NCBI GenBank assembly: GCA_000611775.1
Contig: KK106982.1
Location: 6,256,495 to 6,320,494 of the forward strand
Length of the DNA: 64,000 nucleotides
Direction of reading: 5' to 3'
Origin: Umbilicaria muhlenbergii
Taxonomy: Eukaryota > Ascomycota > Lecanoromycetes > Umbilicariales > Umbilicariaceae
The translations under genes and the position numbers were made by a program. The notes below the pieces were generated by a model. That model searched no databases, had not been told where the DNA came from, and saw only the letters and a list, made by a program, of their open reading frames with translations. Below are positions 1 through 64,000 of this stretch, in pieces (the first letter of the stretch is position 1; each line of letters opens with the position of its first letter).

Positions 1-1304
1 GCTCTCCCGATCCACCCCCCACCAACAATTACTCAACCCCGGCGCGCTCCCCCTCTGCAACCGGTCCCCCTCCAGCAGGAAATTCAACCCCCACCCCTGC
101 CGCCCCGTCACGGGTAGGCCGGCCTGGAGCGCGGTGTTGACGAGGTCGGGGCGCGAGACGGGGAAGCCGGCACTGGCGTAGCGGGATTCCCAGTCGGGGA
201 TTTGGGGGTGGAACATTTGGTCGGTGGTGTGGGGGTGGAGGAGGCGGGCGGATGTGTGGGGGGAGGTGCCGGCGTTGAGGAGGGTGGCGAGGATTTCTGT
301 GGGGCGGGGGAAGGAGGAGGTTAGGAGGTTGGAAANNNNNNNNNNGGGGGGGGTGATGGGGGGATGGGGGGAAGGGATGGCTTACTGCAGTAATCGGGGG
401 CGGTGCTTAATAAGCCTCCGCCGCCGGAGTGGAAGATTTCCGACTCGTTCACCTCCACTCTGGCGGGTTTGTAGGGATGAGGCATCGGCTGCAGAGATCC
501 GTCTTCGTTTCTGCTGTGCATGCCCGCTAACTTCTGCCGCATCTCCCCGTGGGGCACGAACGCCGTGTGGTGGATCCCGAGCGGCTTGAAGATGTGGTCG
601 TCGAAGTAGGCGCCGAGAGACTGGCCGGTTACGCGCTCGATGAAGACGCCGACCCAGTCGATGTTCAGTCCGTACGCGCGGTTCGTGCCCGGTTCGAACT
701 CGAGCGGTTGCTGGAAGCCGGCGAGCGTGCCTTGGAATTCGTCGTGTTGGGGGTCGTGGCCGATGCGGGCCCAGAGGTTGTCGCTGAAGAATGTGTAGCC
801 GAAGCCGGCTGGGAGGGGATGTTAGAGCGGGAGAACTGGCGAAGGGGTAGGGGGAAGTACCGGTGTGGGTTTGAAGCATTCGGAGGGTGATTCTGTTCTT
901 CTTCTCTCGCAATATCTCCTTTCCGTTCGAGTCGATGCCCTCGAGTATCTTCACCTCTGCCATTTCCGGTACGACTTTTTCGAGTTGGTCCGCGCTGTCG
1001 AGGTCTGCTTTGCCTTGCTCGACGAGCTGCATCAGGGCGATGGAGGTGACCATTTTCGTGCATGATGCGATCCTGTCAAGCACGAGGCATAAGTATATCA
1101 GGGGCTTTAGGTGCAGGACGTAAGCGGAGCATACCAGAAGATCGTGTCCGGTGTCATAGGGGCCTTGTCGTCCAAGCTGCGCACGCCCGAGGCGACAGAG
1201 GAGAGGATGTTGCCATTGCGGTCGACGGCTTGAAAGACAAGGCCTGGGGCGCCGCGTTGGGGGTCGCTGGTAGCTTGCTTGACGAGGGATTCGATGTCTG
1301 TCAT
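1..1304 (-). CDS. class C beta-lactamase-like serine hydrolase (partial, 3' end beyond window)
   Basis: Serine hydrolase/transesterase of the beta-lactamase (PF00144) fold, which in fungi includes LovD-type acyltransferases and esterases. Exons on the minus strand are about 1304-1135, 1072-861, 808-386 and 296-<1; all junctions are GT-AG and keep frame. The catalytic SxxK is seen as SCTK at the start of exon 2. A YGLN segment fits the catalytic Tyr motif, and HSGGGGL fits the third (KTG-like) motif. The final visible exon carries GWGLNFLLEG and a GLSNCWWGVDRE segment typical of the family's C-terminus. The start at 1304 (MTDIESLVKQ) is preferred to an upstream Met at 1397 because the family begins close to the 'APGLVFQAVDRNG' strand. 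No signal peptide is seen, so it is probably cytosolic. The third intron contains the 10-N assembly gap. The substrate cannot be inferred. Confidence 0.85.
336..345. other. assembly gap (10 N)
   Basis: Ten N bases lie inside the predicted third intron (297-385) of the beta-lactamase-like gene. The true intron length is therefore unknown, but the coding exons on either side read on in frame. Confidence 0.99.
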
Positions 1305-2748
1305 AGTGTATCGCTGAGGAGGTCGTGATTGAGGGCAGACATGGTATATGAAGGCCTTAGGATCAAGGAGCTGGCCCAAGCCCCAGCCGCGGCCCAAGCC
1401 TGCTTTCTACCCATACTCCCCATAGTGATGCCGATTGGAAGTGCGGGGTGAATTGCGGGGGAGTGCTGGGCGGTGGACACTCTCGGCACCGGGGCTTATG
1501 CAGGCCAAAGTATCTACCTAAGGTACCTTACCTTAGGTACTCGTCGCAGTTCGAAGTAATCTCGGTAGGGATCAGTGATGCGGTCGGAGGGAAGTGGAAG
1601 CAGATCTCTGACAGATGGTCCAGCATGGATATGCCCACGCCCGAGCCGCCAACGCGGGTGACAAGAAATGCGACACTCAGACAACGAAAACGGTGCCGCT
1701 GAGCCACGGAACAGAGTTGGTGAGGACGCGGCCTGTGGCTGGGCGCATTTGGGTCGGCGCCTGGTAGACGCCGAGGCGTCTTCGCATTGTCCCCTTTCAC
1801 TTTCACTTCCACTTCCACTTCCACTTCATGCTCAGCTTTCTTGTCCTTACGGCTGTGCTCGCTACGGTGCTGGCCTTCCTCTGAGGATTTCATCACTAGG
1901 ACTGGACGATATCGTATGGGATCCAATCATCCACAAACTCCGGCTTTCGTTACGTGGCTGGCGTGGCAATGGTACCCTCCGAGGCCGCCCAGTCACGATT
2001 GTACGGGGATCATGGTGTGATGAAGCCAATTCGGAAAAGTGTTTGATCACTTTTGGGCTTATATCCGTCGCCTTTGAGGATTTGCGCCAGTAATATTGCT
2101 TTGCTGAAGATGTGACGCTTGCGTTGTGGGCTGTGGACTGCTACAGCTACTTTGGATCTTCTTGATCTGTTCGATCTGATACCGTTATCAACGCGGGTGA
2201 AGACCGAACTTATGAGAACCATGCTATTTCCTGTGTTCCAAGGAAAACATCTCATATGTGTCTACTGTCTATTCTTGTCTAGCTGAAGTCTTTGTTTGGC
2301 TCTGAGACCAAAAATGCGGTATCCAAAGCCACACCATCAGAGTCGCACAAGCCAGGCGGAGCGCGTTTCATTAGCCTTGCGGGATTTTGCTTGAATCTTC
2401 TAGAGTTATGGAGGTGCTGCTGAGATCCTCGACTACCTGGCAAGTATTGGGTACGTTCTAGGGAGCCCATGGTTGGCACAGCTTATTCACAGCAAATACA
2501 CGGTCCGTGGACGGATAAGCTAGAAAGTTATCTTGGTTCTAGAATTAACCATCGGCCAGCACTTGTTGACCCTTTGAATGTTTGTATTTAAAACTCGCGC
2601 TTAAACCAACACACGCCGAATATTCTGCCCACAACACAATCCACCCGTCTCGACATCTTTCTTTGACATCTTGTTGAATGTTCTCGGGCATTCGTACAGT
2701 CACTACGTCTATCTGACACTAGTACAAGACAACCTAGTATTGCCAGGC
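1305..2748. other. intergenic region, divergent promoters
   Basis: This space separates the minus-strand hydrolase from the plus-strand P-loop ATPase, so it should hold both promoters. It has a 9-base inverted repeat (1515-1539), a CACTTC-type hexanucleotide run (about 1799-1828) and an AT-rich TATA-like stretch near 2583 (TATTTAAAA). Open frames here are short, overlap on both strands and match nothing I recognise. Confidence 0.5.
1515..1539. repeat. short inverted repeat
   Basis: TACCTAAGG at 1515-1523 is the inverse complement of CCTTAGGTA at 1531-1539, with a 7-base spacer, and could form a hairpin. Similar 'AAGGTA/TACCTT' words recur elsewhere (8656, 22580, 23330), so it may be a dispersed word rather than a specific site. 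Confidence 0.6.
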
Positions 2749-4868
2749 ATGGCAAGCAAGCATCTTTTAAATAAGGCCGCCACCTCTTCCACCACGCCTA
2801 TCGAGAGTCCATCCACAACGGCATTTCCCACACCTGCTACGCCAACGAGTCAATCCAGCGGCGACGAATCCTTCAACTCCGTCGAAGAAGTCATCAACGA
2901 CCTAAAATCCGCAAATCTCGGTGAGTCGAAACACGTTCCTGCATCGAAGGCCCACGACGCACCTGTATCAAGGGCGATTACTGGTACATCATCTACTCCA
3001 TCGAGCGCCTCCGACGATAGTGAGTCTTCCAGCTCTGTTGAGATTGTCACCGACAGCTCTACGCCCACCAAGACTGAGAAGCCCAGACCGTACGCTATTC
3101 CGCGCTCGCTCAAGGCTGCAGCGGCTAAGATGGCGGAACGAGAAAATTACAACTATCACATGAGTCTACTGTCCCAAGGTCCTTTCGATGGAAGTTTTTC
3201 GGCTCAGAATGGCCGTATGGAAGAGCTGAAGACCACTCCGCTATTCGCTGCATCAGTCATGGCCAGCGATGGAGACAAATCAGCCTGTTCCGGGGCAATC
3301 AACGACACAAAGACTCTTTTCCCACAATACGGACTGCTAGCACAACGCCTAGAGACGTATGACAACAAGCAAGTGAACCTGTTCGACGAGAACCTCTATC
3401 ATGGAGCTAGTATCGATGTTTCTGACCCGCGGATTTTCCTCAACGTCAACACACCATGGTCAGCTTTCATCTGCGGGTCCCAAGGAAGTGGTAAGAGCCA
3501 TACGCTTTCATGCATGCTGGAGAACTCCTTGTTACCATCACAGCTTGGAGCTCTTCCGAAACCACTTGCAGCAATCGTATTTCATTACGACAAGTTCACA
3601 AGCTTCGCAAGCAGCCAGATCTGTGAGGCAGCTTACCTGTGCTCGTCTGGTATACCCGTCCGTGTTCTCGTCTCACCGAGCAACTTCTGGCGGATGCAGC
3701 ACGCCTATTTCAATATGCCTGGTCTCCCGGCAAATGCGAGGAAGCCGGTTGTGGCGCCGATGCTGCTTAAGGAGAGGCATCTTGACGTCGAGAGAATGAT
3801 GAATCTGATGGCTGTCACTGAGAAGGATGGACCAATGCCGTTATACATGGAGGTACACTCTCAAATATCCCCCGTGCTAATAAACTACACCCCATTGACA
3901 ATTCGCAGGTTGTATGTAAAATACTTCGCCAATTAGCCATAGAAACCCAAGGCGCTCCTGGCCTCAACTACGCCGCATTCAAGAGACGTCTTGAGGCCGA
4001 AGGCTTCTCCGACAAGCAAAACGGACCTCTGAAGCTGCGGCTTGACCTATTGGAAAGCTTCATGGAGATAGCCGGGACCCCTGGTGCGACGTATGTGCGG
4101 CCAGCAAAACCTAGATTCCCAGACACCAAAAACGGCAGAAAAGCAGAGCGCCGATGGGAGGAAGAGCAAGAGCAGAAACGTCAAGCGGAGCTAAGGAAGC
4201 CGGATATTTGGTCGTTTGAGCCTGGCTCCTTGACTATCGTCGACCTCAGCTGTCCTTTTGTCGATGACGGTGCGGCGTGTGCACTGTTCAACATCGCTTT
4301 GGCGCTCTTCTTAGAGAACCGTGGGGACGTTGGCCGCATCGTCGCTCTGGACGAAGCTCATAAAGTAAGCTATCCCCTCCAAAGCTACTGATACTCCAAA
4401 ATGATTGGTCCAGCTGACATCCTATCACAGTTCATGTCCAGCACCGCCTCCGCCTCCGCCTTCACCGACTCCCTCCTCTCCATCATCCGCCAACAGCGCC
4501 ACCTCGCCACCCGCATCATCATCGCCACCCAAGAACCCACCATCTCCCCCAAGCTCCTCGACCTCAGCAGCATGACTATCGTGCATCGTTTCACATCTCC
4601 GGAGTGGCTCACGGCTCTGAAACACCATCTTGCGGGCGTGGCGGGCGTGGCGGATGAGGGGAAGAGGGATGTGGGGGAGATCTTTCGTGCGATTGTCAAT
4701 TTGGAGGTTGGGGAGGCGTTGTTGTTTTCGCCGAGCGCGATGTGCAAGGCGGTGGATGGGAATGGAGTGGGAGGGGAGAGGGTGGAGAAGTTGGGGATGG
4801 CGTATTTGAAGGTTAGGGTTAGGAAGAGGGTGACTGCTGATGGGGGAAGGAGTTTGTTGGCTACGTAG
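2749..4868 (+). CDS. HerA/FtsK-like P-loop ATPase
   Basis: P-loop NTPase of the kind fungal annotation calls 'P-loop containing nucleoside triphosphate hydrolase'; motif order recalls the HerA/FtsK class. Exons 2749-3852, 3909-4364 and 4431-4868 join in frame through two phase-0 introns (56 and 66 bases) to give 665 residues. The first ~130 residues are Ser/Thr/Pro-rich and probably disordered. Walker A is GSQGSGKSHT at about residue 245. Walker B is IVALDEAHK at the end of exon 2. A following segment, RIIIATQEPT..SPKLLDLSSM, fits the sensor-like Gln motif of HerA/FtsK ATPases. A charged KAERRWEEEQEQKRQ helix lies between them. The Met at 2749 (GGCATGGC) has the better context; an in-frame Met at 2671 would add 26 residues. 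Its partner and substrate (DNA or protein) are unknown; NTP hydrolysis is inferred from the motifs. Confidence 0.85.
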
Positions 4869-5802
4869 GGGAAGAAGAAGGGTAAGTTTGGAGTAGATGG
4901 CTTTTGGATGGGTCTTGGTAAAGGCTTCGCTGCGCTGGATGTAGATGCGTGCCTTGCTTGCACATGTTGGACACCTACCTCAATAAGGTGAATGGCTAGA
5001 GAGTTTGGATCTGTCAGGAGCTTGGATTTTTTTTGTCTAGGAGGTACTCCGTTCTCGTGCGATGTACCGTTGGACTGTCAGAGACCCAAATACAAGCGCC
5101 GCTGTCAGACTGTCCTGTACAATGTGCGCCTCCACTGGTGTGATCAATCGAGTTGAAACTTAGCCAAGGAGTCAGAGAGGTCATTGAGACCGCGTTTGCA
5201 CATCCTACCTGACTGACTTCTAGAAGTGACGTTACAGATGATACTGACAAGACCCATTCAACAGCCTCCTCGCCCGACCCCACCCTCACCTCCCTCGCCC
5301 AACTCGAAGCCATCGCTAGCGGATTGGAGGGGAGGGGGTGGAGGGGGTGTTAAGGGGGTTGGATGGGTGATGATTGGGGGGATTATTGGGGGCCGTGGAG
5401 GGAGGTCAAGAGGAGGAGGAAGGGGGTGGCGGTTGGGTGATGGAGATGTAAGGGCTCACGTGAGCTGTAGGAGCATAAGGAGCGGAGGGAGTTGAGCCAT
5501 TCCTACTGGACCCAGGGTGCTGAAGATGGAAACATGCCGGATAGTATCGCAGTTGACTTCAAGGCAAAGGCGTGGCAAGGTAGACTGAAGGCATGTGGTG
5601 TCTCAGGCTAAACGACAGGAGTGGCATTATGGTTTTGGCCCCCACCTCTACTTTACCCTGCATTGCATCTGCGCGTGTGATTTACGCAGAAATGCGATCC
5701 CGGGCTGAACGATGCGGTACTACCATTCACCTTCACTTTTGGTGAAGATGGCGGTCAAGGTGGATGACACGCTTCACACTTCTTACGCTGTCGTCCTACA
5801 GA
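4869..5802. other. intergenic, G-rich stretch
   Basis: Between the ATPase gene and the F-box gene. A strongly purine/G-rich run (about 5320-5440) encodes only low-complexity Gly/Arg frames. No gene, tRNA or repeat unit was recognised. Confidence 0.5.
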
Positions 5803-7729
5803 ATGGATCTCGCTGGACCGCTCCCACTCGATGAAGATGTGCTGCATCTCGTTCTGAAAGAGGTAATGTCAGCTAAGGGTAGACGCACTTCTCAGCTAAT
5901 CAGCCGGTAGCTTCGCTATGACTCCCCCGCCTCGCTTTATGCTACGTGCCTCGTATCACGGCGCTTCAATTCCCTCTCGACCCCTTACCTCTATCGATCG
6001 GTAATTGTTGGGGACGACAAGACAGGCGTGCGCCGCGATGCGGCAGGAGAGCCTAACATTGTAGTTGAAGATGTGGAAACTCTGGGCAGGGCATCTGAAA
6101 AGAAAGTATCACGGGAGGAGAAGCTGAGGAGGCCCTCGGATGCCCTACACTCGTTCACCCTGGGGAGGCTGGAGAAGATGAAGAAATACACGAGAGAAGT
6201 GGTGGTCAAAGGGCACGTCAGTCGGCTACAGCTCGTAGAGCTATTGATGTCTATGCAGCAATTTGAGCATCTGAAGTTCGTAGCATCATAATCCACCCTT
6301 AAGGACTTCCATGATATGATACCTCCTGTCTAACGTGCGGTCTAGATGGGCATGGTGGGCGGAAACACTACCGGCAGTGGTGATCAACAGGTTCAGCCAA
6401 CGCTGGCCCAATGCGTCTTTGTCGCTGGTGGACTTTCCAGTCACCTCCGCAGCACGGTTTCCGGACCCAATACCGCCACCCTTCGCACCAAGCGGTCCAT
6501 CGCCCACTCAGTATGTGTTCCACCCAGGACTGCCCCGACGAGTTTCGAGTTTTGATATTCTAGCGCATTGCTCGAATCTCCGCTCCTTCAAAGCTACTAT
6601 CAACGCTGTCGTAGGTGCGGGCTTTGCAAGCCTCCTGGACTTCCTCGTTAATTGTCCTAATCTCAAAGAGGTCCAAACAACCCTACGCAAAATTGGTAGA
6701 AATGTCCTCTTGATCTCTCCGTCGTCCTCTATGCTATCTAACAACGTCGGGAAGCTACCGTCACTCGAAGAACTGACAATGGAACGTTACGTGTTCTCAC
6801 TTAAGTCCAGCTTCTGGGACATGAGCCAGTTGCGTCGGTTGACTCTGAGAGATATTAGTACGAAGACCTTTTTGCGTACCGGGCGTGGCCGAGCTTTGCC
6901 GCGGCTGGAGGTGTTTCGACTCGAGGAGCGATGCATCTGGGGCGCCGAAGATCTACAGGAAAATCTGGCAGTCTTTCTTTTGGATCTTCCCAGCTTGCAC
7001 GTTCTAAGTCTTTCGGGTGTCGTTGGTCGAATCCCGATGTCGGTAATTACGACGCATGGACAAACTCTTCGCTCCCTGCAACTTCAGGAAACCTACCATT
7101 GGATGCAAACTCGGGGTATCAGCTCCGCCGGTGGTACAACGACAAGCTGCCCTATGTTGTCCCTGGAAGACATCAACTCACTGGTCGCTGAATGTCCTCA
7201 CTTGGAAAGCCTGACCTTGGATATGGCTCGGGGAGCAGATTGGGTATGAATAGAATGGCTTTGCTGTCCTGAGTTTGTACGCTAACGCCCCAAACAGCCA
7301 TGGCCTCTTCTCGAGGCTCTCGTTCTGCACGAAACCCTCCGATTCCTGACGCTGTATACCTCGATCAACACTGTTTCTTCGGAGGAGGCCATTGGGTCTC
7401 AAATTCTTAAGGTCAACAAAGCCAGTGCACAGCATCTATTCCTGCAGCTTCGCGCCATGAAACGAGGTAAGCCGCTCGAGAAGCTACACATCAATCTTGG
7501 CGAATGGAACCGCATTCGACACCGCGCGAGTGAGCATTTACATCCTCTAGACGACCGATGTGGTAACCTCTTCACTTGCTCCATGGATTATCAGAGCGGT
7601 GAAGTAGTTGTCAACGACGCTTGGGCAGAGCTTCGGGCGAGATTTACCCGCAGAGACTTGTGGTGCTTCGATCAGTTCATTGAGCCGTTGGATGCCGCAT
7701 TCCTTCCGGACCTCCGTGGACGGTATTGA
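5803..7729 (+). CDS. F-box / leucine-rich-repeat-type protein
   Basis: Probable substrate receptor of an SCF ubiquitin ligase. Exon 1 (5803-5862) and exon 2 (from 5911, after a 48-base intron) encode an F-box-like start: LPLDEDVLHLVLKE..LRYDSPASLYATCLVSRRFN, then TPYLYRSV. The rest has irregular leucine-rich stretches such as LRSFKATINAVVG and CPHLESLTLDM, usual for fungal F-box proteins with degenerate LRRs. The last intron is clear (7244-7297, GCTAAC branch, CAG end), and exon 4 runs 7298-7729. The junction between exon 2 and exon 3 (acceptor at 6345) is uncertain. The only donor that keeps frame is a weak GT at 6249; a better-looking GT at 6280 breaks frame. Either the intron is 6249-6345 or a small frame error exists. 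The length is roughly 580 residues. Confidence 0.7.
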
Positions 7730-9242
7730 TACCGCGGGTACCTGGCATTCTCCCCGATCAACTTGGCTTCACGAGCAAGTTCTGGCAGGACCAACATTCC
7801 CTCTGGCCTTTCGGCGTAGCTTCGCTTTACAGATCAATAGGAGTTTCGGTCCATGGGGATCGTTTCTTGGAAAGTCGCCGTGTTTGCTTACCCCCCAGCG
7901 CTGTTCAGCCTGGTACCAGACTTATCGCCTGCGAGATTGTTCCCGGCGGCCTTTTCTCGCCGCGGGAGGCCCGGGCGCGGTATCTCGGCGCCGTCAAATC
8001 GTCTCAGGGATTCCAATCCGATCAGGTGTGTCATACAGAATGAATCAGCATTTGCAAAGAGGGATGGAAGGGACGGCACCGTGATGACGACGTGCATTTA
8101 GGACGTCGAAGGTTGGGCAGATGGCGGATGGGGTGGAGAAGTGGAGGCGGGTGCATTGCGGACTGCTGGGCCAGACTCGTGATTTATGATTCAGCTACTT
8201 TTCGGTGACACTGCAGGCCAAAGACATGGAACGTTGATTTTACTGGCCCTCGAGTCAGATTGTGATTCTAACGGTGTACTATATACCAGGCTTCTATGCG
8301 GACGATTTGATATAGCTACGGGCCAAGTGGAAATACTCATGACATCAACCTACATACTCCGTAGAAGTTCGTGCAGCTGGCTGAGCGGCAGGTTCATGAT
8401 CAGAGAGTGTTGAGCTGTTTTTGATGCCAAGACAGAAATCTGCGCCGGCCTCACTTCTGATCAGGTGTCGGGTGAGCGCCGCCCTACAGTCGCGTCGACA
8501 TGGGTGAATATCGCGCGAATGAGGGGTGATTGCCAATTTCTCAGAAACTGTTACAGGACTCATCAGCGCTGTTGGACCAAAAGATATGTAGATGAGGATA
8601 CTATCGATCTTTAAGTCCCACAGCGCGTTATAACAGACTGACGGCTGAGTACTAAGGTAGGTACCTATGGGAAGTCAAAAATATCCGCTCGGTGCTGGCC
8701 TGGACTAAGGTGGTGCTTTCTGCCACTACACCACACGGGCGAGCTACTCGACAAAAAGTCATCCTTAGGAACAATTAGATGTTCTGCCTACATCGGTCCG
8801 TATTTTAAGGTTGATCATATTCAATAGGAGTTGTGAGGCTACATCTACCTTACCAGCAGCAAGGATTACGGACGAAGTGCCTAAAGACATTTCGGGTTCC
8901 GAACTCTGTACAACGTAACACCCAAATCCGACATTAATCATAGGTTCGATCGCAAGGTTCGAGCGCACTCGAGGTTATCGACCCGCAATCATATAGTGAC
9001 TTCACTTGATTAGCTATGACCTGAGCCTATAGTGGCTGCATCAACAGTACCTTCTAATCATTGTGATTCGATTGGTTCTTGATAGTGATACCAGCACGGA
9101 AAACGGGGAGATTAAGACTGCAGGATGATTGTCGCTGTGAATATTTAAAACAAGCAGGGTGTCCCGGGCATTGTTTGCGGAACGCTTGTCTAATAAAAAA
9201 TCTACTCCATATTTTGAGGAAACAACGCAATGACGCAGGATC
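7730..9242. other. intergenic region
   Basis: Contains several overlapping open frames up to 158 codons between 7608 and 8101. None has a recognisable domain or good splice context, and they overlap each other on one strand, so I do not call a gene. The last 200 bases are the leader of the downstream membrane protein. Confidence 0.45.
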
Positions 9243-9268
9243 ATGACGCAGGATCATGACACAGCGAG
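9230..9268 (+). repeat. 13-bp tandem repeat across the start codon
   Basis: ATGACGCAGGATC occurs at 9230-9242 and again at 9243-9255, followed by a partial third copy starting ATGACACAG at 9256. Each copy begins with ATG, in three different frames. Only the ATG at 9243 opens the long frame. The one at 9230 gives a 9-codon frame ending at 9259 that overlaps the true start. Confidence 0.9.
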
Positions 9269-11178
9269 GCTCTTGGAGGGCACCTTCTTAAGTGACTCCG
9301 GCCCGGCTGGGACAGGCACCAGGCAGCCCGGCAACGCAGCCCCCAACGTACAGCCAGAGCATGCGGACTCCAGGATTTTCATCAAGCTGCTTTCCTTATG
9401 GATTGGAACCCTCATCTGGACTGCTTCGGTTGTTGCGATAGCGAAAATTTACCTGGCCAAGGGGGTTATTACATCGGCCCAAAAGGATGCCTACAATGTT
9501 CTTACAACGGTCCTGATTCTAATCTTGGGTCTCAGCTTCTTTGTAAGCTTACCACCAAATCCCACGTGATATTTTTACTGATGTTATTATAGGAGGCTTT
9601 CAAGGAGCTTGCAAGAGCTATGGAAGGGAAAATACTCCGTCTGTTTGATCTGCAGGAGGAAGATAAGAAGCTGGTTCAGAACTTTGACAGCCTACTGGAG
9701 GTAGCTCGGCTTACTTATGTAACTCCTAATTGGTGGCTCCGACTTTTTTGCATCGTATGGGTAAGTAGCTTACTTCTAAAAACCATTCCTTGCACATCGT
9801 CCCATTCGATCTGCCTCTATCTTTCTGGCCTCAATGTATCACCAATGAAATTTCCACTTACTGTTCCTGCCGCCGCTTTGTGTTTAAAATGAAAGAGTGA
9901 ACAAATTTAGAAAACTTTTACAATAACAAGTCAAGCAATTATAATTTATCCCTTATGTTTTTTAATATTTATTTGCTTTCGTCGCTGACACAAAGCTTCT
10001 CGACTTCTTAGCTTTTAATCAACTTTGTGGGTCCCTTTTTATCCCTAACATGTCGAAGTCTCGCCTAACATCATATAGGGTGCACAAATATCGACCGCAT
10101 TAATCAGTTTGGAAACTACTGTGGATGATGGTACAAATTACAACGACACATACTTCAGAGAAGGCAAAGTTCAAGTATCGGATCTTAGTTGCTATTTCCA
10201 CCGCCGCGATTGTCCAACGTCCGTTACCATTCACGCTCTTGCCCATGCCTACGGAGAAATGACATTGGCCTCCGAATGCGGCACTTATAGTGAGCTTACA
10301 GACGTCAAACCCAAGCAAGACTATCAGTATTATTGCCGACGGAATGGTTCCAGGCAGGAATTCGCCCATCGCTTCAAGGAGTATAACCTAGCTGATGTAC
10401 AGAAAGTGTATCCTTACTTTACACATCGCATTATAACAGCAGCCTCTGGCGACTGCCTTGAATACGATCAGGTTGGAACCCCTGCACCAGATAAAGTTGG
10501 CGATATGGATGCTTCGAACTTTACGTATACCGATCACTCAATTGATGGTAGCATCTCGATTCCGAATTCAAGCCTAGGCAGAGGAGGTACTACGTACATC
10601 TATCGAGACAAAAATGTTCCCGCAGAGGCTTCTACTTACAGTTGCGGCCCTCGGTGTATTTGGATGTGGGCGTATAAAAACCCTGGAGCAACTGACGGCC
10701 CTAAATTTTATCAATGTCCAGTTACAGTAAGCGTCGTCAGTAACGTTACTCAGCCTGCGCATAATGTGTCGGATGCCGTGGCTCGAGTAGCAGCGGCGTC
10801 AATTGCACTGCAAGGACGATTCGAAGGCTCCGTCAAGAACCCAAGATGGATGCAGTATCAGTTTTATGCAAGGGGGTGAGTGGGCAATCAAAGCGTCGTT
10901 GTATGGCTGCAGACTTGACTGACTTCCCTCGCCTCTAAAGGTCCCCTTGGGAAGTCCATCACCTAACGAGTGAAAAAGTTGGTGCAAACATGGCCGAATT
11001 TGCAATCGGATCCCTGTCCGCAATGATATCTCAGAACCCACAAATTCATATCAACGGAACGATCCCCTTCTTAGGCAGTCGTGTCTCAGTAAGGTGGTGG
11101 TCTTTCGAGGCGCTTTTGACCTGTATTGTGGTTGCTCACTTCGTGGTCTTTGCTTTAACATTTTTGGTAGCTAGATAA
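9243..11178 (+). CDS. membrane-anchored orphan fungal protein
   Basis: A 500-residue protein resembling an expanded but uncharacterised family of fungal integral membrane proteins; no function is known to me. Exons are 9243-9542, 9593-9760, 10079-10875 and 10941-11178, all in frame. A hydrophobic segment lies at about residues 43-65 (LLSLWIGTLIWTASVVAIAK), a second at about 83-100, and a third at the end of exon 2 (WWLRLFCIVW). A long central domain of about 300 residues follows, rich in Cys and with N-x-S/T sites (NFTYT, NVTQP, NVSDA), which suggests a lumenal or extracellular face. A C-terminal membrane helix (LLTCIVVAHFVVFALTFLVA) closes the protein. The second intron is unusually long (318 bases) and AT-rich. 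The start is placed at 9243 because the flanking ATGs at 9230 and 9256 are out of frame. Confidence 0.8.
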
Positions 11179-12168
11179 GGTTGAAAGGTAGAGTATGAGA
11201 TGTTTGCTGTTCTGTAGAGCTGTCAGGGTTGGAGCCTCCTTACATCACGCTTCACACAAACCGCGGGAATGAAGCCTTGAAACCAACTCACCTCTATTTT
11301 GGTCTCAGGTTGATTTTACTATTAAGGGCGGCAACGATCGCAGAGCCCAGCATGGAAAAGGGGGTTAAACCAGCGCTGATGACGTAGGCAGCCCCCACGA
11401 AGGTCGCCGCGACAATTGGGAGGTTTAGCAACTGTTTGTAGTGTAGCGCTACATACCTAGTAGCTCTGGAATATCAGAATTTCCGCTCCTAGGCTGATCA
11501 GCAGCACAGGCGTTTATCCTGTTTGACCCTCTTTATAGTGCTGTGGTTGAGTTCGGCATCTCTTGAGTTACGAGAGGACTCCATAACGGAATCAAATGTA
11601 GGTACCTTCTATTGCCTACAGCCTACCACGTGCCTACATAGCTCCGATGTAGGTCTACACTCGATCTATGTAGCACTAGCAGGACTGACTTCTCGTTGGA
11701 CAATTCTATCGGTTGCTATTCTACTTATAGCTACCACTACACTACAAAAAAACTGCTAAACCTCCCAAATGGCGGTTCCCGTACTCCGTACCGTAGTTGC
11801 GAAACAACGGCGAGTCGGGGCCGAGCAGCGCTGACTCCACCTCCCCGCAGCCCTGATTCCCATGATTGGTGACCCCCTTTCGCCCAAGCCCTTCTAGAAC
11901 CCCAACGTCTACGCGGACGACTTTCTTGTCCGATCTCTCCCGCATCCACCTCACCGCGGAGAAAAGGCCGACACAGCAGCGTCTGACGGATTCCAAATCA
12001 TATCCTCCGAACTGGCCGCACTCGGAGCTTGCCCCGCAGAACAGCTCTACAGAGATAGATTGTCTGCTTTGCTATATTTACTGACTGTTTCTACTCTCTA
12101 ACCATACTTAACAACCCATATCTCCCAAAGACCAGAACCAATTCTGTCCCAAGCCCATTCCACCCACC
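11179..12168. other. intergenic region
   Basis: Between the membrane protein and the GST gene. No coding frame of note, RNA gene or clear repeat is seen. The final ~100 bases are pyrimidine-rich and look like the GST leader. Confidence 0.5.
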
Positions 12169-12971
12169 ATGCCCTCCACCAAGAAAATCGGCTCCCCCTC
12201 CGCCGCCAACGACGTTATCGGCGGCGTGCCCACCCTCCACTACTTCGACTTCCAATCGCGCGGCCGCGGCCAAGTGGTGCGTCTGCTGTGGGAAGACGCC
12301 GGCATCGCGTACGAAGACGTGCGCTACTCGTTCGAAGAGTTCCCTGAGGTCAAGAAGACCAAGATCTCGGACTTGAACCCCACGGGGAATATTCCGGTGA
12401 TTGAACTAAATGGGAGGATTCTGACGCAGAGTTATGCTATCTTGAGGCATTTTGCGAGGTTGTTGGGGAAGTATGAGGGGGGTAGTGAGGAGGAGAGGTA
12501 TTGGGCGGATGCGATGTGTGATATTGCTAGTGATTGTGGGTTTCTTCTTCTTCTTCTTCTTCTTCTTCTTCTTCTTCCTCATATTTCCCAATTTATCCGT
12601 TTCTGGTTCTTATAACCATCGCTAACCAATTACCTGAATGTCCAGGGCGCACCCTCTTCATCCAAGCCTTCTTCTCCCCCAACAAAGACCAAACCTACCC
12701 CGAGCACCAAAAAACCACCCGCACCCACTACCTGTCCGCTCTCGAAACCCACCTCAAATCCAACAGCCTCTCCCAACAAGGCCCTTATGTCACCGGCAAG
12801 GAGATCACATATGCGGATATGGTCATCTACCAGATCTGCCACGACGAGAATTTGACGCAGGAGGGTCGGAAGGGCTTGAAGGACTATCCGAGACTGGTGA
12901 AGATGGTGGATGCGGTGGAGGGGAGGGAGAATGTGAGGAGGTTTTTGAAGAGTGATCGGTATTTGGGTTGA
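12169..12971 (+). CDS. glutathione S-transferase
   Basis: Cytosolic glutathione S-transferase resembling the sigma/prostaglandin-D-synthase-like type; it conjugates glutathione to electrophiles. Exon 1 (12169-12535) encodes the thioredoxin-like N-domain: TLHYFDFQSRGRGQVVRLL (first Tyr is the likely catalytic residue), then NPTGNIPVIELNG with the cis-Pro, and the glutathione-binding QSYAILRHFAR. Exon 2 (12646-12971) encodes the helical C-domain, including GKEITYADMVIYQI (N-capping/hydrophobic staple region). The junction is phase 1 with donor GTGGGT and acceptor TCCAG, restoring ASDWRTLFIQAFF, as expected for the family. Total length is 230 residues. The 110-base intron is about twice the usual size here because of a TTC microsatellite. 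Confidence 0.9.
12542..12578 (+). repeat. (TTC)n microsatellite in GST intron
   Basis: About twelve TTC/CTT units lie inside the GST intron, just after the donor site. Length changes here would not alter the protein but could affect splicing efficiency. Confidence 0.95.
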
Positions 12972-15900
12972 GTGGGTGGGACGGAGAAAGAGTTGGGGAT
13001 TTGTACATACGAGTGTAGGTAGCTATGAGATTTCTTAAGGTACTCAGAGGGCCCCCAGGCGTATATGGATCCTAACCTCCCTTGCATGTGGTTCTCGGTC
13101 TCGGCATTTGACTCGGCGAACTGTTGCGGTGAATACGCATTCACGCTCCCATTCGATGTTCTCCCAGTGCTTCATCCGGCAGAACTGCCCTCGTATTCTC
13201 CACTTCACGCCGGAGTGGCCTGCCGTGCCTGGGATTCACTGTCTTGTGGACGGATACAAAAACCCCCAGCGGTGCCGCTGGCTTTCTCTTTCTTACATAT
13301 ATCTGTCCTTGTGCTCCACGTCTCTGTTCTATCTTCGTACTTCCGCTTGTTTATATTTACGCACTACATGGTACATACAGTCCTGTCTGTCCATTCTAAC
13401 GGGCGATTTCCAGTGTCGTTTGCCATACACCAAAGGCCAACATAAAACACATTTTTTCGCCGGCAAAGCAACAATAATGAGAGGTAAAAAGTCCTCATTG
13501 TGCGCCCACGTCAGTCTACCACCTGGTTATTCTTGCACTCATTTCTTCCCATGCACACACCTCTGTTCATTCATTTGTGCTTCCTTTCTTTCTATACCCT
13601 CGGCTCTATAAGTCCACGATCCCGCAGTCCATTAAATGGACTACGAAAGCGCCCACTATCCATGTTGCGACGAATGGTACGGTGGCCACATGGTCATCAA
13701 GATGTAAAGATAGTGTGTCTCCGGTGTGTGGCAAACATGGCCGTATCTTCCCGCTGCTAGGAATTCCATAATTAAGCATAGGAGAGTAGCACAGTATAAT
13801 CCCTCGATCACTTCTCAATAATAGTAGCAGCGGCCAACAAGCAGAGGCCATATTTTCATCGTGCGGAAAGTCTCTACTTGAATATCTTCAATTTCCGTCC
13901 AGCTATCCATTCCATGCAGTGATACATACACTATATGAGAACGACAGCTCCAAATAGCGAAGGACCATTGCAAGGTAGCCCCCAAAGCTACTGCGCCAAG
14001 TCTGTCAGCGGCCTCAGCCTCCTAAGCAGCGACGAGGCTGAGAGAGAAAGGATTGAGGGGCTGGCAAGAGCTGCATCGTAGCGTACGAAAAGTTTGTGCT
14101 GGATTTTGGGGGTTCATGATCGAGTAAGACATTTCATTACAATTGCAGAACGTTGGAAAAAACATGTAAGTTTTTGGACGCTGTATCACTGACATTTGGT
14201 GCAACTGAAATAGCAATGTCTGACACACCTCGCACTCGCGGCGTGATGGGGTACCGGGTATCGAGGGAGGGCTTCGTGAGCCGGATCTGTGATGACTTTG
14301 GAGTTATTCCGCTATGAGACGGTTTTTATGGCCTCACAGGGTTCTGAGTATTAAACGCCTTTCATATCACATTTCTTTCTTCAGTTCAGCTCTTTCGGTC
14401 GGCCATCTATTGCTGCCATCCAAGCTACGAACATCCCCAGTAAGAGCTTCCTCGCCATTTTTCCCGAGCGAGACCGTAAACTTCTGGGAAGAGAGAGATA
14501 GGAAGCATGCCCTTAATTTGGCAGTCAATGCATGATTTCTAACCAGCATTACTCCGGCTTGAGGCAATCGCTAACGAAGTACTAATGGAGATCAAGACAG
14601 ACCACCTGGTTCCTCCTAAACACGGTGATTTTGAGGGAGTCACAAGCCTCGTTCCGAAAATTTTGAGACTCTGCTAGCAGTCTTCCTTCTGACTACACTC
14701 CGCTGTCCGCGTTCGAGGTCAAGGAAGTAGATGCTCAACTCGCTCACGCCTCGGATTCGATCGTCATGTCTTCTCGAATCAAGGGACGAGAGGCCCTCCT
14801 TGTGGATAAAGAAGGTCAATCAGGTTCCGTCCTTCAGCTGTTGTCACTCGCTCCGTCAAGTGTCTCTGGTGGATCAAGATTTGGTGCTCGAAGTGGACCC
14901 AGCACTGCAATAAAACTGGACTTACAAGTCAAGAAAGGCTCCGGGCCTTAAAGACGCGCCCCCGACCATGCCGCCAGTTATCGCACGACCAGAATTTAAG
15001 AAGGAATCAAGAGTCATGGACTCTCCAGATGTCATTTATGCAGCCAATCGACTGGTGGTGGCGGCCCTATCGGGGTAAAGATAAACACCCTTGACCATTA
15101 TCTGGCGGAAGTCACCAGCAGTTTTAGTTCAATCAGATGACTGTAGGAGCAAGGACTCGGAGGAGCACGTGACATTGCTTGATCCCACCCGGACGAGGGA
15201 TGGGAGGTCTCTTAGTGGGCAACAAGCAACAGACAATGATATCACTGGAATCCGCTATACAAGGTAAGCATGGCCCAATTCCAAACTGGATTTAGTGAAG
15301 GAACTAGAAAAAGGATCAAGACAAGCGCTACCCGCGGCCATTTGGGTCTATTCAACGTTCTTGGCACTTTTCGTGGCCCTGCGACAGGACTTGATCGAAG
15401 CGGACTCTGCCCATCAGGGGCAGCCGAAAGCCGTTAACAGACAGTAACTTTTCTTCTAGACAAAGTCTACAGATCATTGGCAATCTTAAGCTAGGGGCAA
15501 ATTAAAAGCAGAGGAAAAGATGGAATGTCATGAAAGTCAAGAAGAAGAGAGCGGTTATCATTTGTTCGTGGTAGTATTACTCAACCTTGTACTTGGACCC
15601 GCCGATATTCTGGAGATATCTTGCTTCACAAACAACTTATTTCTTTTCAATATTCGTTTCCCTAACAAGCACCTTGTCATTGCTGTAGTTGTCTCATCGT
15701 GAAACACATCATACTTGAAACATCTACTGTTTCCTTACTTCTTGTTCATCAGAGCTTTGCGTGCTCTGCTTTTATCTTGATCATTCCTTGCAAATACGGC
15801 AAATAGTACGAACAATGCCCTTACAGGGACCTTCAGAGGCTGCAGCACTGATGGCCGTACTTTGACAGCTGCACTAACAACAACACTAACGGCCGCACCA

Positions 15901-18688
15901 CCGTCCTTGTTAATTGCCATATGGAGTTCAATACCAGTGACCACAGCAACACTGGCAACCGACCTGCTAGCCAAACCGATGGCTGCATCAAGCCAAGCAA
16001 ATGATACTACTTTCTACCACATATGTTGTTGCAATTTACACGGTCACAGCCTCAAGTACACAGCTATTTACAGACACAGATATCTCATGTAAGTGTATAT
16101 TATGTCCATAAAGTATATTTGACTAATCTCCCATGCAGCGCGGGGCTTGTGAGGGAGTTATAAGTGGAATGCCACACCCAGCACGGCCGACTTGTGCCAA
16201 TCTACGTAGCAACGGCGACTGCGACACCCTCGCTCGTCATTACCTCAGTGAAATAGCGATAGTGAAAGATCATTTGCATGTTACTATGTTGCAAAGGCTA
16301 TTGACAAGGAGAACATTAGCAAAGACTATGCCTGCATAGAGGACGGGTGTCATGCAACATTTTAACCCGACACGGAGTCTGTGGGGTACACGCGGACGGT
16401 TCACCCATTCGAATCAAGCCATACCATCAAACGAAGCCTACAATGCAAGATATCGACTTCTGGACCTAAATATTGGGCTCAGATAATGAGCTCGCGATTT
16501 TGTCTGCTTCAAGGCAAGACTTTGGCTACTTCACCTAAGTAGCGGATCAGGACAATCTGAAGGAGTATCCCAGAGTTTTCCGTCTATCGACATCAGGATG
16601 ACAGGTGAACATCAAGAGTACACAAAGTGTCCTGACAAGGAAAAAGCCAACGCCGCACCACATCTCAATACTACTTATTGCACACTTACCGCGCGGGATG
16701 GATTGAAAGGTCAACTTCACTGGCATCGCCGTATCTAGTTGATCTACCAGCTAAATCAACATCACGACAATAGGTTCACAGCGGCCGCGCCACCATTTCT
16801 AATCATAGCATCTGTGTAAGGCAACACAGTCTGAAGGAAACACGTATGTCGGCACTCTGACCGAATGGCGAGGGTCTTTCAGAGCTATTAGGGAGGCTTC
16901 TAAAGTGAGGTTCAAAGATCAGGCGATGGTGAAGAGTTTGACAGAGTGGAGTCCCGTTGGATCGATCTATACAGATCTATGCCGAAGACCGGAATCAAGG
17001 ATCCAATGAGAAACCACTACCACCAACCTCGGCCAATCTAGCCTGTTCTCAATGCCGCTGAGAAGGCTGGCCTGCGGAGCTACCAACGGCAGGGACAAGG
17101 AAAATCGTGACAGAGACTTAAGCCTCTACTGAAGAGCAATAGCCTTCGTAGTTCTCTCAGACTTATCCAATCCTTTATTGAGAAGAAAGCAACAGCTCTG
17201 AACATTTATATTACAGCTTCACTTTTTGTTAGACCTAGCAATCAACCACAGTCTGGGGGCTGAACTGGGATAAGTAGTTCGCCTTGTATCCTTTTCTTTA
17301 CATCCCGTTCTTGTCTCTTGTCCTCACTTATCGTCCCGCGCTCATTGGAGTTGCATTGCTGAGTGGATTGTATCGTCTGAATAACAGGGATAGTCTCCGG
17401 GATCAGCAAAGGCCTTTGCAACTATCAACGATAGGTTCAAGACAGCCTCAAAAGGCCAAGCTTCATAAGGAGCCAAGAACGCGATACATCAAGAAGTCAG
17501 AGCTGAACTTGGCGCACATGAAAGCGGTGCATTGTTATTTTCTAGACTCCATCGATCTACTGGATGCAAAGACTCAACAGAAAGGATAGTTGTCTCAAAC
17601 GTGGTGCAAAATCGGGGATATGTTCCATCAATAGATCTTTCATGCAAATTCGATAACGGATTTAGAAAAGCTATCGATAGAGGAAACTCAAGTCTCGGAG
17701 CCTTGGATGAGAATGAAGCATCTGGAGGGATAGCTGTGATAGAAACTTAATCACAATCACTCACAAGTTATCTCCACAGGACGGGCGTTCGAGTAATAGG
17801 AGGGAGGGAGTGTAAAGACGAAAAAGAAACAGTACAGAATGGATTCTCAGCCGGGCTCACTACTGTCGGGAGGTATTGGAACAGGCTCTTATATCATGCC
17901 GGTAATTACAAGGTGGGAATCCGAATCTACGGTTCCTGTCAGAGAGACTTTAACCGGAGGAATGTGAAGAGTTAGAACGGGGACTTGAGATAACTAAGAA
18001 GATCTTTGTCAGGTGCTGTGTCCTCTGGAGAAAGGACCAACTGAGCAAGACACACATGGGAGTACACCGACTGCTGTCTTGGTTGTCGTAACCTCATTGA
18101 CGTATCTGGATATCAGAGAGGAATACTCACTAAATTGAGATCTTCAATGCATCTACTGTCTACTTCTTCTCGAAGAAAAGTTCGCTGCAATCTTCATGGC
18201 TATTGTTCAGAAGTACTATTGCGGATATCTGTGCCTACGTGGACTCGCAAAAGATGGAGAAGTTAGATGCGGTTCATACTTTTCTACCGCTTCAGGGCTC
18301 CGCTTGCTATGCTTTGCTGGAAAGTACCTCACAATCAATAATGCAATCACGTTTGAACCGCAAATCAAGTTCCACTATATGAGATTCGATGTGCAACGTC
18401 GCAGGCCCATATCGAGTTGAACGACAAAGCAAAACTCAACATTCTTTGCCTTGCTTTTCAAAGCCTGGCCTAATACAAAAGCCATCGATTCATATCAGGC
18501 TGTTCTTCATGAACGGCGATTCTCAAAAAGCCATCACACTATCAGCCATGGTGTCTTCAACTGGCGTCAACCCAGGAAGCACTGAAGCTTCGAGGTGTTG
18601 GACGCTGCTCTGCGATCTGCGGCACACTTGCAGGATACAATGTCAAAGTCTGATACCCACCACAACAATCCACTCAGCGATGGAGGTC
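12972..18688. other. gene desert, probably decayed sequence
   Basis: Nearly 6 kb without a credible intact gene. Open frames are short (under 170 codons) and scattered over all frames. Base composition is near that of the surrounding genes and not AT-rich. The SNF2 relic at its right end suggests that part of it is the upstream body of the same dead gene, but I could not recognise the ATP-binding (Walker A, DEAH) motifs by reading. No tRNA or tandem array was seen. Confidence 0.5.
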
Positions 18689-18950
18689 CAAGTTCGACGA
18701 CAACAATCACCATTAACCGACTATCGACGGCGATTCGGAGAAACTGAACGCCAACAGGGAGGAGGGTGGAGAATGGAGTTGGCCCAAAGCTTTAACGATT
18801 CAGCGAACTCATTGGTGGTCCTTGTTCTCTTGATGGATGTCTCAATCGCCGGGTTGAATCTACATGGAGCATGCAACGTGATACTCATCACCACACCAAC
18901 CGCAAACTTTGGCCAGGTCGTACAGAACAGGACAGAAGTACACACTCCTT
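18689..18950 (+). pseudogene. SNF2-type helicase C-terminal relic
   Basis: The end of a 187-codon open frame (18389-18952) reads FNDSANSLVVLVLLMDVS, then AGLNLHGACNVILITTP, then ANFGQVVQ. This matches motif V of the SNF2 helicase C-terminal lobe (F-N ... VLL-S ... AGLNL--AC-VI) and the approach to motif VI. The motif VI arginines (GR-HR-GQ) are not present as expected: after VVQ the frame reads NRTEVHTP and stops. No Walker A or DEAH box was found upstream. I infer the decayed tail of a fungal SNF2/ULS1-like ATPase gene. The assignment rests on one block of about 45 residues. Confidence 0.55.
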
Positions 18951-18989
18951 AGCGCAATGAGCGCATGTATGGAAACTATAGACCATGGC

Positions 18990-20452
18990 ATGGAGAAATG
19001 AATAACAATTCTACTTCCCAATCTCCGAGTTTCTATGAAATTCTAGTGGAAAGACAAAAGGGGGACCAGGATCGAATGTTGGCAGGGTCGCAACTTCAAA
19101 GCGCTTACACCCTTCACCACGATAGGATGACTCAACGAGCTTGAGCTCTACACCGTTCATCTCTTCCTTTTCCTCTCTCTTCAATCTCTACATTGAACTC
19201 ACCACGACGTCATTCTCTCCTTTACATGTCCTCCTTTTCTCGTCATCTTTCTTCGTTATCGTTGTAGAGTCTCCCTATGTTCAAGCTGCTGAAATCACAT
19301 CCCAAGTAGATGTCGAAATCAGCGTTGAATCAGAAGCCAGTGAGTTTGGGTTTGAGTCGTGATCATTCTTTTGGGAAATTTTGTTATTTTAGCCTCCGTG
19401 ACGTTCATTAGGCTTAATTGGCCTCTCCTTCAAGTACAGTGGAAGTTGTGGCGCGCGTACTGGAACTACCCGCCCGGCCTCTCTCGGTATGTGGCTGAGA
19501 GGCTTTGGACGGGATTCAGCAGGGTGTTCGGGAAGAGTTCTGGACGTGCAGCTGGCGACGCTATCCTGTTATCCTATGAGTCCTTCGCTCATTTCGACTG
19601 GAGCTTTGCTTCCTTCGGTTGGAAGTTTGCTCTTTGTGAGGATTGATACAGGCGGCGTACTCGCGGCTCGGATCTTTGGAGCAGTAGAGGGGAAGAATTG
19701 ATGGTGGAGCATGAGAAGCATTTGAGTATGCGCTGAGGGAAAGGGCGTGGAGCAGTTGTGTCGGACAGTTCCCTTTCTCAGGTTGTGGACATCATGTTGT
19801 TTGAGATATAGGAGGATCAAAGGCGTTTCGATGAGAATCAAGTGGCTTTCATTCCGATATCAGACTATGTATGACAATCCAAGTATGAAAGACGGGCGAA
19901 GGGTAAGATCAACAGCTTGGGTCATTAGAGGCACGAGAGGAAGACGGGAGCGTTGTTTGATATGAAAAGCACACTCCGTTGTTGAAAGTTTCATGTCAGT
20001 AGCCAAAATGTTAGGATTTCCAGTCCTTGTAATTCAACGGCATCGCCATTCCAAACGAACATATTCCGTCTGCGTACCTGAGAAGTTGTCTACTCTCCTC
20101 ACGTAGCGTAGCGGAAGTTTGCTTATATAGAAATGGTAAATAGAGTGCGGACAGGACGTGGCTTGTCCCCGGCTCGTTGAATATCCGCCTAAAGAAGACT
20201 AGCCTTCGCCACGTGTAGTAAAACGTAGAAACTTCCCATACGAATCCCGCCCCTGTGGCGCTTCTTGCCGCACAACTCTGTGAGCTTAAGGCCTCAGCAG
20301 TTAGATCTGACGGAAACCATGGTGCACAGAGTCCAGCTTTGTAGGACTCACCGTAACGACAAGCTTGTCTGAAGCGCCGTCTACAATTATGGCAAGGGGC
20401 CATGATTTGGCTGGTTGATGTTGCCCTTTTGATGTGTCGACGAATGTCACGT
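18990..20452. other. intergenic region
   Basis: Contains open frames of 60-95 codons (19141-19965, +) with no known domain, and a 161-codon minus-strand frame at 20011-20496 that overlaps the end of the ligase gene. The latter is most likely non-coding trailing sequence of that gene. Nothing is called. Confidence 0.45.
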
Positions 20453-21595
20453 TCATTGCTGCCCATTGCGGGTTTCTGCCGCTTTAATAAGGTCACCGTG
20501 CATCCTTGCCACTTCAGGAACTATCAGAGATTCAATCTCCATCTGGGGACCCTCATGTGGTTCTTTCGGGTGGTCGTTCGGAGTATCTGAGGCTAGTGAA
20601 GTGGAGCGTGTGGAGAAGCTCTTGGGGTGCCTGTGCTGTGGTACTCGGATCCAGTGCTCTTCCTCGTCGCGGGCAACGAACACGACTTCCCATTTTCTGG
20701 TCGAGAGGAGGTTCCCGATGACTAGATGATGCGAGTAGCGCTCCAGAGCCATTTGAGCCTTGGAGATCAGTATCAATGGGTCAGTCTCTAGCTTGAAGCT
20801 CACTATCATGCCTTCCGGTGCCCAACCGTCAACTAGCTGCTTCAAGAACTTTGGGACCGGGTCCAGGTCAATCACGAGCTTCTTGCTGCTCGAATCGTTC
20901 TTGTGCGAGCCATCGCTTGGGTTCGGGCCGGACGCACCACCATTGCTTAAACGATCCCCAGCTTCAGACGACTGGATCTTGTGCTCAACCATCCGATCCC
21001 TGGGTATGAAGAAATCCGACACAGCAGCCGCCAAGTAGAAAAGCCCTTTTGAACCCAGAGGCCTCATCAGAGTGGCCAACTCTTTCAACTCCCACAAGTA
21101 GTCCGTGATCGTAGTGAACGGGAGGACCAGCAGCGTGTTGTTCTTCTTCGCCGCATTGTATTTCCGCAGGACGCCCAGCATCTTCTCCTGGTACTCTGCA
21201 CCCACCACTACCTCCTCATCCTTTCCTTCCGCCATATAATCGAGGAAGCAGTTGGTCGAATGACTATAATGTCTCGCGTACGGGAGGAGAGAGAATTGAC
21301 GATGGAGGAAGATCACGGCATAGCCGGCTTCGAGAAAGTATTCGGCAGATGTAGCACCCCTCGTCCCAGCCGAGAAGTTGTCGATGAACCGCACCGTTTG
21401 GTTTTCAAGAGGTACGGTGGTGCCGCCGGAGGTGACCAAGACCACTCGGCGATCTTGCGAGCGGTGTTGGTCTACGAAGGACCTTGCAATCGCGATGTGG
21501 GCGTGCAGCTGCGCCGGCGGAGGGTTGGCACTAAAGTAGTCTCCCTCGGCGACTTCAGCAGTCGTGCGTCGCAGTACCTCTGGCCTCGTCGACAT
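20453..21595 (-). CDS. cab2: phosphopantothenate--cysteine ligase
   Basis: Second step of coenzyme A synthesis: joins 4'-phosphopantothenate to cysteine (eukaryotic PPCS, yeast Cab2). The gene is intronless with 380 residues, a usual length. Seen in the sequence: VVLVTSGGTTVPLENQTVRF, the nucleotide-binding strand-loop of the family, followed by IDNFSAGTRGATSAEYFLEAGYAVIFLHR; further on are YLAAAVSDFFIP and the C-terminal FKLETDP and NLLSTRKWEVVFV segments. The Met at 21595 starts the family's N-terminal extension (EGDYFSANPPPAQL). Housekeeping and cytosolic. CoA is the carrier for malonyl extender units, but this gene is 20 kb from the polyketide cluster and there is no reason to link them. 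Confidence 0.95.
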   Translation of the reverse strand: MSTRPEVLRRTTAEVAEGDYFSANPPPAQLHAHIAIARSFVDQHRSQDRRVVLVTSGGTTVPLENQTVRFIDNFSAGTRGATSAEYFLEAGYAVIFLHRQFSLLPYARHYSHSTNCFLDYMAEGKDEEVVVGAEYQEKMLGVLRKYNAAKKNNTLLVLPFTTITDYLWELKELATLMRPLGSKGLFYLAAAVSDFFIPRDRMVEHKIQSSEAGDRLSNGGASGPNPSDGSHKNDSSSKKLVIDLDPVPKFLKQLVDGWAPEGMIVSFKLETDPLILISKAQMALERYSHHLVIGNLLSTRKWEVVFVARDEEEHWIRVPQHRHPKSFSTRSTSLASDTPNDHPKEPHEGPQMEIESLIVPEVARMHGDLIKAAETRNGQQ

Positions 21596-21880
21596 GGTGG
21601 GCTATGCGTTCTGACGGCCGAAATGCTGAGGGAGGGATTCCTATAGGGACATTCCCATCGATAGTGGGGTACTTCGCGTCGGTACTAAAGATTGAAGGTG
21701 ATTGCCTATCGTCGCACGCGTGCAAGGCCGTCCGATATCTTGCGGAGCGCGGCTCCCTGACCAGCAGATTAGCTCCCAACAATGCGCCCGAGGTGTAGGG
21801 CTCAAAGAAGGAATGGTCAGGTACCTGAGTGCTTCTATTGAAGCTGGCGTGGCTGCTACGATGTGGTGCTACGGTATGTT

Positions 21881-21915
21881 GTGCTGTGCTGTGCTGTGCT
21901 GTGCTGTGCTGTGCT
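21881..21915 (+). repeat. (GTGCT)7 pentanucleotide array
   Basis: Seven perfect GTGCT units lie about 290 bases upstream of the start of the phosphopantothenate-cysteine ligase gene. Confidence 0.97.
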
Positions 21916-23669
21916 GCGAGGACGTGTACCTTGCATAACTAGCCTGCCGGCCATCCGATTCTCCCACTTTTCCCTGCTCGCCCTGATCCCAAATCCCAAC
22001 AGCCTGCGGCTGAGGCCGTGACTGGATGTCCCGGGCCCGATGATGTCATGCGCAAAGGCGGGATCGCTGTCGGTTGCTGATTCGACGGAGGTTGCTCCGC
22101 TCCCTGCACCTCACCAATAATCGACCGCACCACTCACCTGTTCTTTTCGTGTCTACCAAAGGGCCGCGCGGAGGGATGTGCAATCGACAATTCCTACTAG
22201 AGTCTCCATGTAAGACTCTTCTGGCCGTATATCGAGATTCGAGACTGAAGGAAGAGTGCAAGTCCTTCGCCGTCACGGGCGTTGACAGATGCGGGCAGCC
22301 GTACTAAACGGGGGCAGACGGTAAGCTGTAGCCCATCCGATTCCAGTACGGAGCTGGCTCCGTGACCGGGCATCCTTGTAAGCGAAAGCCACAACCTAGT
22401 AAATAGGCTTATCTGGACTCCACCTGGATGCCGGTGTGCTCGTCCTCTTCGCCGTGACTTGTCGGAGAGACGAAGGACGGCGAAACACGGTGGCAAAGTC
22501 GCAAAGGCGCCAAGTTCACTGTCCCAGCGACAGATTACTGATATCCAACGAGCACGTTCGAGGTAAGATACCTTAGACCGGGTAAGCTGGGTCTGGGTAA
22601 GGTAGGCAAGGGTAGGCAGCGGACACGGGGCAGGGCCATGGGGCATCGAGCATAGGGCACGGATGGTCGAAGGCAGACGGCATCCATAGGATCTCCAAGG
22701 ACTACAAGGTATCTGATTAAACTCATCGAAGATCTCTCGGACTCCATAAGGTTGAGTGACCTGAAATGCCAGCATGCCACTACCGAGGAGCAGCGAGGGC
22801 GAATGATGAACGGTGGCGGATCTGGCCTGTTAGCGCGACAGCGATGCCGCCAGTCAATCGAGAGGAACTCTTTCGACGTTTCATCATTGCGGCATCGGCA
22901 TCCCCTCTCCAGCGCTCGCACCTGCATGTTCGTCTCCCCATCTCTCCTGACGCGGGCGATCGACGTCCTTCTCGGCTTCCCGCGATGAAAGTCACGAAAA
23001 GGATGAAAGGCGCCAAGCAAGGTCGAGAACCTATCTGAGGTACTTGGACACAGACCCCGGCACGCGGATTGCACGGTGCAGATGAGCCAGTCGCTACAAG
23101 AGGCCTTGTATTGATAACCTTACCTGTAGGTATCGATGTTCGAGTGATGGACCGGGAGCTTGAATATGAGCTTGAACATGACCATGGATGACGCCTGCGC
23201 CTGGGCACGGGAAGATCACACCGAAGTCCAAAAGCGTGGGATATTTGACAATCCGCCAAGAGGAAGGCGTTGCTCCTTCGTCCTTTGGGCTTAGATCTGG
23301 GAGGCTTACCTTAGACTGGGCTGGACCCTCGACCTTACCTTACGCCACTGTTCCTTGTAAATAATGCCTTTTCCTTTTCTGCTGGGCACTGCCTTTCTGC
23401 TCGTTCCTCTGTCGCCTCCTGCTCCTGCCTTTGCCTTTGCCTTCTGCTACCGCCTCCTGCTTCCCTTGCTTCGTTCAGACACAACCCATCGATTACTGCT
23501 GTCATCGAAGGCTCGCCGTTCCTGTGTCCTCGTCACCTTTTCAGAGACAATTGCTCTCCGTTCGCAAACCAGCGGTACGGTGTCAGATACCCCGCTATTC
23601 CGTACGTGCCTTGCCTTACCTCTTTCCTTCCCTAAGGCTGATCTTTGTCATACATTACGGCTTACCTGC

Positions 23670-23701
23670 AAGCATCCAAGCATCCAAGCATCCAAGCATC
23701 C
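23670..23701 (+). repeat. 8-bp tandem repeat, 4 copies
   Basis: AAGCATCC is repeated four times without mismatch, upstream of the Zn2Cys6 regulator. Confidence 0.95.
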
Positions 23702-24267
23702 AGCTTCCCCCACTTGACTCGTTCCATCCCGCTCCCCTACGATGATCGACCCCGTCCATTACTGCTTGTAGACTACGCCCATCGAAGACTCTGGACCCGG
23801 ATGGCTCTTTGCCACTAGTGCGGCTTCGGTCTTGGGGATTTGCGCTTTGCGTATTGGGATCCCGGATCCCCTGCAAGCAAATTCGTCCAACACCATCCGG
23901 CATCGTCATTCGTCTCCATCTTCGTTGCGGCGCATTGTCTTTTCGTCCGAACACTCGACTCCACCGCCAACGACCTTCGAAGCGCCGACGCTTGGTGCTG
24001 GCTATCGTCAAGACATCTGCGGACCACAGCGTCGCTTCATTGACGCATCTGAGAAGACCCTGCTCACAATTCCTGTGTCGGCTCGTGCGCCCAGCATGCT
24101 CATAGCACGAGCATCGTTCAACGTCTGCCCAAACACCTTACCGCCACGCCAGTCACATCGCTTTCTGCCCCACCATCCTGTCTTACCGCCGGGTGAGAGC
24201 TTTCCGCTCCGTGACTGACACCTTACATTACACACGAGGCATTGCACCTAGTGTCTGAGGTCATCCG

Positions 24268-27200
24268 ATGATGACAATGGCCGACCGACGCCACAAAAAC
24301 ATGCTCTATACTGCAGGACAAAGCTTGAGTGGGAAGAGACGAGCGCCTGACGAGTTACCGTCGAGTCCTCTTCAGCCTACCCAACATCCTTCTCCACCAT
24401 CGCACAGTCCGCGCACGGCATTCGAGTCGTTCCAAAAGCCGGCACTGCCTCAACAACCCCGAACAGGGACCCATGAACAACAGCGGCAAGGGGCGAAAAT
24501 GGCCATACCTCGGCTGCGGCGCGATAGTGACAATATGTCCGCAACCGGGTCATCGATGGCAGGAGACAAGCATCGGGTCAGTCACGCTTGTGAACCCTGT
24601 CGGCACCGCAAGACAAAGTGCAGTGGAGAACGGCCCACGTGCAAGCATTGTGAAGACTTCAAGATCACTTGTATCTATGCCGATGGGAAGCGAGATAGGG
24701 TCAAGAGGTAAGCTACACCCCAGCGACGTGTCGCGCGGGACACTAATGCAATTTATTACAGAGAGCTCGGAAGTATGGCTAGCAAGGTCGAGGAATACGA
24801 GAAAGTGCTACGCCTACTGTGGCTGCGTGTGGAGGGGCCAGACCAGACGTTGATACAGAGCGTCTTAGAGAAGGTCTGCACAAGTGCCCTGCCATGCAAT
24901 TGAAAACCAAATCAGCTCACGTAGTCATAGGAGCTAAGTCCAGACGCGGATGACAAGAGAAGCATCGCAAGTCCAATGAAAAACTTTTCTTTTGGGCCGC
25001 CGAAAGAAGAAAACGAACACGAAGGGGACGGGGAGTCTCAAGTCTCCGCGGGTATTGGATCCAATGGGTCTTTGGATCGCATCAACGAAGACTTCAATCG
25101 CACCCCGTTGACTAGGGCAACAGGCTATATAGGGAAGAATTCGGAAGTCATCTGGATGCAACGTCTGAAAGAGCAAGCGAAATTCGGTTCGCCGTCCCAA
25201 GGGCCTAAAGACCACGAAACCGATGGAGTGAGCCAGGCAGATTCAATGTCTCGTACGCCTGATGGTAACAAGAATTCCAAGCCTGCGCCAGAAGGAGAAG
25301 CAGTAGCCATTCACGAAGCGACGTATCATTGTGATGACCTTACTCTGCTCCCTCCTGATCAAGTGGATGCCTATGAACTCCCTCCCAAGCGAGCGGCGGA
25401 TATGTTGTATCAAAATTACCTTGAAACGGTCCATCCTACTCTGCCCTTTATTGGTAGAACGACGTTTACTACCCAATATCAGACCCTGTACGAAAATGAG
25501 AACACCAGGCCAGGGGACAACTGGCTCGCCATACTGAATCTAATCTTTGCCATCGGAGCCAAGTACTCGCACCTCATACAAGCCGAGTGGAGGGGAGATG
25601 AGCGAGATCACCTTGTCTACTTCACCAGAGCAAGAGTGCTAGCGATGAACGGAGATTCAATATTTAGTCACCCCGACCTGCAGCAGGTCCAAGTAGCAGC
25701 CTTGATGTCGTTCTATCTACTAGCGACCAACCAAATCAATAGGCAAGTTCCATGCCCCAAGCTTGTATATCCTGGTAGCTAAATCATCCTTTGATTAGGG
25801 CTTGGACCATGAGTGGAATTGCGGTGCGGTATGCGGCCACGCTCGGACTTAACTTGGAGAACAACAACAAGCTGCTTAGCGACACGTCGAAAGAGATCCG
25901 TTACCGAGTTTGGTGGGCTGTATACTCGGTCGAGCGCGCGCTTGCTGTCATGACTGGTCGCCCAGTATCCATTATCGATAGTGACTGCAACACTCCGCTA
26001 CCAGTACCTGTGGATGAAGATGATCTCCCTGGTATTGGTAGCGGTGTGCTTTATGCCAACGCAGGACACCAATTCTTTCGGCGGGTGTCCAGCGGAGAGT
26101 CACGGACAACCGAGAATACAAGCTCACCCCCCTCTTCGGGCTATTCGTCTCGCATCAAGACATCGCCCACTTCGCCGATGTCTCCGACCTCTCAGGTGTC
26201 GAATTCTGACATGAACAAGAACATTGCCCCCAGCAAATCGCTCTTCTTCCTTCATCATACTCAGCTTAGTACGCTCACTAACGAGGTCTTGATACGATTA
26301 TACCGTGCTGGAACCATGACCCAGTCTTGGGCAGACGTACAACGGACAATAGCCTCCCTGAACCAGTCACTTGAGAAGTGGCGTGCGAAACTTCCAAGTC
26401 TATTCGACTTCACCAAGAAGCAACGAGATCAGCAGTTTATTCGTGAAAGGATGAGCCTGGGGTTCTTCTACTATGGTACCAAAATGATCATTCACCGTCC
26501 TTGTCTATGCAGAATCGACCGCCAGATCCCCAACGAATCGGATCACTGCAAAGAATTCAACAATTCCACAGCCGCCGCCTGTGTACACGCGGCCAAAAAC
26601 ATGCTCGACCTATTGCCGGAGCAGCCAAACCCCATTGGACTATACAAGGTGTCTCCATGGTGGTCTCTGTTACATCATCTTATGCAGGCCGCAACAGTTC
26701 TCATGCTTGAGCTCTCGTTCCGAGTTGATCATATGCCATTCGAAGCGGAAGACATTCTCAACTCAGCTAAAAAGGCAGCACAGTGGCTCCACAAAATGGC
26801 GGCAGATAACGTTGCAGCTCGGCGAGCATGGAACCTCTGCAGCGATATGCTTCGAAATTTGGCGCCCAAGGTCGGCAGAACTGCCGATGATCTTCCAAGG
26901 GATCTTCCGAGGATGGAAAACCACTCCGATAGCGACCCGCAGAACTCTTATGCATCCGTCGCGGTGCAGGACGGAGGACCGTGGACTGAGATGCAAAATC
27001 TCTCCAAGACATTTCCGAATCAGCTTTATTACGGAGGGCCCCAATCCGAGCGCCCAATGGTCTTCAACAATCCGATGTACTCACCGTATGATGAATATTT
27101 GCAGCGCGTTGGAGGTTTACAGCCTAACGGAGGGCCGAATGCAGTACCCACGACAAGCGTGAGCTCCATGTTCCCTACCTCAACGCAGATAGCCCAAATG

Positions 27201-27305
27201 GTTACGATGGATACGATGAATCCTATGAGCGATGGCGTTGTCGACATACCTGATTTCTTTTTCAACCCAACACCGCAATGGGACTCGAAGAGGGGAACGC
27301 GATAA
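24268..27305 (+). CDS. Zn2Cys6 transcription factor with fungal_trans domain
   Basis: Nuclear DNA-binding regulator of 956 residues. Exons are 24268-24707, 24762-24873, 24931-25742 and 25799-27305, all in frame. The binuclear zinc cluster is CEPCRHRKTKC then CKHCEDFKITC (Cys spacing 2-6-6-2-6) at about residues 110-137, followed by basic GKRDRVKR and a short coiled-coil linker (ELGSMASKVEEYEKVLRLL). The middle-homology domain (fungal_trans, PF04082) begins near LPPKRAADMLYQNYLETVHP and continues over the last junction into VRYAATLGLNL..EIRYRVWWAVYSVERALAVMTGRP. The third intron uses a GC-AG pair (AG|GCAAGT), which restores NRAWTMSGIAVRYA. The C-terminus is Met/Pro/Asn-rich and may activate transcription. 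Target genes are unknown; it stands 13 kb or more from the polyketide genes. Confidence 0.92.
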
Positions 27306-28282
27306 CTTCTATCCTACCAACTTTCGATGCTGCCGTACTTCTATCCATGCCTGACAACGCTCAGGCTTTGTTATATTCATATGTTGAAGTTCCCGATATC
27401 TACTACGCATTTCGTTCGACATAACTAGCTACGATGTTAGATTCCTTCAAGCTACGTGTCCTCAAGAGGATGGTACTAGGCGCTGGTGTCGCTTTGTTTG
27501 GCACTGTTTGCATTGCAGCGGTGGATTTTCTGTATCATGAAGCCTGCTGTCGCGGGGCGTTTCTTCTAGCTGTTTCGTAGAAGGGTGGCTTCAAAGGTCG
27601 CTTTGTGGATAGCTTGTGTCTCCCCTATTAGCTTTGTTGCCTGCATCGCTGGCTGTGCTCTATATGTCTACCACTTATAGCTCTTAGTTATTGTTAAGAT
27701 GGTGCAAGGCAAAATTTCCTTGAGTCAAGGCTCTTACCTTCCAATATTTTCCCCAGAGCTCTGAGTTAAAACCTCTCATTTCTGTCTTTGCGCGACCCGA
27801 GGACGTGTAGTCAACGCTTGATAATAAGACTTTACACAATGCATGCGGTTCCCGATATCGTCACTACTTAACCCCACGATAGACCAAACCGAGTATAATC
27901 GCTGAATACGGCTGGGCCATTCGATGACAATGTGATACGTCTTTTATGTTCGTATGTACGGATGGTTGGGGTTCGCGGAATTCTGTGGTGTATTCTAATA
28001 TCGCTGCATTCTCATGTTCATCAAGGGGTATGCCGATGTTCGCCCCCACGTCACATCTTTCATCGTAGAGATATTCCCTACATTCCGCACGTCAACGCCT
28101 GTTCCTGCGATGTTTACTACCGCGCGCTGCGAAAGAATGCATAGGGGTCTCCATCCTTGAAAGAACTCCTCACGCCTCCCAATTATCGAACATGCACGTC
28201 CTTACAGAAGTCTTTCGTTTATGTCCCGTCCTGTCGCTCCTTTGACTGTCGCTCCTTACACGCTCCTTATACTCGCGCAACC
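27306..28282. other. intergenic region
   Basis: Trailing sequence of the regulator and leader of the secreted protein. No coding frame over 70 codons, RNA gene or repeat is recognised. Confidence 0.5.
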
Positions 28283-29479
28283 ATGCGGGTTCCACTACTT
28301 GAAGAGCTTGTTACTCTGTCCGTCGCGTTCGAACTGGCCCTCGCGGCTCCGTCTTCGGGCGACTCGATCCTTGCCCAGCAAGGCAGACCGGAGTTGCAAA
28401 ACGGCCCTCTCTTCCGTCGAGATAATGATGCTATGTGGTCGCACTCGAAGAAGCCCTCATTATCCGCCCACACCGTTGCGAGCACCAGCTTCATCACCTT
28501 GATAACCCCATCACCGGGCGCCTCCGCCATATCGATCACATCCCAAGGCCAAATCATCACCTCCTACTCCCTTTCGACTATCTGCCCCGACCCCGCTCCT
28601 TCCTCGATATCTACCGTCCCATCATCTCTCTCGCCCCTCATTCCTCCCGTCCGCATCCCCAGCGCCAATGCCAGCACCCCATATCGATTCGCACCGCGCC
28701 AGGTCTCCGGCCCTTACGCCAACGCAACGACCGCGTCCGCCAACGCAACAGCCGCGTCCGCACCACCGGTCCCAGATCCCCGAGTCGCGTCCTGCTCCGT
28801 CACCTACGTCCCGACTACCACCCCTATCTGCCACACCACCCTCACGCCCCTCGGTGGCATCGCGGTACCCATCTCGGCCTGCGATCAGAACATCACGTTC
28901 AGTACCGACCACGGCATCGCCTCCACTGCAGGCTCGGCGGTGCTGTTGACGTCGTATTATGTCGCGCCCTGGCGGGATGTAGTGACGGGCGTGCCGACGG
29001 GGGTTGTGGATGCCGAAATCTACAACTCGGCTACTGAGTGCTCGACGGTGCAGGAGCGGTGGAGTGTCAGTACGGCGACGGTGACGCGGACGCAGACGGA
29101 TGTGCTGAGTGTCAGTACGGTTGTTACGGGGGTTCGTCAATTTTCTTTCCCTCTCTCTGCTGCGGATTTAGTAGGAATGGAGAGGAAGCGTTGGGCTCGT
29201 GACTGGTGCTAACGGAGCGAACAGCCCGCGCTGGTCATTCTCGATCCGTCGTCCACGCTTACGCTTGAGGATTCCACTCCGACGACGATTACTACGTCGC
29301 TGACTTATGAAGTCTTTTCTACGTCTACGTCCTGGGGAATTGTTCAGCAGACGCTCGCGAGTGGGGTGGGGCGGCCGACGCGGACGGGGAAGGGCTGGCC
29401 TTCTGCTACTGTTACTAGGACGAGTACGTCGACGATGACGGTGACGGTGCAGGGGGTTACGCGGACGGTGACGGTGTAG
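28283..29479 (+). CDS. secreted Ser/Thr-rich protein
   Basis: A 367-residue protein of unknown function. Exons are 28283-29131 and 29225-29479 (phase-0 intron, acceptor GAACAG). The start at 28283 gives an N-terminal signal-like segment (MRVPLLEELVTLSVAFELAL, then AAP); the open frame itself extends upstream to 28157 without one. The body is rich in Ser, Thr, Pro and Ala, has NAT/NAS N-glycosylation sites, and has a central part with a few Cys (VASCSVTYVPTTTPICHTTL, ISACDQNITF). Thr-rich repeats of the 'TVTRTQT/TVTRTST' kind flank the intron and close the protein. This looks like a heavily O-glycosylated cell-wall or extracellular protein. There is no C-terminal hydrophobic tail, so a GPI anchor is not supported. 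Confidence 0.75.
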
Positions 29480-30351
29480 AGGGTTGGTGGGTGGGGAGGG
29501 TGGGAATGCGGGGGTCGGAAGGAGCGGATGTATGAGGGAACGTGGCGTACGGGTTATGGCTAGGGTTGGGGGATGTCAATGGGAGGGGTTCGGTTGGGAT
29601 GGGTTATGAGTACGTATATTGGGCTGCTATGATGACGGTATGAGGATTGGGACGGTGGTGGAGGGAAGTATGGAGCGGATGAGCGGAAGAAGGGGCTTCT
29701 ATGTGGGTGTTTACATAGTGTATTCGTGTTTTCTTTGGTTAGATGAAGAAGAGGGTAGCAGGCTGGTTCTTGCTGTGAGCTCGCTGCTTCTCTCTGCTGT
29801 TCCTCGAAGTGTGATGCGAAACGATATTACTGGGAGATTTGGAAGCAGCTTTGGAATTCCGGTTGCCAGTACCGTAATGTTCTGTAGAGTGCCGCGGTAT
29901 GTAGAGGCGAGAGTGGCACGCGATCAGCAAAGATCAAAACTGTAAGGGTCCATTAGTGAATAGACCTACCTTCCTGCCGTATAGACCCTCCCCATGTGTA
30001 AGTATTTAACATACTCCGTATGTCATAATATAGTGAAAATTACGTGCTGATTTTTAAAGTGCCCTGCGCGGGAAAGTACGTGGTACAAACTTCTTCATAG
30101 CAGAATTTGGGGAAATACATAAACGCACGTTGAGGAATCCGGTGGGGGAAATCTCCGGTTTGTCTCCGCGACACATTTCGTGGTACACAATGTATCACTT
30201 CTCAGAATTGATTCTACCCCGGTTTTGCCGTCACCATCTCCGGATGAGTTGGCGGATTTGCATAATAAGAAACGCACTGGTCTCCACTCTAGAGAGCAAA
30301 AGCGAGACCGTCCATGGATGCCTTCTCCAGCAAGGATCGAAGCAAAAGGAA
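29480..30351. other. intergenic region
   Basis: Between the secreted-protein gene and the tRNA. The GT-rich part near 29480-29720 is trailing sequence of the gene; no other feature is seen. Confidence 0.5.
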
Positions 30352-30456
30352 CACCCCTCGTGGGACTCGAACCCACAACCTCCAGATGTCGCGTTTTGAA
30401 GATATTTACATCTTCAGACTTAGAAGTCTGGCGCGCTACCATTGCGCCAGAAGGGC
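30352..30456 (-). tRNA. tRNA-Arg (anticodon UCU) with intron
   Basis: Read on the minus strand, a full cloverleaf forms. The acceptor stem is GCCCTTC/GAGGGGT (two G-U pairs), the D-arm GCGC-AATGGTA-GCGC, the anticodon stem CCAGA/TCTGG with loop C-T-TCT-A-A, the variable loop AGGTT, and the T-arm GTGGG-TTCGAGT-CCCAC. A 33-base intron is inserted one base 3' of the anticodon, the standard eukaryotic position. The mature part is 72 bases plus post-transcriptional CCA. It decodes AGA. Confidence 0.95.
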
Positions 30457-30831
30457 CCACGCTAGTGATTCAAGTCTCTTATTATATTATATGAAGCCAG
30501 CCACAATTCTCCCATGCTTTAGGGCCCTGGACTGCCGCAAAAGTGAACATCATAGAACACGGAAGTCTGAAACTGCACTACAATAGTGACTGGTATATAT
30601 GACTTATCTCCAACAAGCAATGGTATCAAATAGTGTGATGTAGAATAAATATCTTTCTATACTCACGAATCGCTGTTACTGCATTACGAAAGCTTTTGGC
30701 AACCAAATACTCCGTACACAGCCCCACCAATCTATGCAAAACCCTAAGAGATATCGGCGCATGCTCAACTGTCTCCCCAACCGATGAAATCAACGGATCG
30801 AAGCCACAAATCATCTTCCTCCTCCCCTCCA
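30457..30831. other. intergenic region
   Basis: About 375 bases upstream of the tRNA on its own strand. It is AT-rich near 30480-30670, and nothing is recognised. Confidence 0.5.
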
Positions 30832-31296
30832 TCAAGCATTCGCACCACCATTCCCCCCTCCCACTCCCCCTACCGCTCCCATCTCCGGACCTCCTCCTCC
30901 TCCTCCTCCCCTTGCGATCCCTTCATTATGACCCTCCTGCCAGACCCCCGCCCTCCCAGGGCCGACCCTCATCCGAAAGCCCGCTCTATAAACTAACCAG
31001 CCGAGCACAAGCACACATACCACACCCGCCAGAACCCACAGCACAATAATCTTCGGTTGCTTGAACGCTGAGCCCATGGCCTGTTTTGGGGTTGGTACAT
31101 TGGCCGGGTAGTTGGGATCGGGGTCATTGGCTTGTGCGAGGAGAACGGAGATGGGGGCGAGGAGGAAGTGGAGGAAGAAGACCATGACGAAGATGGCTGG
31201 GAGGCGGAGTTTGGAGTGGGGTTTTGAGGGGTGTTCGTGGGGCTGGGTGCGCATGTGAATGGAAATGTGGGATTGCTTGGTTGCATGTGCGATCAT
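30832..31296 (-). CDS. small two-helix membrane protein (hypothetical)
   Basis: A 154-codon frame (an internal Met at 31254 would give 140). Two hydrophobic segments are seen: LPAIFVMVFFLHFLLAPISV at about residues 32-53 and IIVLWVLAGVVCVLVLGWLV at about 82-103. Between them is a short hydrophilic loop (QANDPDPNYPANVPTPKQ), and the tail is Gly-rich. The first helix could instead act as a signal anchor. The coherent membrane layout argues for a real gene, but there is no homology I can name. Confidence 0.5.
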   Translation of the reverse strand: MIAHATKQSHISIHMRTQPHEHPSKPHSKLRLPAIFVMVFFLHFLLAPISVLLAQANDPDPNYPANVPTPKQAMGSAFKQPKIIVLWVLAGVVCVLVLGWLVYRAGFRMRVGPGRAGVWQEGHNEGIARGGGGGGGPEMGAVGGVGGGNGGANA

Positions 31297-31760
31297 AATA
31301 CATTAGACAAGCTGGCAGAGGGGAGAATCGCGGAAGGATAAGTAGGGGAGGCTCGAATATTCATCTGTGCGAGAATAAGAGTCATGGTTCCAGAGATGAT
31401 GGGGTCCTGAGTTAAGAACTCGAAACGGTTGAGGATGGAATGAATGGATGAGAGAGAGATGAGCGTTATGTCATTGGTGATAACATGGTGCGAAGAGTGG
31501 AGAGAGCAGTGGGTGAATGTACAGAACAACTCACACCGACGAAATCAGACCAGGGACATAGAGTGAATACCCATAGCGCAACAAAAAATGAGTGACTTCT
31601 TCGCAGAAAGAATCGTACAAGCCCCAACCCATCGCAAACACCCCCATACGAAAAACACCTGCGCGCATCGTTCCAATCCGGCAATCCTCACTCGCAGCTC
31701 CAATCGCAATCCAAGCCCTCGAGTATCGCATCCTTCGACCGACAAAGCGCATAGATCACC
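31297..31760. other. intergenic region
   Basis: Shared upstream space of two small divergent ORFs. Short overlapping frames are present on both strands (31466-31752), none with a recognisable domain. Confidence 0.4.
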
Positions 31761-32045
31761 ATGTACATCCTGCGACGCATCCTCGCTCTCCTCCTGCTTA
31801 TCACGCTCACCTTAGGTTACCCACCCCGGTACGCCCGACGGCGCCGCCAATTCACGCGGCCCTGGCTCGAAGCCCCTGGATGCGACGCCGTGATTGCGGG
31901 CCAGTCATCGCAAGCGCAAGTCGTGGCGATCAATACGGAGCCAAGGAAGTGCGGCATGGTTGAGTTGGTAGTCAAGACCGTTGTTGAGACCGTCCTTGTG
32001 ACGGCGGAGAACAGTAGCCGCAAGGACAGGTCGGAGCATGGATAG
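31761..32045 (+). CDS. small secreted protein (hypothetical)
   Basis: A 94-codon frame with a textbook signal peptide (MYILRRILALLLLITLTLGY) followed by a basic stretch and a short mature part with two Cys (about residues 40 and 65). No domain is recognised. It could be a small secreted protein; frames of this length also arise by chance, so only the signal peptide supports it. Confidence 0.4.
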   Translation: MYILRRILALLLLITLTLGYPPRYARRRRQFTRPWLEAPGCDAVIAGQSSQAQVVAINTEPRKCGMVELVVKTVVETVLVTAENSSRKDRSEHG

Positions 32046-32378
32046 CAGGTGCACAACACGCACAATCGCAGATGGAGAGGCGGGTAGATGTATAACGTAG
32101 AATGGGCCGGTAAGTCTCTTTCTCCAAGCCGTGCTCAACCGCGAGGAATGCTTAGGCGTGGATCAGCAGACTCCAAGAGAAGTGCGATAGAGCATTGCGA
32201 TAGAGCCAAGACGGGCATCTCGCGATAAAACCCCATAGAAGCTCAAGCGCCAGTAGAACACTCAGCTCACAGCACCAACTAGTTCGCTTCCAGAAGCCCC
32301 ACAGGCGCTCAAACAACAGAGGACCCCGAACCGTAGACCGCCCACCGTCCGCCCACCCCATCCACTCCCCAACACCGG
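32046..32378. other. intergenic region
   Basis: About 330 bases with no supported feature, downstream of both neighbouring genes. Confidence 0.4.
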
Positions 32379-32963
32379 CTACCTCTCCCTCCCCCTCTCA
32401 TTCCTCCTCACCTCCTCCCCCTCCTCCACCCCCCTCTTCGCCCTCTCCTTCTCCTCCTTCCTCGCCAGCACCGTCGCCAACCACTCCTCAAACTCCCTCT
32501 CGACCTCGCTCTCCCCCTTCCCCGTCCCATCCACCCCCAACCCGCCCCGCACCCGCCTCTGCAGGTCCCCCATGCTCGAAATGTCAAACGCCCACAACGC
32601 GCCCCCCGTCATCATCATCGCGAAACTCGCCACGTTGATCGTCGCGATGTTGAACGCTTCGAACGCTTCGAGCGCGCCGTTCACGGGCGTGCATGGCGGC
32701 GCGTTGGACGGTTGGTAGAAGGACGGCCGCATCGAGGCGTGCCGCCGGAGGACGGAACGCCGGGTTGTGAGGACGGAGAGCGAGAAGAAGGTCGCGCCGG
32801 CGAGGAAGAGGGTGAGTTGGCGGCGGGAGCGGGGGGAGAAGATCGAGGTCTCGTGGGGGTGGTCGGAGGGGGGGAGGTGAGCGGGTGGTGGTTGTGAAGC
32901 TGGGGGTTGGGGAGTGCTGGGTTCGGGCATGGCCGGGAGGGCGGGTGTTGGGAGAAAGGACAT
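32379..32963 (-). CDS. AIM11: AIM11-family mitochondrial membrane protein
   Basis: Homologue of yeast 'altered inheritance of mitochondria' protein 11, a small fungal mitochondrial membrane protein of unknown biochemical role. Seen: a Pro-rich N-terminus, then RRQLTLFLAGATFFSLSVL (first membrane helix, about residues 48-66), TTRRSVLRR, FYQPSNAPP, and the family signature GALEAFEAFNIATINVASFA leading into MMMTGGALWAFDISSM (second helix), then DLQRRVR and a charged tail. The start at 32963 (MSFLPTPALP) gives 194 residues, the usual length. The open frame continues upstream to 33386, but those residues do not resemble the family. A start at MPEPSTPQ is also possible. No intron. Confidence 0.88.
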   Translation of the reverse strand: MSFLPTPALPAMPEPSTPQPPASQPPPAHLPPSDHPHETSIFSPRSRRQLTLFLAGATFFSLSVLTTRRSVLRRHASMRPSFYQPSNAPPCTPVNGALEAFEAFNIATINVASFAMMMTGGALWAFDISSMGDLQRRVRGGLGVDGTGKGESEVEREFEEWLATVLARKEEKERAKRGVEEGEEVRRNERGRER

Positions 32964-33552
32964 GCCCTGGGAGGAGTTGAGCGAGGAGGGTGATACGAGC
33001 TGAGGGTGTAGTGGCGGTTGCAATGGCTGGGATACAGTGATGGGGTGGGTGTATTCTGTCGTTGCTGTGGGAGATTCAAAACTGAGATTCGAGTTTCGGA
33101 AGCGAGTTGGTGAAACGAGACATAAGGCTGAGGATATTCTCCTGCCACCCAAGCCCCTGGAAGGCGAAGCGCCAGCTTGCCGGCAGCCAGTATTACTTAT
33201 TTTAGACCTGCAACATCCCGTTACGGCGCACTGAGGTCCAGCTTCTTTAGAGGCTGGTCCTTCGACTTGATATCGCAACCAGCTCAGAACCATTGATCGA
33301 GAGTCAATCAGCATGCGACACCTGTGTTTCTTAAAGCGCTCACTGGCGCCCTCCGCACCATTTCCCTTCAAGCCGAAACGATTCACTACTCCGCACTCAA
33401 GTTCTAGCTTCTCCGGACATCTACCATTCTGAGTTGGTATCGCATTTACCCCATACGACTACTGGCTAAGAGTGATCCTGTACAGAACACCCGTGTTTCT
33501 CCAGGCGCCCCCCCTCCTCAGCATAGCCCCCCTAAACCGCCCCGTACTTAGA
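32964..33552. other. intergenic region, divergent promoters
   Basis: Shared upstream space of AIM11 and the PD-(D/E)XK-like gene. Open frames extend into it from both sides, but the in-frame upstream Mets (33386 on minus, 33472 on plus) do not look like family sequence. No site is recognised. Confidence 0.45.
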
Positions 33553-35404
33553 ATGGCGCCAACCTCTACAATTGATCTATCTACACCAGACGAGGATCTA
33601 CAACATGCAGGCGGTTCTCGTGGTCTAAGATCATTGAATTCCAGATCAAAGTGCAAGGTCTCTCAATCCAATAACGGACCAAATCGACCATCGAACGATT
33701 GGAAATCCCGTCTACGCTCACGATCAATCCGTCCAGCAAAAGATTCAGCACTTCGCCTATGCCCAGACCTGACAGCGAAGACCGTCCAAGCATCCTCATC
33801 CTCGATCAACAAGCCCTCGACCAATAAACGAAAAGCTGACGGCGATTGCCCACGTCCCACGAAGAAAACAAGGACAACGAAGACGAAGGCACTGCGGAAC
33901 TCCGAGAATACAAAAGGACGGATAAGGGAACAAGAGCTATGGTCACCGAAGCCATCTGACAGACTCAACATTAATCCCAACAACGACAGACTCAACCACA
34001 TACCGTACATACCTCATCAAGACTCGATTTCCAAAGACGACAAGCTGACGAAGAGAAAACGGGAAACGCCAATCCTTGAGGACTCGCGAGACAGCAGAGA
34101 ACCTATCGCGAAACGCCACAAGACTGTTAGGCCTATACGATCCTTGACCCGGGAGAATCTAGAGCTGTTGGAGAACAGTATGGCCCCGTTGCTTCGAAGC
34201 AAATCGGTTGCTACCTTACGCAAGCAAAGCCATTATACGGAGCCGTCCTCAGTGTCCTCTACCCAGTCTACTTCTTCCCGATCACTCGCTCCAAATAACA
34301 TCCGCTTCGAATTGGAATTGAGGGGCTTGAACGTCGACTATACGAAGCTTGAAGAGCCAGATCCAGAAGAAGTCGCGAGGGTCTTGAAGATTATGGAGAA
34401 CAAGCGCGACTCTCCAGAGCCTGATAGCAAGTTGTTTCATGGAATACGTCGCATTGTTGACAGCGAGAACAAAACTCAAACTCACGCATAGATTGTCGCC
34501 TTTGCTTCTAGTTGTGAGAGAATTGCCATTCGACAATCACAAGACCAGTAATCTACTCTATCGTCAAGACAGCCCGTGGTTTCAATGGGGTTCTGCTCAG
34601 CCTGGCCGTCTTCCAATACCGAAACCAGATCTCTGCATCTCATACAAGAGCTCTGCCCTCAACCCAGAAGAACGAGATCAAATTGTTTCCCCCTATTTGG
34701 ATACTGCCGGGTTCGCTCCTTTTCTGATATGTGAAGTCAAGACTGCTCTACAAGGGGATGAGATAGCTGATAGGCAGAATGCGAACAATGTGATTAATGT
34801 ACTGAAAGCAGACTTTAACCTTCAAAAAAGGCTAGGTCGAGATCGTGCAATGGAGAGAAAGATTCGGGTAATCACTACAGCACATAATACCAGAACTCAA
34901 TGGTATGATGTCTGGTTTTATGTTCCTGATAACGATGGCAACCCAAAATGGTGCCCTTACCGGATCAAACGCGTCAGCTTAGATATTCCTGAGGAGAATG
35001 GATTTGAGACTGCCCGCGGATGCTTCCTCAACTTATGCGAATATTTCGACAGTGAGATCTTGCCAAAGCTCCGGGCTAATCTAGCGGAGGCCTCAACACT
35101 TGGGTTCAACAGCATCAACGGGACGGCAATCCAACCAGTGCTCACACCAAACCTTGGACTACAGATTGAACCCGATGTCCGTCTTTCCACGGAAGCGGAT
35201 ACTCCAGCGGTCCCGCCATTGGACAACATGCACGACTCCGTAGCAGACGTCCAACCTACATCCAAACGCGCAAAGGTTGTTAGACGATCCGCTACTAAAT
35301 CCACTGCTCAACCTAAGCGTGGCAATCCAAAGACGACTGAGAGCAAGTCCCTCGGCTCGAATCGAGGTAAAAGGCGGGGGCGGGAAACAGCTTGCCAGGC
35401 TTGA
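33553..35404 (+). CDS. PD-(D/E)XK nuclease-like protein (DUF7924-like), split between two frames
   Basis: Fungal protein with a disordered, basic N-terminus (residues 1-270; KRKADGDCPRPTKKTRTTK, likely nuclear) and a C-terminal restriction-endonuclease-like fold. The core is PIPKPDLCISY, then FAPFLICEVKT, fitting the D...ExK catalytic pattern, followed by QNANNVINVLKADFNLQKRL. A basic tail ends the protein. The first frame runs 33553-34491 and the second 34439-35404; they overlap by 53 bases and differ by one base. Conserved-looking text leaves the first frame near SPEPDSKLFHGIRRIV and resumes in the second near KLKLTHRLSPLLLVVRELPF, so one protein of about 630 residues has been broken by a one-base excess, by an assembly error (an AAAA run lies at about 34470), or by unusual expression. 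An upstream Met at 33472 is less likely as the start. Confidence 0.7.
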
Positions 35405-36357
35405 GGAAAGTCCGGTGATGTAGGCGCACTTGAATGGCGTTGGCGAGGGAGTAAAACACCAGGTGCAGACACTTAGAGGGGAGTTAGGCAGCGGACGACG
35501 AACGTTCGTCGAGGATCGGTAGGGTTGTAAATTATGGAGTCAGTATATTTGGACGAGGGCGGCGCTTGGTTGATGGAGAGTTTTGGGGATGAGCACATGT
35601 TACCTTGTTGGAAATCTATTGTTATGGATGGGGCTCTTGTCTTTGCTCTCGGGGCGAGTGTGTTTAGCGAGAAGCTTAGGGCTCTAAGGGTTGAAGGAAA
35701 GAAACCCGGCCATGGCTGGGTGTAAGCGAACCATAAGGCAAGGTAGTTTCGGATCTAGACCCTTGCATCCCTCCACACCACACAAATAAGTCAAAACCTG
35801 CGGTTTCTATCCAGGGCAGACTACTCGCCTTGTAGGCATTGTCTCCGTGGTCTCATGCCGCCTTTTCTTTTGCTCCCTCTTCACGCCATGTATTCATGTT
35901 CACAGACGGGAATCAAGCCATTTCATTTGCTGCACCTCACCGACGCACGCACTGATCTTAGGAATAAGATTGACTGGTTATTATATCAGTGTGATCATAT
36001 ATGGCCCGGAAATTGTCTTCCACCTTGTTTCTATCAAGCACTTGTTTATATGGCATTGATTGATCGCTGTCGTTGTGGGGGTCAGACTACCCCCTTCCGC
36101 TCCACTTCTGATGAGCTTGGATTTAAGCGAGCCAGTTGCATACTTTGGCAGACATACCGAGATAACTAGATCTGTGCCACCAAGCCACATCAGCCGCACG
36201 CCTGCATCAGCTAAAAACGCGGGGACGAGAGAAGCGCATATTATGTCGATGTGTCTTTTATACCGATGTCATGTTGGCTCCCAGCTTCTCAGATATCAGG
36301 CCCTGGAAATACCGCTAACTAAATCATTCGCCTTTACTTTTCATCTTTACCACCGTC
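35405..36357. other. intergenic region
   Basis: Only short overlapping frames (62-135 codons) with no domains. The last ~60 bases are the pyrimidine-rich leader of the STAND gene. Confidence 0.5.
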
Positions 36358-39142
36358 ATGGATCCATTTACCCTGGCAACTGGTATCGCGGGGATCCTTG
36401 GTCTAGCGGGAACGGTGCTGGCTTCATGCTATCAATATGGATATGGCGTTGCGGATGCACCACATGAGCTACAACGCCTTGCTAACGAGATCACTACCCT
36501 CACCGGGGTCCTCAATGCTTTGAAAGCGTCCATCGGCCCCAAGCCTGATATCGATGGACTCCCTCCCTCTTATTACCAGACCAAACTTTGCGATGGCCAA
36601 GCTGTAACACTTAAAGAAGCTCTGAAAGGGTGTGAGCAAGCATTGAACGATGTTGGTGAAAATCTAAAACGCTCAAGAGCAGATCCTACAAAAAGGTTGG
36701 AAAGTACCTTGCGGAGGTTGAAATGGCCCCTTAGGCAGAAAGATACGATGGATATTGTCAGCAGACTTGAAAGGTATAAAGTGACATTCAATACTGCTAT
36801 CGGAGTCGAAACACTGGATACTGTCCGTGACATTCAGAATGAGCTAAACCAGACCAAACGCGAACAAGAGACACAGAAATCTGGTAAGCACTCGTGGCAC
36901 TTTACCAGAAGTTTGAGCGGGCCACATCCTGATAAGTCTTCCCTAATTGCAGTCATTCGGCGGCGTCAGATCTATCAATGGCTCTGCGACTTGGATTATA
37001 GGTCGAGCCATCGCACAGCTGCTGCTCTCCGTCATCCGGGAACTGGTATGTAATACCTCAATTTAATAGTGTTAATTATCGCGGTTGACAATCATTCAAG
37101 GTCAATGGTTACTCAACTGCGATGCATTTCATTCATGGATGTATGCGGATACCAGTTTCTTATGGCTCAACGGTATAAGTAAGGACAAGTTCGCATTAAC
37201 ATTATCCATCGTCAAGACACTTACGCCGTGCAGCTGGCGCTGGCAAGACGGTACTCATGTTCGTCTCCAACTTGGCCCATCCTACATTTGGAATTGCAAG
37301 GCCCCTTTTAGTCTAACATCAATCGCACAGCTCAACCATCTTGGAGCAGTACGTGTTTCTCGCGCGGTCTCAAACCCATTTCGTCTCATTTTTCTATTTC
37401 GACTTCCGTGAGAAGAGCAGTCAACGGAAGGAAGCAGCCATTGGAGCACTCCTACTTCAGCTATGCGATCAACTTGATTTGATGCCTTTGGTAGTTGAAG
37501 AGTCATTTGAGGAGCATGCTACCAAGGATGGCCAGTTGAGAGCACTGACCTACGGTGAGCTTGAAGCGTTACTTGATGCAGTTCTACAGGAATGTCCGCC
37601 AACTACACTTGTGCTCGATGCTCTGGATGAGTGCCAAGAGCGAGAATGCCTCTTGAAGTTGCTTGTTCGTCTTGCGGACTCACCCACGTCTAGGGCCAAA
37701 GTCCTTGTCTCCAGTAGAAAGGAATTGGATATCCAAAATGCTTTCGATTCAATGCCGCGGATCCCGATAGAAAGCGATGTCGTAGACAAGGACATTCATT
37801 CGTACCTGGAGTACGTGATCAAGACTAATACCCGACTGCACAAACTTTCACCATCACTGAGAACAACAATTCTCGAGACCTTGACATTAGGGGCCAATGG
37901 AATGTAAGTGTCCATGTGTCGTATTGTCAGTGACAAGGTCGTTGATACCGTTCCAGGTTCCGGTGGGCACGATGTCAGATCGAAGAGCTGAGCCGACTAC
38001 ACACAGACAAAGCGATTCGCCAGGCGCTAAAGGCGTTGCCCAAGGATCTCGACGAAACCTACGCAAGAATTCTAACCAATATCCCCGACCGCCACAAATT
38101 TGTGGCAAGGAGAGCTTTGATGTGGCTAGCTTATGCCGTCCGACCTCTTAACTTGAAAGAGCTGGCGGATGCCGCCGTCATCGAAATCGGAACCTCCGAG
38201 TATGACTTTGAATCGACATACAACGACGAGCGCGATATTCTAGAGGTCATCGGTAGTCTTGTGAACTACTCCGAACGCACCAGCGAGGTTGTACTCGCCC
38301 ATCAATCCATCAAGGACTTCCTTACGTCCGATAGCTGCTCAAAGAGTGTCTCATACTTTCATATGGATGACAAAGAGTCCAATATCGAATTATCAAAGAT
38401 TTGCTTGACATACCTGTTAATGAAAGATTTTGAATCTGGGCCATGCAAGACATCTGCCGAAGTTCGCTCAAGATTCGAGCAATACCCGTTTTACCGCTAT
38501 GTTGCCCATACATGGCCGGCCCATGCTCGCTACAACCTTGGAAGCTCGCCAGAGCTCTTAGACCTGACAATGCGCCTGATGGATCCATCCATCACACCCA
38601 ACTTCATGGCCTGGCTTCAAGCCGTGGTTGGCATGGGCCGCAGCTCCGCGTTCAGGGGCTATTCTCAGCACGGCACTCCGCTTTACTACGCAGCATCCTA
38701 CGGTTTGCAGGAGGTTGTCGACCGCTTGATTGAAGTCAAAGTCGACCTGAGCCCGCCCGCCGGCGTCTATGGAGGTACGGCTCTTCATGCCGCCGTCTGG
38801 AGGAGACATCCGGGCGTCGTGAAGGCTTTACTGGTGGCGGGAGCGGATCCGCTGCGAAGAGATCATACGGATCATAGTGCCTGGGGCCTGGCGAGTACAA
38901 TGGGGAACCATGAGATGATGGCACTTTTTGCTGATTATGCCCACACGGTTGTGGTGGAAGAGCAGTTCCCGAGGCGGGTCGTTAGAGCTTTCAATCATGT
39001 CGTCACTGACGAGAACAAGATCGGAGATGGCGATGATGGTGGGGATGGCGAGGGGTGGGTACGGACGGCGGGGGATTGGGATAAAAGGAATGAGAGGAGT
39101 GGGGGTGTTGACCCTAAATTGGCACTTGTGGAGGCGGAGTAG
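36358..39142 (+). CDS. NACHT / ankyrin STAND (NLR-like) protein
   Basis: Signal-transducing NTPase of the fungal NLR-like class, linked in other fungi to self/non-self recognition and cell death. Exons are 36358-36883, 36953-37045, 37101-37178, 37234-37258, 37331-37903 and 37957-39142, all in frame (826 residues). The N-terminal domain starts MDPFTLATGIAGILGLAGTV, the amphipathic start typical of fungal STAND N-terminal domains. It continues with a helical bundle (ELQRLANEITTLTGVLNALK). GTGQWLL and SFLWLNGITGAGKTVL (Walker A GAGKT) open the NACHT; the GAGKT codons sit on a 25-base micro-exon. Walker B is TLVLDALDECQE, then VLVSSRKELDI and a winged-helix region with LPKDLDETYARIL and LAHQSIKDFL. 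Two ankyrin-type repeats (TPLYYAASYG..., GGTALHAAVW...LLVAGADPLRRD) close the protein, few for this class. The first intron is a multiple of three, so read-through would also keep frame. Confidence 0.9.
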
Positions 39143-40035
39143 GAACTGAAAAGGGAGTAATTTCTGAAGGCTTGGACGAGTGAGAAGGACGATGCCGACG
39201 AGGAAGTACGGGTCAAGGATGGTCGACGAAGCCATGAGGATCAGAGGCGATGGGAAAGAATGATATGCTTTCGAGCTTTTGGGGCCGCAGCTGTGATGCA
39301 GAATTCTTCCGGCAACGACACACGATGGGTTGGTGACTCCCCTTGTTTCGGATACCACTGAGCCTTCATCGAATCCAAGATACGTCGTCGGTCGTCAATC
39401 CCATAGCGTCATAGTCGGTCGGTGGAATGAGATATCACTAACAGCGATTTTATCGTGAGCCTCAATGTCTCGCTTCGGCTAGGGCGGTGTTAGAAAAAGT
39501 AATAATAATTGTGGGAAGTGAAGACAGCCATGGCCTTCCTTGGATCACTGGCTACCTCCCTTCATATTCGAGCTCATTCTTGATTCCATTTCTGTAGGTG
39601 CTGTTGAAATTTTCACTGTCACCTGCTTAGTGGCTTGGCATCCCCCCTATATATATTCGCATCATTTTTCGTTACAATTGAACTCCAGTCAATCCGTTGA
39701 ATAACTTCAAAAGGTGCCACGCCATTTTTAGCTCTGGAAGGGATCTCGTGGCCTACTTGACACAGGAAGGCTTTGTTACTTTAACGTTCTTGTTCAGTAA
39801 GGTATTGGTTGGCTGTAGGTATCTTGACTTCGCCCAAAATGCCTTCAATTAAATGTTTCACAAGTCAATCAAGACCTAGCTATTGTTCTCGTGACATGAA
39901 TCATAAAAAGCTAAGAGGACTACTTCCTACTATGGTCCCTCCGGCACTAAGTCACTTAGGCTCACAGACTGTGATCCATGGAGTAACAACACCTGCTGAT
40001 GTCTTAGTCATATGTGCACGAGGGATCTTTGACAC
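39143..40035. other. intergenic region, convergent ends
   Basis: Between the 3' ends of the STAND gene and the paraoxonase-like gene. No feature is seen; this is the probable left border of the metabolite cluster. Confidence 0.5.
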
Positions 40036-41439
40036 TCATGAGATTATACCTCCTAAAAAAAGTCTTCCTGTCTTGAAATCGTGGACGGCAGTTGTCACGC
40101 CTCTCACAATCGTCACGTCTTTATCTTCCAAGATCTTTCGCACTGTATAATCCAAACCCAAGCCTACCTTACGAATACGCCAAATCGTCGACGGAAATCC
40201 AGTCTCATACGGCTTTTTGAAGGCGTCCAAGACCTTCAGGATTTTGGGGAAGGCAGCGGCATAGATATCTCCACTATGATCTATTGATAAATTGTCGACG
40301 GGCATGCCAAGGTGTATGACGTGAAGTTCTTTCAGTGTCAGGTCATCCTGGAGCTGCATGACTCGGATCCTGTCGATGAAGGAGCTGGCAACGTAGTAGA
40401 GGCCGTTATGGCCTTGAACAATACCATTGGCGTGGTTCCAACCCGAAGAGGCTGCAAGGTGGCAGGATGAAAAATTACAATAGCCTATGCTACCGCCGCC
40501 AATGAATGGGTCCAGATGCCGGCGCTGGAAGAAACGCGTCAGCAATTTGTTCCAGTACATCATTACATAACGACTGCGGGTCTTACCAAGCCAACTACAG
40601 TTGAAAGGAGCGCGTCAAGTCAGCTATCACTACTGAATAGACAACAAATGATAGATTGTCAAGGGTAACTCTAAATACCTTTTGCAGAGTGATCATTGGT
40701 GACGATAAATGCCCCGTCATTTGCCAGAGCAAGGTTGTTGGGAGTCTCAATTATCTCACTGCTGAAAGTTTTGATGTGCAACATCTCACTCCCGTCTCGA
40801 TCGACGTCGAAAATCTCAACTGTAGAGTTCGCTCCGACTCGATAGGGGTCTAGGAACGTCTCCCCATTCTTCGTGTTCTCAACGGGATACCGATGGTTGA
40901 CCATCCAAAATCTCAACTTAGAAGCACTGACGACCTTCGCCTTAAACCCATGGAAAGCCAGATTTGTGTTGCCGCCAGGCCCAGTGTAACCTTTCGGCTT
41001 CAGTCGACGCAGGTTGAATTTATTACCGACAAGGGAATCAACGTCGAGCACCGAAACATGAGAACCGGCTAGTTCTCGGCTGCTAATGTTAAGTTTGTTC
41101 ATACTAGCAGATACTCGTGATCAGTCCCAAGGTGTTACAAAGGACCAGGGGTCTATAGTCTTATCTGGAGTTCACATACGCAGGAGCCCACTGAGAACGG
41201 AATCTCAAGCTGGCACAGCCGGCGTACAGAGACCGTCCTTCTTCATCAAGCCATATGTCTTCGCAGCCTTCGAGGTGCTCATGCCGCAGAGGATGACATT
41301 CGTATGGGAAATCCTCGATGGGCTGGAGGGTGCGACCCAGCCCGATGCTTGCGAAGAGAAAATCTTTCAGGTAATATTGGTACAAGCTGGCTAATAGGAC
41401 AATGCCTATGGAAAGTAATCTGATGTAAGATACAGGCAT
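40036..41439 (-). CDS. paraoxonase/arylesterase-like lactonase
   Basis: Six-bladed beta-propeller, Ca-dependent esterase/lactonase of the PON (SMP-30-related) family. It starts with a membrane anchor or signal segment (SYIRLLSIGIVLLASLYQYYL), as PONs do. Family motifs in order: GCEDIWLD (Ca-binding E-D), HGFKAK, TPNNLALANDGAFIVTNDHS (Ca-binding N/D region), NHANGIVQG (ANGI strand), GMPVDNLSIDHSGDIYAAAFP (DN-S-D). Exon 1 is 41439-41180 and exon 2 starts at 41103; the first junction (phase 2) is clear. Exon 2 leaves frame at the donor near 40678, and the last exon (ending at 40036) certainly includes 40524-40036. I could not find a canonical splice pair that joins these two in frame, so the second junction is open: an unusual site or a small error. 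It lies about 430 bases downstream of the PKS on the same strand, so a role in releasing or opening the polyketide (lactone) is plausible. Confidence 0.78.
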
Positions 41440-41865
41440 TTCTGATAGGGTTCGGCAGGTCGCTGGTTAGAACGCGCTGGAAAGATGCGGTTCAAGAGAA
41501 AGAGGGGCTGCCTCTCACTTATAAATACATGGTCCACAGCCGCTTGCTGTGCCTCGGATTGACCCCTCGCAGAATTGACTACGTGCATACGGATATGCTT
41601 CGCAGCCTTCGACCTAGAGCATGACAAAGTCCTGTGCATGACCACCTCAAGACTTGTGAAGCTGAGTTGTAAAGCGTTTAAGAGTCTGAAGATAGCTAGA
41701 CTATAGGTGATAGAGAATATTGGTAGCCCTTCTGAGGCGAGTGGGGGCTTTACAACACTATCAAAACCTGCTTGATAGCCTCTCCCAATTCAAGAATTTT
41801 TAAAGCCGTCCGCAGTGTCTTAACTTTCCGATCCTACCAGTATTCCATTTTCCCACCACCCAGCT
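41440..41865. other. short intergenic space between PKS and lactonase
   Basis: About 430 bases separate the PKS stop from the lactonase start on the same strand. It must hold the PKS terminator and the lactonase promoter; no specific site is recognised. Confidence 0.5.
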
Positions 41866-44800
41866 TTATCTAGAAAGATCTACAAACGAGCTTCTTCCTA
41901 CGACTATCTCACTGAAGTCCACAATGCCGATGTTTTCAAGTATCTCAAAAATCGCCACGTCTGCTCCAATCTCTTTCGCTAGCCAATTTCTTAGCTCTAC
42001 GGCCACTAAGGAATCCGTCCCATAGCTCGTTATCGAGTTATGTGTGTCGATGTCCTCCATAGGGAGAGACAACACTTTTGATAGTTTTTGCTTGATTGCG
42101 TCGGCCACCACTTCTTTTGCAGCGGAAACAGAGCCTGTGGAGTTCAATAGTATCCTGTAGTCAACCTGCGTCTTTAAAGCCGCCGATGGACTAGACGTGT
42201 CATCATCCATTTGGAAGAGCGTGCGGCACATCGGTTGCCGAAGCCAGTACGGCTCGTCAATTCCTTTCATCTTCAGTGCAGCGGGAGTCTCAACACCGAC
42301 TATGACTTGGCTCTTCATAGGGGAGAGAACCGGAAGTGATGGGTCGCAGTAGTATTCCAGAATCACTTGCAGTTGGGCTTCCTCGACCCCAGAGTACCCC
42401 GACAGCAGCAATGAGCTCGCAACTTCCTGTCTCTCCGCCACGAATCCTACCGACTTTATCATAGCAATATCCAAGGATACGGCTTTTTCTCCAAGGTGAA
42501 CCCTGTGCTTCGCCAGCGCGTCTTCGTAAGCATTGCCAGCTCCGTAATTTGACTGGCTCATGGTGCCAAGAATGCCATTCAACGAAGACAGTAGGATAAA
42601 GAAGTCCATTTCTTTTGGCAACAGAGTATGTAGATTCCATGAGCCTTGAACTTTGGGCCTCAGGGCGGCATTGAAGTCACTTAAGGTCATGTTTTCAAAA
42701 ACAGCATCCTGAATCCTCAAGTTAGTGCTTCCCTAGTAAAAGATTAAGCGCCAGCCTAACTCACCTTTAAAGCCATCGCTGCTTGGATGCACCCCTTGAT
42801 TGGAGGCATAGTGCCGCTACACTCCGCTAGAGCTTTGGATAGAGATGGCTGATCACTTATATCACATATGGGCGTTTTTACTCTTATACCCTTCCTCTTC
42901 AAGTCTTCCAAGAAGGCACGAGATGAATCGTTTGATGCACCAGATCTTGAAACCAAGATAAAGTTCTTTGCACCTTTGTCGGCCATCCATCGGGTGATAC
43001 TTCGTCCTAAACCTCCGAGACCACCAGAAATGAGATATGATGCACTGGAGTCAAAACAGTACTTGGGTGCGAAATCTGGGACGACCTGAAGGCAAGCATG
43101 AGTCAGTCAAGAGGCTCAATTTCATCCTGGTTCACTGATTGAGGGCTACTTACCGGAACAAGATCACTATCATTCAAGGTGATCACCACTTTCCCCAAAT
43201 TTCGTCCGCTCTGAAGGAATCGGAAAGCTTCTTCAAGCTGAGAATAATCGTAGGTATGAGCGACTAGTGGGGCAATCTTGCCCTCACCTAGCAAAGCCAT
43301 AACCTCCTTCAGGATGTGCCCAAGTTTACAAGGAGCGTTCCGCATCATTAGTGAGATATTAACCGAGGAGAAGGTAACACTCCTTGAGAATGGAAGCATT
43401 GGCAGCCCCCCATAAGAGCTCAGATCTTTGATACCAATCTCGACGAATCGACCGAACGGTGCTACACAGTCCCAAGTTCGTCGGAGTTTCTCACCAGTCA
43501 GGGAATTAAGAACAAGATCCACGCCATTATATCCTGTAATCTTCTTGATTCCATGGGCAAATGACAGGCTTCTGCTAGAGAATATGTGGCTCTCCGGAAT
43601 ATCATAGCGACTCATGATGAGCTTCTTTTTGTCCTCTGTTCCGACAGTGACATAGATATTTGAGGTGGAAGTAGAGAGCATCGCTAGTTGAATCGCCGCC
43701 TGACCAACTCCACCAGCTGCACAGTGGATTAGTACGGACATGCCCTCTCGCAATTGTCCAAGTTCGTACAAGGAGTAGTATGCCGTACAGTAAGCCATGG
43801 GTACTGCGGCCGCAGAACCATATGACATATAGTCAGGAATCTTGACGACTGTAACTGCCTTGGTTCTGACGTACGTCTTGTAAGCTCCTTCTGCAATGCA
43901 GCACACGCGATCTCCAACTTGATAGCTATCACCGACGTCTTTGCCCAATCGTGTAATGATACCGGCACATTCGAGCCCAATGTGGTCGCTCGGAACTTGA
44001 CCTAGCAGCACGAGAACGTCCTTGAAATTGAGACCAGTAGCTTTGACCTTCAGCTCAACCTCATCAGAATGTAGCGGTTCATCGAACTTGACGTCGGTGA
44101 TGAACTGTATAGTATTGAGCAGGCCAGGCGAAGCAACGCTCAAAGATAGTGGCCAAAGTGGATCTCGTCCAATCATCTGAAGCTCTGCTTTTGGCTGCGT
44201 TGTTCGTGAATAGACAAACTGATTCAGGTAGTTGGCTTCAACCAGTCTGCCAACAGAGAGATGACTGTTCTTCTGTACGTATTCCTGTTCAACCGGTTGA
44301 CGCTCCGGAAGCATCGTGTTCTCGAAGATCTTAGTGATATCTTGAACTAACGTTGGAACATCATTGGTGTCCTCAAGCGCAACCGTCAGGAATGACAAAT
44401 TACTGTACTCTGACCGAATACATCTTGCAAAGCCAGTAACCAAGTCCAGGTCTGGCATCTTTGCAGACGTTCCTCCGCCTTTAGTAACCCAGATAATAGT
44501 GCCGGCAGAGGTTATTAGCATTTGTAAGATGGCGAATTGATCCGCATCAAGGTTACTTAGAAGCGGAGCTTCAACTTCAGGCAACATGACAAAGCACGCT
44601 CGATTTGCGATAGTTCGAGGGATGTCTCGAAGACCGATCACGTTACAACTCGGAGTGCCAGATGATAGAAGCTGTAACTGTATCTGAGTCGCGATAGCGA
44701 TTTGCAGCTCGGAGCCTTCCTTGACAATGATAGACGTCTCCGGCAGTTCTGGACCGCGAGGGCTGTTCACTTGATGTAGAGCAGTTGACATAATCGCACT

Positions 44801-47800
44801 GTCTAGATGCATCCGCTCGCTCTGATGATCTCGGAAGATGAGGTCTGCACCAGAAAACCCGTTCCTGGATAGAACATGATGCCAATCTTTTTCGGACAGC
44901 AGAGCGCCCCATTTTCGGCTGTCTTCCGTGCCTAGCCACCATCCCGGCAAGAGTCCGAATATGAAGCTTGAACGGAGGACTGACGGGTTGCAGAGTTCAA
45001 ACAAGACAAGCTTTCCTCCTCTGAACTTATCAGCAACTGAATGAGTTCTGGGGTTCAATAAGGGTCTCTCACGGTTTCATTAATTTTCGCGTATTCCGTA
45101 ATGTGGTATCAAGTCTAGGCGTTGCATGCAGAACCTAACAAGTCAGGACCTTTGATGTCTTGGCGATGGAAGATTCCACTCACGTTCACGGCAATAACCA
45201 AGTCGTAGTTCCCGTATTCAAAGCCCTGTTCCGCTGGATCTGCTGTAATGTCCAGAACTTTAAACGTCATACGATTGGCCTGGTTGGCAAACTGCTCCCT
45301 TGCCTTCTCGAAGAACGACGGAGAAATATCGGTGAAAGTATAGTGAGAATACCTAGCGGCGCCAGGCTCAGCTTCTCCGTGTTGGGTTAAGATGTCCATT
45401 ACCGCCACGGTTCCGCTACCCGTCCCAGCACCAACCTCAAGAATGTTTAAGCCAGGGTTCTTGTGCACAAATGCATTCAGATATTTGGCAACCTTTGGGA
45501 ATGCGTTTTCATTTTCCATGGCCCAGCGGTAATAGTCATCTACCAACTCTCCATTGAATAGTAGACCAAGTGCATCAACGTCACCTTTGAGGATAGGAAC
45601 AAGGTTCTCTCGGACTGCATTGCAAAGTCTTCCCTCCGGATTACTGTTCGCCACCCGTCGGAAAAGGGATTCTTGGTACTGAGGATTGGACAGAAGCTCT
45701 GCCCACTCCGGGCGGCCGTGTATTAGCGTCCCATTTTCATACTTTTCTATTTGAAGCTTCATCCAGTCGTAATACCTGGCGAGATGCGGCTTCAAACTGG
45801 TTATTAGGCCTTGAGACAAATGTTGAAGAGCTTGTGATATTGACAAGAAGCATGTGAGTTCTGTCTCCTCCACTACTTGATCAATGTCCTTTTCAAGGTT
45901 GCTTGAGACACTCGAGCAGTAGTTCAGCATCTGGTCTTTGCCCAACGTATCAAGATCTGGACGGAACTCGAGGTTGAAGCAGAGCCTCCTGGGGGCTGGT
46001 AAGTCTGCTGACTGTGCAGCAGCGCTCCCAACAGCTACCGCTTGTAGACCTTCAATAAGAACCTGGGACTCATTGGAGAGAGACTCCAGGGCAATGAGGT
46101 TGGAATTTGTCTCGCGCAGACCAGTGAAACCAGATTTCGTATAGACCTTCATACCTCTATTCTTTGATTGGTTTAGCAAAGATTGCGAAACCCACATCTC
46201 ATTTATCTGTGTCGGAACTAGGGTCGGAATAGGGTTTTTACCACCTTTGGAAAGCGCTGAGAATACGGACTGCAAGATACCATCCAGCGTAATAGGATGG
46301 ATGACATGTTCTGCAACGGAAACTTTGGGGAGCTTTTTGGTCCAGTCTCCTATCAAAACAAATGCCGTAGCTTCGCCGTTTTCATTGCACTGAACATCAC
46401 TGAGTGTTTGAAAGCACGGGCCGAATCCGTAACCGAAAGTCTCCAGACGTTTGTAAAGCTGCGCTGAGTCTACATGTATTGCACATCTCGCTCTTCCATC
46501 GTTGTAAGTCTGCCCTTCTGAGATAAGACAGTTCTCAAGTGCTTCATGCACGCCGTCGTCAGATCCGAGTTGAACGTCGTGCTCTACGACAATGACGCCT
46601 CGGAAGCTCTCTACCCAGGCCTTGTTCTCATACGTACATAACCGGAAGTTGTAGGGCATGAAAGATCCGTTGCTGGCGTCATGATGTGGTTTGAGGGAGA
46701 GAGACGTCTCTGTGCCCTCCTGGTCGTGTCTTATTTGTATGGCTTTTGCAAACGTAACCTCTTTAAGTCTGTAGCCCTTGATGTTAACTGAAGTACCAGC
46801 CATCTGTCTTGCTGCTTCGATAGCCATAACGATCATCCCTGCTGCAGGATACAGGGTCACTCCATCGACCTAAGAGATAGTCAGCGGTGGCAGAATTATT
46901 GGCAATAACGTACCTTGTGATCACTAATCCAAGGGTTCTCGGATTCTCGTATAAAATGGCGCCATTGCGGCTCCAAGAGGTTCCAATTTCTAGCGGTAGT
47001 ACCAAGTAGCTCATGTGGAGCGCGCGGCCGGAATCGAAAGTCTTTGCTAAGTCTACTCTCGAGCCAGTATGTCTGCGAGTGATTGAAAGGATATTCTGGG
47101 AGATCAATCAGCATGCGAAGACCCTCTCTATTCTCGATCTGATGATTGATAGCCGCAATTCTGACTGGGTATCCTGAGCAATGCAGGTGCCCGGCCGCTG
47201 CTAATGAGGTTTCTAGCGCACAGATGTTGCGCGATAGCATTGAGGAGTATGCAATTGTGCCATTCTTTCCAATACACTTAAGTGTCTCTTTGAGGGGTCC
47301 TTGAAGCGCTGAATGTGGACCAACCTCAATAAGGTAGTCTATCACAGTACTGTCGTCGTTGCCATTAACTTTCGTTTCATTCGGGCCCGAGGTCTGAGAA
47401 CACATTGCAGTGACAGCGCGAACGAACTGTACGGGGCGTATTAGATTCTCGGCCCAATATTTGCTGTCTCGAAGACGCTCTGGGTACAACTTTTCACCTG
47501 ATACTGTGGAAAACATGGCCGCTGCAGGAAGAGATGGCGTAGATTGCCCAGGGGCAATGTCGTCAAGAAGTCTTCCGTATTCCAATGCAATGTCCTGCAT
47601 GTATATTGAGTGATATGCCACAGTGACATTGAGCTTCCGAGCGAAGATTTGCTGACTATCCAGGGAAGCCTTAAGGGTATCTATCTCGTCGTCGGCACCA
47701 GTAACAGTGACGTTATCTGGGCTGTTAATACACCCGATAGTAAGATTCATCTTCCTATTCTCGGTGCCGAGATGACGAAGGCGAGACTCGGCTTTTGTTG

Positions 47801-50321
47801 CAGAAAGGCCGACCGATAACATGGCTCCACGTGGTTGAGCGCGTTGGGCTACTTTAGAGGACAGAAGACCTCGGTAGTACGCAATCTTCCACGCTGATTC
47901 TTGCGAAACACCACCAACACAATAAGCAGCAGCTATCTCACCGGATGAGTGCCCTATGACTGCGGAAGGATAAACGTTCCAACTTCGTAAAAGGTCCACT
48001 AGCGCCACTTGCAATGCTGTGCATAAAGTCTGGCTGAAGGTAGGCTGATGCATTTGGAATGTATCCTTCTTCAATGCCAATTCGTCTAGACAATATAAGT
48101 CTCGACTTATTCATTCGGATTGATCATCTCACCTAATACATTCCACTCACAGCCAAGAGACTGTAAGTACGAATTGGCCTTTTGGAGACTCTCCCGAAAT
48201 TCCGAATATATCAACAACTCACGTCCCATGCCATACCACTGTGCCCCTTGGCCGGTGAAGACGAACCCTAGCTTAGGCCTCTGACCGGAGCGAATAGGTT
48301 TGGGTAAATCCATTTCAAGATGCCGTTGTAAGTCATTTGTCGATTTTGCGATTGCAAAGGACTTCCATGACAAAGTATTGCGCTTATCGGTAACTGTGTA
48401 TACTAGGTCTTCGAAGTAGAAGGCATCGCGTAGCAGATCTGGACATGAGAGGCTTGCCAAATGATTGCGATAAGCACTCGCAAGGCGCTTGATACCGCCC
48501 TCGTCAGATGCAGACCACACAACCAACCTTGGCCTCGAGGTTTCTATTACATCGTTGGCCCCGCAACGGTGATACACGTTTTGGCTGCGCAAGGACATAC
48601 GATTCTCGATCAAGGGCGGTAGATTTCCGAGCTGAGGCGGATTCTCTACGGTACAATGATTGCCGTCAAGGCTACGAAGCTTAAGGTAATGGCAAGCGTC
48701 GTCTAGAACAACATGAACGTTCGAACCACCATAGCCGAATGAATTGATAGATGCTCGGCGCAGCCCGTCTGAGGGCCACGGGGTAGGTTCAAGTGGGAAC
48801 TGTTTATGAAATCAGTCATGTAACTTGTTGGAAAAGCGGTATTATAAGAGTACCTTTATGTTCCATTCATCCGTCAGTATTCTGGGGTTTGGTCTTTCGA
48901 ACCAGATGTTTGGTGGAATTATACCCCTCTCCAAGACTAAAATTGATTTTATGAGGCCAGCAATACCACTAGCCCCCTCTAGGTGACCGATGTTGGACTT
49001 TACTGCGCCGACGAAAAGAGGTTCCTCTTTAGACCGTTGACTGGCAAAGACGGCTCCAATGGCACGAGCCTCGAGAGGATCACCAACTGGAGTGCCAGTA
49101 CCATGAGCCTCGAATAATCTTGTCGTTTTCAAGTCTAGACCGCCTAACTTATAAGTTTCGCGGATAAGTGCCTCCTGGGCAGAACTGCTTGGTTGTGTGA
49201 TACTAAACGATCAGTCCTCGGCCTAATTGAATTTGAGAATTTGACTAACCCAGGTGTTCTACCGTCTTGGTTGGTACCGGTAGCGCGGATGACTGCTCTA
49301 ATCGTATCTCCATCCCGCAGAGCATCTGCGAGCGGCTTGAGGACTACAACGCCGAACCCTTCCCCACGTGAGTAGCCGTTTGCACGATGATCGAAACTAT
49401 AGCATTTGCTATCGGGAGAAAGAAAATTCAGGTTTGTCATAGGAATCATAAGGTCAGGGTTGTAAAAAAGATTACAACCTGCGACAAGTCCCTGTTCTTG
49501 TGTTAGCTTATGAATTTGCGACTTTGTTCTTGCTAGATTAACCAATTGACTCTCTCCACTCCGTAGACTTTGGCAAGCTAAGTGAAGTGCTAGAAGGCTG
49601 CTTGAACATGCCGTATCAAGCGCAATACTTGGCCCAACAAGGTTGAAGAACCAACTGAGACGATTGGCAAGCATTGCAGTACCAGTGCCTGTTGCCATAT
49701 ACTTTCCGTGCAACTCAGGGTCTCGAAGTAGTATGGTTTCATATTCCCTAGTGAAACTTCCAACATGAACTGACGTTTTTGAGCCAGCAAGATCTGTAAG
49801 CAGAACTCCCGCTTTAAAAGTATCAGTCTCAACACACCCCATAAAGTCAGAGTCTATTACCATTTTCTAGAGCTCTGTAGGCACACTCGAGTAGGCCTCT
49901 TTGTTGTGGATCCATACAGTTTGCTTCTGCAGGCGTGATAGAAAAGAATGGGGCGTCAAAGGCAGCGATGTCATCCTGTATGAAGTGACCTCCTCTCACA
50001 TTAAGCTATTTCTAAGCGTCAATACTGCATTATCAGGAGATAGCATCTTCAGATGAGGGCACACACAGCGTTGGCTCGCGTAGTATCTGGGTGGTAAAAG
50101 GCTTCGAGGTTGAATCGACTTTTGGGAACATCTGTCATTGCGGAACGTCCTTTGATCAACATGTCCCAGAAGGTGTCTGCATTTACTGCCATTTGCGGAA
50201 ATTTTAAAGCCAAACCGATGACTGCAATGGGCTCCATCCTGTCACCAGGAGTTATGCTGTCTTCCAAAAGTTTTTGAAACCCTTCCGAATGCTCATGCAT
50301 GCCGAATGAGACGTTGGCCAT
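41866..50321 (-). CDS. highly reducing polyketide synthase (KS-AT-DH-MT-ER-KR-ACP)
   Basis: Iterative type I PKS that builds a reduced, C-methylated chain. Twelve exons (minus): 50321-50067, 50005-49861, 49811-49543, 49491-49250, 49202-48854, 48799-48133, 48085-46914, 46869-45184, 45134-45073, 45020-43154, 43085-42765, 42708-41866; introns are 44-68 bases, all GT-AG and in frame; 2,625 residues. KS: DTACSSS (Cys ~202), EAHGTGT (His ~338), KSNIGHLE (His ~378). [18 protein letters not shown] (Ser ~690). [14 protein letters not shown] (His ~1032) and HPITLD (Asp ~1228). C-Me[11 protein letters not shown] (~1512), completed by the 62-base exon 9 ([18 protein letters not shown]) and GGKLVLFEL, so it looks active. 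[15 protein letters not shown] (~2045). KR: GGLGGLG (~2260) and [10 protein letters not shown] (Tyr ~2405). [16 protein letters not shown] (Ser ~2580). There is no thioesterase, reductase or condensation domain, so release needs a separate enzyme. Confidence 0.97.
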
Positions 50322-52674
50322 GATATAGCTAGAGAGTGCGTCTTGAGGACTGAATAAGGACGAGATAAATGGATCAACTTCAGGTTCCCTAGACCTAGAA
50401 CTGAACAGGTTTCATCTTAGTAACTTAACTCTTGAAAGAATTCTCATAAGAGAGCAAACCCAATGTTGGAAGTAAGTCGGAGAAGGATTACTGGAGCCGA
50501 TAATCAAATGCAACACAGGTTATGTCCACGGCTGAGTAAAATCCGAGGAGGCTTACATGAGGCAAAGAATCTCAGGTTACATATTAAGATTCGGAACTCT
50601 CATGCTCGAGCACAGAGTGAAACTAGAACGTGTAACCCCTGTACTCACCACTTATGGCTGGCACACCATCTTGAACAGGCCTCTGGGAAGGTGGCTAGCT
50701 CGCGTACAGCGCTTCAGAACCCCTGCGCTTATCAAGCTCTATCTAATCAAAAGCTCCGTAGTTATCATAGTGGACATCGCCTAGGCCCAACCTCACTTCG
50801 AACGAGGCAATGCCTGATGCAGAGACCAAACACAGCTACCGGTAGGGTTATTCGCCCCACCGGCCCGCATTAATCCTCCAATCCTGGAGCGTCGATCTAC
50901 ATGCTATCATCAAGCTGAATATCAAACAATCAGAGCTTGATCAGCCTGCATAAATGACCATGTCGGGCTTGTTTCGGGGCCGTCAGATGGGGATATCCAC
51001 ACCAAAAGAAATCTAGTTACACCGCTCCACATTACTAGGGCAATCCAGCCCGTTCTCAAACTAAATTACTAGCGAAAGACTCGACTTCGCTGGGCAGCCG
51101 GCGCCGCAGCACCGCCTCAGTTTTTCAGCTTGTTTTTCAGCGTTGGTGTTCAGCCTCAATCTAAATAACATGATTGCAAAGACCTTCGCTCTCGCTATTT
51201 TAGTGTTATGAGTGTAGTTAGCGTCTTTGGATGAACAGCAGCTTACTATGAGCATATAGTTAGATTTTCCACTTAATAGAACACACACAATTCATTATTC
51301 CCAATCACACAGCTAGCTCGTCAACGGCGTTATCACCAACATCATTGCTCAACTTCAGGAGGCTGCATCCCTCCAAGCCACCCCCACTAAGCCCGTCATG
51401 GCAGGTAGTCAAGCACGGGCGTCATCCGCCTGCTTTTTTATTTTAGTATAGCGACGATGCAGCGCGAGGCTTACACCCTACTAAGTTGGGCCTCACGTGG
51501 ATACCGCTGTCTGACGGCCCTGAGACAAGTCAAATCATGTCATCATGTGAGTGGTTTCCTGTTTCCTTGCCTCAGCAGTGCAGAACAAATCAATACTTGA
51601 TGCATGAGGCGCGGAACAGGTCTGGCTGACGTGAGCGCACGTCAAAGTCAAATTATGTTGCAGTGAAAATAAAAGACCCCATTTGAGGTATAGTTAGTGT
51701 TCATGCTGACATAGCGCTAGATATCAAATACATGAATTACAATGATAATTGACTTTGAATATTAAAAACTTGACAGAAAACATCAGATGACAAATCTGAA
51801 AATAATGGTTCATTTTTCATGGAATCAGCCATCTAAGATATGTAATGTACTTTTAGGTTGTTTTCTTTGAGGTAAAACAAGCATGTTGAGCCAGCATTCG
51901 TACTAGGGACAAAACCGCGGGTCATTCAGTGAAATCGTCGATCCGTCTGAACCATTTTCGATCTAAAGCAGGACATTCAAACTGTCGGAACAGTCATGAT
52001 CACCCTTCCATCCAGGTAAGGAATAGTGTGTGATTGACATATCTGTAGGTTTGACAACCTCTGTCTGCTGTGCATGCAACCTATATGGCTCTTTTGCAGG
52101 TTCGTGGCGTACGATCTATTGCTACTTCTGTCAGCATGACATTGGTTTGCAATTTCTTCGCCTCATTCTTGCCTCCTCCATGCCGTGACGAGGTGCACTC
52201 TCTTGATGATCAAGTGACTTTGTTTGAGATTCAGCCTACCTCTTACATTGCTTGTTTCCTTCTGAGCATCTCTCTGAGGGATTCTCAGCTAGGATCATTC
52301 AACCCATGAACTTGCCTTTCATCGCATGCGGCACATTCTGACTACAACGCCTCAGGCTTACACTACATGTGGCATGTTCTCCGATAGTCTGCATGATCTA
52401 AGTTTTCCACATGCAGTGTGAAATCATGACTAGCTAGAGATTTTGCGCAGCTGTGACGGCTGATCTTTCAACCGTAATTTTCGGACCAGTCAAGGCTGAA
52501 ACGCGCAGACATGTCATAGCTGTGGTATTTCCTGAATACAGAAGCGCTAGATGAATTAAAGATTAAAGCACTACCATTAGTCTAACTATAAAGTCTTTGT
52601 TATCATACGCTCACCTCCACGCTTAATACCATTCTACAGTTGTCCTGTACGCTTTTTGGCTACCACAAAACAAC
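50322..52674. other. divergent intergenic region of the PKS cluster
   Basis: A 2.35 kb space between the divergent PKS and rhodopsin-domain genes. It should hold both promoters. Open frames (136 codons at 50463-50873, 79 at 52070-52309) show no domains. The stretch 51650-51870 is AT-rich. A TATA-like TATAAAG occurs at about 52587, about 90 bases before the downstream start. Confidence 0.5.
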
Positions 52675-53905
52675 ATGGTTACTCTAAATTCTAAGGGCAC
52701 TGCAGCCATCTGGCTCGGAGCGGTAGTCCTAATTCTTGATGTCTTCGCGATAGTGCTGCGTGTTCTCGCCCGAAGATTCCGACGGATTTCCTTTGAAGCT
52801 GATGACTATTTGGTCTTCCTGGCTCTGCCGTTGCAATTTGCTTATGTCGGGATATTGCTTTGGGGTAATTTCCAATCTGTCTAGCGGAGCGCCTCGCTGA
52901 CAAGCTTTCCCACAGGTGTAGTAGCGGGTGGAGGCGGTGCTAGCATTTTTGTTATAAGTCTCACAGAGCTCACGGCGCTCATGAAGGTTTGATGTCAATT
53001 AGCATTCAAGCTGAGGAAATGCTGACAACTCTTAGGTGCAATATATCGCCGCTTTTTTTCTCAACTCCATTTGCACCATGGTCAAGCTATCAGTCCTTTG
53101 TCTTTATCGTCGTGTATTTGCCGTGTCTAAAGAATTCGACAACATCAGCAAAGTCATCAGGAGTATCTGTGTGGCCTGGTATGTTGTCGCTCAGTGCTTC
53201 GCGCTTATACCTTGCCAACCCATCAGCGCGGCATGGATTGTTGGCCCCGGAGGCCCTTACCCTTCAGACCACTGCATCAACTTTCCAGTTTACTTCGTTT
53301 GCATTGAGATCACGAATGTGGTTCTTGATCTAGTTATTCTCAGTCTTCCATTCCAAATGATACGTCGACTTCAACTCCCAACGCGTCAGAAGATCTATCT
53401 TGGTGGCATTTTCCTTCTCGGTAGCTTGTGAGTCCCCGTTGTTTCGGCCTTTAAATGATTTGTGTCTAATAGTTGAGAATAGTGTCTGCATTGCCGGCTT
53501 GTTACGCGTATCAATTGTCTACCGGCCGGGTGATAAGAGTTAGTTCATAGCTCCTCGCTTCATAAATTTGGTACTTAATGGCATACAGTGTCCCTCATTC
53601 TTCTCACTCATCTCTCCATAGTCGAGACCGGCGTTGCCATTATATGCGCCTGTCTCCCAACCTACCGACCTCTACTTGCTCATAAACTTCATGTTTTGAA
53701 CCGTATCAGGGAGTGGTACAATTCAAAAGAAATTACTGGATCGAACGGAACTAGCTACTCAGACACTATCCAGTTCAACAAGCTTAGCGATCCATCTTCT
53801 AGCACCGCTCACTCTGTCGAGGTTATTGGGATACCTCGAAGCGGTAGGGGAGATGAAGAAGACTACCCTCTTGATGTGATATCTTTTAACAATACAGTTC
53901 GGTAG
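52675..53905 (+). CDS. rhodopsin-domain integral membrane protein
   Basis: Fungal seven-helix membrane protein of the 'rhodopsin domain/PTH11-like' group (Pfam Fung_rhodopsin), often found in ascomycete metabolite clusters without known role. Exons are 52675-52864, 52916-52986, 53036-53427, 53483-53538 and 53589-53905, all in frame; 341 residues. Seen: helix 1 AAIWLGAVVLILDVFAIVLR, then the family's RxxRR...SFEADDYLVFLALP motif, FLNSICTMVKLSVLCLYRRVF (helix 3 with the usual LYRRVF end), AWYVVAQCFALIPCQPISAAW, FPVYFVCIEITNVVLDLVIL with SLPFQMIRRLQLP, a GGIFLLGSF helix, and a VETGVAIICACLPTYRPLL seventh helix. The C-terminal tail is hydrophilic and cytosolic by analogy. There is no CFEM domain. 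It could be a receptor-like or transport-related protein; no ligand can be inferred. Confidence 0.88.
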
Positions 53906-55297
53906 TCGTAGCAATGCAAGGAAAGGGTGTTACCGATCAAAAGACAATAGCGGCGGTTGAGGGTCGGACTTGACAGAATAAGTGAAACGATTAGCTAGAA
54001 TGCAGGCACCCCTCAATATCTACATCAAATAAATGCTGGTGTTGCTTGTAAAAATCCTCTGCTACATCATAAAACGCCAAACTCTGAATTCACTGTCATA
54101 GTCGAATGACAAAGCTCGTTCTTGTAGGTCTATGTGTATTTGTTGACTTTGCTCTTTCCTCACCCCAATAATAGAGCGGTCTGGTTGCCTAAGTCCAACA
54201 TCCGTAAATTTGTTTAACGTGGCGTTTCGATTAACATGGTATTTGAATTAAACGGAAATTTACGGCGTACCTTGTAAAAGGATCTGGCGGCCCTTCGAGT
54301 TATTTTCTGGCGAGTCAAGGCTACGATTCAACCTATCTACTGCATGAGCACACTCTTTCGAACAATCCCTGCCTTCGCATTCGATGCAACCAGCAAGGCC
54401 GCACAGACACTGTTTTCCGTTCTGTTTCAAGTCGTCCTACGGAGCCGTACATCACAAGTGATGACTCGCGCCTTGATACTACAGGCGCCACAAACAGGTA
54501 GGCTACAGGGGGGTTGCAGGAAGTAGGGCAGAGATAAGGGAGAGCAGAGGCGTGAATTTTCCGGCAGTGAGGCGGGGACGGCGGCGACAGCGAGGCAGCT
54601 GCCCTAAGGTAAGGTGGCGGGTTCATGCGTGTGGCACATGCACGCAGTCACACATGCAGCACCTTACCGAGGCGCGAGTCATCACTTTTGGTGTACGGCT
54701 CCGTATGCGGCGGCGTTGGTACTTCCAAGCAGGGATCGGGTCAGCCGTGCTGATCAGACCCCGCAGACAGATTGCATCTGCAAGTTCTGCTCGACAGCTT
54801 TTCATCTGCTCTCCACCTGTCAACGGCGTAAGCCCATGATAGTTGCAGCTAACCCTCCACCGTTCCAATTTTCCTGTAAGGCAAAATGCAATGAGCGGCA
54901 CTATAGGAATCCGCATGCTCCCTTGCTCATCATAGGAATTGGCTCACACCGCCCCGGATGAAAGTTCCAACTCCGCCAGTGAAGAGTTCTAGACGGTTGG
55001 CGCCGATCAACTACTACCCCCACAGCCGTCTGCACGCCGCATGAAAAAGAGGGGCTGAAGTCCTGCAGGTCTCGGTTGCGCCTTGCTCATGACAAAGGGT
55101 TGCGCAGATGAGGACTAATTTTCGCAATATAAAGCACCTTGAACTAGTGACTGGAAAACCCATCCCTTTCAGCGTTCCCTAACTACCCTGCCGTGTTAGC
55201 GATAATAATTGAGAGTTTATGATATTCTCACATTACACTTTCTTCTCATTCATATCACAAAGCTGTTTTCACCTAAAGGGTTTCATCCTGTTCTACC
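53906..55297. other. intergenic region
   Basis: Contains only short frames on both strands (54333-54961) without domains. The final part is the promoter of the hydrolase gene. Confidence 0.5.
55125..55134 (+). promoter_or_regulatory. TATA-like element upstream of the hydrolase
   Basis: The sequence CAATATAAAG lies about 165 bases before the start codon of the alpha/beta hydrolase, in a stretch without other AT-rich words. A TATA role is inferred only from sequence and position. Confidence 0.4.
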
Positions 55298-56407
55298 ATG
55301 AGTGAGTCGACTCAATCATTTCGCTCCCATCAACCGGGCAAAGCACTTTGGACTCTTGTTGCAATCACTCATGTTATTGCTCGCATGTTCATACTGAGCA
55401 TTTACTATCTCCCAAAGTCCACGCGTCAACACCATGTTTGGACATACCGCCAAGCTCTGGCGAATGAATTACTCAGAACTTCTTTCTACCACATGACAAT
55501 CATCAAATTTCTACTTCCCATTTCAATGGAAGCTGGAGCGGAGAAAGAACGGTTCATCATGATGGAGCCGAAGGGTGATATTTACCATGGACCTTTCGGG
55601 ACATCATCTGTTCAGCCAGCTACTGTTGGAGCTACTTGGTATCCAGAACTCCGCAGCACTGAAGACAAGCAGAGTACAGTGGTCCTTCATTTCCATGGTG
55701 GATCCTTCCTGTGGGGTCAAGGACGACAGGCTGACTGTGGCTTTGCCGCATCAACACTTGTGAAATACATCTCGGCCACAGCACTTTTCGTACAATACCG
55801 GCTTGCTTGTGATCCCGCCTGCCCCTACCCTGCAGCAGTTCAAGACGCGCTCACGGCCTACAAGCATCTCCTCGACATGTGTATTCCTGCTTCAAAGATC
55901 GTGCTGTCCGGTGACTCAGCGGGGGCCAACATTGCTATTGCACTCTTGCGATATCTCTCTGCTCCGGAGGATCACGACTTGCCCAGCCCAGCGGCACTCT
56001 TGCTTTGGAGCCCTTCGGTAGACCTCGCATCGCAAATGGATCCTACCACAATTGATCACCACAAGAACAACAAGACGGATTATATCACCGGTTCTACACT
56101 TGTCTGGGGAGTCAGTTCTTATGTTCCCAAGTCCATACAAGCAAGTGAGCCCTACCTCTCTCCTATTCGTCACCCGTTCGCCACACGGACGCCCATATGG
56201 GTTATGGTCGGAGGCGTGGAAGTGCTGTACGACAGCATCGTTGGCTTTACCAACCAGATGCGGAGCATTGGTGGAAATCGGGTGGAGTTGTACGATGTAC
56301 CTGATGCTAACCATGACATCTTGTTCGTGGGTCATGTCACTGGCTGGGCCAAAGAAGCGGAAGAAGCTGCACGTGCCGCTGCCACTTTCTTGCAAGACAA
56401 ACTGTAG
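55298..56407 (+). CDS. alpha/beta hydrolase, HSL type
   Basis: Intronless 369-residue esterase/lipase of the hormone-sensitive-lipase branch (PF07859). After an N-terminal region with a hydrophobic stretch (LVAITHVIARMFILSIYYLP, possible membrane association) come the oxyanion-hole motif HFHGGSFLWG (HGGS in place of the usual HGGG), FVQYRLACDPACPYPAAVQD, the nucleophile elbow LSGDSAGAN (Ser about residue 207), and the C-terminal catalytic His in DANHDIL; PIWVMVGGVEVLYD supplies the acid. The triad is complete. In metabolite clusters such enzymes release chains from HR-PKS carriers, hydrolyse esters or close lactones; which applies here cannot be told. It is co-directional with the next gene (FAD monooxygenase) with about 480 bases between. 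Confidence 0.92.
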   Translation: MSESTQSFRSHQPGKALWTLVAITHVIARMFILSIYYLPKSTRQHHVWTYRQALANELLRTSFYHMTIIKFLLPISMEAGAEKERFIMMEPKGDIYHGPFGTSSVQPATVGATWYPELRSTEDKQSTVVLHFHGGSFLWGQGRQADCGFAASTLVKYISATALFVQYRLACDPACPYPAAVQDALTAYKHLLDMCIPASKIVLSGDSAGANIAIALLRYLSAPEDHDLPSPAALLLWSPSVDLASQMDPTTIDHHKNNKTDYITGSTLVWGVSSYVPKSIQASEPYLSPIRHPFATRTPIWVMVGGVEVLYDSIVGFTNQMRSIGGNRVELYDVPDANHDILFVGHVTGWAKEAEEAARAAATFLQDKL

Positions 56408-56888
56408 TGTGGAGGCGATTTTATCAGTGGTAGAAGGATCCGATAGCTCCCACTCCTAGAAGGAAAAACATTCAGTCTTGCATAAATGCTTAAGCTCAAA
56501 TGGTTCTAATTGAAAGTACAACCTGCGCTGAATTTCCGGATCTATATCCACTATGGTAATACGTTTCGCCTAGGTTGAGGCAGGTCAAAGGAAATCCCCA
56601 AGGTCAAAATTCTATTAATATGATATACGGCATTAGTTCGAATGCAGTCTGTCTTTATAATGCAAGTGGAACCTCATCCACCCCTCTCCCAGCCTCCTTG
56701 ATGGGGCGCACTGCCTTATTTGCTCATGCTACACTGTGGCACCACTATCGAACAGCAGCATTAGAAATAGCTTGATACATCTTCTTCGAGGCTTTCAACA
56801 GCACTGCCCCCTCCGTGGATTTCTTAACGCTCTGTAATGCCAGTGACACTTCATACAAGGATCGCAAGCCTACCATTAACATCTAGCC
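56408..56888. other. intergenic region
   Basis: About 480 bases between the hydrolase and the monooxygenase. It must carry the monooxygenase promoter; no site is recognised. Confidence 0.5.
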
Positions 56889-58285
56889 ATGGCACGAGAT
56901 GCATCTTTGAATGTTGTGATCGTCAGTGTCTTGTTCAAAGCATTTAGATCACTATTGCAGCTAAAATAATGACAGATTGGGGGTTCCCTGACTGGTCTTA
57001 TGCATGGTATCATGCTCAAGAGGCTAGGTCATAACGTCCGCATCCTTGAACGAAGCCTCTCCTCGATTAGGGACAACCAAGCCGCCGGTATTACCGCTGG
57101 ACCACAAGTACAAAGATACCTTGAAGAGTACGACATTTGCAGCAAACCTTGGTTCTTGAGTGCCCCAGGCGTCAAGGTGCTCGATAAGGCTTCGCAAGTG
57201 GCGCTATATCGAAAAATGGACCTTCGCAACACCAGCTGGGACGTGCTGTACTATCGGCTTAGAGCAAATTTCGATGCCCTTGAAAGCGAATACTGCCCCG
57301 AATTTCCACTCCATGGCTCGGAAGTTAGTGGTCAAGTTTCGTTCGATTGCGGAAAACAGGTCACGAAAGTGTTGACCATCCATGAATATGTGTCTGTTGA
57401 ATACCGGAATCTAGTGGACGGTACAGACGGAAGCGTACTGGCGGATCTGGTCATTGCAGCAGACGGCGCTAACTCTATTACTCGTACCATGGTGCTGTCA
57501 GCCCCGGATTTGCATCGCCCGTACTCTGGATATCTGGCGTGGCGTGGAACTGTGCGCGAAGCAGACATCTCAGAACCGACAAGAGACACACTTGGGTCAG
57601 AAAATAATGTTTACATCGCAGCTCAAAGCTATCTGATTGTGTAAGCCTCTGCTTCAAGCGCCAGATACTTGTTTTAACAACTGACTTCGCCTATAGGTAC
57701 ACGATTCCTGGACTGAATGGAAGTCTCAAGAAAGGGGAGAGAGTTCTGAATTATGCATGGTATCACAACTGTCCAAAAGAGAAGTTACCAGATACTCTGA
57801 CGGACATCGATGGCCATACACACCTGTACTCCCTCCCGTCCGGAAAGATAAGGGACGTCGTTTGGCAGAAGCAGAAAGCTATTGCTGAGGAAATGCTGTC
57901 TCCGCCTTTTCTGGAGCTCATCAACAAGACTCAAGCGCCTTTTGTTACTGTTGTTAGTGACACCATGGCGTCACAAGCCTCATTTTTCAACGGCAAGCTC
58001 TTTCTTGTAGGAGACGCACTCACACTATTCCGACCCCATATTGCTATGAGCACTAATCAAGCGGCTTTTGACTGTCTTCTTTTGAGGGACTACCTTGATG
58101 GTACGATCACGCTCTCAAAGTGGGAAACAAAGGTGTTACAGTACGCCCGGGTCCAGCGGTTGAGAGCTATTACTTGGGGCACATACTTTCAAGTTGGATG
58201 GGCTGCATACCTGATAAGTGAGGTCCAGTATCGCGCTGAGGTGGCTTCTCAGAGGCTGAGCGATTTCTGGGGCTTACGTAGATAG
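56889..58285 (+). CDS. FAD-dependent monooxygenase
   Basis: Flavoprotein hydroxylase related to the UbiH/salicylate-hydroxylase class, closest by feel to 2,6-dihydroxypyridine 3-monooxygenase-like enzymes; uses NAD(P)H and O2. Exons are 56889-56921, 56976-57640 and 57697-58285, all in frame; 428 residues. The tiny first exon (11 codons) is needed to build the Rossmann start: LNVVI joined to IGGSLTGLMHGIMLKRLGH. The fold's Asp motif is ADLVIAADGANS. The second FAD motif is FLVGDALTLFRPHIAMSTNQAAFD (GD plus the following Pro helix). The C-terminal KWETKVLQYARVQRLRAITWG region is typical of the family. It has no membrane segment, unlike the FMOs of meroterpenoid clusters. It is the last gene before the repeat-rich right end. 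Confidence 0.9.
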
Positions 58286-59100
58286 TAAGTGGTAAAGCGG
58301 CTACAGGAGACAACGTGAGCATCTGAATAGTGTTAGGCTGATCTTCAATGTGTCTTCATGTTTTCATACATCATTTACGTCACAGTTGACTGTTTGGAGA
58401 ACCATCAAATTACCAACCGTCAAGGCAGTTGTTCTCCGCATGGATGCATTTGTAACCTAAACAGCTTTAATACAATTTGTTGCATGCGGAGAATCATTCC
58501 TCCGCCCCGTCCTGCAGCAGCCACAATACGCCCGCAACGGGGCATTCAATGCCCTACATGTGCTCAGCCCAACTATAGGCGCTCAGTCAGTGTAGGCAAG
58601 TCTTGACGAGGTTGAAACTAGGGTATTAAATAAGCTCTGATTTCTATGAGACTGCTTTTTTCTTTACATTCATTATTATTAATTTAAGGTAATATTTAAG
58701 GGTCTTTATCTTAAAATGACACTCCTTAATACATTGATATCTGTTAGGTTATAGCGCCTCTTATCAAAATGATCCACCGTGAGGGGACCTCTCGCTTGAG
58801 GCATGAGCTTGCATGACTAAGCAAATAAGCGGACGGGACGACGAGTTTTAATCACGTGCAGGCCATAGCCCTACCGGCTTTAATGTTATTCCCGCTAAAC
58901 GTCATTATATACCAACCTCGGGGGCTGATTTTCATTTATTTTATATGTTTCAGGTTTACCCAATAGAGATTTTAGATAGATATGTAGATTGTAGCCTCAT
59001 AGCCTTTGAATTCAATTTTCGAACACTCTGTTTATGTTTGTTTGAAAGCACGCGTTTTTAAACCACCAAACATCATACTTCAATACAATATGACATCATT
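58286..59100. other. AT-rich transition region
   Basis: GC content drops from about 58620 on. No coding frame is credible. This is the border between the metabolite cluster and the transposon graveyard. Confidence 0.5.
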
Positions 59101-59120
59101 TACAGTAAGTTATAGCCTCA

Positions 59121-59260
59121 TTCTGCTGCCTGCCTCCGCCGCTGCCTGCCTCCGCCGCTGCCTGCCTTCAGCGCCTCCGCCCCTGCTGCTGCTGCCCCTG
59201 CTGCTGCTACCGCTGCTGCCTCCACTGCTGTTGTCTCTGCTGTTGCTGCCTTTGCTGTTG
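59121..59260. repeat. GC-rich CTG/CCG/CTGCC low-complexity island
   Basis: Imperfect CTG, CCG and CTGCCTGC units run for about 140 bases in an otherwise AT-rich block. Read on the minus strand it gives an Ala/Thr/Glu/Gly-rich frame preceded by MIRKRLPVGTKNYATAKA. It retains CpG sites that the flanking DNA has mostly lost. Confidence 0.85.
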
Positions 59261-59574
59261 CGTAATTTTTAGTACCAACTGGCAGGCGCTTGCGGATCAT
59301 ATTTCATAACCTTCAGGGGAGACCCCTGGAACCTCCCTCTCATTCTTTGCCCTGCTGATATATGTTTCAGACTGCTGCAATGTGATGTGACTTCGTAGTG
59401 TGACTTACTAGTAATATTTCTCTGTTCAGAACTGTTCAGAGTTGTTTGAACACACATCCACACACCTTCTGAATGAAAAGTTGTTCAATTGATGCATTGC
59501 AGTGTTCTTTTCTGATGATCCTCCTCCTGCATATCCTGAATCACAGAGGGAGCCTGTGAGAATCTAGATATATA

Positions 59575-59850
59575 AAAGGGTTTTTCAAACATCAAGCCCT
59601 GAATCATTCAAACACGGGAAATTGTCACATAAGTAAGCTCAAGAGAGTGATCTTTTGTACTGATATTTAAAATTACCTTATCAAGCGTTAAACCCTGTGA
59701 TTTGTGAACAGTGATAATGTATACAAGAACAGCAGGGAACATCTTTTAATTATAAGTGACTGAATTGACCTCTCATTCATGCTGAACAGGTATAATCAGT
59801 ATCATTGACTGTTCCTCTGAAGTTCACTGGCAAGGCCTGTTTTCAGCATA
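59575..59850 (-). mobile_element. PIF1-like helicase relic (Helitron type)
   Basis: On the minus strand a block reads MFPAVLVYIITVHKSQGL, then TLDKVILNIS, then LELTYVTISRV, and after a stop MIQGLMFEKP. This is the C-terminal signature of PIF1 helicases (A-T-HKSQG-TLD-V ... YV--SR), here in the form carried by Helitron rolling-circle transposons. An upstream part (VPIIPVQHE-like text followed by VNSVTY) fits the segment before it, with further stops. Helitron ends (5' TC, 3' hairpin-CTRR) were not found. It is a degraded DNA transposon fragment; a decayed host PIF1 copy is the alternative. Confidence 0.7.
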
Positions 59851-60239
59851 ATTATCTGAAATGAATCAAAGCATGCAAGGCAGACTGATGAGTGAATCAT
59901 CTTTTGAACATCACATCACATCATACAGTGTGCTCAGAGTCTCATTGTCATGAGTTAATGACAATCCTGAACTCACGTAGGGTATGCGCCCTGTAAGTGA
60001 CTTGACAGCATTAATGAGTTACATGAAAAACTCTGCACTGCTTGATCTCACCTTCATTCCTTAGTTATTAGTTCTATATAGTTAGGATCATATAATGTTA
60101 TACATTTATATCTCATGCTGTCATGAACCTTGACTATACTTCCTTTTCTAATAAGGGATGCTATAATCTCACAGTTTTAATAATTTTACCTTTTAAAGAG
60201 TGATGACCTGAGATAAGATGCAGACTTAAAATCAACTAC

Positions 60240-62230
60240 ATCAAACTTCTGAAGCAGAATGAGACATGATGATGAAGAATCAATAAAATGACTGTGAAAC
60301 ATCACTCATTTCCTCTGACATCAGTGAAGTGAACCTCAAGGGTGAAGAATCCTCAGGTGAAATGATGCATAATATTAATGACAAGATCACACAAGTGAGA
60401 TGACAGTGAGATGAACTCTTAAAGCAACAAGAGCTGCAGCAGCTCTGAATGAAAGTTTTAACATTAAAAGTCAATCTACTCAGAGATCCTGTTACTCATG
60501 TTGATACCTCAGCTGAGAGATTCCTCAACTTGATGAACACTGAGTTCATAATGAGCAAGCATCACGCTGATGAAATGCTGTCAATATGAAATGTATGATC
60601 AAGAATTCAGGCAAAGGAGTTGCTGTTATATCATGACAAGAACATGAAGAAGCACCTGAATTAAATGTGAGATGCAAGAAATATTTTTCATTTTAACTCA
60701 GTTGATTTCCCTCATGAGGAGGATAAGGTGATTTATGTCATGTAATACTTAAAGGGTGAATCAAAGAAGACATGACTGCAAGATGATGAGATTATTTCAC
60801 TGTTACTTGAGATGATTTTATGAAATTCCTGCTCAACATTATTGAGAACTCTGTGAATCATCAGCTTCACATCATTCAATTATATAATGATGCTGCTCAA
60901 CTACCTCATTAATCAGTTCAAGCTTTTAATAATTATTTAAGCACCTTGAAAGCTCAGTTACCTTCTTACAGTGAAGAACACATGAGGACTCTCTTCTTCA
61001 TAAAATTAAAGTCTGAGGTTCATGCAGCCTTGATGAATTATCAGGATCTACTCACAACTTAAAAGAGAACTGTCATCTTGATCACACATCTGAAGAATAA
61101 TTTATGTTTGAGAGTCATCATGAAATTGAAAGTGAATCCTAATATGATAGTTACCTTCAGTTGCAACTTTAAGTCACTGTTAAAGCCTGCTGAGAATAAG
61201 GATCATAAGTCTGATTAAAGCAAGGTGAAGAGCAGGTGAGATAAAAAATATAAAAATGAATTAATGAAAACTCCTGAAACAAAGAACTTGTCACACATGA
61301 CTTGTTGAAATTGTAAATAAAAGGGATATTATTCCTCTGATTATTCACAGCCTGTGAAGAACTCAGACCTGAATGAGACTTTGATTGCAACTGTCTCAGC
61401 ATCAAAAAATAAAAATGTTTCAGTGAAGACTTCATACTGCTGAAGTGCTGAACAAAAGTAGCTTCAGAGCTCAGTTTAATTGTTGATGAACAAGTTCTTC
61501 ACAATGATGATGTCATACTCATGCAAGCCTTATTGAACACGGGAGCTAAAGTCAATGTGATTTTGCAACACTTCATTATTGAGCATCAATTAACTCATAT
61601 AAAGAGCTTATTGCCTCAATTTTAATTCTTGAATGATCAGAAGGCTTACTGCTTCAATGTTTATCATGTGTGTTATCAGCTCACTGACAGTTGAGGATAA
61701 TCTCATGAATGTGAACATGTATTTTATATTTTAAATAAGTCAGGATCACCCCTTATCCTTGAACTCTTCACATTGAAGACTGAGCATGTGTGAATTGACT
61801 GTGAAATGAAGGCGTGACGCTTCAATATTGAGGAGCAGTTTATCAAGTTACAGTCATTAAATGAATTTACAAGAGAGATTTAAAATCACTCTGCTGTTTA
61901 TGCTGTGATATGAGTCAGTCTGAGTGATGATGTTGCATCAGAGGTGTGCATATAAAGCATTAATATAACATAAGCTTTACCTGAGGAGTATATTAATTAT
62001 GTGAATGTGTTTTCAACAGAGAATGCTGACCTCCTTTCACTTCATAAGATCAGTGATCATGCAATTGACCTGAACAGCACAGACTCATCTTATGACTCTT
62101 TGTATAACCTCTTTAATATTAAGTTAAAAGTGCTATGAGAATACCTGAATGACATCTTAACAAAAGGTTGAATTCATCATTTCTGTTACAGCATGATTAT
62201 GATCTTATTAATGATGCTTTTTTCTTTGCT
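60240..62230 (+). mobile_element. Ty3/gypsy LTR retrotransposon fossil (gag, protease, start of RT)
   Basis: A broken element with many breaks, recognisable by order of parts: gag-like text about 60450-61250, a zinc-knuckle-like patch near 61300, a retropepsin-like patch about 61500-61790, and the linker into reverse transcriptase about 61970-62180, which resembles fungal Ty3/gypsy polyproteins. The similarity stops near 62210, so the rest of RT, RNase H and integrase appear to be missing or replaced. LTRs were not identified. The density of breaks and the strong base-composition shift argue for an old insertion. Confidence 0.75.
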
Positions 62231-62337
62231 TCATGAGTGCCTTCCTTTGCTACGTGATAGTTCATACTAGTAGTGTACTTATATAATCACAGTTCTATGA
62301 GAATGATTCTGTCAGGGCCATCATATATAGTAGTATG

Positions 62338-62369
62338 ACAGTACAACAGTACGACAGTACAACAGTATG
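62338..62369 (+). repeat. 16-bp tandem duplication
   Basis: ACAGTACAACAGTACG is followed directly by a second copy with one mismatch. It lies just after the end of recognisable Ty3/gypsy sequence and could mark a junction. Confidence 0.8.
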
Positions 62370-62599
62370 TCATTATAACTCACTTATATGATGACTCAGT
62401 GAGTAGCGCCTTGGCATCAAGTGAAAACTCTTCACAAGGAGGTTCAAAAACCTGCTTCCTCAGTGATCAGTTTTGCCATCAAATAAAAGATGTATAATCA
62501 TTGCATTGACCTCATCATGACTATATTGCTTATGACACTTCATTCAAACATCATTATGACACTCTGTCATACACTCTGCCTCTTACATACTGATCACTC

Positions 62600-64000
62600 A
62601 GTACCTTCAGGTGAACGGTCATGTTAAAAGCAAATAAGACATGATGACATCAACACTTCAATCTCATCAGGTCAGTGAAACAGTTGACAATCAAGCTGAG
62701 ACAGGCTCTTCAATTAGCAGGTTTACATTATCAGTTGTTGATACCCCTACTTTTGACATTGTTGATGATGATGAACATATCACTGCAGGCAACCCTGATG
62801 ACATCATTGAAGACTTTAAAGCAGTCACTGCTCATAATCAGAAGATCATCAAGCGTCAGTGACTACAATTACAACACATACAACAAGAAATTAAGTTTGA
62901 GGACAATAAAAAGAAGCTTCAGAAGCTCAATCAACACCTGTAAGAAAATTCTTTAATTATGATAAACTCAGAAAACAACACAAGTTCATCACATGAATTA
63001 TGATGTCAAGTTATGACAGACATTACACCTCCCCCTTTTCAACACCTTATAAAGTCATGAAAGCCTTGTCTCTATGCAGGAGGTGTTAAAGTCATGAGAT
63101 GAAAACTTCAAGAATACCTGAATGAAATTAATCAAAACTGAGAGCTGATGTCAGAGCAATTTCTTATTGAATGAGATTTCATCATCTGAGCAGGCACCTA
63201 CCTTGAGGAAACAGTCATGAGTGACTGATGAAAGCAAAAAGAGCAGCATGATCACACTTAAGTCATTTATGACAACTTTTTAAAGATTCTAGAGAAGAAC
63301 TTATCTCTCAGTGAAGACATGAACAAACAAAATATCATCATCTTTAATGCAGTTGAACTCTGCAGTCATGATACAATCATCTCTTGATATGACAGATTAT
63401 CAGAACTCTACTGCTTCCTTTCAACTTCACACAAGGAAATTGATGAGATGCTCATTCAAGACTGTTGATGATCAAGACTTCCTCACCACGTCCTGACTGA
63501 ACTATGACATTAAGATAATCATGAACCATTTTGAAGCTGTTCAGACACAAAAAGGGATCATCAAAACAAGATTGATGACATAAACAAAAGTATGACACTG
63601 ATGTCATACTATGACAGAAAAGAATCTTTCACTGAACAATAAACCTCTCACCCTCAACAATTCAACTGTGAAAGAGGAAACAATTCATGAGGTTTTTATC
63701 AAGAAAGTAGTCATGATCAAAGCTGAAATTCAAATCACATATCAGTTGTGGAGAAAGTGATCATGACAACAACACAGACATTCACAGAATCCTCATGCTG
63801 ACAAGAAGACTTTGTTCTCAAGAATGAAGTGAATGCATAAAAAGCAGCAGACCTCTGTATCAAGTGTGAAGTCACTGATCATTGAATAAATGATTGTATG
63901 ACTGAATGATCTACAGCCGTCTTCATCACAGTTAATGTGAATAAATGACTCATGAATCACCTTCAGTTTGCCTCATTATTAATTATTGATGATATCTCAC
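62600..64000 (+). mobile_element. second retrotransposon gag-like fossil (runs off right edge)
   Basis: A second gag-like region in the same orientation, starting near 62640 with an acidic, coiled-coil-like stretch and carrying a zinc-knuckle-like patch near 63850-63900, followed by text resembling the start of a protease domain at the window edge. It is broken with many breaks and compositionally like the first fossil. The family is probably Ty3/gypsy or a related LTR element; the right end is not in the window. Confidence 0.5.

What the first reader, a model, noticed from the sequence alone, without database searches (positions are those of the whole stretch)
40036..58285. Apparently undescribed HR-PKS cluster with lactonase, hydrolase, FAD oxygenase and rhodopsin-domain protein
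Five genes in 18 kb form a coherent pathway set: a fully reducing, methylating PKS, a paraoxonase-like lactonase, an HSL-type hydrolase, a flavin monooxygenase and a seven-helix membrane protein. I do not recognise this combination from a named pathway. It lies next to a repeat-rich block, a common setting for accessory clusters.
Basis: partly seen in the sequence, partly recalled or inferred. Interest (0 to 1): 0.75.

Follow-up and report, generated by a model that had tools for sequence, protein, structure and literature searches.

The report
Orphan fungal polyketide gene cluster
Five neighbouring genes in an unnamed fungus look like a small, uncharacterised gene cluster for making a methylated polyketide; the kind is ordinary, and its most interesting part is a receptor-like membrane protein whose family recurs beside several polyketide synthases of the same genome.

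Summary
Spliced by hand, five genes at 39952-58285 read without a stop: a 2622-aa HR-PKS (KS-AT-DH-MT-ER-KR-ACP, no TE), a paraoxonase-like protein, a Pth11-like (PF20684) membrane protein, an HSL-type hydrolase and a dihydroxypyridine-hydroxylase-like flavin monooxygenase. I read it as an orphan HR-PKS cluster: new member of a known kind, product unknown. One shared pathway is plausible, not shown: the intergenic regions share no 8-mer, and no paralogue of the three tailoring genes lies within 120 kb of a ketosynthase locus. New detail: the KS groups (0.999) with two others of the genome, and all three PKSs have a Pth11-like gene on the 5' side. The other two also have an FSH1 hydrolase there; the window has none. 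Of 60 Pth11-like loci, 6 lie within 10 kb of 21 PKS loci (0.81 expected), more than kinases (1 of 105), about like P450s (4 of 75). That Pth11-like receptors occur near PKS genes is in print (PMC12842992). Fungal genomes and MIBiG were unavailable, so 'undescribed' is unproven.

The parts
41866..50321 (-). HR-PKS gene, 12 exons, 2622 aa, KS-AT-DH-MT-ER-KR-ACP, no thioesterase domain
   Evidence: Spliced model; Pfam domains; active-site-like motifs read off the sequence against recalled consensus (positions); best solved match LovB 7cpx over the KS
39952..41439 (-). Paraoxonase (PON)-like lactonase candidate, 5 exons incl. an 8-nt exon, 394 aa, N-terminal hydrophobic segment
   Evidence: phmmer to PON1 chains E 1.8e-12 over residues 163-343; hydrophobic segment 1-21
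50322..52674 (.). Intergenic region between the divergent PKS and Pth11-like genes; no FSH1 hydrolase found here, unlike the two related loci
52675..53905 (+). Pth11-like (PF20684, 'Fungal rhodopsin domain') membrane protein, 5 exons, 341 aa; PF20684 was its only Pfam match
   Evidence: PF20684 E 7.9e-50; hydrophobic segments
55298..56407 (+). HSL-type alpha/beta hydrolase (PF07859), single exon, 369 aa, GDSAG motif, N-terminal hydrophobic segment
56889..58285 (+). Flavin monooxygenase, 3 exons, 428 aa, 2,6-dihydroxypyridine-hydroxylase-like (PF22607 + PF01494)
   Evidence: 2vou E 5.4e-26; PRK07236 E 1.2e-76, 258 bits against a cut-off of 333
58766..64000 (.). Right boundary: dispersed, mostly AT-rich repeat; 58766-60050 is 98.5% and 60000-61500 is 100% identical to a stretch near the end of contig C3

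Best explanation
An orphan highly reducing polyketide biosynthetic cluster. The PKS builds a C-methylated, at least partly reduced chain (shown: domain set; inferred: product). It has no thioesterase domain and, unlike its two closest paralogues in the genome, no FSH1 (LovG-type) hydrolase beside it, so I infer that the chain leaves either by lactonisation to a pyrone or with the help of the HSL-type hydrolase. The monooxygenase, of a class that usually attacks electron-rich rings or enols (general knowledge), then hydroxylates the product, and the PON-like enzyme opens or closes a lactone ring. The Pth11-like protein most likely senses or regulates rather than catalyses. Release, oxidation, lactone chemistry and sensing are all inference.
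For: Five open spliced genes in 18.3 kb with the assignments. Motifs expected of active enzymes are seen in the PKS domains, hydrolase and monooxygenase (patterns read off these sequences and judged against recalled consensus; positions). In the PON1 alignment N168, H184, N224, D269 and N270 are kept and D169 is Asn; E53-D54, H115 and H134 equivalents are placed by eye from recalled PON1 motifs. The C5 paralogue has other residues at both His positions. The KS groups with C5:1134k and C1:8386k at 0.999, and both of those loci show PKS + Pth11-like + FSH1.
Against: No regulator, transporter or P450 recognised in the block; no shared upstream 8-mer; all 8 non-self places found for lactonase, monooxygenase and hydrolase are 120 kb or more from any KS locus of the same contig, so their tie to a PKS is not seen twice in this genome; no expression data, no cDNA and no other fungal genome to test synteny.
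Confidence: 0.6

Rival explanations
1. Only the PKS and the Pth11-like gene, a pair that recurs in this genome, belong together; the lactonase, HSL hydrolase and monooxygenase are unrelated neighbours in an accessory region, for example detoxification genes.
For: PKS + Pth11-like recurs at C5:1131k and C1:8390k while relatives of the other three genes were not found there; their paralogues lie 120 kb or more from any KS locus; no shared upstream 8-mer.
Against: Enzyme classes typical of tailoring lie within 7 kb of the PKS with gaps of 426-2353 bp; the lactonase starts 426 bp after the PKS stop on the same strand.
Confidence: 0.25
2. The membrane protein is a biosynthetic membrane enzyme, as the membrane-bound epoxide hydrolases and the transmembrane cyclase DovD of alpha-pyrone pathways are, rather than a receptor.
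For: Membrane-bound tailoring enzymes occur in HR-PKS clusters (PMC12312803, passages seen); lactonase and hydrolase here also have N-terminal hydrophobic segments.
Against: PF20684 at E 7.9e-50, the family filed as Pth11-like receptors (PMC13308352, passages seen); 54 of 60 loci of the family in this genome are more than 10 kb from any PKS locus.
Confidence: 0.1
3. It is a cluster already characterised in a journal or database that could not be searched here.
For: MIBiG, GenBank fungal genomes and most subscription papers were not available.
Against: No title or abstract listed by searches describes this gene set (listings, top rows only); aur/ctv/ast and tre clusters differ in content (passages).
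Confidence: 0.2

Closest known systems
Aurovertin / citreoviridin / asteltoxin clusters (aur, ctv, ast; PMC12312803, passages seen)
   Same: Methylating HR-PKS, a flavin monooxygenase and a hydrolase in one cluster
   Different: The paper gives their PKS architecture as KS-AT-DH-cMT-KR-ACP without ER, with an O-methyltransferase and a membrane-bound epoxide hydrolase; here an ER domain, an HSL-type hydrolase, a PON-like protein and a dihydroxypyridine-hydroxylase-like enzyme, and no separate methyltransferase recognised
Lovastatin nonaketide synthase LovB (PDB 7cpx) with the release hydrolase LovG (recalled)
   Same: Best solved match of the KS (E 1.7e-171, stretch 30-489); the two paralogous loci carry an FSH1 hydrolase, the LovG family (recalled)
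   Different: No FSH1 in the window; LovB's own ER is inactive (recalled)
Treconorin cluster (tre; PMC10682982, passages seen)
   Same: HR-PKS plus alpha/beta hydrolase
   Different: tre has P450, alpha-glucosidase and a cyclase-like protein; none was recognised here
Oryzine and sporothriolide clusters (PMC6162547, PMC8403587, passages seen)
   Same: Lactonases in a fungal biosynthetic cluster
   Different: Fatty-acid-synthase based; the oryzine lactonases are compared with gluconolactonase there, not with paraoxonase
Pth11-like GPCRs in fungal biosynthetic clusters (PMC12842992, passages and section 3.4 read)
   Same: 327 Pth11-like GPCRs (4.2%) in clusters, most often near PKS and NRPS-like genes
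   Different: Section 3.4 reports counts; here three related PKSs of one genome with 5'-side Pth11-like genes are described

Membership tests
Fungal highly reducing type I PKS | KS, AT, DH, (MT), ER, KR and ACP in one chain | tested here: met
   motif positions
Fungal highly reducing type I PKS | Makes a reduced polyketide | not testable with these tools
   No chemistry available
Paraoxonase (PON) lactonase | Similarity to PON with calcium ligands and His115/His134 | tested here: inconclusive
   PON1 E 1.8e-12 over residues 163-343: N168, H184, N224, D269, N270 kept, D169 is Asn; E53-D54, H115, H134 by eye only; no Pfam or NCBIfam hit
HSL-type alpha/beta hydrolase | PF07859, HGG, GDSAG, Asp and His | tested here: met
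   E 3.8e-34; motifs at 131, 205, 309, 337; NCBIfam HSL subfamily models match below their cut-offs
Flavin monooxygenase, dihydroxypyridine-hydroxylase-like | PF01494 / PF22607 with nucleotide-binding, DG and GD motifs | tested here: met
   substrate not testable
Pth11-like class XIV GPCR | PF20684 match | tested here: met
   E 7.9e-50
Pth11-like class XIV GPCR | Seven helices and signalling through G proteins | tested here: inconclusive
   A crude hydropathy scan gives several overlapping hydrophobic segments, not a clean count of seven; signalling not tested
Biosynthetic gene cluster (one pathway) | Co-regulation or conserved synteny | tested here: inconclusive
   No shared upstream 8-mer; only the PKS + Pth11-like pair was seen again; no other fungal genome available

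The most novel reading that the evidence does not exclude
In this PKS clade a Pth11-like receptor goes with the synthase and senses the cluster's own product or precursor, giving autoinduction or self-protection, and the HSL hydrolase with the PON-like enzyme has replaced the FSH1 release enzyme of the sister clusters. That would give an orphan receptor class candidate ligands.
Probability: 0.12. Interest if true: 0.65.

Novelty: new member of a known kind. Interest (0 to 1): 0.3.

Why it matters
Orphan HR-PKS clusters are common (general knowledge), so the cluster alone adds one more. The useful part is a testable pattern: three related synthases of one genome each have a Pth11-like gene on the PKS 5' side. 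The ligands of the Pth11-like GPCRs studied in three fungi are said to be unknown (PMC13308352, passages seen), and PKS-linked copies suggest candidates: the linked polyketides.

Tried and rejected
Considered and rejected: (1) A broken PKS: every frame break is closed by a GT-AG intron without a stop left. (2) A second copy of the cluster: best non-self matches are 48% (lactonase, an exon), 48-49% (monooxygenase) and 47% (hydrolase). (3) A hidden FSH1 hydrolase: none of the 6 FSH1 loci (7 matches) is in the window; FSH1 frames of the sister loci match the window at best with E 0.037, at 15.2 kb. (4) One lineage of PKS-linked Pth11-like genes: in a tree of 21 (window plus 20 of the other 59 loci, a core stretch only) the six PKS-linked ones are scattered; only window and C5:1131k are sisters, weakly (0.683). 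(5) A shared promoter motif: none. (6) Classical RIP in the AT-rich flank: TpA/ApT is 0.57-0.62 there against 0.75-0.77 elsewhere in the window; CpG is at 0.09 of expectation instead. (7) Species naming: not pursued; I used no fungal reference set.

Full report
Setting. The window is C2:6256495-6320494 of an unnamed 34.8-Mb genome in 7 contigs.

Genes. From the raw strands I placed introns by hand and translated. PKS: minus, 41866-50321, 12 exons, 2622 aa. Lactonase candidate: minus, 39952-41439, 5 exons, 394 aa. Pth11-like: plus, 52675-53905, 5 exons, 341 aa. HSL hydrolase: plus, 55298-56407, one exon, 369 aa. Flavin monooxygenase: plus, 56889-58285, 3 exons, 428 aa. The 21 introns are 44-100 nt, all GT-AG. 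The 8-nt exon of the lactonase is the least certain part. No cDNA was available. Ten leftover open frames in the gaps of the block and just right of it have no Pfam match at E 0.01.

Domains. The PKS has KS, AT, DH, methyltransferase, ER, KR and ACP matches and no thioesterase match. The membrane protein is PF20684 (E 7.9e-50). The hydrolase is PF07859 (E 3.8e-34); its best solved relatives are esterases, and NCBIfam HSL models match below their cut-offs. The monooxygenase is PF22607 plus PF01494; its best solved relative is 2,6-dihydroxypyridine hydroxylase 2vou (E 5.4e-26), then TropB (3.6e-7); NCBIfam PRK07236 matches at E 1.2e-76 but with 258 bits against a cut-off of 333. The lactonase candidate has no Pfam or NCBIfam match but matches 8 PON1 sequences, best E 1.8e-12. 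There PON1 N168, H184, N224, D269 and N270 are kept and D169 is Asn; E53-D54, H115 and H134 equivalents lie outside the aligned stretch and were placed by eye from recalled motifs. Its paralogue at C5:1256k has Val and Asn at the two His positions, in an alignment that also runs over stops. The motif positions come from patterns that I had read off these very sequences and judged against recalled consensus; they locate the motifs and do not test them independently. The best solved match of the first 867 PKS residues is LovB (7cpx, E 1.7e-171, stretch 30-489, the KS).

PKS relatives in the genome. The 45 PF00109 matches fall into 23 loci by my count. I dropped two before counting: a locus with a 1675-aa frame at C1:7329807, judged to be fatty-acid synthase, and a short match at C3:632846; 21 remain. 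One of these, C2:2498k, shows only part of a KS (107 residues aligned, 30% identity) and may be a fragment or a divergent KS. The KS tree holds 19 of the 21; C5:504k and C2:2498k were left out for short coverage, and eight others are represented by partial stretches (262-273 residues). The window KS is 68.7% identical to C5:1134k, 61.4% to C1:8386k and 52.6% to C6:780k. The window, C5:1134k and C1:8386k form a clade at 0.999; the order within it is unresolved (0.380). Both sister loci have a Pth11-like gene and an FSH1 hydrolase on the PKS 5' side. The genome has 6 FSH1 loci; 4 lie within 7 kb of a KS locus, none in the window. So the HSL hydrolase may do the release job here; this is not shown.

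The Pth11-like link. The 78 PF20684 matches merge to 60 loci, one of them (C1:7800k) below the family's cut-off. Six of 60 lie within 10 kb of one of the 21 KS loci against 0.81 expected under uniform placement (p 1.7e-4); 4 of 60 within 5 kb against 0.45 (p 0.001); 6 of 60 within 20 kb against 1.54 (p 0.004). The window pair prompted the test; without it the count is 5 of 59 (p 0.001), without the doubtful C2:2498k locus 5 of 60 (p 0.001), without both 4 of 59 (p 0.006). Uniform placement ignores gene-poor DNA, so I compared two families. Kinases: 0, 1 and 2 of 105 loci within 5, 10 and 20 kb (Fisher p 0.016 and 0.0097 at 5 and 10 kb). P450s: 2, 4 and 9 of 75 (p 0.24 at 5 and at 10 kb; at 20 kb P450s have the larger share). 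The control lists are capped: 126 of 226 kinase and 92 of 146 P450 candidates were scored, against 95 of 95 for PF20684; exons were merged at 1500 bases for the controls and 1000 for PF20684. So Pth11-like genes are about as PKS-linked as P450s and more so than kinases. By strand and position 5 of the 6 lie on the 5' side of the KS; C4:3051k does not. In a tree of 21 Pth11-like sequences (window plus 20 of the other 59) the PKS-linked ones are scattered; window and C5:1131k are weak sisters (0.683). Repeated recruitment is therefore at least as likely as joint descent. The general association is in print: PMC12842992 section 3.4 (read) reports 327 Pth11-like GPCRs, 4.2%, in biosynthetic clusters, most often near PKS and NRPS-like genes.

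Against one pathway. The 8 non-self places matched by lactonase, monooxygenase and hydrolase are 120 kb to 1.06 Mb from the nearest KS locus. The monooxygenase paralogue at C1:9584k lies 2 kb from a Pth11-like gene without a KS locus nearby. The four intergenic regions share two 7-mers (2.98 expected) and no 8-mer (0.06 expected), which neither supports nor excludes co-regulation. The nearest transcription-factor-domain frames seen are at 24976-27302, and the left neighbour has PigL_N, winged-helix and ankyrin matches; not every frame of the window was scanned.

Right boundary. A 1.5-kb probe from 60000-61500 gives 41 rows: itself, one 100% match near the end of C3, and 39 rows at 86-89%; only 40 of 267 first-look candidates were scored, so this is a lower bound. 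The C3 match extends left to 58766 at 98.5%. AT-rich sequence was read without a break from 59.3 kb to 20 kb beyond the window, and a 500-base sample at C2:6345000 is still 32% GC; at 6350000 it is 41%. CpG is at 0.09 and CpC at 0.53 of expectation, TpA is low.

Literature. Ten searches ran. Searches found no paper, one unrelated paper; 28, 33, 38, 43, 58, 63 and 65 were seen as listings, of 28, 33, 58 and 65 only the top rows. Passages were seen of PMC13308352, PMC12842992 (section 3.4 whole), PMC8403587, PMC6162547, PMC10682982 and PMC12312803. None of what I saw describes this gene set. MIBiG, GenBank fungi and most subscription papers were out of reach.

Verdict. The genes are confirmed, the kind is ordinary, the product unknown. 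Interest 0.3, mainly for the recurrent PKS + Pth11-like layout.

Noticed in passing
   Followed up: partly
59300-64000, L009, L010: The AT-rich block has CpG at 0.09 and CpC at 0.53 of expectation with CpA/TpG raised and TpA low: a CpG-directed rather than classical CpA-directed repeat mutation pattern.
   Followed up: partly
L032-L033 (C5:1127000-1146999) and L034-L035 (C1:8380000-8396000): Two sister HR-PKS loci with a Pth11-like gene and an FSH1 hydrolase 5' of the PKS; the C1 locus also has an AMP-binding C-terminal domain frame beyond.
   Followed up: partly
L038:5851-7173: The only other PON-like place found in the genome lacks both conserved His and shows stops in the alignment; it may be degenerate or carry introns.
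   Followed up: no
36358-39142: NLR-like gene (PigL_N, winged-helix and ankyrin matches) 0.8 kb from the lactonase end; its middle frame was not scanned.
   Followed up: no
L036:7096-7530 and L037:3-1311, 6725-7486: A paralogue of the cluster's monooxygenase lies divergent to another Pth11-like gene, with an FMO-like (PF00743) frame nearby and no KS locus.
   Followed up: no
34439-35401: Frame with a DUF7924 match, left of the NLR-like gene.
   Followed up: no
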